From: a virus | Strand: one strand, 5' to 3' | Length of the DNA stretch: 25,206 bases | Virus record (IMG/VR): IMGVR_UViG_3300020214_000876 | Coordinates: 1-25,206 of that record | Part shown: positions 1 through 25,206 of the stretch, one piece after another | Position numbering within the stretch: the stretch's first letter is position 1 | Layout of the letters: every line of letters starts with the position of its first letter | Made by a program: the position numbers and the translations under genes | Notes under the pieces: model-generated | What the model saw: only the letters and a program-made list of their open reading frames with translations | What the model was told of the DNA's origin: nothing | Databases searched by the model: none

Positions 1-276
1 TATGAGTGGGACGTTGATGAGTTTCACTTCAAGCGTTGGGACTGGATTCTTGCAGAAATGATCTGGGCATTCGGTGAACTTGCTAAAAATCGCGATCCTG
101 ATTTTTGCATCAAGAAGCCGAAGTACATACACAAGAAAGTAGAAGGCAAAGATTATAGAGAAATGATTTGTGTTCGTCATGGTGTTTATGACAATGAGAA
201 GATGAGAGCATACCATACTCGCAAGAAGAATGCCTTCCGTTTATTTGGCAAATACTATGAAAATCTTTGGGATTAA
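1..276 (+). CDS. Conserved phage hypothetical protein (5' truncated by window)
   Basis: The reading frame is open from base 1, so the gene begins upstream; the first internal ATG (58) is not a convincing start because the preceding codons read as normal protein (WDVDEFHFKRWDWILAEM). The visible 91 residues are rich in Trp and aromatic residues and end in FRLFGKYYENLWD. From memory, this type of C-terminus (LFxKYYxxLWx) recurs in small conserved proteins of T4-like and other myophages. No catalytic motif is visible and I do not know its function. The stop at 274-276 lies 2 nt before the ATG of the oxygenase gene, so the two are probably co-transcribed. Confidence 0.75.
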   Translation, partial: YEWDVDEFHFKRWDWILAEMIWAFGELAKNRDPDFCIKKPKYIHKKVEGKDYREMICVRHGVYDNEKMRAYHTRKKNAFRLFGKYYENLWD

Positions 277-278
277 TA

Positions 279-1031
279 ATGATAAATCAGATAGACCATG
301 TTTCTCTGCGGAGCAAATTTAGAACCGCAGAACCTTTTAGTCATGTAGTTATTGATAATTTTTTTACTAATGAAACTGCTGCTGCTATAGCAAGCAGTTT
401 TCCAGCACACAATGATTCTGCTTGGACTGTTTCTTATGATAATCCAGTAGAAAAGAAAAAAGCATGCTCGCATTGGGATAAATTCCCTATGCCAATTTAC
501 TCTGCATTGTTTTATCTCTGCAGTCAAGAGTTCGCAGCATTGATAAGTCAAGTTACTGGTGCATCTATCATTATACCAGATTATGGTTTACATGGTGGTG
601 GGATGCACTCGCATAATCGAAATGGTAAATTAAATATTCATAAAGATTATTCTTTACATCCTAAGTTACACTTGATGAGAAATTACAATCTAATTATTTA
701 CATGACGCCTGAGTGGGATTCTTCTTGGGGTGGTGGTTTAGAATTTTGGAGTCACGACAAAGAGAAAGAACAGCCGAAAGAATGTGTGACTAGGATAGAA
801 AATAAATTTAATCGCGCTGTTCTTTTTGACACTACTCAAAATTCTTGGCATGGTTTACCGCAAGAATTAACTTGCCCAGAAAATATTTTTCGTAGAAGTC
901 TAGCGACATACTATCTTTCGTACATAAATAGTAAAGCTGAGACGCGATATCGTGCATTGTATGCGCCATACGAACAACAAAAAAATGATCCTGACGTAGT
1001 AGAATTTTGTAAAAAAAGAAGTGGCTTATGA
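279..1031 (+). CDS. 2-oxoglutarate/Fe(II)-dependent oxygenase
   Basis: Predicted non-haem iron dioxygenase of the prolyl-4-hydroxylase-like type, which hydroxylates a substrate while converting 2-oxoglutarate to succinate. The facial triad is visible: H121-x-D123 (in NIHKDYSLHP) and distal H191 (NSWHGLP), followed by R205/R206 (FRRSLATYYLS), one of which would bind 2-oxoglutarate. I chose the ATG at 279 rather than the TTG at 267, because 267 lies inside the upstream gene and adds only four residues; GGG at 269-271 may act as a weak ribosome site. The stop overlaps the next start as ATGA (1028-1031), indicating coupling to the glycosyltransferase genes. Such oxygenases are common in marine T4-like phages, usually with unknown substrate. 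The neighbours suggest modification of a glycan or protein, but this is not shown. Confidence 0.88.
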   Translation: MINQIDHVSLRSKFRTAEPFSHVVIDNFFTNETAAAIASSFPAHNDSAWTVSYDNPVEKKKACSHWDKFPMPIYSALFYLCSQEFAALISQVTGASIIIPDYGLHGGGMHSHNRNGKLNIHKDYSLHPKLHLMRNYNLIIYMTPEWDSSWGGGLEFWSHDKEKEQPKECVTRIENKFNRAVLFDTTQNSWHGLPQELTCPENIFRRSLATYYLSYINSKAETRYRALYAPYEQQKNDPDVVEFCKKRSGL

Positions 1032-1789
1032 AAGTATCTGTGATTACAGCAACAACTGGTAATGCTAGACTTGCTGATTGTATTAAATCAGTGCGTAATC
1101 AAACTTATAAAAACATTGAACATATTGTAGTTGTAGATGGCGAAGAACGATGGGGTACAACTAATTCTATTCTTCATGGATTAGGTTTTCCTGAAGGCGC
1201 AGAACGTGGACCGAGTAGCAATGAACATGTGCTAGTGTTGCCTTATGCGACTGGTAAAAACAGATTTAATGGTCATCGTATCTATGGTGCATTTAATTTC
1301 CTTGCTAATGGAGATTATGTTATTTGGTTAGATGATGATAATGAGTTAACATCTAACCACATTCAAAGTCTTGTAAATATTACGAAAGAAAAAAATTTAG
1401 ATTGGGCATATTCTTTGCGTCAGATAGTTGACGATGAAGGTAAGTTTATATGTAATGATGACTGCGAAAGTCTTGGCAAATACAAATCCGTTTTAAACGA
1501 CCATTTCGTAGACGTGAATTGTTTTTTTATTCGAAGAGAACTAGCAGTAAATCTTGCGCCAATCTGGTATCGACAAGCACGCCCACCACAAGGTATGATG
1601 GAAGTTGATCGTGCATTGACTACTGTCTTAATGCACGATAAAAATAACTTAAAGTTTGACACAAACAACGATTATACGGTAAAATATAGAGTCGGAAGCA
1701 CAGAAATCTCAGTTAAAGCTGAGTTCTTTTTACAAGGAAATCGAACGATGCTTCAGCGTTATAATGGAGAACTGCCTTGGAAAAAATAA
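1028..1789 (+). CDS. Glycosyltransferase family 2 (GT-A fold)
   Basis: The N-terminus (KVSVITATTGNARLADCIKSV) is the classic first strand and helix of family 2 glycosyltransferases, followed by NQTYKNIEHIVVVDG. An acidic cluster WLDDDNEL (D102-D104) occupies the place of the metal- and nucleotide-sugar-binding DxD motif. At 253 residues it is essentially the catalytic domain alone, without membrane segments, so a cytoplasmic enzyme is expected. Donor and acceptor cannot be read from sequence. It starts inside the oxygenase stop (ATGA) and overlaps the next gene by 13 nt. Together with two further transferase-like genes, a methyltransferase and the downstream dTDP-sugar genes, it suggests phage-directed glycan synthesis or glycosylation of DNA or virion protein. 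Confidence 0.9.
   Translation: MKVSVITATTGNARLADCIKSVRNQTYKNIEHIVVVDGEERWGTTNSILHGLGFPEGAERGPSSNEHVLVLPYATGKNRFNGHRIYGAFNFLANGDYVIWLDDDNELTSNHIQSLVNITKEKNLDWAYSLRQIVDDEGKFICNDDCESLGKYKSVLNDHFVDVNCFFIRRELAVNLAPIWYRQARPPQGMMEVDRALTTVLMHDKNNLKFDTNNDYTVKYRVGSTEISVKAEFFLQGNRTMLQRYNGELPWKK
1766..1770 (+). promoter_or_regulatory. Shine-Dalgarno GGAGA supporting a TTG start
   Basis: GGAGA lies six nucleotides before the TTG at 1777. There is no usable in-frame ATG until 1813, which would delete the first predicted beta strand (ACIVSVSM) of the following protein, and the ATG at 1790 is in another frame and stops after three codons. The site therefore decides for the unusual TTG start inside the end of the previous gene. 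Confidence 0.65.
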
Positions 1790-2538
1790 ATGCATGCATA
1801 GTATCGGTTTCTATGCCAAATATTAATCGAAAAACTATAGAGATGCAACGAGAGGTTGTACAAAAGTTTAATCCACAAAACTATCATCACTATCAATTTT
1901 TTGTTGACATAAACACAAAACATGGTGTATTTCTAGATTATTTTTGGGGATTGAATGGTGTAATGGCAGGTGCACTTAAAAAACAAACCATAGAAAAGAA
2001 GTTAGAACATGAAGTTGTAATTGTCTTAGACATAGATTGTATACCACTAAGCAAGAATGCTTTTGAAATTTACGCCAAGAGTGCACTTGATGGAAATTTA
2101 ATCGGAAACGCGCAACGAACAAATCATTTAAACAATAATCAGCATGTGTTCGCTGCGCCCTCTGCTGCTGCGATAAGTAAAAATACTTTTATTAAAATTG
2201 GTACGCCTTCTGCACTAGAAACTTTTAGATCTGATGTTCTTGAAGAATATACATGGGCTGCTGAAAGTTTAGGTGTAAATGTAGTTAAGATTATGCCACT
2301 AAAATTTGATGCTCCACCACAACGATATGATTGGGAAAAAGAACAGCCGCCATATTGGAATCTTGCTGATGGCATGCCAAAATATGGAATGGGAACAACA
2401 TATGGCAGCGAAGAACAAGGTGAGTTGTTCTGGCACAATTTTCAAATTCGAATGCCAGGTCAAGAAGAAAGATTTTGGAATAAATGTGAACAAGTATTAA
2501 CTAGAGATATGTATGAAGATCGTAGTATTAAGCACTGA
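1777..2538 (+). CDS. Glycosyltransferase-like protein with DxD motif
   Basis: A 253-residue protein starting at TTG (see the ribosome site at 1766-1770). It opens with a hydrophobic strand (INACIVSVSMPN) and has HEVVIVLDIDCIPLS around residue 80, where D85-x-D87 sits at the end of a strand exactly as the DxD of GT-A nucleotide-sugar transferases does. Close sequence kinship to a named family is not evident to me, so the call rests on fold-like features and on its position between two other transferase-like genes. It overlaps the upstream gene by 13 nt and the downstream gene by 26 nt. No signal peptide or membrane segment is visible. It could instead be a nucleotide-sugar-binding protein of another activity. 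Confidence 0.72.
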   Translation: MEKINACIVSVSMPNINRKTIEMQREVVQKFNPQNYHHYQFFVDINTKHGVFLDYFWGLNGVMAGALKKQTIEKKLEHEVVIVLDIDCIPLSKNAFEIYAKSALDGNLIGNAQRTNHLNNNQHVFAAPSAAAISKNTFIKIGTPSALETFRSDVLEEYTWAAESLGVNVVKIMPLKFDAPPQRYDWEKEQPPYWNLADGMPKYGMGTTYGSEEQGELFWHNFQIRMPGQEERFWNKCEQVLTRDMYEDRSIKH

Positions 2539-3361
2539 CACAGAACACTATTTACTACAATGGTGGTTTCCTCACACTGTTAAGAAATTCGATTTCGGTG
2601 TAATAGTGGACTTCGGATGGGGCGAAGAATCTGATAACACATATGAACTATACAAAAAATTTGCTCCACATTGGAGATACTATAAAGTATCTCAGACAGA
2701 AGTAAGTAATTTTCTTTGGGATGTATTGTTAATTAAAATTGAAAAGGATTTGTTAAGCGAATTTCCTGGTAGTTGGATAACAACACTAAACGCCACAGAA
2801 TTTATTATCGGAAATTTAAACAGTTTAGATATCTTTAAAACTAATAAACAAGTGCTAATTCCTTGCCATTTGATGAATGATCTGCCAGAGCATGAGAATA
2901 TTGAGCCAGATCCGAATGTTCCATTACTGGAGCAACGCCATCATGGCGTGCACTATAAGAATGATTTTCCTCATCCACACCATGGAACTAGTATTGATTT
3001 GTTTAATAAAACAAAACCTGCAGGTGTATTGTTAAACACTAGATGGATGAGAAGTATTCATAATTATGCATTAGATTATTTGACCAAATCTGTTTATAGC
3101 GTAGGCAGACACTTTTGGGATGTGAGTAAATACAATGGAGATTTAGCCATCTTACATTTAAATTTATCTCCACTTACTCAAACTTTTATAAAGAGAAAAA
3201 CACAGATAAAAAGAAGATTAACTCAATCTGATAAAGCAATGGATCGTGGAATACATCATAATAATGCAACACCAGAGACTATTCAAGCTGCTAAACGATT
3301 TTATGATCAGTTAACAATCGATTTATCTGAGGAAATTCAAAAATTAGAGGGATTAAAATAA
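2513..3361 (+). CDS. Glycosyltransferase-like protein (GT2_4/GT92-like), DxD degenerate
   Basis: 282 residues. The start KIVVLSTDTEHYLLQWWFPHTVKKFD and the segment SWITTLNATEFI resemble the Glyco_tranf_2_4/GT92-like group, in which a strand ends in DxDEF. Here the corresponding segment reads N93-A-T-E96-F97, so the first two acidic residues are missing. A second family-like block, RSIHNYALDYL with a later DLAILHLNL, also resembles that group. The C-terminal 60 residues are basic and probably helical. The loss of the acidic pair may mean metal-independent chemistry, an altered donor, or a non-catalytic role. The start overlaps the previous gene by 26 nt, and the stop overlaps the methyltransferase start as TAATG. 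The substrate is unknown. Confidence 0.7.
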   Translation: MKIVVLSTDTEHYLLQWWFPHTVKKFDFGVIVDFGWGEESDNTYELYKKFAPHWRYYKVSQTEVSNFLWDVLLIKIEKDLLSEFPGSWITTLNATEFIIGNLNSLDIFKTNKQVLIPCHLMNDLPEHENIEPDPNVPLLEQRHHGVHYKNDFPHPHHGTSIDLFNKTKPAGVLLNTRWMRSIHNYALDYLTKSVYSVGRHFWDVSKYNGDLAILHLNLSPLTQTFIKRKTQIKRRLTQSDKAMDRGIHHNNATPETIQAAKRFYDQLTIDLSEEIQKLEGLK

Positions 3362-3897
3362 TGCATGAGTCACAGACAAACTTTCTGATTAGAATGAAAG
3401 ATAAATTTCCTAACTCATTTAAAGAATGTAAAGTTCTTGAAGTTGGTAGTTTGGATATAAATGGAACTATTCGTATTTTATTTGAAAATTGTGAGTATAC
3501 TGGAATCGATGTAGGACCAGGTCCATGTGTAGATGTTGTTAGTAGCGGACATGTGTACGATGCTCCAGATAATTCGTTTGATACAGTTGTTTCATCAGAG
3601 TGTTTTGAACATAACCCATTTTGGTTAGAAACATTTAACAACATGCATAGAATGTGTAAACCAGGTGGTGTTGTTATATTTACATGCGCCACAGATGGTC
3701 GACCTGAACATGGAACTAATAGAACTCAAGCGTGGGCTTCTAGACTAACAGTTGAAATCGGTTGGGGTGATTATTATAGAAACTTAAATGCTATAGATTT
3801 TGAGAATGCATTTGATTTAACGAAAATGTTTGAACCGCATGAGTTCTTTTTAGAATTAGTTTCGAAAGATTTATATTTTTATGGAGTAAAAAAATAA
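3361..3897 (+). CDS. Class I SAM-dependent methyltransferase
   Basis: A compact 178-residue Rossmann methyltransferase. SAM-binding motif I is VLEVGSLD (residues 25-32). The acidic end of strand 2 is YTGID (D50), and the post-motif segment NSFDTVVSSECFEH (71-84) is typical of the Methyltransf_11 group, followed by MHRMCKPGGVVIFTC. No extra domain is present to indicate a substrate. Its place directly after three glycosyltransferase-like genes, with TAATG junctions on both sides, suggests methylation of a sugar or of the same acceptor, as in capsule or O-antigen loci. A nucleic acid or protein target cannot be excluded. Confidence 0.88.
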   Translation: MHESQTNFLIRMKDKFPNSFKECKVLEVGSLDINGTIRILFENCEYTGIDVGPGPCVDVVSSGHVYDAPDNSFDTVVSSECFEHNPFWLETFNNMHRMCKPGGVVIFTCATDGRPEHGTNRTQAWASRLTVEIGWGDYYRNLNAIDFENAFDLTKMFEPHEFFLELVSKDLYFYGVKK

Positions 3898-4094
3898 TGG
3901 CAAATAGATCAGATTTTTTTGACGCTAAACTTCCGCGCTCTATTAAGCGCATGCTTATTATGGGTCAGGTCAATGGCTGGACTGGCGATAAGCATTCTCG
4001 TAATGCAATAAAGAATCAGTTTATCAAAGCACATGCTAATCATGTTGGGTTTAAACTCAAACGCCAATCAGCAGAAATTGGTGGCGAAGAGTAA
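3897..4094 (+). CDS. Small conserved phage hypothetical protein
   Basis: 65 residues, strongly basic (RSIKRMLIMG, KHSRNAIKNQFIKAH) with no membrane segment. It is coupled to both neighbours by one-base TAATG overlaps, which supports it being a real gene. From memory, short proteins of this kind recur next to the polymerase region in cyanophage-like T4 relatives, without known function. A nucleic acid-binding role would fit the charge but is speculation. Confidence 0.72.
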   Translation: MANRSDFFDAKLPRSIKRMLIMGQVNGWTGDKHSRNAIKNQFIKAHANHVGFKLKRQSAEIGGEE

Positions 4095-4348
4095 TGCACT
4101 CATTAACAGAACTCCGCGATTTCTTTATCTCTAAAAAGATTGAGATAAATGAATTTAATGGGTGGGCATTAAAAGTTGGTAGAGATGTTTGGACTTTGAG
4201 CGGTGATGTGTTTTATAAAAATGGCATACCGCAAAGTCTAAAGCAAAAAGATATTTTTAACAGTTATACAAGGGTAAAAACAAATGGCAAACATCAAAGC
4301 AATCAAACTCGTAAATGGCGAGGAATTAGTAGTAGAAATTACAGATGA
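4094..4348 (+). CDS. Small hypothetical protein, C-terminus overlaps next gene
   Basis: 84 residues. The first 60 or so look like an ordinary small folded protein (NGWALKVGRDVWTLSGDVFYKNGIP, an alternating strand pattern). The last 22 codons (4284-4348) lie in the start of the next gene in another frame and give a basic, low-complexity tail (RKWRGISSRNYR). The start is joined to the previous stop as TAATG. Function unknown. The body is probably conserved and the tail is a by-product of the overlap. Confidence 0.65.
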   Translation: MHSLTELRDFFISKKIEINEFNGWALKVGRDVWTLSGDVFYKNGIPQSLKQKDIFNSYTRVKTNGKHQSNQTRKWRGISSRNYR

Positions 4349-4583
4349 CAATGAGTCATCAATAACATTTACAAATCCAGTTTCTTGCGTTCTTCAACGT
4401 GGCAAAGATGGCGCACCAATTCTAGGTTTTATGCCCTGGATGCAATCAAGCAATCCTCCGTTTACTGTGAACAAAAATAATATTCTTGTCGTCGCAGAAG
4501 TTGCTGAAGAGATTAAAAACGGTTATAATCAAATATATGGAGCAGGTATCGTTGTTCCTCCCAAGCAATTAATTACGGGATAG
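4284..4583 (+). CDS. Conserved phage protein, possibly Sm-like beta-barrel
   Basis: 99 residues. It has a strand-rich N-terminus (IKAIKLVNGEELVVEI) in which a lysine-leucine-valine strand is followed by NGEE, then a conserved-looking block GAPILGFMPWMQ. The pattern resembles small Sm/LSm-like barrels (VNGEEI.AEV...), seen from memory in several T4-like marine phages, but I cannot confirm the fold. AGGG at 4271-4274 is a reasonable ribosome site nine bases before the ATG. The gene starts 65 nt inside the previous gene and stops one base before the DNA polymerase ATG, so it may be translationally linked to polymerase. An RNA-binding or translational control role is only an idea. Confidence 0.75.
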   Translation: MANIKAIKLVNGEELVVEITDDNESSITFTNPVSCVLQRGKDGAPILGFMPWMQSSNPPFTVNKNNILVVAEVAEEIKNGYNQIYGAGIVVPPKQLITG

Positions 4584-4584
4584 C

Positions 4585-7125
4585 ATGTCAGATTTTTATA
4601 CTAATGTTTCTGTTTCTGGAAGGTACATACTTTACAGAGGCATAGAGAACGACAAGCGTGTTCGACGAAAGATCGAGTATCGCCCCACATTTTATCTTTT
4701 AAGCCAAGACAAAACTGATACGCAAACTCTAGATGGCGAGTGCGTAAAATCAATTCAACCAGGCAATATTCCAGAGTGTCGTGATTTCTTAAAGAGATAT
4801 GAGAACGTAGATAATTTCCCAGTGTTTGGCAATAATCGATTTGAGTATGCGTATATTGCCGATTGTTATTCTGATGATATTCTTTGGGATATTAACAAAG
4901 TCAGCATTGCATATCTTGACATTGAAGTTGGCTCTGAAAATGGATTCCCAGAACCTAAAAATGCTAACGAATCAATTACAGCCATTACACTTAAACTCAA
5001 GGGAAATTATTTCGTATTTGGTATCGGCGATTATGTTAAACATCGCGATGACGTGCACTATGCACAATGTCGCGATGAGTTAGATCTATTACGAAGATTT
5101 CTTGACTTCTGGTGCCGATTTCATCCTGATGTAATCTCAGGTTGGAATATTAAAACATTCGATATTCCATATCTTATTAATCGTATTGTTAAACTCTTCG
5201 GTGAACCCGAGGCGAAGAAATTATCTCCATGGAATTATTTGACTAAACGCGAAATATATTTCATGAATCGTCAACATATCATCTATGATATTGTTGGTGT
5301 TGCAACTCTAGATTATCTTGAGTTATATCGAAAATTTACATACACACAACGCGAATCTTATAAACTTGACAATATCGCTCATATTGAGTTAAATGAAAAG
5401 AAACTCGACTTTAGTGAATATGAAACTCTGTATCAACTTTACAAGCACGACCATCAAAAGTTTATTGAGTATAACATCAAAGACGTGGAACTCGTTGAGA
5501 AACTTGAAGATAAGATGAAGTTGATTGAGTTGGCGCTAACTCTTGCATATGACAACAAAGTCAACTATGATGATGTGTTTACGCAAGTTCGTATGTGGGA
5601 TACGATAGTGTATAATTATCTCAAACGAAAGAATATCGTAATCCCACAAATGAAAAAAGGTGATAAGAAAACTGCATTCGAAGGCGCATATGTCAAGGAT
5701 CCGATTCTTGGAATGCATCAATGGGTTGCTTCGTTTGATCTTAACAGTCTGTATCCACACTTAATTATGCAGTACAATATTTCAATGGAGACTTTGATTG
5801 AGCCATCGAAATACACTGATTCAATGAAACATTTTATTGGCAATAAACGAATCAACGTTGACACGCTATTAAGTCAACAAATGGACACCAGTGAACTTAA
5901 AAAAATGGGCGTTACGATTACACCTAATGGACAAATGTTTCGTATTAATGAGCAGGGTGTTATGCCTGAGATTATGGATAATATGTACAAGGATCGTACA
6001 CGTTATAAGAAATTAGCGATTGAGGCGAAGAAAAAAATCGAGACTGTCCTTGAAGATAAAAATCAAATTGAATATCTTGAGAAACAAGTCGCGCGATACA
6101 ATAATTTGCAGTTGGCAAAAAAAGTCACATTAAATTCTGCTTACGGCGCACTAGGCAATCAATACTTTCGTTTCTTCGATACTCGTATTGCTGAAGGAAT
6201 TACCACAGCAGGTCAGTTGTCTATTCGTTGGATTGAGCAAAAGATCAACAAATATATGAATCTTCTTCTCAAAACTGGTAACGAAGATTATGTTATTGCC
6301 TCTGACACGGATTCAATTTATTTAAATCTTGGACCGCTCGTAAACAAATTTTTCAAAGATACGAATGACAATAAAAAAGTTATTCGATTCATGAATAAAA
6401 TTTGCGAAGAAAAGATTCAACCATATATCGATGATTCATATGAAGAATTAAGGCAATATGTCAATGCATATCAACAGCGTATGGAAATGAAGCGCGAGTC
6501 ATTAGCAGATAAAGCAATCTGGACTGCAAAGAAACGATATATTTTAAATGTCTATGATAGTGAAGGTGTTGCATATGCTAAACCCAAACTCAAGATCATG
6601 GGTCTTGAAGCAGTTAAATCTTCAACTCCCTCTGCTTGTCGCACGAAAATTAAAGAAGCAATTGATATTATAATGAATAGATCACAAGAGGATCTTCACA
6701 AGTTCATCGATAAATTTAGAAATGATTTTAAAAAATTACCGATTGAAGATATCGCATTTCCTCGTAGTGTAAATGGATTATCAGAATACTCAAATGAAAC
6801 AAGTATCTTTAAGAAAGGCACACCTATACATGTAAAGGGTGCATTAGTTTACAATCATTTTTTACGCGAATTAAAATTAACTAAACGATATCAATTAATT
6901 CAAGAGGGCGAGAAAATCAAGTTTATCTATCTGAAACAACCTAACATCTTTAATAACAATACTCTTGCATTTTTATCAGGCATTCCTAAACAACTTGGCG
7001 CTACAAAGTACATTGATTATAATTTACAATTTGAAAAATCATTTCTTGAACCACTAGATATTATTCTTTCCACAATCAATTGGCAATCTGAGAAAGTTGA
7101 TTCGCTGGATTGCTTTTTTACATAA
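4585..7125 (+). CDS. 43: DNA polymerase, family B (T4 gp43 type)
   Basis: Replicative polymerase with 3'-5' proofreading exonuclease, 846 residues (T4 gp43 has 898). Exonuclease motifs: Exo I with D112/E114 (AYLDIEVG), the same numbering as T4; Exo II with D193 (GWNIKTFDIPYL); Exo III with Y296 and D300 (YNIKDVEL). Polymerase motifs: A with D385 (FDLNSLYPHLI), B with N517-S-A-Y520-G521, C with D574-T-D576-S, and the KKRY motif (TAKKRYILNV). SLYPH in place of the textbook SLYPS also occurs, as I recall, in cyanophage-type T4 polymerases. All catalytic acids are present, so the enzyme should be active. It would act with clamp and clamp loader proteins, which lie outside this window, and with the helicase encoded at 8528. 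Confidence 0.97.
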   Translation: MSDFYTNVSVSGRYILYRGIENDKRVRRKIEYRPTFYLLSQDKTDTQTLDGECVKSIQPGNIPECRDFLKRYENVDNFPVFGNNRFEYAYIADCYSDDILWDINKVSIAYLDIEVGSENGFPEPKNANESITAITLKLKGNYFVFGIGDYVKHRDDVHYAQCRDELDLLRRFLDFWCRFHPDVISGWNIKTFDIPYLINRIVKLFGEPEAKKLSPWNYLTKREIYFMNRQHIIYDIVGVATLDYLELYRKFTYTQRESYKLDNIAHIELNEKKLDFSEYETLYQLYKHDHQKFIEYNIKDVELVEKLEDKMKLIELALTLAYDNKVNYDDVFTQVRMWDTIVYNYLKRKNIVIPQMKKGDKKTAFEGAYVKDPILGMHQWVASFDLNSLYPHLIMQYNISMETLIEPSKYTDSMKHFIGNKRINVDTLLSQQMDTSELKKMGVTITPNGQMFRINEQGVMPEIMDNMYKDRTRYKKLAIEAKKKIETVLEDKNQIEYLEKQVARYNNLQLAKKVTLNSAYGALGNQYFRFFDTRIAEGITTAGQLSIRWIEQKINKYMNLLLKTGNEDYVIASDTDSIYLNLGPLVNKFFKDTNDNKKVIRFMNKICEEKIQPYIDDSYEELRQYVNAYQQRMEMKRESLADKAIWTAKKRYILNVYDSEGVAYAKPKLKIMGLEAVKSSTPSACRTKIKEAIDIIMNRSQEDLHKFIDKFRNDFKKLPIEDIAFPRSVNGLSEYSNETSIFKKGTPIHVKGALVYNHFLRELKLTKRYQLIQEGEKIKFIYLKQPNIFNNNTLAFLSGIPKQLGATKYIDYNLQFEKSFLEPLDIILSTINWQSEKVDSLDCFFT

Positions 7126-7138
7126 AATAGTATACAAT
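7110..7138 (+). promoter_or_regulatory. Sigma70-like promoter before uvsX
   Basis: TTGCTT (7110-7115), a 17-base spacer and TACAAT (7133-7138) form a good bacterial sigma70-type promoter across the end of the polymerase gene and the 39-base gap before uvsX. Its presence would let the recombinase be transcribed early by unmodified host RNA polymerase, as well as by read-through. The match is by eye and the region is AT-rich, so chance remains possible. Confidence 0.45.
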
Positions 7139-7153
7139 ACATATATTCTATAT

Positions 7154-7158
7154 GGAGA
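7154..7158 (+). promoter_or_regulatory. Shine-Dalgarno of uvsX
   Basis: GGAGA six bases before the ATG at 7165. It is one of the clearest ribosome sites in the window and fixes the uvsX start; most neighbouring genes rely on stop/start overlaps instead. Confidence 0.7.
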
Positions 7159-7164
7159 ACACGC

Positions 7165-8196
7165 ATGAGTTTATTAGATAAACTAAAGAAAAATTCTACA
7201 ATCAAAGACACAGCAATTCTTTCTCGTTCGATTTTTTTCGAAGAAAAAGATATGGTTCAAACCAGCATTCCTGCTGTAAACATTGCTCTTTCTGGTGCTC
7301 TTGATGGTGGATTTACTCCTGGTCTTACAATGTGGGCTGGTCCAAGCAAACACTTCAAGACTGCCTTTAGTTTGATCATGGCTAAAGCATATCAGGATAA
7401 GTACCCTGAAGCAGTAATCCTTTTTTACGACTCTGAGTTCGGCACTCCACAGTCATATTTTCAAAACTTTGGTATTGATAAGGATCGCGTGGTTCATACT
7501 CCAGTTACAGACGTTGAACAATTAAAGTTCGACATCATGAATCAATTAACAAATATTGAACGTGGTGATCGTGTGATGCTTTTAATTGATTCTATCGGTA
7601 ATCTTGCTTCGAAGAAAGAAGTTGAAGATGCGATTGAACAAAAGTCTGTTGGTGATATGACTCGCGCCAAACAAATTAAATCACTGTTTCGCATGGTGAC
7701 ACCACACCTTACGTTAAAAGATATCCCGATGGTGGTCGTTAATCACACTTATATGGAAATTGGTATGTTTCCGAAAGCGATTGTCGGTGGCGGTACAGGA
7801 TCTTATTATTCTGCTGATAATATTTTTATCCTCGGTCGTCAGCAAGAAAAAGATGGTAGCGAATTAGTTGGATATTCTTACATTATTAATGTAGAGAAGT
7901 CTCGTTATGTTCGCGAGAAGTCAAAGATTCCAGTTACTGTTAAATTTGATGGCGGTATTTCTCGCTATAGCGGATTGCTCGACATGGCGCTCGAATCAGG
8001 TCATGTAACGAAACCTTCTAATGGTTGGTACTCTCGTGTAAATACAGAGACAGGTGAAGTAGAGACAAAGAAATGGCGTCTTGCTGATACTGATGTTCCT
8101 GAGTTTTGGAATAGTATTCTAGAAAATGATACATTTAAAGATTGGATCCGAGAAAATTATTCATTCGGTTCTGTTGTAGAATCTACAGAGGAATAA
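7165..8196 (+). CDS. uvsX: UvsX RecA-like recombinase
   Basis: ATP-dependent strand-exchange protein of the RecA/UvsX family, which in T4 drives recombination-dependent replication and repair. It has 343 residues (T4 UvsX 391). Walker A is GPSKHFKT (residues 59-66, K65/T66), the UvsX-type GPSKxFKS/T form rather than the GPESSGKT of bacterial RecA. Walker B ends at D142 (RVMLLIDSIGN). A later segment, VVVNHTYMEIGMFPKAIVGGGTGSYYSAD, matches the DNA-binding loop 2 region of UvsX. The gene has its own ribosome site and a candidate promoter (7110-7138), then is followed after 6 nt by a small gene and the gp41 helicase, the standard replication-recombination neighbourhood. Confidence 0.95.
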   Translation: MSLLDKLKKNSTIKDTAILSRSIFFEEKDMVQTSIPAVNIALSGALDGGFTPGLTMWAGPSKHFKTAFSLIMAKAYQDKYPEAVILFYDSEFGTPQSYFQNFGIDKDRVVHTPVTDVEQLKFDIMNQLTNIERGDRVMLLIDSIGNLASKKEVEDAIEQKSVGDMTRAKQIKSLFRMVTPHLTLKDIPMVVVNHTYMEIGMFPKAIVGGGTGSYYSADNIFILGRQQEKDGSELVGYSYIINVEKSRYVREKSKIPVTVKFDGGISRYSGLLDMALESGHVTKPSNGWYSRVNTETGEVETKKWRLADTDVPEFWNSILENDTFKDWIRENYSFGSVVESTEE

Positions 8197-8202
8197 CTAA
8201 AA

Positions 8203-8736
8203 ATGATTAGAGAACTTTTAGCAAAATTTCAATTTTGGAATGCTAAAAAATTAGAGCACGGTAAACATTATGAGTTCTTTTTAAATCTTTCTAATGAAGA
8301 AGCATTCTCAATTAAAATCTTAAAAGAATATCCTGGCGTAATTATTGAATTTATAAATGTGCACATGTCTTCTGAAACTGACGTTACCTTTGATCAACAA
8401 ATTATTGCGAATCCAAACCTTTGTAATGTTGAGTCGCAACGATTTAAAAACTTTACTGCTATGATTTTTCGTAGTATAATTAACAATGCCATAGGTGCCA
8501 TAGGCAATGAATTAAAGGATCATACAAATGAAAACAGAGACGCTGATTCTTTCCAACTTGATAAAGAACGAAGCATATATGAGGAAGTCTCTTCCGTTTC
8601 TAAAGAGCGAGTACCTAACCGAAAGCCACGAAAGAAAACTGTTCGAAGAGATAAAAAACTTCATTCTGAAGTACAACAACCTTCCACCGATAGCAGCGTT
8701 AAAGATCAATTTGAGGGAATCGACCAAACTGACTGA
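8203..8736 (+). CDS. Conserved phage hypothetical protein with C-terminus overprinted on helicase gene
   Basis: 177 residues. About 108 N-terminal residues (KKLEHGKHYEFFLNLS, EYPGVIIEFINVHM, FKNFTAMIFRSIINNAIG) look like a compact folded domain and, from memory, resemble a small protein found between uvsX and gp41 in cyanophage-type T4 relatives. From about residue 109 on, the frame runs through the first 209 nt of the helicase gene in another register. That tail is highly charged and basic (RKPRKKTVRRDKK), with the look of a disordered by-product. The function is unknown; a recombination or helicase accessory role is only suggested by position. Confidence 0.7.
   Translation: MIRELLAKFQFWNAKKLEHGKHYEFFLNLSNEEAFSIKILKEYPGVIIEFINVHMSSETDVTFDQQIIANPNLCNVESQRFKNFTAMIFRSIINNAIGAIGNELKDHTNENRDADSFQLDKERSIYEEVSSVSKERVPNRKPRKKTVRRDKKLHSEVQQPSTDSSVKDQFEGIDQTD
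8515..8519 (+). promoter_or_regulatory. Shine-Dalgarno of the gp41 helicase inside the upstream gene
   Basis: AAGGA eight bases before ATG 8528. It lies inside the upstream reading frame and supports starting the helicase at 8528, giving a complete N-terminal domain despite the 209-nt overlap. Confidence 0.55.
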
Positions 8737-9907
8737 AATTGAGTTAAATAAATCATTAGAGTTGCTTGACGAGGTTTCTAGTGACAAAGAGGAACAACAA
8801 CTCAGCTGGCTTCTTGATACAACGGAAAAGTTCTGTCAAGAAAAAGCGATTTACAATGCCATTATGGATTCCATTCAAATCCTGGATGGAAAAGACAAAA
8901 ACCGTGGCAAGGGAAGCATTCCTTCTTTGCTTTCTGATGCTTTGGGGGTTAGTTTCGATCCTCACATTGGTCATGATCTTTTGGATAGTTACGCTGATCG
9001 GTATGATTTTTATCATCGTATCGAAAAAAGAATACCATTTGATCTTGAATATTTCAACAAAATTACTAAGGGAGGATTGCCGCAAAAGACCCTTAACATT
9101 GCTCTTGCAGGTACTGGTGTCGGCAAGTCTCTTTTCATGTGCCATGTGGCTGCTGCTTGCTTAACACAAAACTATAATGTTCTGTACATTACTCTTGAGA
9201 TGAGTGAAGAGAAGATTGCAGAAAGAATTGACGCGAATCTGTTAAATGTTTCTCTTGAAGATCTTATGAACATGCCGAAAGACATGTATGAACGGCGAAT
9301 GAGTAAACTCAAAGCCAATGTAAAAGGTAAACTCATCATTAAAGAATATCCAACTGCTTCTGCTAACCCAGCGCATTTTCGTGCATTGATTAATGATCTT
9401 GCGCTCAAGAAGAACTTTCGTCCAGACATTATCTTTGTGGATTATCTAAATATATGCGCCTCTGCAAGAATTAAGGCTGGCGCAAATGTCAATTCGTACA
9501 CCTACATTAAAGCGATCGCTGAGGAACTTCGTGGTCTGGCGGTCGAAAACAATCTGCCGATTGTCTCCGCAACTCAAACAACACGTTCAGGGTTTTCGAA
9601 CTCAGATCCTGGTCTGGAAGATACTTCAGAGTCTTTCGGTCTTCCTGCTACTGCTGATCTTATGTTTGCATTGGTAAGTAACGAAGAACTGCAAAAAGTA
9701 AATCAAATGCTTGTGAAGCAATTGAAAAATCGTTACAATGATCCAAACTTGCATAAGCGATTTACAATCGGCGTTGATCGAGCCAAGATGAGACTATATG
9801 ATCTAGAACAGAAAGCACAAGATTCGATTCTACAAGAAACAGAATCAAAACCTGTATTTGATCGAAGTAAAAAAACTACTGATAAATTTAAAAATTTAAA
9901 GGTATGA
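8528..9907 (+). CDS. 41: Replicative DNA helicase, DnaB/T4 gp41 type
   Basis: 459 residues, close to T4 gp41 (475). An N-terminal helical domain (residues 1-130, with TESHERKLFEEIKNF) is followed by a RecA-like DnaB helicase core. Walker A is GTGVGKS (195-201). The next strand and helix, VLYITLEMSEEKIAERI, is the hallmark of DnaB-type helicases. Walker B ends at D305 (DIIFVDYLNI), followed by PIVSATQTTRSG, the sensor-like QTxR segment. It would form a hexameric 5'-3' helicase at the fork together with primase and the polymerase at 4585. It overlaps the previous gene by 209 nt and the next by 4 nt (ATGA). Confidence 0.95.
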   Translation: MKTETLILSNLIKNEAYMRKSLPFLKSEYLTESHERKLFEEIKNFILKYNNLPPIAALKINLRESTKLTEIELNKSLELLDEVSSDKEEQQLSWLLDTTEKFCQEKAIYNAIMDSIQILDGKDKNRGKGSIPSLLSDALGVSFDPHIGHDLLDSYADRYDFYHRIEKRIPFDLEYFNKITKGGLPQKTLNIALAGTGVGKSLFMCHVAAACLTQNYNVLYITLEMSEEKIAERIDANLLNVSLEDLMNMPKDMYERRMSKLKANVKGKLIIKEYPTASANPAHFRALINDLALKKNFRPDIIFVDYLNICASARIKAGANVNSYTYIKAIAEELRGLAVENNLPIVSATQTTRSGFSNSDPGLEDTSESFGLPATADLMFALVSNEELQKVNQMLVKQLKNRYNDPNLHKRFTIGVDRAKMRLYDLEQKAQDSILQETESKPVFDRSKKTTDKFKNLKV

Positions 9908-10536
9908 AACTAGAAAAAATACAAAAAAATGTGAATAAACTAATTCCGACATGGATCGGAGAGAAACATATTCCCTCTTTGATTCGTAATTTAAATAAAC
10001 TCTTTAAAAAATCAATCGTATCTTTTTGTTCTGATAGATTCGAAGGCGAATACTATGCGAATCATTCTGTCATTATTTCGGGTCATTATTGCCCAAGAAT
10101 ACTCCCAGTAATTCCTGAAAATATATTGATCACTCTTTCTTTTCCAAAGAATCAAAAGAAAGCCATTATAACTCAAGAAGGTGCAGACAATTTAGCAATT
10201 AAGATTATTCGCGCCATTCATCACGAGTATCGCCACAAGCATCAACAAAAAGGTCGTGGGTATGTAAATACAAAACAATATCATACCAAGAAAGGTGAAC
10301 GCAATAGATTAAAATTGCATTATTATGGCAATCCTGATGAATTAGACGCTCATGCATACGAAACACAGGCTGAGAAACTAGATATAAATAAATTACGAAA
10401 GGCACATAGAATTGGATGGAAAGAATCAGAAGCCATCTTTATGTATCGTCTGCACTTTCGAAAAAGTGATCCCAGAATTTGGAAACGGTTCTTAAAGAAA
10501 GTATACAAAAATGCAAAACATATCGGGACAAACTAA
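9904..10536 (+). CDS. HExxH-motif protein, predicted zinc metallopeptidase-like
   Basis: 210 residues, very basic. A helix-like segment NLAIKIIRAIHHEYRHKHQ carries H107-E108-x-x-H111, the zinc-binding signature of gluzincin-type peptidases. Downstream, NPDELDAHAYE offers E146 and E153 as a third ligand; the spacing of about 40 residues and the PDElDAhA wording recall small phage and bacterial HExxH proteins of unknown substrate. No signal peptide is present, so it should act in the cytoplasm. It starts within the helicase stop (ATGA) and its 3' end overlaps the following gene by 26 nt. An exact late-type box, TATAAATA, lies inside it at 10383-10390. Enzymatic activity is inferred from the motif only. 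Confidence 0.72.
   Translation: MKLEKIQKNVNKLIPTWIGEKHIPSLIRNLNKLFKKSIVSFCSDRFEGEYYANHSVIISGHYCPRILPVIPENILITLSFPKNQKKAIITQEGADNLAIKIIRAIHHEYRHKHQQKGRGYVNTKQYHTKKGERNRLKLHYYGNPDELDAHAYETQAEKLDINKLRKAHRIGWKESEAIFMYRLHFRKSDPRIWKRFLKKVYKNAKHIGTN
10383..10390 (+). promoter_or_regulatory. Possible T4-type late promoter box inside a gene
   Basis: An exact TATAAATA, the T4 late promoter sequence recognised by gp55-RNA polymerase with gp33/gp45. It lies 120 bases upstream of ATG 10511 and within the HExxH gene, so it could give extra late expression of the downstream genes. In such AT-rich coding sequence one exact match is not strong evidence. Confidence 0.25.
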
Positions 10537-11425
10537 CGAACGAAATTTGGTGAATGCAATTAAAAAGTATGCACCATTTGAGATTACATTGAGCGGCAAA
10601 AAATATAAAATTACAAGCGCACGACAATTAGGTGGTAGAAATCCAGAACCAAAAGCCGACATTGCTCTTATCACAAAAGATAAAACTGAAATTGGAATCA
10701 GTATGAAGAAACCAAATTTCGGATTCTTCGAAAGTTGGATGAATGAAGAAAAAACATATAAAATGCTTGTGTCAGTTGGAATGGAACCAAAACAAGCAAA
10801 AGAAATTGTTAAAGGCTTAAAAGATAAAGCGGCAGAAATGTCTCAATCTCGTGCATTTAAGAATGAAGTGATGAATGAATACAATGCTATGATTGAATTG
10901 GTGGGTAAGGGTAGCAAAATTGATTCGATTGCCAGAAAAAATAATAAGTTTGTTGTTGAAAACTTTAGTGTCACAGGAGAAGTCAAGAGTGATATTGTAA
11001 ATAAGTTACTTAAAGATAAACAAAAAAGATTTGGAACGGCATCGATCTCATCTTCATTTAAAGTAGAAAATATATACATACCTTTGAATGAGTTGCTTGG
11101 TAGAAATTATGAGAAATTTTTGCAAAATGTTATTGGTGGTGGAATCGATAATCCAGTCAAAGCTGAATATGTAATTGTTGGCACTATTAGTTCAGTAATT
11201 AAAGAAAAAGATTTAATTTCATTACTTCAGAGCGCCAAAACAATAAAAGAGGTTGTGAAAGAGTATTCAAATGATCCTAATGTAAATTTAAAATTTAGAT
11301 TAAGACCTATTACTGCAACTCGAGCAGCATATTCTACTACGAATGCTGGTAAGTATAGAAAGGGTGCAGAGTTCTATTTCGACGAAAAAATTGGAGTGAG
11401 TTGGACTGTTCATGTAGCGAATTGA
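10511..11425 (+). CDS. Phage protein, probable PD-(D/E)XK nuclease fold
   Basis: 304 residues. The N-terminal part shows the order expected for a PD-(D/E)XK nuclease: a helix with an acidic residue (E10, NERNLVNAIKKY), then a strand with D50 (PEPKADIALI), then a strand ending in S64-M-K66-K67 (IGISMKKP), where Ser stands in the usual Glu/Asp position, as in phage families with an SLK motif. The remaining 230 residues are mixed helix and strand with no motif I recognise, ending in KIGVSWTVHVAN. It starts 26 nt inside the preceding gene and is followed after 7 nt by rmlB. It could cleave DNA or act in recombination; the fold assignment is inferred from sparse motifs. Confidence 0.6.
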   Translation: MQNISGQTNERNLVNAIKKYAPFEITLSGKKYKITSARQLGGRNPEPKADIALITKDKTEIGISMKKPNFGFFESWMNEEKTYKMLVSVGMEPKQAKEIVKGLKDKAAEMSQSRAFKNEVMNEYNAMIELVGKGSKIDSIARKNNKFVVENFSVTGEVKSDIVNKLLKDKQKRFGTASISSSFKVENIYIPLNELLGRNYEKFLQNVIGGGIDNPVKAEYVIVGTISSVIKEKDLISLLQSAKTIKEVVKEYSNDPNVNLKFRLRPITATRAAYSTTNAGKYRKGAEFYFDEKIGVSWTVHVAN

Positions 11426-11432
11426 GGTTTTT

Positions 11433-12380
11433 ATGACTACATTTGTGACTGGTGGTTTGGGATTTATCGGATCTAATTTTGTATTCGCCCACTTAAAAAA
11501 ATATCCCGCTGATACTGTCGTTATCATCGACAATTATTCATACGCTGCTGATGAAAAGAATATCTATGGTCTTTTTGAAGATTATAGAGTCATTGTCAAG
11601 CGTTGCGACATTCGAAATCTTGTTTTACTCGATCAACTTTATCATGACTATGAACCAGAAATTACTTTTCATTTTGCGGCTGAGTCTCATGTTGACAATT
11701 CTATTGCTGGTGACGATCACTTCCTCAGCACTAATATTAATGGCACTCACAACATTCTAAAGTGTATTCGCAAACATAACGGCAAATTAGTTCATGTTTC
11801 GACTGACGAAGTTTATGGATCACTCTCTCATGATGATCCACCTTTTACCGAAAAAACTCCATACGATCCACGCAATCCATACTCTGCATCTAAAGCAGCG
11901 AGTGATCATCTTGTTCGTGCCTATGTGAATACACATGGCATTGATGCAGTCGTAACTAATTGTTCGAATAACTACGGTCCTCGACAGCATAAAGAAAAAT
12001 TTATTCCAACCATAATTCGAAATATTCAAATGAATACACCAGTTCCAGTATATGGAAATGGTCAAAATATTCGCGACTGGTTGTTTGTTGAAGATCATTG
12101 TGATGCATTGTTAACAATTGGTGAAAACTTTAAATCGGGTGAGCGTTATAATATTGGTGGCGGTCATGAGATGAGTAATCTTGATATGGTTACTTTGATT
12201 CTTGACATTATAGGAAAACCAGTTCATATGTATCAAAACTGGATTAATTTTGTAACAGACCGTAAAGGTCATGATTTTAGATACGCAATGAATTCGTCAA
12301 AACTTGAACGAGAACTCGGATGGAAAGCAAAAACTAACATCACAGAGGGACTTCGTAAAACATTGGAGTGGTACAAATGA
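11433..12380 (+). CDS. rmlB: dTDP-glucose 4,6-dehydratase (RmlB-like)
   Basis: Extended short-chain dehydrogenase that converts dTDP-glucose to dTDP-4-keto-6-deoxyglucose with bound NAD. The N-terminal dinucleotide motif is GGLGFIG (residues 7-13). The dehydratase signature STDEVYG contains T124-D125-E126, and the catalytic Tyr/Lys pair is Y150 and K154 (NPYSASKAASDH). Further family blocks are NCSNNYGPRQHKEKFIP and GNGQNIRDWLFVEDHC, typical of RmlB. At 315 residues it is slightly short, but all active-site elements are present. GAGG at 11424-11427 serves as ribosome site. The gene is joined to rmlA by an ATGA overlap, so the two successive steps of the pathway are made together. Confidence 0.94.
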   Translation: MTTFVTGGLGFIGSNFVFAHLKKYPADTVVIIDNYSYAADEKNIYGLFEDYRVIVKRCDIRNLVLLDQLYHDYEPEITFHFAAESHVDNSIAGDDHFLSTNINGTHNILKCIRKHNGKLVHVSTDEVYGSLSHDDPPFTEKTPYDPRNPYSASKAASDHLVRAYVNTHGIDAVVTNCSNNYGPRQHKEKFIPTIIRNIQMNTPVPVYGNGQNIRDWLFVEDHCDALLTIGENFKSGERYNIGGGHEMSNLDMVTLILDIIGKPVHMYQNWINFVTDRKGHDFRYAMNSSKLERELGWKAKTNITEGLRKTLEWYK

Positions 12381-13252
12381 GAAAAGGAATTATATTATCT
12401 GGTGGATTAGGTACACGTTTATATCCATGCACTGAGGTTATATCTAAACAATTGCTTCCTGTTTATGATAAGCCTCTCGTCTATTATCCATTATCTACAC
12501 TAATGATGGCTAGTATTCGTGACATTATGATTATTAATTCTCCGAATGACAGCGATCAGTTTCAGAGATTATTGGGGAATGGTTCACAGTATGGATTAAA
12601 CATTACATATTCTGTACAACATGAACCGAAAGGTATCGCTGAGTGTTTTCGTATCGCAGATAAATGGATTGGCAAGAGTGATGTTGCGTTAATTCTTGGC
12701 GATAACATTTTTTATGGTAACGATTTAATTAATCGATTTAATTATGCAAACTGGAATAGAAATGGATGCACGCTCTTCGCGTATCATGTAAATGATCCTG
12801 AGCGTTTCGGTGTCATTGAATTCGATAAAAATAATGATCCTATTGATGTTCATGAAAAGCCTGTAAATCCGCCAAGCAATTATGCAGTAACTGGTTTATA
12901 TTTTTATGATAATAAAGTTGTCGATTATTCGTATGCGATCAAACCTTCTGCTCGTGGTGAATTAGAAATTACTGATATTAATAAAATGTTTATTAAAAAT
13001 AGTGATTGCAAAATTGAGTTTTTAAATCGTGGTGTTGCTTGGATTGATACAGGCACATTCGATTCACTTTCTGAAGCGTCAATATTCGTTGGATCAGTTC
13101 AGCGGAGAACTGGTACGATGATTGCATGCCCAGAAGAAATTGCTTACAAGAATGCTTGGATTACAAAAAATCAAGTTGAGGTGCAAGCAAGTAAATATGC
13201 TAAGTCGGATTATGGTAAGTATTTGTCAAGAATTTTACAAACGAGGATATAA
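12377..13252 (+). CDS. rmlA: Glucose-1-phosphate thymidylyltransferase (RmlA-like)
   Basis: Makes dTDP-glucose from glucose-1-phosphate and dTTP, the entry step of dTDP-deoxysugar synthesis. The signature is GGLGTRLYP (residues 9-17), followed by SKQLLPVYDKPLVYYPL, QHEPKGIAECF and LILGDNIFYG with the metal-binding Asp; NRGVAWIDTGTFDSL is also typical. Its 291 residues equal the usual family length when starting at ATG 12377, preceded by GGAG at 12365-12368. A GTG at 12368 would add three residues but lies upstream of the good spacing. The start overlaps the rmlB stop (ATGA). In a T4-like phage using host glucose-1-phosphate, this would divert dTTP to sugar activation. Confidence 0.94.
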   Translation: MRKGIILSGGLGTRLYPCTEVISKQLLPVYDKPLVYYPLSTLMMASIRDIMIINSPNDSDQFQRLLGNGSQYGLNITYSVQHEPKGIAECFRIADKWIGKSDVALILGDNIFYGNDLINRFNYANWNRNGCTLFAYHVNDPERFGVIEFDKNNDPIDVHEKPVNPPSNYAVTGLYFYDNKVVDYSYAIKPSARGELEITDINKMFIKNSDCKIEFLNRGVAWIDTGTFDSLSEASIFVGSVQRRTGTMIACPEEIAYKNAWITKNQVEVQASKYAKSDYGKYLSRILQTRI

Positions 13253-13254
13253 TT

Positions 13255-14058
13255 ATGCATTTTCTAGTAGTTGGTCGAGGTTGGACAGGTAAAAAGGTAT
13301 TCAACGAACTTCTTAGTCGTGGGAATGTGGTTACTTTCTCCTCTCATGAGGAAGCGATTACAACGATTGAGGACAATTCGTTCGATTGGGTTGTGAACTG
13401 CGCTGGTAAAACAGGATTCCCGAATGTTGATGCATGTGAACAAGACAAGAGGGGTACTGTCGAGGCGAATGCTGTTTTCCCAGCATTGTTAGCGGATGCA
13501 TGTGAGAAAAAAATCTCTACTCGCCTAGCGCATTTCTCCAGTGGGTGCATTTATATGGGCGATATTCACGATGTAAATGCAGCACCAAACTATTTTGGTA
13601 GCATTTATTCCGTATCAAAGGGTGTATCAGATCTATACTTGGGCGACAAAGCACAGGTTTATCGCATTCGTATGCCATTTACTGGGATTAATGAGTCTAA
13701 AAATTATCTCACAAAGGTCTATAACTATGCTCGAAACGGTAAGTTAATCGACGCTGGTGAGAACTCATTAACAGACTTAAACGAGGCAGTAACTGTTGCC
13801 TGTAACCTTATGGAAGACGGCGAACCAAATGGATATTATAATCTTGTAAATAAAGGTTCGGTGAATATGCACGAACTTGCTGAGATTATGGGTATTCAAC
13901 CGCAATGGTTTACGCCAGAAGAGTTTAAGGCTGCAACTGCCGCTGGACGTTCTACCTGCACCATTCCTGCATATGAAGGTATGTCGAATGTTAAGGACGC
14001 TCTATCGGACGCTATTCGTAACATGGATTGGCAAAGATACGCAATCGCAAACGAATAA
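13255..14058 (+). CDS. NAD(P)-dependent reductase/epimerase, RmlD-like
   Basis: 267-residue extended short-chain dehydrogenase. The N-terminus FLVVGRGWTGKKVFNEL is a Rossmann glycine motif in variant form (GRGWTGK). WVVNCAGKTGFPNVDACE and the later NAVFPALLADAC match the RmlD/epimerase layout. FSSGCIYMG provides the catalytic Ser region and Y118-SVS-K122 the Tyr/Lys pair. In the dTDP-rhamnose pathway RmlD reduces the 4-keto group after RmlC epimerises C3 and C5. No rmlC is seen here, so this enzyme may reduce the unepimerised 4-keto-6-deoxyglucose, giving a D-fucose- or quinovose-type product, unless host RmlC or a gene outside the window helps. It follows rmlA by 2 nt and has GAGG at 13243-13246. 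Confidence 0.82.
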   Translation: MHFLVVGRGWTGKKVFNELLSRGNVVTFSSHEEAITTIEDNSFDWVVNCAGKTGFPNVDACEQDKRGTVEANAVFPALLADACEKKISTRLAHFSSGCIYMGDIHDVNAAPNYFGSIYSVSKGVSDLYLGDKAQVYRIRMPFTGINESKNYLTKVYNYARNGKLIDAGENSLTDLNEAVTVACNLMEDGEPNGYYNLVNKGSVNMHELAEIMGIQPQWFTPEEFKAATAAGRSTCTIPAYEGMSNVKDALSDAIRNMDWQRYAIANE

Positions 14059-14062
14059 AATC

Positions 14063-14070
14063 ACTAAATA
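14063..14070 (+). promoter_or_regulatory. Late-promoter-like box before the internal-protein block
   Basis: ACTAAATA in the 40-nt gap between the reductase gene and the DUF6267-like gene matches six of eight bases of the T4 late box TATAAATA (motif CTAAATA). It is one of few such matches in non-coding sequence in this window and lies at the change from metabolic genes to putative virion-internal genes, 29 bases before the ATG. That is the right place for a late promoter with a short leader. Confidence 0.4.
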
Positions 14071-14080
14071 AGAGGTAATC

Positions 14081-14091
14081 CCACAGTGTGG
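14081..14091 (+). promoter_or_regulatory. Small inverted repeat touching the ribosome site
   Basis: CCACAGTGTGG is a perfect 11-base palindrome with a single central base; as RNA it could form a 4-bp stem (CCAC/GTGG) with a 3-base loop. Its last two bases are part of GGAG (14090-14093), the Shine-Dalgarno for ATG 14099. It might mildly restrain translation or be a protein-binding site. The stem is short, so this is weak. Confidence 0.3.
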
Positions 14092-14098
14092 AGAGATA

Positions 14099-15232
14099 AT
14101 GTTTGGGTTCAAACAATTTGTTCCGTTAACGGAACAAAAGCAAAAGAAAGTCGTTCGCGGAATACAGCACCTACCCCATCCTGCTGAATCAGCATTCGCG
14201 TCTAGGCGTGGTGCGATTGGATCAGCTCTCTCCAAAATCTCCAGCGTTGTAAGCGGACGCGCTCCTGTAACTAAAAAAGTTGATGATAGCATGTCCTTTC
14301 AAGTCGATGAGAAAGGTGGCGTAAAATATAAAGGTCCAGGTGCAAAATATAACTATTCAGTAGAAGATATTAAAAGGCAATATGCAAATAAACCATATAT
14401 TGCTCAAAAACTTATTGCTATCTTTAATCATATCGGCAAAGTTCTTCCAAAAGGTCGTGGCGAGTATCAGGGTGGATATCTAAGTTCTGATAATGAGCGC
14501 GAAGAAAAAGATGGTAAAATTAGTCATAGACCAAATACGATTCGCTATTCAGTAGATCGAAACTCTCCTGAGGGAAAAAGAATTGCACGATCTCGTGTAA
14601 GTATAGTTCTTCACTCTCGAATTCTTAAAAACGGAAGCACAACACCAATCGGTGAAGGTGAGTTAGAAGAACATCCTGATGTACATGTAATGAGTCATAT
14701 AGTCTCTGCCAGAGAAAGAAATCTTTCTCCGAAAGAAAAAACAAGAATTGCGCAGCAAATTTCTTCTGCTAGAAAACTCGGAAAAAATCATTCATATGAA
14801 CATTTAGATGGGCATAATGAAACTCTTCTTCGATATGCGAATTCCTCTGTTGATACGAATGAGCGACTCTCTGCCAAAGGATATAAGCGATTTCTTCAAA
14901 GATATCATCAAAAAAGAATTGATTCAGTAAAAACAGAAAAAGCGAAAGCACAAAAGAATGCAGAGATGCAAGCTGCACTCGATCATGTTGATAGAAATGA
15001 AGATAATTTTAATAAAACATTTAACATTTATCGTAATATTCAACAAGCGACCTACACTGTAGCGAATTCGTTATCTCGCAGCGCGAGTGGTGGATACGAT
15101 CATGATATTGATGGACAAGAATCTAGCGGAGAGGGATTCGTTTCTGGCAATATGAAGTTCGTTCCGAGAGCATTTACACAAGCCAATCGTCGTCGTTCGG
15201 CGGTACTCAAGGCTCAGAAGAGTGTAATATGA
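14099..15232 (+). CDS. DUF6267-like phage protein, possible internal head protein
   Basis: 377 residues. RGIQHLPHPAESAF, SGRAPVTKKVDDSMSF and HRPNTIRYSVDRNSPEGKRIARSRVSIVLHS follow, from memory, the DUF6267 family common in T4-like marine phages, where the segment after PVT often reads KxDG as in nucleotidyltransferase/ligase folds. Here it is K-V-D-D, so ligase chemistry is doubtful. The first residues, MFGFKQFVPLTEQ, resemble a T4 capsid targeting peptide, with L10-T-E12 as a possible maturation protease site. The C-terminus is basic with RRRSAVLKAQK. The gene has GGAG at 14090-14093, a late-like box at 14063, and an ATGA overlap with the next gene. The function is not known. Confidence 0.75.
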   Translation: MFGFKQFVPLTEQKQKKVVRGIQHLPHPAESAFASRRGAIGSALSKISSVVSGRAPVTKKVDDSMSFQVDEKGGVKYKGPGAKYNYSVEDIKRQYANKPYIAQKLIAIFNHIGKVLPKGRGEYQGGYLSSDNEREEKDGKISHRPNTIRYSVDRNSPEGKRIARSRVSIVLHSRILKNGSTTPIGEGELEEHPDVHVMSHIVSARERNLSPKEKTRIAQQISSARKLGKNHSYEHLDGHNETLLRYANSSVDTNERLSAKGYKRFLQRYHQKRIDSVKTEKAKAQKNAEMQAALDHVDRNEDNFNKTFNIYRNIQQATYTVANSLSRSASGGYDHDIDGQESSGEGFVSGNMKFVPRAFTQANRRRSAVLKAQKSVI

Positions 15233-17826
15233 GTAAAGCAACATTTACATTCGGAAGATTCAATGTTCCAACTGAAAATGGGCATGGAAAACTTATCTCG
15301 AGAGTTCAAGCACATGCTGAAGAATCTGGTGGTTCTCACTATATCTTCCCATCTCACTCTCAAGATAACAAGAAAAATCCATTGAGTCATGGTGAGAAAG
15401 TCGGCTTTATGCGTCGTTTATTCCCGAGTGCAAATATTGTTTCCTCTGGTAGAGTGCGAACAGCAATTGATGCGATGAAGCATTTAGAAAAGAAAGGACA
15501 TACTCATGTAACTATGGTTGTCGGTTCTGATCGTGTCTCAGAATTTAGCTCTCTTCTAAATAAATATAGAAAAAAAGAGTTTCCAGGAATTAAAAAAGTT
15601 AGTGTTGTTTCCGCAGGGCAACGAGATCCAGATGCAGAGGGCGCCGAAGGCGAATCAGCATCAAAACATCGAGCAATGATCACTAATGGACAACGCAATA
15701 AGTTTATTTCAAAATACAGTGATCGTAAATTAGGTGCTGCTATACATGATGCGGCAAAAAAAGGTATGCAAATGGAATACACAAACCCAATCGGAATTTT
15801 TCTACTCGGTGGTCCAGGAAGCGGAAAAGATTATGTTCTTACGAACATTTTTTCTCGCTTTAATTTGACTGAAGTTCAATTAGATCAAGTGCTTAATGGA
15901 AAAATACAAGAGTTAATTGAGTTAAATCAGAACATCGTGATAAATGGTGCTGCAGACATTGAAAAAGTGGAACTTGTCAAGAACATTCTTGAGGGATATA
16001 CATTCGATACAGTATATGTTTCTGTGTCAAATAAAATTAGTCGTGCGCGTAATCAAGAAAGAGAAAATCCATTACCAGAAAATAAGCGTTTAGAAAAATG
16101 GTATCGCGCTGAGAAACTTGCAGAGGAACTTGATTGTTTTATATTTAATAATTCAATTAATCTTTCTGAATCGAGTCAAATGGAGCAAATTGTATTCGGC
16201 AGTCAAATTGAAAAATTACTTGAACGCCTTACATCAAATGGATTGCTTTTATCTGAGAAAACATTTAAATCAGTTCCGATGGACAAAGATTCAGGCTTAC
16301 CTAAAAAATATGTCTCTGGATTAAGTACGTCAACAGCATTAGCACGTAAAGCACATTGGAAAAGGAAATCAAAACTCTCAGATAGTGATCCAAGAGCATA
16401 CGAACCAGCTCCTGGTGATGCAAATGCTAAAACAAAACCAAGTAGGCACACACTTGCTGTTCGTAAGATGATGGATGAATCAGAACAGATTGATGAGGGT
16501 GGACCAGGTTTATGGGCAAACATTCATGCCAAAAGACAAAGAATTAAACGTGGTTCTGGTGAAAGAATGCGTAAGGTGGGCGATAAGGGTGCGCCAACAC
16601 CAGAACAGTTGAAGTCTGCTAAAAATGAAGAAATACAAGAGTTTGATGAGGCACAAAAGAAACTTCGTCCATCGCGCTGGAGAGCAGAGTGGCGTTTAGG
16701 CACACAATCTGAAGTTGACAAAAATAACAAAAAGATTTATGATCGCCTTGCAAAAACTGATCCAGATAAAGCCAAAGCATTCCACGATAATCTCATGAAA
16801 CTTCGTAAAGAAGAACTCGATCAAATTGATGATATAAATTCTTTATTTGAAATGCAATTAGCTGGCACTGATGAATATCGTAAACATGCGATTGCCATGA
16901 CGCCAGGACAAGGAGAGATTGGTAATGTTAATAAGTCTAATAAATCTAATAAAAATGAAGAACATAAGGACTGCGGAACAACAGATTGTTGCGGAGAATG
17001 TGAGTCGGTTGGAGAAGCAGTTAGAGAAGATTCTGAATCGATCATCGACGCGACGCCGACGCTCGATACAGAAACAAAAAAGCGAAAAAGATCACAAATA
17101 GTTCCACCAAATTCTCGTGACATTGCAAAAGATGGTCCCGCAGTTATTACAACAGGCGCTTATGTTCGCGAAGCAGCGAAACCTCTTAAATCGTTTATGA
17201 AAACACCACGCCAACTTCCTGGTCCTCCTGGAGGACATTCAGTTCCTCCAGGATATGAGCGCGTGAAGTCTTGGGGTGGTGCTTATGAACTTCGTAAGAT
17301 TAAAGAAAAACCAACCACTGTAAAAGAAGCAGTAGAATATCATATCGAAAATCAAGTTTCGTTTACAGATAATATCTTTCGTCCAGGATCTGATATGTTT
17401 TTTAAAATAATTGAGGAAGCGAAAAAACTCTACGCAGAGGGCAAGTACACACCCGCTGATGAGTATGAACAAGACATGCTTAACTCGAACATCGGCGAAA
17501 AAGCAACTTACAACGATCAGGAAGTAATTCTCGATTATCCATTCGAAGAAGAACTAAACGAAGCTGATGATCCAACAGATGGCAAAGGTATCGGTAAACC
17601 ATTTCGCTCTGGCGGTGGTGGTGCAGTTTATGTTCGTGTTGGAGATGGCGTGCGCAAAATCAACTTCAGTCAATCTGGTATGCAGAAAAAGTATATGGAC
17701 CCAGGTGCAACTCGTAGTTTTGTCGCTCGTCATCATTGTTTAACGAATAAAGATAAGACGAGCGCATCCTATTGGGCATGCCGTTGGCCAAGATTTTTTA
17801 GCAATTCGGGTAAAATATGGTGGTAA
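15229..17826 (+). CDS. Multi-module fusion: nucleotidylyltransferase-like + P-loop kinase-like + internal-protein modules
   Basis: 865 residues. Residues 1-185 form a cytidylyltransferase/NMNAT-like domain: FGRFNVPTENGHGKLI stands for the T/HxGH motif, with one residue more than the usual PTxGH spacing, and SASKHR for the C-terminal ISxTxxR motif. Residues 190-330 are a P-loop domain with GGPGSGKD (194-201), like phage nucleotide kinases. The rest is a chain of small modules: a basic stretch after EQIDE423; a charged segment after FDE474; a Cys-rich patch (C582, C587, C588, C591); a VKEAVEYHIENQVSF module; and after LNE778 a final module GKPFRSGGGG...RSFVARHHC...SASYWACRW. Several module borders carry I/L-x-E motifs like those cut by T4 prohead protease gp21. 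It may be processed and packaged in the head; substrates are unknown. Confidence 0.78.
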   Translation: MSKATFTFGRFNVPTENGHGKLISRVQAHAEESGGSHYIFPSHSQDNKKNPLSHGEKVGFMRRLFPSANIVSSGRVRTAIDAMKHLEKKGHTHVTMVVGSDRVSEFSSLLNKYRKKEFPGIKKVSVVSAGQRDPDAEGAEGESASKHRAMITNGQRNKFISKYSDRKLGAAIHDAAKKGMQMEYTNPIGIFLLGGPGSGKDYVLTNIFSRFNLTEVQLDQVLNGKIQELIELNQNIVINGAADIEKVELVKNILEGYTFDTVYVSVSNKISRARNQERENPLPENKRLEKWYRAEKLAEELDCFIFNNSINLSESSQMEQIVFGSQIEKLLERLTSNGLLLSEKTFKSVPMDKDSGLPKKYVSGLSTSTALARKAHWKRKSKLSDSDPRAYEPAPGDANAKTKPSRHTLAVRKMMDESEQIDEGGPGLWANIHAKRQRIKRGSGERMRKVGDKGAPTPEQLKSAKNEEIQEFDEAQKKLRPSRWRAEWRLGTQSEVDKNNKKIYDRLAKTDPDKAKAFHDNLMKLRKEELDQIDDINSLFEMQLAGTDEYRKHAIAMTPGQGEIGNVNKSNKSNKNEEHKDCGTTDCCGECESVGEAVREDSESIIDATPTLDTETKKRKRSQIVPPNSRDIAKDGPAVITTGAYVREAAKPLKSFMKTPRQLPGPPGGHSVPPGYERVKSWGGAYELRKIKEKPTTVKEAVEYHIENQVSFTDNIFRPGSDMFFKIIEEAKKLYAEGKYTPADEYEQDMLNSNIGEKATYNDQEVILDYPFEEELNEADDPTDGKGIGKPFRSGGGGAVYVRVGDGVRKINFSQSGMQKKYMDPGATRSFVARHHCLTNKDKTSASYWACRWPRFFSNSGKIWW
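16930..16956 (+). repeat. Short in-frame 9-base tandem repeat
   Basis: Three near-identical 9-base units (AATAAGTCT, AATAAATCT, AATAAAAAT) encode Asn-Lys-Ser, Asn-Lys-Ser, Asn-Lys-Asn in the linker before the Cys-rich patch of the fusion protein. The look is that of replication slippage in a flexible linker. Confidence 0.6.
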
Positions 17827-18108
17827 ATGACAAATAAACCTTACGTTGATAAAAGCCTAAATACTTGGTCGTTCTTGCGCACATTTAAATCAGATGTTTT
17901 AGATGAAGAATTAATGTGGCATAGGGATGTAAATGGTAGGTACATTGAGGTTTTAGAAGGCGTGGGTTGGGAAATTCAATTTGATGATGAATTGCCTAAG
18001 AGGATGTATAAAGGTGATAAATTTTTTATACCTCCGAAGGCATTTCATAGAATTAAACGTGGACACACAGAGTTAATATTAAAAATAGAAGAATTTGAGG
18101 GTATTTAA
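17827..18108 (+). CDS. Small cupin-like phage protein
   Basis: 93 residues. W30-H-R-D, then YIEVLEGVGWEIQF, then YKGDKFFIPPKAFHRI and LILKIEE make a strand-rich pattern that reads like a small cupin barrel: G(x)nW...Q, and PxxxxHR as the second motif. Homologues of this wording (vleGeGWqlQfd.eLP...IP...HR) exist, as I recall, in many T4-like marine phages as a free-standing small protein. Metal-binding residues would be H31 and the later HR histidine; no ligand is known. The ATG directly follows the stop of the fusion gene, and the stop directly precedes the next ATG, so all three are translated as one unit. Confidence 0.75.
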   Translation: MTNKPYVDKSLNTWSFLRTFKSDVLDEELMWHRDVNGRYIEVLEGVGWEIQFDDELPKRMYKGDKFFIPPKAFHRIKRGHTELILKIEEFEGI

Positions 18109-20670
18109 ATGGCAGAGGTAAAGATTCCATCAAAATTGCATTTGATGTCGCCATCATTTCAAAAGAAATGGTACAAAAAACACGGTATGGAAATGCCAAC
18201 TGCATCAAAAGAGAAAGAGCCAGAGGGTAAATCAGCTGCTGCAGCAAAACGTATAAAAGTTGCGTCAAGAAAAAATGTTAATGTTAAGCCAAATTCTGTT
18301 CGTGCGATTAATGTTGCTCGTCAAAAAGCCTATATGGATAAAGGTGGACGTCCGCCAATCGGAGCAATGGGTTCTGATGGTAGCAATGTAATGGCTGGTG
18401 CTGGTCAATCTACGATTAGAGATTTAAGAGCCAGCATTAAAGCAGGATTTAATCCAAAAGTTTCTCTCGATCCATATCAATCAAAAAGAGCAAAGAAAAC
18501 AAAAAATGAATCTGTTGATGAAGCAGCGAAACCAGATGCTTCAATGGCGATGACGAATCAATTAAAAATGAAAATGATCTCTGATAAAGATAAGAGAACA
18601 CTTGGTAAGGTTGCTGTGCTTATGGCACGTGAACGCGCACTTACTGCTCAAAGAAACAAAGATAAAAAGAATGCATATGTTCGTGGACTAGGATTAAATG
18701 CAATGAGGGCTGGTAATGTAGATCCAGCAAGAGGTCATAGTCCAACTCGTTTTGGTCGCGAAGTGTTGGCAAAAGAAGAAGTCGAGCAGATTGATGAGAA
18801 AATTAATCTCGTCAAAGCCAAAATGGGCGATGTTATCAAAGACTTCCAAAAATCTGATGCTCCACAATTCAAGGGTAAGTCAGCAGAAGAACGTCGTAAG
18901 ATGGCGCTTGCTGCTAAACTCGGCGCAGAAAGAGAAGCAGGAATGCGCGAAGAAGTCGAGCAGATTGATGAACTTTCTCCAAAAACTGCACAAAGTTATC
19001 TTGACAAACGTCCGCATCCAAAAGTTTCAGATATTGCTCGTCCTGATGGTATGACAAGAGACCAAGCTGTAAATAGAATAATTAGTCGTGCACGTGCAAA
19101 AAGAATAATTAGGGTTGCAAACTTAAAACAAAATCCAAGCCCACCTCCTAAATCAACTGAAGTAGATGATAACCCATACGGATATGGGCAAGGTCGGTAT
19201 ATGGGAGACAATGTAAACCTAGAGGGTCAAACGATGAATGAAGTTACAAAAAAAGAAGCCGAAGAAATACTCGGCGGTCCAGTCAAAAACAAACCAAAGG
19301 GTCCAGCAGGTAAACATCCTCTTGGTTATAGACTTGCAAGAAGTGCTGCTCGTAAAGCAATGAACAATATGCAAGCATCGATGAAGAAAGAAGAGGTCGA
19401 GCAGATTGATGAATCAGGTGAAACATCTTTGAAACTATCTCAATTAGCAAAACAAAAAGCAACTGACTTAGAAAGATATCCATCAAAAGATGGAAGCCTT
19501 GGAAAACTCAGAAAAAATCCAGATAAACAAAAAATAAGAAGATTGCGCGATTTGGCAAACAAAGCATACGCAAGATCAAGAAATCCTACTGGTGCGCCAA
19601 CTGGTAATATCGAAGGTGGTGGGCATAAAAGTCTTCGTCGACAAGGAGCCACTGATAAAGATATTCCACCAAACCCAATGAACATGAGCAAATTAATGGG
19701 ATATTTTAAAGAAGAAGTCGAGCAGGTGGATGAGGCTGGCAAGGGATATGGTCCAGGTTGGATGCTAAAACATCCAGATGGTAAAACTCTTGATGCTAAA
19801 TTAAAAGCAAAAAAAGAACTCGAAAGAAAACGACAAAAATCATACGGCGATCCGAAAGCTGGTGTCTCTGTTAAATCAGAAGAAGTCGAGCAGGTGGATG
19901 AAGTGACTGGATATGAGGGAGTAAAAAATCGCACAGATATAATTAAAAGAGCAGCCGCAATGAATAGAATGGGCAAACAAACATTTCTTGATAGAGTAAA
20001 GACACGTGCTGCTGAAATACGAAAAGAAAAGGCAAAAAAGAAACTTGCAAATGAAGAAGTCGAGCAGATTGATGAACTCAAGAAGTCTACACTTGCTTCT
20101 TATGTTAAGAGAGCAACACGCGATGTAGCATCAGCAAGTCGACTTCAAAGAGGTTATGAAACGGATGCAGCCAGAAAAGGTGATGCAGCAAATTATGTTG
20201 CAAGGGGTAGTGATTTAGCAGCAAAAACAATGAGAAAATTTGCTGGTAAAAGATCTAGAGGCATTGCAAAGGCTGTTGATAAATTAGCAAAAGAAGAAGT
20301 CGAGCAGATTGAAGAAGGTAAAGCAGATACATCACTTGCTGCAAAGGCACAAAAGTCTGGTATTTCATTGGGAACACTTAAATCAGTATTTCGTCGTGGA
20401 GTTGCTGCATGGAATTCAGGACATCGTCCAGGAACAACTCCATCACAATGGGGTCATGCTCGTGTAAATTCTTACATCAACAAGGGTAAGACTTATCACA
20501 CCGCAGATAAAGATCTACGCGAAGAAAAAGCCAAAGGTAAAGATCCAGAAACATCAACCGAAGTTGAACTCGCCAAGAAGCATGGTGATCCAAAAAAGAT
20601 CACATACGGTGATGTTATCAAAGCGCGTATCGAAGCATCTAAAAAGAAAGCATTAAATAAGGGCGAGTAA
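18109..20670 (+). CDS. Modular internal-protein polyprotein candidate with seven EEVEQ[IV][DE]E linkers
   Basis: 853 residues, very basic between acidic linkers. Seven copies of EEVEQ(I/V)(D/E)E end at residues 230, 288, 435, 542, 598, 656 and 736, dividing the protein into pieces of about 230, 58, 147, 107, 56, 58, 80 and 117 residues. The I-D-E/I-E-E (or V-D-E) endings fit the T4 gp21 prohead protease rule I/L-x-E. Pieces I recognise from other marine T4-like phages as separate or differently joined modules include INLVKAKMGDVIKDFQKSDA (231-288), GKGYGPGWMLK (543-598), LKKSTLASYVKRA (657-736) and the C-terminal SGHRPGTTPSQWGHARVNSYI domain (DUF5824-like). No enzyme motif is visible. It probably supplies several small DNA-binding or scaffold-core proteins to the head; cleavage is inferred. 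Confidence 0.8.
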   Translation: MAEVKIPSKLHLMSPSFQKKWYKKHGMEMPTASKEKEPEGKSAAAAKRIKVASRKNVNVKPNSVRAINVARQKAYMDKGGRPPIGAMGSDGSNVMAGAGQSTIRDLRASIKAGFNPKVSLDPYQSKRAKKTKNESVDEAAKPDASMAMTNQLKMKMISDKDKRTLGKVAVLMARERALTAQRNKDKKNAYVRGLGLNAMRAGNVDPARGHSPTRFGREVLAKEEVEQIDEKINLVKAKMGDVIKDFQKSDAPQFKGKSAEERRKMALAAKLGAEREAGMREEVEQIDELSPKTAQSYLDKRPHPKVSDIARPDGMTRDQAVNRIISRARAKRIIRVANLKQNPSPPPKSTEVDDNPYGYGQGRYMGDNVNLEGQTMNEVTKKEAEEILGGPVKNKPKGPAGKHPLGYRLARSAARKAMNNMQASMKKEEVEQIDESGETSLKLSQLAKQKATDLERYPSKDGSLGKLRKNPDKQKIRRLRDLANKAYARSRNPTGAPTGNIEGGGHKSLRRQGATDKDIPPNPMNMSKLMGYFKEEVEQVDEAGKGYGPGWMLKHPDGKTLDAKLKAKKELERKRQKSYGDPKAGVSVKSEEVEQVDEVTGYEGVKNRTDIIKRAAAMNRMGKQTFLDRVKTRAAEIRKEKAKKKLANEEVEQIDELKKSTLASYVKRATRDVASASRLQRGYETDAARKGDAANYVARGSDLAAKTMRKFAGKRSRGIAKAVDKLAKEEVEQIEEGKADTSLAAKAQKSGISLGTLKSVFRRGVAAWNSGHRPGTTPSQWGHARVNSYINKGKTYHTADKDLREEKAKGKDPETSTEVELAKKHGDPKKITYGDVIKARIEASKKKALNKGE
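18775..20316 (+). repeat. Seven dispersed 24-base direct repeats encoding EEVEQ[IV][DE]E
   Basis: Copies at 18775-18798, 18949-18972, 19390-19413, 19711-19734, 19879-19902, 20053-20076 and 20293-20316. The core AGAAGTCGAGCAG is identical in six copies; the third has a single A-to-G change (AGAGGTCGAGCAG). The last bases vary between ATTGATGA, GTGGATGA and ATTGAAGA. All are in frame with unequal spacing (58 to 147 codons), so this is a coding repeat, not a CRISPR. The fixed use of the GTC, GAG and CAG codons is unlike the A/T-ending codons favoured around them. Confidence 0.9.
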
Positions 20671-20671
20671 T

Positions 20672-21097
20672 ATGGCAGAGAAAGATTCAGGCGAATACGA
20701 TTACGAAGGCGACATGGCAATGTCGCAACTTAAAAGTATTATTACAAACGCCAAAAAACTGCATGATATGTTAGAACCGAATGCGAACTTACCCGAGTGG
20801 GTTCAAAGCAAAATTACTCTTGCCGAAGACTACGTTGTAACTGCAGCAAATTATATGGAGAGTGAAATGAATGAAGAAATGAAACCATACGTGAAAGCAG
20901 TGCAGCAAAAGTTTGACGCTCAAGCAAAAGCGCAGAAAATGGGCAAGAAACAGGCAGGAACATTATCTGCAAAGAAAGAACGTGAACAAGAAAAAGGTGC
21001 AGCCATTGCTCAGAAAACGATTGATATTGTCAAGGGCAAAAAAAATAAAATTAATGTAAAGCCAGAATTAGCAGGTGAGAAAGATGCAAACCTTTAA
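20672..21097 (+). CDS. Conserved marine T4-like phage module protein (YEGDMAxSQL family)
   Basis: 141 residues. SGEYDYEGDMAMSQLKSI, then LEPNANLPEWVQSKITLAEDYV and YMESEMNEE are strongly patterned and I recognise them from many T4-like marine phages, where this helical module is sometimes free-standing and sometimes fused inside long internal-protein genes like the one before it. The last 55 residues are lysine- and glutamine-rich (AKAQKMGKKQAGTLSAKKERE) and likely disordered. Function unknown; its neighbours suggest a head-internal or assembly role. It begins one base after the polyprotein stop and overlaps the next gene by 14 nt. Confidence 0.8.
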   Translation: MAEKDSGEYDYEGDMAMSQLKSIITNAKKLHDMLEPNANLPEWVQSKITLAEDYVVTAANYMESEMNEEMKPYVKAVQQKFDAQAKAQKMGKKQAGTLSAKKEREQEKGAAIAQKTIDIVKGKKNKINVKPELAGEKDANL

Positions 21098-21542
21098 TGA
21101 GTTTTTAAACGAAGCATTTGATGAGACTATTCAAATTGATTCTCGCTATCTAGAAGAGAATATGAATACAATCAATAATGAACTTGATGCATTGACGGAA
21201 AAACCATATCAAAATGCGCCGATCTTTTTAAATCAACTTCGCGGTGTTACAGAGAAATATGGTTTTCCATTACCACAATCTGCAACGAATAATTTTCTTG
21301 ATTTAGGCGCTGAACTAGTTTATATGTTAGGCGAGTCGCCATATCATCTTTATGTGGTTTACGACACCAGCGATGACGGACTTGTTGATGGCTATGCACA
21401 AATCGTTACTAATGAAGAGTTAGAAGATTTATTGAATATGGATTCGGATGAACTCCTCGGAGATCGCGATCCAATGCCAATTCGTCACAGCGATAACTAT
21501 CGTAAACGCGATGATGATGCGGGCAACACTGATGAATATTAA
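21084..21542 (+). CDS. Putative internal head protein with T4-type capsid targeting sequence
   Basis: 152 residues from ATG 21084; a GTG at 21075 would add three residues but would spoil the N-terminal motif. The start MQTFNEFLNE-A matches position by position the T4 internal protein III targeting peptide MKTYQEFIAE-A, which directs proteins into the prohead core and is removed by gp21 after I/L-x-E. The predicted cut here is after L8-N9-E10. The mature part has an acidic helical body (NNELDALTE, LEDLLNMDSDELLGDRD) and a strand pair PYHLYVVYDTSDDGLVDGYAQIV; no known domain is recognised. AGGTGAG lies just upstream as ribosome site. The gene overlaps the previous one by 14 nt. Confidence 0.78.
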   Translation: MQTFNEFLNEAFDETIQIDSRYLEENMNTINNELDALTEKPYQNAPIFLNQLRGVTEKYGFPLPQSATNNFLDLGAELVYMLGESPYHLYVVYDTSDDGLVDGYAQIVTNEELEDLLNMDSDELLGDRDPMPIRHSDNYRKRDDDAGNTDEY

Positions 21543-21545
21543 TTT

Positions 21546-21935
21546 ATGCTTTTTAATGAGTTGAATGAGAACAATATTTTATTATATGCAGCTAAATGCT
21601 ATGATAAACCTAATTGTATACAAAGTGAGTTCGATGAGGATTTTAAAACATTTCGATATATTAAACGATTGTTACATCGATATCGTTTGACTGGAGAGAT
21701 AAAAGAACGATTATTATTAAATCATTTAATACTATGTCAGAATGTATTTGGAGTAGAAGGCAGTACAAGAATATTATTTTTTCGTATAAATGAAAAGGAT
21801 TATAGTGCGCTCAAAACATTTCTTATATATACGTCAGCAATGCCAAGTATTGTCAGAGGTGTTCGTGAAACAAACATTATCTCAAGTGATATTCCAGTAG
21901 ACTTACATTTAATGGAAATATTGCGAAATTTATAG
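21546..21935 (+). CDS. Conserved T4-like phage small helical protein
   Basis: 129 residues. MLFNELNENNILLYAAKCYDKPNC, then FKTFRYIKRLLHRYRLTGEIKERLLLNHLI and CQNVFGVEGSTRILFF form a pattern that, from memory, is shared by a widespread small protein of T4-like phages (FxYIKRLLxRYxxxGxLxERLLLNHLI). It is mainly helical with a basic patch; no catalytic residues are apparent and I know of no assigned function. The ATG follows the upstream stop by 3 nt. The 49-nt gap after it (21936-21984) holds no promoter or hairpin that I can support. Confidence 0.78.
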   Translation: MLFNELNENNILLYAAKCYDKPNCIQSEFDEDFKTFRYIKRLLHRYRLTGEIKERLLLNHLILCQNVFGVEGSTRILFFRINEKDYSALKTFLIYTSAMPSIVRGVRETNIISSDIPVDLHLMEILRNL

Positions 21936-21984
21936 AGAATTACTTAACGGAACCACATAGTTATTTTAACCTAAGATCAAATTA

Positions 21985-23049
21985 ATGTCAATTATTTTAA
22001 CATTTAAACAAAAAATGGAAGAGTCTAAAGCGCTCGATAAGATTATTGAGACATTGGATCTTGAAGTTTTATCTGAAGAAGTTTCTCCTAAAGGTAAAGT
22101 TCCGAACAACACCAAAGGTGTTATGCATGAATTGTTAGTTGGCTATCATTTGAACAATGGTCAGCATATGGACAAGTATAAGAACGAAGAAGGCGAAAGT
22201 CCAGAACAAGCCCATGACCGTTTAAAGAAAACTATCCATAAAGATGACTACAAAAAAATTCACGATAGAGCCAAAAGCGCTGCTGAAGACATTCGTAAGC
22301 AAGCTGAAACCAGAGGTCATAAAATTTCTACAATTCACTGGACTTCGAAACCAGGCGACTTGAAGACATCAACAGGTATTGAAGCATCGCAAAAACAAGA
22401 CGCATCAGATATCGTATTACACACGCACCACTCGGCAGATAAGGCAAAGAAAAAGCCAAGATTTATGGGTGTGAGTTTAAAAGTCACAGATCAGTCTACT
22501 AAACATGTTCCTTCATCAAGTTTGGGAATAGAGTCTTTAGGTCCAAAGGCAAAGAAAACATTCGACGATCACAGAAAAGGTATTCTTTCAGCCCATCCTA
22601 AACTCCAGAAAATGAGCAATAAGAAAGACAGAAAAGAATGGCTTAAAGGTGACGAAATAGCAAAAGCAGATATTAAGAAAAGAAATAGTGCAACTCTAGT
22701 TAAAGTTGCCAAAGATTTATCAGATCATTTAAATAATGCGCACCACACAGAACTAGTCGGTCACATTAGAAAAGTTGTTCATGCTCACATAACTCCAATG
22801 CAAGATAAAGGTCACGAGCACATTAAACATATTACTTATGGTGAAAATGCAACTAAACACCATACGGTAAATCCTGGCGCTGACTACGAACATATTTTAA
22901 GAGATCACAAAAACATCACAGTTCATCACAGTGGAACAGGCGTATCATTTAAACATAAAGGTAAAACTTTTGCTAATCACACTATTAAATTCAACAGCCA
23001 AAAAGATCCATTAAGTTCATTAAAAAGTAAAGGTGTTACTGCTGGATAA
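21985..23049 (+). CDS. Predicted PD-(D/E)XK-type nuclease, possibly head-packaged
   Basis: 354 residues. The core has the expected order: E49 in a helix (KGVMHELLVGYHLN), a strand with D142 (QDASDIVLHTH), and a strand ending S164-L-K166 (FMGVSLKVTD), the SLK variant of the PD-(D/E)XK motif common in phage nuclease-like proteins. A histidine-rich second half follows (HTELVGHIRKVVHAHITP, HEHIKHITYG). The N-terminus, MSIILTFKQKMEES followed by VLSEEV, is hydrophobic then charged, with possible x-x-E maturation sites after residues 12 and 31, so capsid targeting is conceivable but weaker than for the gene at 21084. Nuclease activity, target and packaging are inferences; an ATG at 22015 is an alternative start. 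Confidence 0.68.
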   Translation: MSIILTFKQKMEESKALDKIIETLDLEVLSEEVSPKGKVPNNTKGVMHELLVGYHLNNGQHMDKYKNEEGESPEQAHDRLKKTIHKDDYKKIHDRAKSAAEDIRKQAETRGHKISTIHWTSKPGDLKTSTGIEASQKQDASDIVLHTHHSADKAKKKPRFMGVSLKVTDQSTKHVPSSSLGIESLGPKAKKTFDDHRKGILSAHPKLQKMSNKKDRKEWLKGDEIAKADIKKRNSATLVKVAKDLSDHLNNAHHTELVGHIRKVVHAHITPMQDKGHEHIKHITYGENATKHHTVNPGADYEHILRDHKNITVHHSGTGVSFKHKGKTFANHTIKFNSQKDPLSSLKSKGVTAG

Positions 23050-23052
23050 TTA

Positions 23053-23376
23053 ATGAAAAAATTTAAAACCCTAAAAGAAGAAATTATAAACACAGCAAGT
23101 GGTGCAAATATTTCTGGTTTGCCGCCAACAGATCCACCAGTTTCTAAAAAACATAATCCAATTTTGTTTGCTGGTAAAAGAGTTTTTAAGGTATCAAGTA
23201 ATGCATTTAATAAAGCAAAACTTGGTAAGATGTATAGAAAGCATTATAAGACTTACGTCGAAGGCGATATTGGAGAAGAAATCAGACAATACGCCAAAGA
23301 GAATCCTGATGCACCGATTATTGTTGAAGATGAATTGACGGGTGCAATGGTTTATTTAAGATACGGAAAGAGGTAA
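23053..23376 (+). CDS. Small conserved phage protein of the internal-protein type
   Basis: 107 residues. NTASGANISGLPPTDPPVSKK, GKRVFKVSSNAFNKAKLGKMYRKHYKTYV and EEIRQYAKENPDAPIIVEDELTGAMVYLRYG form a pattern I recognise from small proteins and fused modules of T4-like marine phages (AxLxGxPPxxPPV...GAMVYLxYG). The first residues, MKKFKTLKEEI, have an aromatic residue at position 4 and L7-K-E9, a shortened version of the F-x-x-F/L-x-E targeting pattern. Function is unknown; the company of targeting-like neighbours suggests a head-internal protein. It starts 3 nt after the nuclease-like gene. Confidence 0.78.
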   Translation: MKKFKTLKEEIINTASGANISGLPPTDPPVSKKHNPILFAGKRVFKVSSNAFNKAKLGKMYRKHYKTYVEGDIGEEIRQYAKENPDAPIIVEDELTGAMVYLRYGKR

Positions 23377-23380
23377 TCAA

Positions 23381-23620
23381 ATGAAAGCAGTATCGATTTT
23401 ATTTGCTGCTTTGTTATTGGCTGGGTGTTCAGACACTTATCGTTACGAATGTCAGGATCCTGCAAATAAGGATAAGCCTGAGTGTAATCGCCCAATATGT
23501 GAGGCTGATGGATTGTGTTATGACAAATTAAATGGATTGCCAGAACCAGTAGAGCAATCGCCCGTAGAAGAAGAAGCTGCGCCCGCAGAAGATTGTAATT
23601 GTGAACCCAAAGGAGAATAA
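23381..23620 (+). CDS. Small phage lipoprotein
   Basis: 79 residues. A lipoprotein signal peptide is clear: MK, a hydrophobic stretch (SILFAALLLAG) and lipobox L13-A-G-C16, so C16 would be lipidated and the protein anchored in the cell envelope. The mature part is cysteine-rich (CQD, CNRPIC, LCYD, CNCEP) with motif DTYRYECQDPANKDKPECNRPIC, a wording I recall from T4-like marine phages, and an acidic Pro/Glu tail. It is followed after 2 nt by the holin-like gene and then the endolysin, so a lysis role (outer-membrane or spanin-like) is plausible but not shown; superinfection exclusion is an alternative. Ribosome site AAGAGG at 23368-23373. Confidence 0.82.
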   Translation: MKAVSILFAALLLAGCSDTYRYECQDPANKDKPECNRPICEADGLCYDKLNGLPEPVEQSPVEEEAAPAEDCNCEPKGE

Positions 23621-23622
23621 TC

Positions 23623-23970
23623 ATGTTTAAAGGTCCAAGATATACAGAAAGTGAATTGATGGCGCGACTTAAATTTACAGTCGGTCTCTCACTTGCATTT
23701 ACATTGACAGGAATTGTTTTTGTAGTTCTTTACTCGCTCATCTTTGTGACTCAGCCAATGAGTCAGTCACCCAATGATGCAAAGTTTTTTGAGTTGATTA
23801 CTCCAATTGCAACCTTTCTCACTGGTATTCTCTCAGGCATTATGCTCGGTAAGAGCGAAAAGCCAGATGTGCCAGAGGCTCCGAAAGCACCTGAGGCGCC
23901 AAAGGTAGAAGAAATTCTTCCTGAGCCAATGAAAGAATTAGTTGAAGAAGTTGAAGATCAAATCGCTTGA
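23623..23970 (+). CDS. Two-TM membrane protein, candidate holin
   Basis: 115 residues. A short charged N-terminus (residues 1-16), TM1 at about 17-43 (FTVGLSLAFTLTGIVFVVL), a short loop with QSPNDAKFF, TM2 at about 57-76 (ITPIATFLTGILSGIMLG), then a cytoplasmic-looking acidic and proline-rich tail (PEAPKAPEAPK, EELVEEVED type). Two TMs, small size and position directly before the endolysin are typical of a holin, which would form the membrane lesion that releases the endolysin. Conserved phage proteins of this wording are often left unnamed, so another membrane role is possible. Strong ribosome site AAGGAG at 23610-23615, overlapping the end of the previous gene. Confidence 0.75.
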   Translation: MFKGPRYTESELMARLKFTVGLSLAFTLTGIVFVVLYSLIFVTQPMSQSPNDAKFFELITPIATFLTGILSGIMLGKSEKPDVPEAPKAPEAPKVEEILPEPMKELVEEVEDQIA

Positions 23971-23978
23971 GGTGACTC

Positions 23979-25133
23979 ATGAGCCTTAAATCATTACAGC
24001 AAAAGATTGGTATTGCTGCCGATGGTGCTTGGGGTCCAGGCACTTTTAAAGCGGCGATGGCGTATTATAAACTCTCGCCTGTTCGAGCTGCTCATTTCTT
24101 CGCACAAACTGCACATGAGTCAGGTGGATTTAAAGCGTTTAGCGAGAATTTAAACTATGCAGCAAAAGGTCTTCGCGGTATTTTTGGAAAATATTTTGCA
24201 ACAGATGCATTAGCAGCACAATATGAACGACAACCAGAAAAAATTGCGAATCGAGTTTACGCATCACGCATGGGCAATGGTGATGAGAAAAGCGGAGATG
24301 GTTGGAGATATCGTGGTCGCGGCGCACTTCAGTTAACTGGAAAAGATAATTACAAAGCCTTTGCCGATTACTGTAAACGACCAGATGTAATGAGCAATCC
24401 AGACATTGTTGCATCTGAACTTGCGTTTGAATCTGCAATGTTTTTCTTCGAGCGAAACAAACTTTGGAACATTTGCGATCAAGGAGTAACTGACGCTGCC
24501 ATTCTTTCTCTTACCAAAAAAATTAATGGTGGGACTCATGGTCTTGCTGATCGCTCAGAAAAAACAAAAAAATATATTAGTTGGGCAACATCAGCAACAC
24601 CAGCTGCAGCACCAGCGGCAGTTGTTAAATCTGCTGCTCCTGCGCTTACAGTAACATCAGATATGCAGTTATCTGAACATTTTAAATTAAACGAGTTTAC
24701 AAAGTCTGAAACTGCGATTCGTAAGCGTATTGATAACACCCCAGGTCCAGATCATGCTCAAAATCTTAAAAATGTATGCGAAAAAATTCTTGAACCTGTG
24801 CGGCGTCATTTTAATAAGCCCGTGCGTATTAATTCTGGCTATCGTGGTCCTGCCCTTAATAGTGCTGTTGGTGGTTCTATCAAGTCTCAACATTGCAATG
24901 GTGAGGCGATCGACTTCGAAATCGATGGGCTCCCGAATCCAGATCTTGCCAAGTGGGTTAGTGAGAATTGTGAGTTCGATCAAATCATCTTAGAGTTTTA
25001 TGATCCAAAAGAAGGTCCAAATAGTGGTTGGGTTCACGCTTCTTATACAACAAAGGGACCAAATCGAAAACAAAAACTCACAGCAGTTACAGTGAACGGC
25101 AAAACAGTTTACAAACCTGGTTTCGTAGTTTAA
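23979..25133 (+). CDS. Two-domain endolysin: GH19-type muramidase/chitinase-like plus M15 peptidase
   Basis: 384 residues. The first 25 residues (LQQKIGIAADGAWGPGTFKA) look like part of a peptidoglycan-binding repeat. Residues 30-205 are a GH19 lysozyme/chitinase-like domain, with catalytic-type E47 (FAQTAHESGGF) and E56 (FSENLNY) and the signature YRGRGALQLTGKDNY. An Ala/Pro/Val linker (ATPAAAPAAVV, about 206-222) joins an M15-type LAS peptidase domain: SGYRGPALNSAVGG, then H305-x6-D312 (SQHCNGEAIDFEI) and H353 (WVHAS), the three zinc ligands. It would cut both the glycan and the peptide part of the wall. No signal peptide is seen, so export through a holin is expected. GAGGTG at 23969-23974 is the ribosome site. 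Confidence 0.92.
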   Translation: MSLKSLQQKIGIAADGAWGPGTFKAAMAYYKLSPVRAAHFFAQTAHESGGFKAFSENLNYAAKGLRGIFGKYFATDALAAQYERQPEKIANRVYASRMGNGDEKSGDGWRYRGRGALQLTGKDNYKAFADYCKRPDVMSNPDIVASELAFESAMFFFERNKLWNICDQGVTDAAILSLTKKINGGTHGLADRSEKTKKYISWATSATPAAAPAAVVKSAAPALTVTSDMQLSEHFKLNEFTKSETAIRKRIDNTPGPDHAQNLKNVCEKILEPVRRHFNKPVRINSGYRGPALNSAVGGSIKSQHCNGEAIDFEIDGLPNPDLAKWVSENCEFDQIILEFYDPKEGPNSGWVHASYTTKGPNRKQKLTAVTVNGKTVYKPGFVV

Positions 25134-25143
25134 CAAGTGTTTT

Positions 25144-25151
25144 TATAAATA
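25144..25151 (+). promoter_or_regulatory. T4-type late promoter box
   Basis: An exact TATAAATA in the 73-base non-coding stretch after the endolysin. It equals the T4 late promoter consensus read by the gp55 sigma factor, and the cyanophage version NATAAATA. It faces a gene that must begin beyond the window, probably a late structural gene. No terminator hairpin with a U-tract is seen in 25134-25206. Confidence 0.6.
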
Positions 25152-25206
25152 AAGGCATTCCTAAAGCATTAAATTTTATTATTATCCTTGCTGATTGTTT
25201 CGTTAT

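Follow-up and report, generated by a model that had tools for sequence, protein, structure and literature searches.

A linker-joined chain of small basic modules in a T4-like aquatic phage, a putative polyprotein of internal head proteins

The product of the gene at positions 18109–20670 of the DNA analysed here (the window, a 25,206-base virus fragment from IMG/VR) is probably a polyprotein that comprises several small basic internal head proteins. It would be packaged and cut by a gp21-type protease, and its linkers would also act as recombination joints. The proposal is based on the match of the linkers to a known cleavage site, on the modularity of the chain, and on the occurrence of its modules as separate genes in other phages. 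Gene content and best matches place the window with the T4-like aquatic phages, and its phage is Kyanoviridae-like. The genes of the window include PolB, UvsX, a DnaB-type helicase, nucleotide-sugar genes, a cytidyltransferase, DUF5824, and a lysis enzyme; its closest matches are the Pelagibacter phage HTVC008M, the Methylophilales phage Melnitz, P-TIM68, and C48C1, all Kyanoviridae.

The gene begins immediately 3′ of its neighbour (TAAATG), and close orthologues are found at the loci L140, L141, and L142. Its 853-residue product contains seven copies of EEVEQ[IV][DE]E, ending at residues 230, 288, 435, 542, 598, 656, and 736, exactly as the initial annotation had reported. The residue at P3 is I in five of the linkers and V in two, and the seven are near-identical as DNA (GAAGAAGTCGAGCAG). 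No copy arose in 5000 composition-preserving shuffles of the chain. A chance or low-complexity acidic repeat has a negligible probability and is already refuted by this result and by the 554 distinct junctions in related contigs. The linkers bound eight segments, the first of 230 residues and the others of 58, 147, 107, 56, 58, 80, and 117. The segments between the linkers had been described as basic, and this holds for all eight, each with a pI of at least 10 (core pI 10.0–10.9, net charge +6 to +29, 6–25 kDa); all eight are thus small and basic, as expected of a T4-type internal head protein. Module 4 has no homologue among the loci fetched. The features of the chain are as follows.

18109..20670, + strand: putative polyprotein of internal head proteins, linker-joined, 853 aa, ATG to TAA
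18109..18774, + strand: module 1, N-terminal; basic, pI 10.6, net charge +29
18775..18798, + strand: linker 1, EEVEQIDE, ending at residue 230
18799..18948, + strand: module 2 (KINLVKAKMGDVIKDF...); 27 distinct homologous sites
18949..18972, + strand: linker 2, EEVEQIDE, ending at residue 288
18973..19389, + strand: module 3, probably 3a and 3b (VTKKEAEEILGGPVK...); linkers ahead of 3b in other phages
19390..19413, + strand: linker 3, EEVEQIDE, ending at residue 435
19414..19710, + strand: module 4 (SGETSLKLSQLAKQK...)
19711..19734, + strand: linker 4, EEVEQVDE, ending at residue 542
19735..19878, + strand: module 5 (AGKGYGPGWMLKHPDG...); related sites at L064, L185, and L187
19879..19902, + strand: linker 5, EEVEQVDE, ending at residue 598
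19903..20052, + strand: module 6 (VTGYEGVKNRTDIIKR...); other linkers and partners ahead at L140, L278, and L323
20053..20076, + strand: linker 6, EEVEQIDE, ending at residue 656
20077..20292, + strand: module 7 (LKKSTLASYVKRATRD...); [ILV]xE ahead at 60 distinct loci
20293..20316, + strand: linker 7, EEVEQIEE, ending at residue 736
20317..20526, + strand: module 8, DUF5824 domain (PF19141), Pfam E 5e-15
20527..20667, + strand: C-terminal module (VELAKKHGDPKKITYGDVIKAR...) after a decayed LREE junction; a module of its own at 12 distinct sites elsewhere

The T4 prohead protease gp21 cuts after L/I-x-E (PMC9026906), and the sites that it cuts in T4 Alt include ITE and LTE (PMC5694885). Because a motif search would find its own motif, the query was module 7 with no linker attached, and its matches were compared together with loci from other searches. 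The residue directly before module 7 (P1) is Glu at all 60 distinct loci. P3 is I at 39, L at 19, and V at 2 of them, so that 58 of the 60 show the L/I-x-E form, and P2 is D at 52. The farther-upstream flanks of module 7 contain 6.6% Glu and 15% I/L/V. Fourteen of the loci deviate from the EE-V-E core and all fourteen retain [ILV]xE. The residues preceding DUF5824 are more variable (RVNE, RMDE, TIDE, VVAE, ELDE). The gp23 propeptides of linker-bearing relatives carry LLE/A, LFE/A, LNE/A, LNE/T, LQE/T, LAE/A, and LWE/A at the expected place (the slash marks the predicted cut), where cutting is predicted by homology. A strong depletion of [IL]xE inside the modules was expected and not seen (85 observed vs 97.6 expected, z −1.4), and the slight depletion is not counted as support. 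The linkers had been proposed as maturation sites of the gp21 type; their agreement with the rule stands in P1 and P3, but the V at P3 of two window linkers lies outside the L/I stated for T4. The chain appears to behave like a gp21 substrate: the match of its sites is well supported, and from it we infer the cutting.

The modularity of the chain was assessed on 554 distinct junctions in related contigs, using families with three or more members. At the linkers, more than one partner was found in 34 of 37 left families and 33 of 35 right families. With the breakpoint moved 20 residues into the modules, more than one partner was seen in 2 of 30 right families (+20) and 6 of 28 left families (−20); partner switching is rare 20–30 residues away from the linkers. 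The clustered module-7 family alone has 74 different left partners. At the nucleotide level, the identity between the window and L183 (on the same contig as L140) falls from 0.95 ahead of linker 1 and 0.96 in the linker itself to 0.23 beyond it; the corresponding values for linker 7 are 0.95, 0.79, and 0.13. The DUF5824 domain lies inside the nucleotidyltransferase (NTase) gene in L141 and L142, and in L007 it forms a stand-alone gene with an N-terminal leader. There is strong support for partner changes at the linkers rather than inside the modules, and the earlier statement that modules appear in other arrangements in related phages is confirmed.

The linkers are also conserved at the codon level. 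In all seven window linkers VEQ is written GTC GAG CAG, whereas outside the linkers the ORF has CAA for 23 of 23 Q, GTC for 3 of 37 V, and GAG for 7 of 35 E. Across 244 linkers compared with their own ORFs, CAG accounts for 66% vs 27%, GAG at E4 for 56% vs 23%, and GTC for 37% vs 14%. Such a bias would be expected of an element that acts at the DNA level only, a recombination or regulatory site translated by happenstance and without a role in the protein. However, the codons differ between phages (GTT, GTC, GTA; GAA, GAG; CAA, CAG) while the residues stay constant, and decayed linkers retain [ILV]xE, which makes this explanation very improbable. The P1 Glu is encoded by GAA in 158 cases and by GAG in 86; this indicates that it is retained as a residue. 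The simplest reading is that the linkers would have spread through copying, with the cut site held by selection, and they may provide the homology for module exchange.

Further junctions of the chain have probably decayed. The [LIV]xE pattern occurs outside the seven linkers at two sites only, ESVDE138 and LREE. At the position where the window reads ESVDE138, L141 has EEVEQIEE inside the N-terminal segment, and module 1 probably consists of two modules (1a and 1b) joined there. The stretch VTKKEAEEILGG follows GQTMNE378 in the window and EEVQIDE, EEAEQIDE, EEIQIDE, and similar sequences in other phages. LREE (residues 803–806) stands directly ahead of the separately conserved C-terminal module VELAKKHGDPK..., and other junctions precede its homologues at 12 distinct sites. 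The seven linkers are therefore a minimum count, and there may be up to about 11 modules; of the eight modules originally suggested, the eight linker-bounded segments are real, but they probably do not make up the full tally. Degenerate linkers (SEQIDE, EEIQEFDE, and EELDQIDD, at 16474–16497, 16624–16650, and 16807–16833) are also present in the upstream gene, whose modules come after standard linkers in relatives. Separately, NTase relatives belong to the virion proteins of S-SCSM1 and S-CREM2, with starts (MKSFLQFLKEA, MKNFSSFLTEA) resembling the T4 capsid-targeting sequence (CTS). The core of the gene directly downstream of the chain is separate in the window and fused inside the chain of several relatives, indicating that both fusion and fission happen. 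The largest chain seen is a 1432-aa stop-to-stop frame with nine linkers on the minus strand of L105. The decayed linkers, the linkers of the upstream gene, and the behaviour of the linker as a DNA cassette, all seen here, had gone unmentioned in the initial annotation.

18508..18522, + strand: probable decayed linker ESVDE/A, residues 134–138
19222..19242, + strand: probable decayed linker EGQTMNE/V, residues 372–378
15229..17826, + strand: upstream gene, nucleotidyltransferase with a P-loop kinase-like part and modules with degenerate linkers; phrog_3041/395 cytidyltransferase
20672..21097, + strand: stand-alone gene, core GEYDYEGDMAxSQL...; the core is a fused module in L140, L183, and L202
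21075..21542, + strand: protein with the T4-CTS-like start MQTFNEFLNEA just after the GTG of the ORF; homologues MLKFSEFLKEE, MLKFNEFLNEE, and MLKFNEFLKEE

A T4-type capsid-targeting sequence (aromatic residues at 4 and 7, I/L at 8, E at 10) was looked for at the N-terminus of the chain and is absent: the chain starts with MAEVKIPSKLHLMSPSFQ and its orthologues with MPVKVPPLLHKMS and similar sequences. For this reason the chain is not classed as a T4-type internal protein, and the absence, which leaves prohead entry to some other signal, counts against the packaged polyprotein. Gene starts were scored with a T4-CTS-like pattern (aromatic at 4, aromatic or L at 7, hydrophobic at 8, E at 10). 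In S-CREM2 all four genes with such a start encode virion proteins (p = 0.003); genome-wide, S-SCSM1 has two, of which one is a virion protein, so the statistic depends mainly on S-CREM2. N-terminal leaders also precede modules of the chain in other phages. Module 2 in L233 follows the short leader MKTFKELSE/KINL in place of a linker, and DUF5824 in C48C1 is a separate gene with the leader MITFKKYLEE ahead. The small protein MKSFKEFIKE/DAPANAMGAAGIS of the contig G002 aligns in register with TNLWE/AAPANAMGSAGIS of the gp23 of the same phage, which makes the end of the leader coincide with the predicted gp23 cut. Judged from these arrangements, leader and linker can apparently be interchanged ahead of modules. 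Some small proteins copy the N-terminal arm of gp23 (APANAMGAAGIS..GFDPVM; GFTGSSAAEGPTAGYDPLM) after a CTS-like leader or near their N-terminus, namely those at L362:16919 onward (G002:C1:156919), S-SCSM1 ORF97 (L179), and S-CREM2 ORF160 (L176). These copies are possibly a capsid-binding mimic. The window gene 23053–23376 has its downstream part (GKRVFKV...) in common with the small proteins carrying the arm.

The chain might instead be a multi-domain virion protein that works intact, as some of the polyvalent proteins of Iyer et al. 2017 do, its linkers being flexible acidic spacers and recombination joints. The codon-level conservation, by which linkers act as DNA cassettes, and the switching of partners at linkers suit such a protein, and the N4 virion RNA polymerase is packaged uncut (PMC5512222). 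We nevertheless consider an uncut chain unlikely. The P1 Glu (60/60) and the I/L/V at P3 are the strictest positions and persist at sites that have otherwise lost the linker; the Glu is kept as a residue in both of its codons, and a plain spacer needs no P1/P3 pair. Moreover, modules elsewhere stand behind N-terminal leaders ending in Glu.

Searches against Pfam and PHROGs, with the whole protein and with each module, recognised DUF5824 alone; the other matches were weak, their meaning doubtful or unknown. The per-segment profile searches suggested earlier as a check were thus informative for DUF5824 and yielded weak matches for the other segments. The AlphaFold model of the whole chain, built on a five-row alignment too shallow to conclude from, has a mean pLDDT of 52 and a pTM of 0.22, with mostly low-confidence helices and no single fold. 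The DUF5824 module is modelled as helical (pLDDT 69). Its model had no match in the PDB at E below 0.001; among viral structures it matched mainly other DUF5824 proteins, and weaker matches were labelled ChaB, XkdF, and prohead protease. A phage protein labelled ChaB superposes with an rmsd of 1.3 across 64 columns (E 0.07), and the XkdF and prohead-protease matches are weaker than this one; on its model, DUF5824 may be ChaB-like.

No gp21 gene lies in the window's own 25 kb, which is a genome fragment only. The lack of a gp21-type protease had been named as grounds for rejecting the polyprotein, and these grounds do not apply to the relatives. Both gp21 (PF03420, Peptidase_S77) and gp23 (PF07068) are present in all six related isolates and in each of the nine linker-bearing contigs that are near-complete; a tenth record is a 44-kb piece. 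In the 173-kb contig G002, read whole in six frames, the motif occurs five times and is confined to two adjacent ORFs. Virion location was taken from the published proteomes of S-SCSM1 (PMC9602691) and S-CREM2 (PMC10665884), whose tables list coverage. The S-SCSM1 ORFs with the linker motif are 89 and 92, each annotated as a virion protein, and a looser pattern gives one further match, outside these two ORFs. In S-CREM2 the loose linker is present in two ORFs, 6 and 160, both in the published virion list. The chance probabilities of this overlap are 0.025 and 0.056, which makes it support, short of proof; it comprises four proteins from two distant cyanophages, two of the four from the loose pattern, and co-purification of abundant proteins from outside the virion is a possibility raised by the authors of the proteomes. 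A further virion protein of S-CREM2 is ORF12 (L174, 7704–10313), annotated as a Cas9/Csn1 endonuclease, with the CTS-like stretch LRFASFMAEA near its N-terminus; these two features would suit a packaged nuclease.

The presence of linker-bearing relatives in mature virions also speaks against a discarded core protein, one that helps to build the prohead core and, once gp21 has cut it into pieces, is mostly lost from the head. In T4 the core proteins do receive several cuts and are for the most part expelled (PMC9026906, PMC5694885). The modules of the chain, however, are basic (pI at least 10), freely swapped, and unlike in sequence, and we regard a discarded core protein as quite unlikely.

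For the polyprotein of internal head proteins we propose the following course. The chain would be translated late and would enter the prohead core by a signal other than the T4-type N-terminal sequence. The gp21-type prohead protease would cut each linker behind its final Glu, [I/L/V]-x-E, freeing about 8–11 modules of roughly 5–25 kDa, each with the acidic linker as its C-terminal tail. The basic modules would remain on the DNA and then be injected. The same linker, kept as a short DNA cassette, would be the joint for module exchange between phages and with neighbouring genes. The earlier proposal of a polyprotein releasing about eight internal head proteins is partly supported: the modularity, the site match, the gp21 of relatives, and the linker-bearing virion proteins of two cyanophages speak for it, the missing N-terminal targeting sequence against it.

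Among known systems, the T4 internal proteins IPI, IPII, and IPIII and Alt resemble the modules in being small and basic and in having sites of the L/I-x-E rule, and the modules would share their place in the head; relatives of the window phage have gp21, gp23, and T4-CTS-like starts as T4 does. In T4, however, each internal protein has a separate gene and its own N-terminal targeting sequence, whereas the window chain joins many modules, has internal sites, and lacks such a sequence. T4 gp22, gp67, and gp68 are single chains with several gp21 cuts (PMC9026906, PMC5694885), as proposed for the window chain, but they serve as scaffold or core and their pieces are mostly lost from the head, in contrast to the unlike basic modules exchanged between phages. 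In the contrast with T4 that had been drawn at the outset, the shuffled chain of unlike modules remains new; a multiply cut substrate is not, since gp21 cuts gp22, gp67, and gp68 into several pieces. The polyvalent proteins of Iyer et al. 2017 (PMC5512222) are also multi-domain, extensively shuffled, and thought to be packaged and delivered, and that paper itself likens them to polyproteins. Differing domains in varying combinations between phages, a hallmark of that class, are seen here in 34/37 and 33/35 families. In the passages of that paper considered here, release occurs via embedded peptidase domains and no repeated linker is described; the word cyanophage is absent from its text. Of polyvalent domains such as MPTase, ART, and DarA, none was detected in the chain, in which Pfam recognises DUF5824 alone. 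In SPN3US and phiKZ the head protease is also Glu-directed, and a propeptide contains several of its sites (PMC9026906, PMC10052503); their cuts mostly take off N-terminal propeptides, and the phiKZ motif is S/A-x-E. A literature search, largely without subscription papers and not covering, for example, the S-PM2 proteome of 2008, found no description of such phage polyproteins.

A wider reading, which we hold tentatively and consider slightly more doubtful than probable, is a combinatorial cargo system in Kyanoviridae-like phages, in which one DNA word serves both as the homology for exchange and as the release site of the head protease. Any module that recombination brings in at a linker would then be packaged and released automatically. 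If this holds, the polyprotein strategy would have no described counterpart among tailed phages in the literature searched, and a very common aquatic phage group would keep the proteins that it injects in an exchangeable chain. The linker would be a direct sequence handle for listing hundreds of unannotated cargo modules, and the mosaicism of so many hypothetical proteins in these phages would be explained. What T4-like phages inject besides DNA would become testable in existing virion proteomes once cutting after [ILV]xE is allowed.

Follow-up and report, generated by a model that had tools for sequence, protein, structure and literature searches.

Why should a single phage reading frame be divided by seven short segments that are almost identical as DNA? 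The window analyzed here, a virus record taken at its full length of 25,206 bases, has a T4-like make-up, with a family B DNA polymerase, a UvsX-like recombinase, and a replicative helicase-like ORF, and a block of modular genes comes after these three. The segments in question lie in one gene of this block, encoding an 853-aa product (P0001), whose parts are listed below together with their matches in L128, the contig that is the best full-length relative of the window locus.

18109 to 20670, plus strand: 853-aa modular polyprotein gene (product P0001), with an N-cap, seven linkers, internal modules, a DUF5824 module, and a C-cap.
18109 to 18774, plus strand: N-cap (MAEVKIPSKLHLMSP...), the N-terminus common to orthologous genes at 14 loci at least.
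18775 to 18798, plus strand: linker 1, EEVEQIDE.
18799 to 18948, plus strand: module 1 (KINLVKAKMGDV...), with cyanophage relatives (64-81% aa).
18949 to 18972, plus strand: linker 2, EEVEQIDE.
19390 to 19413, plus strand: linker 3, EEVEQIDE, with GAG at the second codon.
19711 to 19734, plus strand: linker 4, EEVEQVDE.
19879 to 19902, plus strand: linker 5, EEVEQVDE.
19903 to 20052, plus strand: module 5 (VTGYEGVKNR...), 86% DNA match to L128 ORF1.
20053 to 20076, plus strand: linker 6, EEVEQIDE, left breakpoint of the module shared with L128.
20077 to 20292, plus strand: module 6 (LKKSTLASYV...), 97% DNA match to a different gene of L128.
20293 to 20316, plus strand: linker 7, EEVEQIEE, right breakpoint of the module shared with L128.
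20317 to 20670, plus strand: module 7 (DUF5824, PF19141) and C-cap (KITYGDVIKAR).

All seven linkers are 24 nt long, in frame, and inside the ORF at 18109-20670, where they encode EEVEQ(I/V)(D/E)E between positions 18775 and 20316. Scanning the window confirmed the initial report of six identical copies and a third that is off by one base: GAAGAAGTCGAGCAG is exact in six of the seven linkers, and linker 3 reads GAAGAGGTC (also given as GAAGAGGTCGAGCAG). No further copy with up to two mismatches was found in the 25.2-kb window, and a reversed-pattern control returned zero. Linker aside, the stretches between the linkers have no long mutual DNA similarity, and the only curated family recognized in P0001 is DUF5824, near its C-terminus. 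The predicted structure of the segment from linker 6 through module 6 and linker 7 to DUF5824 has a mean pLDDT of 65 and is confident (80-89) in the DUF5824 part only.

As an answer, we consider it probable that this gene encodes a shuffled, packaged polyprotein whose linkers serve both as gp21-type cut sites and as recombination seams. Small, mostly basic modules would be strung between a conserved N-cap and a conserved C-cap. At the protein level, the linkers would be gp21-type prohead protease sites, (I/L/V)-x-E; the polyprotein would be built into the prohead core and cut into separate basic proteins, which would stay with the DNA and be ejected into the host. At the DNA level, each linker would offer 24 nt of short shared homology, with crossovers in its first ~11-14 nt (GAAGAAGTYGAGCA), and recombination between linkers of one gene, of neighboring genes, or of co-infecting phages would insert, delete, swap, or relocate whole modules in frame, a module traffic that would also keep the linker codons alike. 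The seam idea is well supported by the exchanges described below, and we infer the packaging and cutting of P0001, the recombination route, and the functions of the modules.

On the protein side, the linker endings resemble the cleavage site of the T4 prohead protease gp21, which cuts after L/I-x-E (PMC9026906). About 90% of 134 linkers, taken from loci not fetched by motif, end in (I/L/V)-x-E; V-x-E linkers, which are outside the strict T4 consensus, make up roughly a fifth to a quarter (57/275, 32/134). Both gp21 (Peptidase_S77) and gp23 are encoded in 10 of 12 large relative contigs, and the two exceptions are the shortest of the 12, IMG/VR records being possibly fragments. The N-terminal part of gp23 in these relatives carries L-F-E, L-W-E, L-N-E, I-A-E, or L-L-E ahead of the conserved domain, usually followed by A, as candidate sites read off the sequence. 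A protease-site role of the linker, missed by the initial annotation, is likely on these resemblances. Were the linker peptide instead a motif for docking to a scaffold or partner, the modules could be shuffled just as described; the conserved E-E-V-E before the hydrophobic-x-E core, a part that a protease recognizing a bare L/I-x-E does not need, speaks for such a motif. However, even EEVELDE, a linker form shorter by one residue, retains the hydrophobic-x-E ending with both its hydrophobic residue and its final E, and similar sites are present in gp23 of the same genomes, so that we regard a binding role in place of cleavage as unlikely.

Whether the cleaved product would be packaged was considered together with the genes around it and with the recombinase gene of the window:

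7165 to 8196, plus strand: UvsX-like recombinase, from its sequence a possible driver of exchange.
15229 to 17826, plus strand: cytidylyltransferase with further modules (product P0002), homologue of the virion protein T4-GC190 of S-SM1.
20672 to 21097, plus strand: gene for a free-standing EYDYEGDM module with a C-cap; in L128, L011, L101, and others, the polyprotein contains this module.
21084 to 21542, plus strand: ORF with a T4-like capsid-targeting leader, MQTFNEFLNE then A (rule from PMC9026906); a GTG start at 21075 was also called.

The internal modules are strongly basic, with a pI above 9 in 96% of 135 modules vs 35% of control fragments. T4-GC190 is among the proteins of purified S-SM1 virions (PMC3037559); the product of its gene, SSM1_190, starts with MKKFSAFLNE-A and aligns with P0002 at 43% over 184 aa, the gene lies downstream of gp43-uvsX-gp41 in S-SM1, as in the window, and its neighbor SSM1_191 contains an EEVENVEE linker. 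The Melnitz homologue begins with MKKFSEIIEA. P0002 itself contains decayed linkers (16483 EQIDE, 16633 IQEFDE, 16816 LDQIDD, 17551 ELNE) and a weak, sub-threshold zeta-toxin/AAA-like P-loop region (E = 0.004). Capsid-targeting leaders occur in some linker ORFs and in P0002 homologues; P0001 has no obvious one at its N-terminus, and such leaders are not enriched on linker ORFs (5% vs 6% on other ORFs). The position of the polyprotein gene, adjoining replication genes rather than head genes, counts against packaging, and the gene of one cyanophage that carries a module-1 relative within a terminase cluster lends packaging a little weight. Taken at the level of sequence, P0001 would be a packaged polyprotein cut at its linkers.

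On the DNA side, the comparison with L128 locates the edges of exchanged modules. The genes flanking the modular block are 63-77% identical as DNA between the window and L128. Within the block, CDS positions 1945-2198 of the window gene (linker 6 into linker 7) are 97% identical to the second polyprotein gene of L128, and this identity starts at the first base of linker 6 and stops inside linker 7. CDS positions 667-851 (module 1, linker 1 into linker 2) are 88-89% identical to the same L128 gene, in which the module 1 counterpart comes directly behind the module 6 counterpart, that is, in another gene and another order than in the window. The match of module 5 to L128 ORF1 (86% DNA) stops at the linker, the DUF5824 stretch at 20308-20527 is 85% identical to L128 4280-4499, which falls in the region aligning with the window cytidylyltransferase gene, and a P0002 module (16637-16832) is 79% identical to the second polyprotein gene of L128. 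Because these matches fall in different genes, the modules appear, by sequence identity, to move between at least three genes.

Gain and loss of single modules could be followed in other pairs of contigs. L164 and L172 are 96-98% identical on either side of a module found in just one of them, and L085/L021, L227/L214, and L101/L241 have the same pattern, with overlaps of 21-27 nt that correspond to the linker. Read base by base, all four pairs have their crossover within the linker, mostly among its first ~11 nt. When all pairs are pooled, linkers account for 5% of ORF length and for 9 of the 18 indel junctions (~1e-7 by hand, assuming independence), and some of the remaining junctions sit at degenerate linkers, e.g., EDVELDE. 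The ends of HSPs with at least 90% DNA identity are in a linker in 28% of cases vs 3.8% at random; this measure is partly circular, since the linker itself lengthens alignments, and the indels and L128 therefore carry more weight here. Of 134 locus pairs whose linker ORFs share a stretch identical to 88% or more, 112 have flanks below 80%, a flank identity in which overlapping alignments may count twice. Linker ORFs represent 17% of the DNA, yet hold 129 of the 218 short high-identity stretches between diverged contigs. The exact 24-mer occurs in 43 stretches, with 27 left flanks and 26 right flanks, and LKKSTL-type modules are preceded by dozens of different left neighbors. No adjacent linkers less than 15 aa apart were found among 137 neighboring pairs, which is what clean exchange predicts. 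The initial annotation had proposed that the linkers are seams at which modules are inserted, lost, or reordered, and the related contigs bear this out: modules are gained, lost, reordered, and moved between genes, with breakpoints in the linker. Mis-joining of metagenomic contigs at repeats could in principle produce such patterns; 24 nt falls short of the k-mers generally used in assembly, and isolates too carry these modules in differing settings, which bears against misassembly. Isolates with these genes include Pelagibacter phage HTVC008M, Methylophilales phage Melnitz, and Synechococcus phage S-SM1.

The same joins could arise non-homologously, provided that selection retains only those that keep the frame and fall at domain edges, and that the linker owes its conservation to its peptide alone. 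Selection for whole modules would then pile breakpoints at any linker, and the codons of orthologous linkers do change between phages. Nevertheless, the joins are clean, with no tandem linkers among the 137 neighbors, the crossovers fall within the linker in 4/4 of the indels read at base level, and non-homologous joining would predict neither the codon bias nor the within-gene homogenization of the valine codon that we describe next; we therefore judge it quite unlikely.

If the linkers recombine as DNA, their codons should be informative. Window-wide usage of GTC, GAG, and CAG stands at 12.8%, 31.6%, and 22.3%, making all three minority codons, in agreement with the earlier remark that the linkers use them against the prevailing synonymous codons. 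A degenerate search for EEVEQIDE in viral contigs matched at least 120 stretches; the matches listed, together with P0001 relatives, gave a sample of 203 non-redundant linkers from 135 contigs, and a second set comprised 249 linkers with unlike flanks. The Q codon is CAG in 73-75% of ~200-250 linkers drawn from over 130 other viral contigs, vs 37% in the matched context E-Q-[IVL]. In the 203-linker sample, the V codon is GTC in 30% vs 16% in the E-V-E context, and the E4 codon is GAG in 49% vs 33% in the V-E-Q context. Split by contig CAG usage (17% to 47%), all four quartiles have linker CAG at 69-92%, which is high whatever the contig uses; linker codons thus depart from the genome average, in favor of the initial annotation. 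Linker E1 and E2 are almost always GAA, and E-E contexts generally give GAA in 90-92%; GAAGAAGT was accordingly dropped as a sign of DNA-level conservation, GAA GAA being explained by codon context. The evidence lies in GTC, GAG, and CAG, which exceed their contexts, and not in GAA GAA, for which the ordinary context suffices.

With context-matched frequencies, the probability of GTC GAG CAG in one linker is 0.02, and that of seven linkers agreeing on any one triple is ~8e-5 if they are independent. The exact rare-codon linker GAAGAAGTCGAGCAGATTGATGAA is found in 43 stretches, and its counterpart built from the commonest codons in 39, although the context-matched frequencies would favor the latter about thirteen to one by our own arithmetic. 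Two linkers of one ORF have the same V codon at a frequency of 0.71, compared with 0.35 for other valines of the ORF, and in permutations of the 249-linker set this within-ORF sharing is significant for V (p = 0.0005) and E (p = 0.003) and not for Q. The linkers form a common pool with homogenization within genes. Across phages, the linker codons are not frozen: 14 different V-E-Q 9-mers occur. When aligned orthologous linkers were compared with modules, E and Q codon identity was not consistently higher in the linkers, these codons changing about as often in both, and greater synonymous conservation was clear for I and D and, variably, for V. The initial annotation's statement that EQIDE at 16483 uses other codons was only partly right, as this copy reads GAA CAG ATT GAT GAG, in which the E codons differ and CAG ATT GAT is shared.

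Minority codons such as GTC, GAG, and CAG might also reflect other selection at the DNA or RNA level, for instance for slow codons that aid cotranslational folding, a possibility that we hold to be very unlikely: CAG-rich contigs use linker CAG even more (92%), the reverse of what a pause predicts, the E1, E2, I, and D codons of the linker are the common ones, and the module traffic would be left unexplained. Least credible is an integron-like process in which cassettes are moved by an enzyme that cuts the linker DNA, either a site-specific recombinase or an endonuclease of the homing type, since, despite the one short conserved sequence that bounds the cassettes, the linker tolerates many synonymous variants (the 14 different 9-mers) and no such enzyme was found among the window proteins searched. 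For homologous exchange at the linkers, strand invasion by UvsX is no more plausible than annealing or template switching between repeats of 11-24 nt, because T4 lacking UvsX/UvsY keeps substantial recombination, ascribed to single-strand annealing (PMC3016281).

The known relatives of this arrangement are PeSL cassettes, T4 internal proteins, polyvalent proteins, and phage protein mosaicism. PeSLs are intergenic elements made of a promoter and a stem-loop. In the parts of the literature drawn on, these regulatory cassettes, which are mobile in T4-type phages (Arbiol et al. 2010; Comeau et al. 2014; via PMC4503421, PMC3797505), are short and conserved and are credited with the modular shuffling of T4-like genomes as functional elements, and the exchange breakpoints found here likewise coincide with a conserved short sequence; however, PeSLs are described there as promoter-terminator motifs that shuffle genes, whereas the present linkers are coding, lie within one ORF, and shuffle modules in frame. 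The internal proteins of T4 resemble the modules in being basic. They and the prohead core proteins (IPI-IPIII, Alt, gp22, gp67) are cut by gp21 at L/I-x-E, to which most of the candidate sites in the linkers correspond, and the core proteins give several pieces, as P0001 would; gp21 and gp23 are present in the relatives here. The internal proteins are encoded by separate genes with one leader each, whereas here several modules form one fusion in which every two neighbors have a candidate site between them. Polyvalent proteins, known from phages and conjugative elements, contain 2-15 domains and are proposed to be injected together with DNA and, in some cases, processed proteolytically (Iyer et al. 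2017, PMC5512222). They share with the present proteins the multidomain make-up and the proposed injection with DNA, and differ in their enzymatic domains and often their own peptidases, in contrast to small basic modules of mostly unknown fold, one recurring linker, and presumed cutting by gp21. As to the disparate activities typical of polyvalent proteins, P0002 has a cytidylyltransferase and a weak P-loop match, and P0001 has DUF5824 only.

Ongoing exchange of fragments between unrelated phage proteins was reported by Smug et al. 2023 (PMC10684548); in the passages drawn on, that study is agnostic on the genetic process, for which a specific DNA seam is proposed here, and does not feature the present protein class. 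The distal tail fibre gp37/gp38 of T4 (Tetart 1998, cited in PMC3797505) also undergoes domain swaps by modular shuffling between T4-like phages and, as far as described in the citing text, differs in concerning adhesin tips with few modules and no polyprotein array with a repeated linker. Our literature search returned no paper containing EEVEQIDE, nor any with DUF5824/DUF6267/DUF6321, and no description of a protease site and a recombination seam in one coding element was found in the literature searched.

More tentatively, and with confidence falling a little short of even, we suggest that a widespread T4-like system uses one 24-nt coding element as both seam and protease site, every exchange between linkers building in-frame cleavable arrays and a library of ejected proteins. 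If so, the library would be a combinatorial one of proteins for host takeover or DNA binding, and its modules would pass among three or more genes and from phage to phage across different hosts. This would offer a concrete, testable mechanism for the shuffling of phage protein modules, so far mostly described with no mechanism, and would suggest that aquatic T4-like phages encode a large reservoir of uncharacterized proteins, small and probably packaged; relatives of one such module are encoded in 530 contig stretches. The linkers would also be a simple means to segment and annotate such proteins.

Several further observations concern individual loci. In L148, one polyprotein ORF contains several tandem LKKSTL/LSKKTL modules, which suggests amplification of one module type. 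In Synechococcus phage Sf-CH8 (L267), a KINL-type module gene at 3215-4423 lies between the small terminase and virion structural genes, a late head-gene setting. In the window, 14099-15232 encodes a DUF6267 protein (start MFGFKQFVPLTEQ); PHROG 455 hits this protein as well as the cytidylyltransferase domain, which suggests that some phages have the two as a fusion. The 304-aa ORF at 10511-11425 has no Pfam match and contains a stretch, PKADIALITKDKTEIGISMKKP, resembling a PD-(D/E)xK nuclease core. Three consecutive ORFs at 11433-14058, adjoining the replication genes, look dTDP-sugar-like by eye (dehydratase, thymidylyltransferase, reductase-like), and 23979-25133 encodes a putative lysin that joins a GH19 chitinase-like portion to a peptidase M15 portion.

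Follow-up and report, generated by a model that had tools for sequence, protein, structure and literature searches.

A putative T4-type capsid targeting sequence on a conserved acidic protein of aquatic T4-like phages

Does a small protein of an uncultured freshwater phage carry the N-terminal signal that takes internal proteins into the head of T4? Capsid targeting sequences (CTSs) are known from T-even coliphages. The window analyzed here is a virus fragment of 25,206 bases without head genes; its DNA polymerase is 51–53% identical to cyanophage polymerases, and judged on this enzyme the genome is T4-like. The gene in question, P0001, comprises 152 codons, from an ATG at 21084 to a stop codon ending at 21542, and encodes the product MQTFNEFLNEAFDETIQIDSRYLEEN, the N-terminus of which reads MQTFNEFLNE-A. 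The open reading frame put forward in the original prediction was confirmed: the ATG is the start in 27/27 distinct homologues, which makes an in-frame GTG upstream (21075) an unlikely start for P0001. The features of the gene are as follows.

21084..21542, + strand: P0001, 152-aa protein with a putative CTS; ORF and ATG kept in 27 distinct homologues from 45 IMG/VR loci
21084..21113, + strand: putative CTS, P0001 residues 1–10 (MQTFNEFLNE); F4, F/Y7, L/I8 and E10 in 27/27 homologues; AF2 pLDDT below 50 for residues 1–13
21113..21114, + strand: predicted gp21-type cut after L8-N9-E10; the gp21 motif L/I-x-E (PMC9026906) is kept in 27/27 homologues

The T4 genes ipII and ipIII (NC_000866) both open with MKTYQEFIAEA. 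P0001 is identical to their products at M1, T3, E6, F7, E10 and A11 (6/11), and shows conservative changes at two further positions (Y4 to F and I8 to L). According to mutagenesis of T4 IPIII, residues 4 and 7 are the main determinants of targeting, residues 8 and 10 govern processing, and gp21 cleaves after L/I-x-E (PMC9026906). All four mapped positions match in P0001. The earlier description of the match as near-exact is generous for the eleven residues as a whole. A cut after E10 would leave residues 11–152 as the predicted mature protein. T4 gene 61.1 (NC_000866 18966–19130), annotated as hypothetical, opens with MKTFKEFIKED, which is also a canonical CTS.

We collected homologues from IMG/VR, which comprise 45 loci and 27 distinct proteins with 50–85% identity to P0001. 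Position 4 is F and position 10 is E in all 27; position 7 is occupied by F (19) or Y (8), position 8 by L (15) or I (12), and L/I-x-E is present at positions 8–10 throughout. Positions 2, 3, 5, 6, 9 and 11 drift. The least variable of residues 2–11 are positions 4, 10, 7 and 8, an outcome with a chance of 1 in 210 if the order were random. Since T3, E6 and A11 vary among the homologues, they should not be counted as evidence for the tag. In particular, A11 had been proposed as part of the signal, but alanine, although present in the window, occupies this position in only 7 of the 27 homologues (Q occurs in 8, E in 6, S in 3, and D and M in 1 each), and the published gp21 motif L/I-x-E makes no demand for it. 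Because Q or E is common at a position that is A in T4 IPII and IPIII, the efficiency of P0001 cleavage is uncertain. Residues 12–29 are the most variable part of the family, and the conserved domain starts behind them (mean entropy 1.70 vs 0.77 for residues 30–110); the body contains 36 invariant positions. A variable stretch ahead of a conserved domain is as expected if the N-terminus is a detachable propeptide.

The specificity of the motif was assessed with the strict pattern M..[FY]..[FY][LIV].E, which was applied to the starts of ORFs and also to their internal methionines; the ORF calling was mechanical, and some starts may have been missed or misplaced. Among the 28 ORFs of the window there is one match, compared with 0.000 expected from shuffling. 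In T4, three ORF starts match: ipII, ipIII and 61.1. The search for further copies of the pattern suggested in the original prediction proved productive in relatives: three long IMG/VR records, G017 (197 kb), G018 (173 kb) and G019 (126 kb), each encode a P0001 homologue and contain 5, 4 and 5 tagged starts, where shuffling of the N-termini predicts 0.05, 0.06 and 0.03. No match to the strict pattern was found at ~11,000 internal methionine positions across 15 phage records, or among the 499 ORFs of T5, N4 and SPO1, three phages that gave no PF03420 match. HTVC008M and phiM19 both have gp21 yet show no match to the strict pattern, and the signal is thus not universal. Judged by these sequence comparisons, P0001 bears a real tag, and its resemblance to that of T4 is no coincidence.

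A tag of this kind would need a protease. PF03420, the gp21-family protease, is present in all three long P0001-carrying records (E 2.6e-31 to 4.7e-34), as is PF07068 (gp23, the major head protein). A search for gp21 and gp23 in the 16 first contigs gave no match because these contigs are fragments. The gp23 proteins of the clade have an L-W-E site (NLWEA or NLWES) ahead of the mature domain, consistent with the same protease specificity.

A link to virions comes from marine cyanophages. The single strict match among 230 ORFs of S-SM1 is SSM1_190 (MKKFSAFLNEA), which belongs to T4-GC190, and the single strict match among 266 ORFs of S-SM2 is SSM2_161 (MKSFFQFLSEA), also annotated as T4-GC190. 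This protein, a putative cytidylyltransferase, was detected by mass spectrometry in purified S-SM1 virions (Sullivan et al. 2010, PMC3037559). Its tag in other cyanophages reads MKSFSQFLTET, VKSFGQFLTEA, MKKFSAFLTEA or MKKFSDFLTEA. The S-SM1 match falls on a virion-detected protein, and the motif thus has predictive value for virion proteins beyond T-even phages. The assignment of a T4-type CTS to P0001 is upheld by the conservation of the positions mapped by mutagenesis, the presence of gp21 and gp23 in the long records and the same motif on the S-SM1 virion protein. Together with the restriction of the pattern to gene starts, these results lend good support to packaging of P0001 and removal of its tag by gp21.

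The surroundings of the gene are conserved on its downstream side.

20672..21097, + strand: 141-aa gene overlapping the P0001 start by 14 nt; directly upstream in 18/46 loci
21546..21935, + strand: DUF7207 / phrog_407 gene, obligate downstream neighbor; Pfam E 7.5e-34

The DUF7207 gene lies 4–73 nt downstream of the P0001 homologue in 45/45 loci. The setting is an accessory cluster between DNA replication and endolysin-type genes, away from gp20–gp23. The N-terminus of the DUF7207 protein itself, MLFNELNE, is tag-like and was discounted, since it opens a domain that cyanophages conserve as well. In Methylophilales phages, the gene directly upstream of DUF7207 opens with MKNFKNHIAE, MKNFSKYITE or MKNFSKFIKE; in these counterparts F4 and E10 are invariant, position 8 is I or V and position 7 is often H. 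The gene in the same place in HTVC008M, gp139, has a degenerate tag, MKSFKDFQNVNE. Profile comparison of the P0001 family with the Melnitz_27 family yields P 1.9e-5 when the tag is included and 0.0019 when it is left off, and common descent of the two bodies is possible but unproven.

Mature P0001 has a pI of 4.05 and a net charge of -22 over 142 residues, and the mature pI ranges from 4.05 to 4.29 across the homologues. No homologue was found in 50,697 GenBank phage records, comparison with INPHARED, Pfam and PHROG gave no family match of note, and a profile of the 27 homologues has no convincing match in the T4 genome. The AF2 model is of moderate quality (mean pLDDT 67.9, pTM 0.58); it places a folded domain behind residues 1–13, which have pLDDT below 50 and include a helix drawn at 4–11. 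The predicted architecture comprises a flexible tag, a pair of long helices and a sheet of three strands. Neither Foldseek against PDB (nothing at E<=0.001) nor VIA-align (no Z>=5) matched the model to a solved structure, and the function of P0001 is therefore not read from structure; a negative outcome of this kind carries no weight in either direction. Matches in BFVD are uncharacterized freshwater phage proteins. A weak Foldseek match (E 5.5e-3) to part of a 1134-aa phage 'anti-CBASS Acb1' protein may lie outside the Acb1 domain and was not relied upon.

Several other genes of the window are candidates for packaged cargo.

14099..15232, + strand: DUF6267 protein whose N-terminus, MFGFKQFVPLTEQ, is a CTS-like variant; Pfam E 7.7e-34
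15229..17826, + strand: cytidylyltransferase-domain protein; phrog_3041 E 6.5e-49
18109..20670, + strand: 853-aa protein, candidate packaged polyprotein; C-terminal part DUF5824, E 5.3e-15
21985..23049, + strand: 354-aa protein with a degenerate CTS, MSIILTFKQKMEE; canonical in a relative (MFKFKQYIEEA)
23053..23376, + strand: 107-aa protein with a degenerate CTS, MKKFKTLKEE; canonical in relatives (MKTFKEFLSEEAPA, MKKFKEYIKEDAPA)

The N-termini of 30 homologues of the DUF6267 protein include canonical tags in close relatives (MLQFSAFLTEA, MFSFSSFLTES). A tagged 351-aa protein of the clade is 28% identical to its window homologue at 21985–23049, and a tagged 121-aa clade protein has its window homologue at 23053–23376. 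The protein encoded at 15229..17826, of which T4-GC190 is a distant relative, contains two to three acidic L/I/F-x-E/D linkers. In the same protein, a weak P-loop kinase-like segment is joined to the cytidylyltransferase domain, and the acidic linkers are short and resemble those of the next gene. The 853-aa protein encoded by that gene consists of segments of pI 8.2–10.3 between seven EEVEQ[IV][DE]E repeats, each of which includes I/V-x-E; relatives have 3 to 5 copies. This suggests a polyprotein cut in the head at acidic gp21-like sites. Tentatively, aquatic T4-like phages could keep a dedicated cluster of virion cargo to which P0001 belongs: several unrelated proteins would share its CTS, and at least one large neighbor (18109–20670) would be a packaged polyprotein whose EEVEQ[IV]DE linkers join basic segments and are cut in the head by the gp21-type protease; we consider this wider arrangement rather unlikely. 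If true, one gene (18109–20670) would deliver many basic peptides into the host along with the acidic P0001.

Tagged genes of the clade also include recognizable enzymes. An ADP-ribosyltransferase (PF03496, E 1.8e-14) with the tag MKSFKEFLFEE is encoded at G017:170264-171049 (L125:10264-11049), in a record that carries a P0001 homologue, and a HAD/polynucleotide-kinase-like phosphatase (phrog_415, E 1.6e-10) opens with MKKFLDFITES. The tagged phosphatase genes at G017:95895-96542 and G018:27372-28037 stand directly behind TATAAATA, the T4-type late promoter. In the long records this promoter shows a strand bias (10 vs 1, 9 vs 2 and 13 vs 3), and its frequency in the window is not above chance. 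At G019:75262-81783 (L139/L140), three large CTS-tagged paralogues (821, 819 and 525 aa) stand in tandem and adjoin gp23; the 821-aa paralogue contains HEAT repeats. In the small proteins at G018:156919-157284, G017:37910-38275 and window 23053-23376, the residues that follow the tag, APANAMGAAGISS...GFDP, are similar to those of gp23 just past its likely cleavage site. By eye, the window proteins at 10511-11425 and 21985-23049 share KADIAL/ASDIVL...GISMK/GVSLK, reminiscent of PD-(D/E)xK nucleases, with no profile match. Three consecutive genes of dTDP-sugar/nucleotide-sugar type (epimerase/dehydratase, nucleotidyltransferase and reductase-like) were recognized by eye from the translations at 11433-14058.

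In our reading, P0001 is very probably one of the proteins inside the head of a T4-type phage, packaged by its CTS, cut by a gp21-type protease, retained in the head and most probably injected. Residues 1–10 would bind the forming prohead core and bring the protein inside, and the phage's gp21-type protease would cut after L-N-E10 as the head matures. The acidic domain of 142 residues would then remain in the head, most probably enter the host alongside the DNA and act at the very start of infection, perhaps as a conserved factor in takeover or in protection. The parts of this reading differ in strength: packaging is highly probable, a cut at E10 is, if the protein is packaged, marginally more probable still, and ejection of a packaged P0001 is likely.

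The main rival is a pure head-assembly role, with P0001 as a CTS-packaged core or morphogenesis protein, comparable to gp67/gp68 or to IPIII in a structural role, and not an injected effector. The conservation of the body, with its 36 invariant positions, suits assembly better than an arms race, the same partner gene is found in 45/45 loci, and IPIII itself accelerates head assembly (PMC9026906). However, the P0001 gene is located in an accessory cluster and not with gp20–gp23. Moreover, gp22, gp67 and gp68 of the T4 core are cleaved into several pieces, whereas a single N-terminal gp21-type site is the pattern of a retained protein. Such a role is possible, and we hold it to be unlikely. Conservation bears in the opposite direction on the idea that P0001 is injected to counter restriction or other defenses, possibly as a DNA mimic by charge. 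The strongly acidic mature protein (pI 4.05–4.29 in all homologues) fits a DNA mimic, the weak Foldseek match to the 'Acb1' protein (possibly outside the Acb1 domain) could be read in the same direction, and all of T4 IPI–III inhibit GmrSD restriction enzymes (PMC12373910). Yet P0001 matches no anti-defense protein in sequence or among solved structures, and it is conserved and not fast-changing, which speaks against a rapid arms race such as that of IPI–III. T-even internal proteins differ between phages, and IPII and IPIII are basic; the restriction-blocking role raised in the original prediction finds little favor with an acidic, well-conserved protein, and we regard it as doubtful.

The remaining explanation, that an ordinary amphipathic helix of a soluble early protein resembles the tag by coincidence, could appeal to the shortness of the motif and to the AF2 helix at 4–11. 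It is very improbable, given that the pattern is missing from the ~11,000 internal methionines and from the three phages without a gp21 match, that conservation is limited to the functional positions, and that the matches in T4 and S-SM1 land on proven virion proteins.

A CTS on P0001 has implications beyond this gene. Across marine cyanophages, methylophages and uncultured freshwater phages, the CTS appears to keep its functional positions, and its 10-residue pattern may offer a way to predict which uncharacterized proteins reach the hosts of these abundant viruses. It already picks out a cyanophage virion protein, an ADP-ribosyltransferase and a phosphatase-like enzyme, a shortlist for virion proteomics. 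In the literature searched, we found no paper reporting CTS-tagged cargo for aquatic T4-like phages.

P0001 resembles T4 IPII and IPIII in its N-terminal tag of 10 residues, with aromatics at 4 and 7, an aliphatic residue at 8 and E10, and the phages of its clade encode gp21 and gp23 as T4 does. It differs from these proteins in its unrelated body, in the acidity of the mature form (pI 4.05 compared with 9.56 and 9.65), and in its conservation across the clade with DUF7207 as a fixed neighbor. The family of Melnitz_27 and HTVC008M gp139 occupies, in Methylophilales and Pelagibacter phages, the same gene position upstream of DUF7207, and its members in Methylophilales phages have the same tag; unlike P0001, this family is without the PYQNAPIF core. 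T4-GC190 of S-SM1 and S-SM2 bears the same tag on an unrelated body with an enzyme domain. T4 Alt is an injected ADP-ribosyltransferase; P0001 differs from it in having no ADP-ribosyltransferase match, and the parallel with Alt is provided by the P0001-carrying relative G017, which encodes an ADP-ribosyltransferase with a CTS tag.
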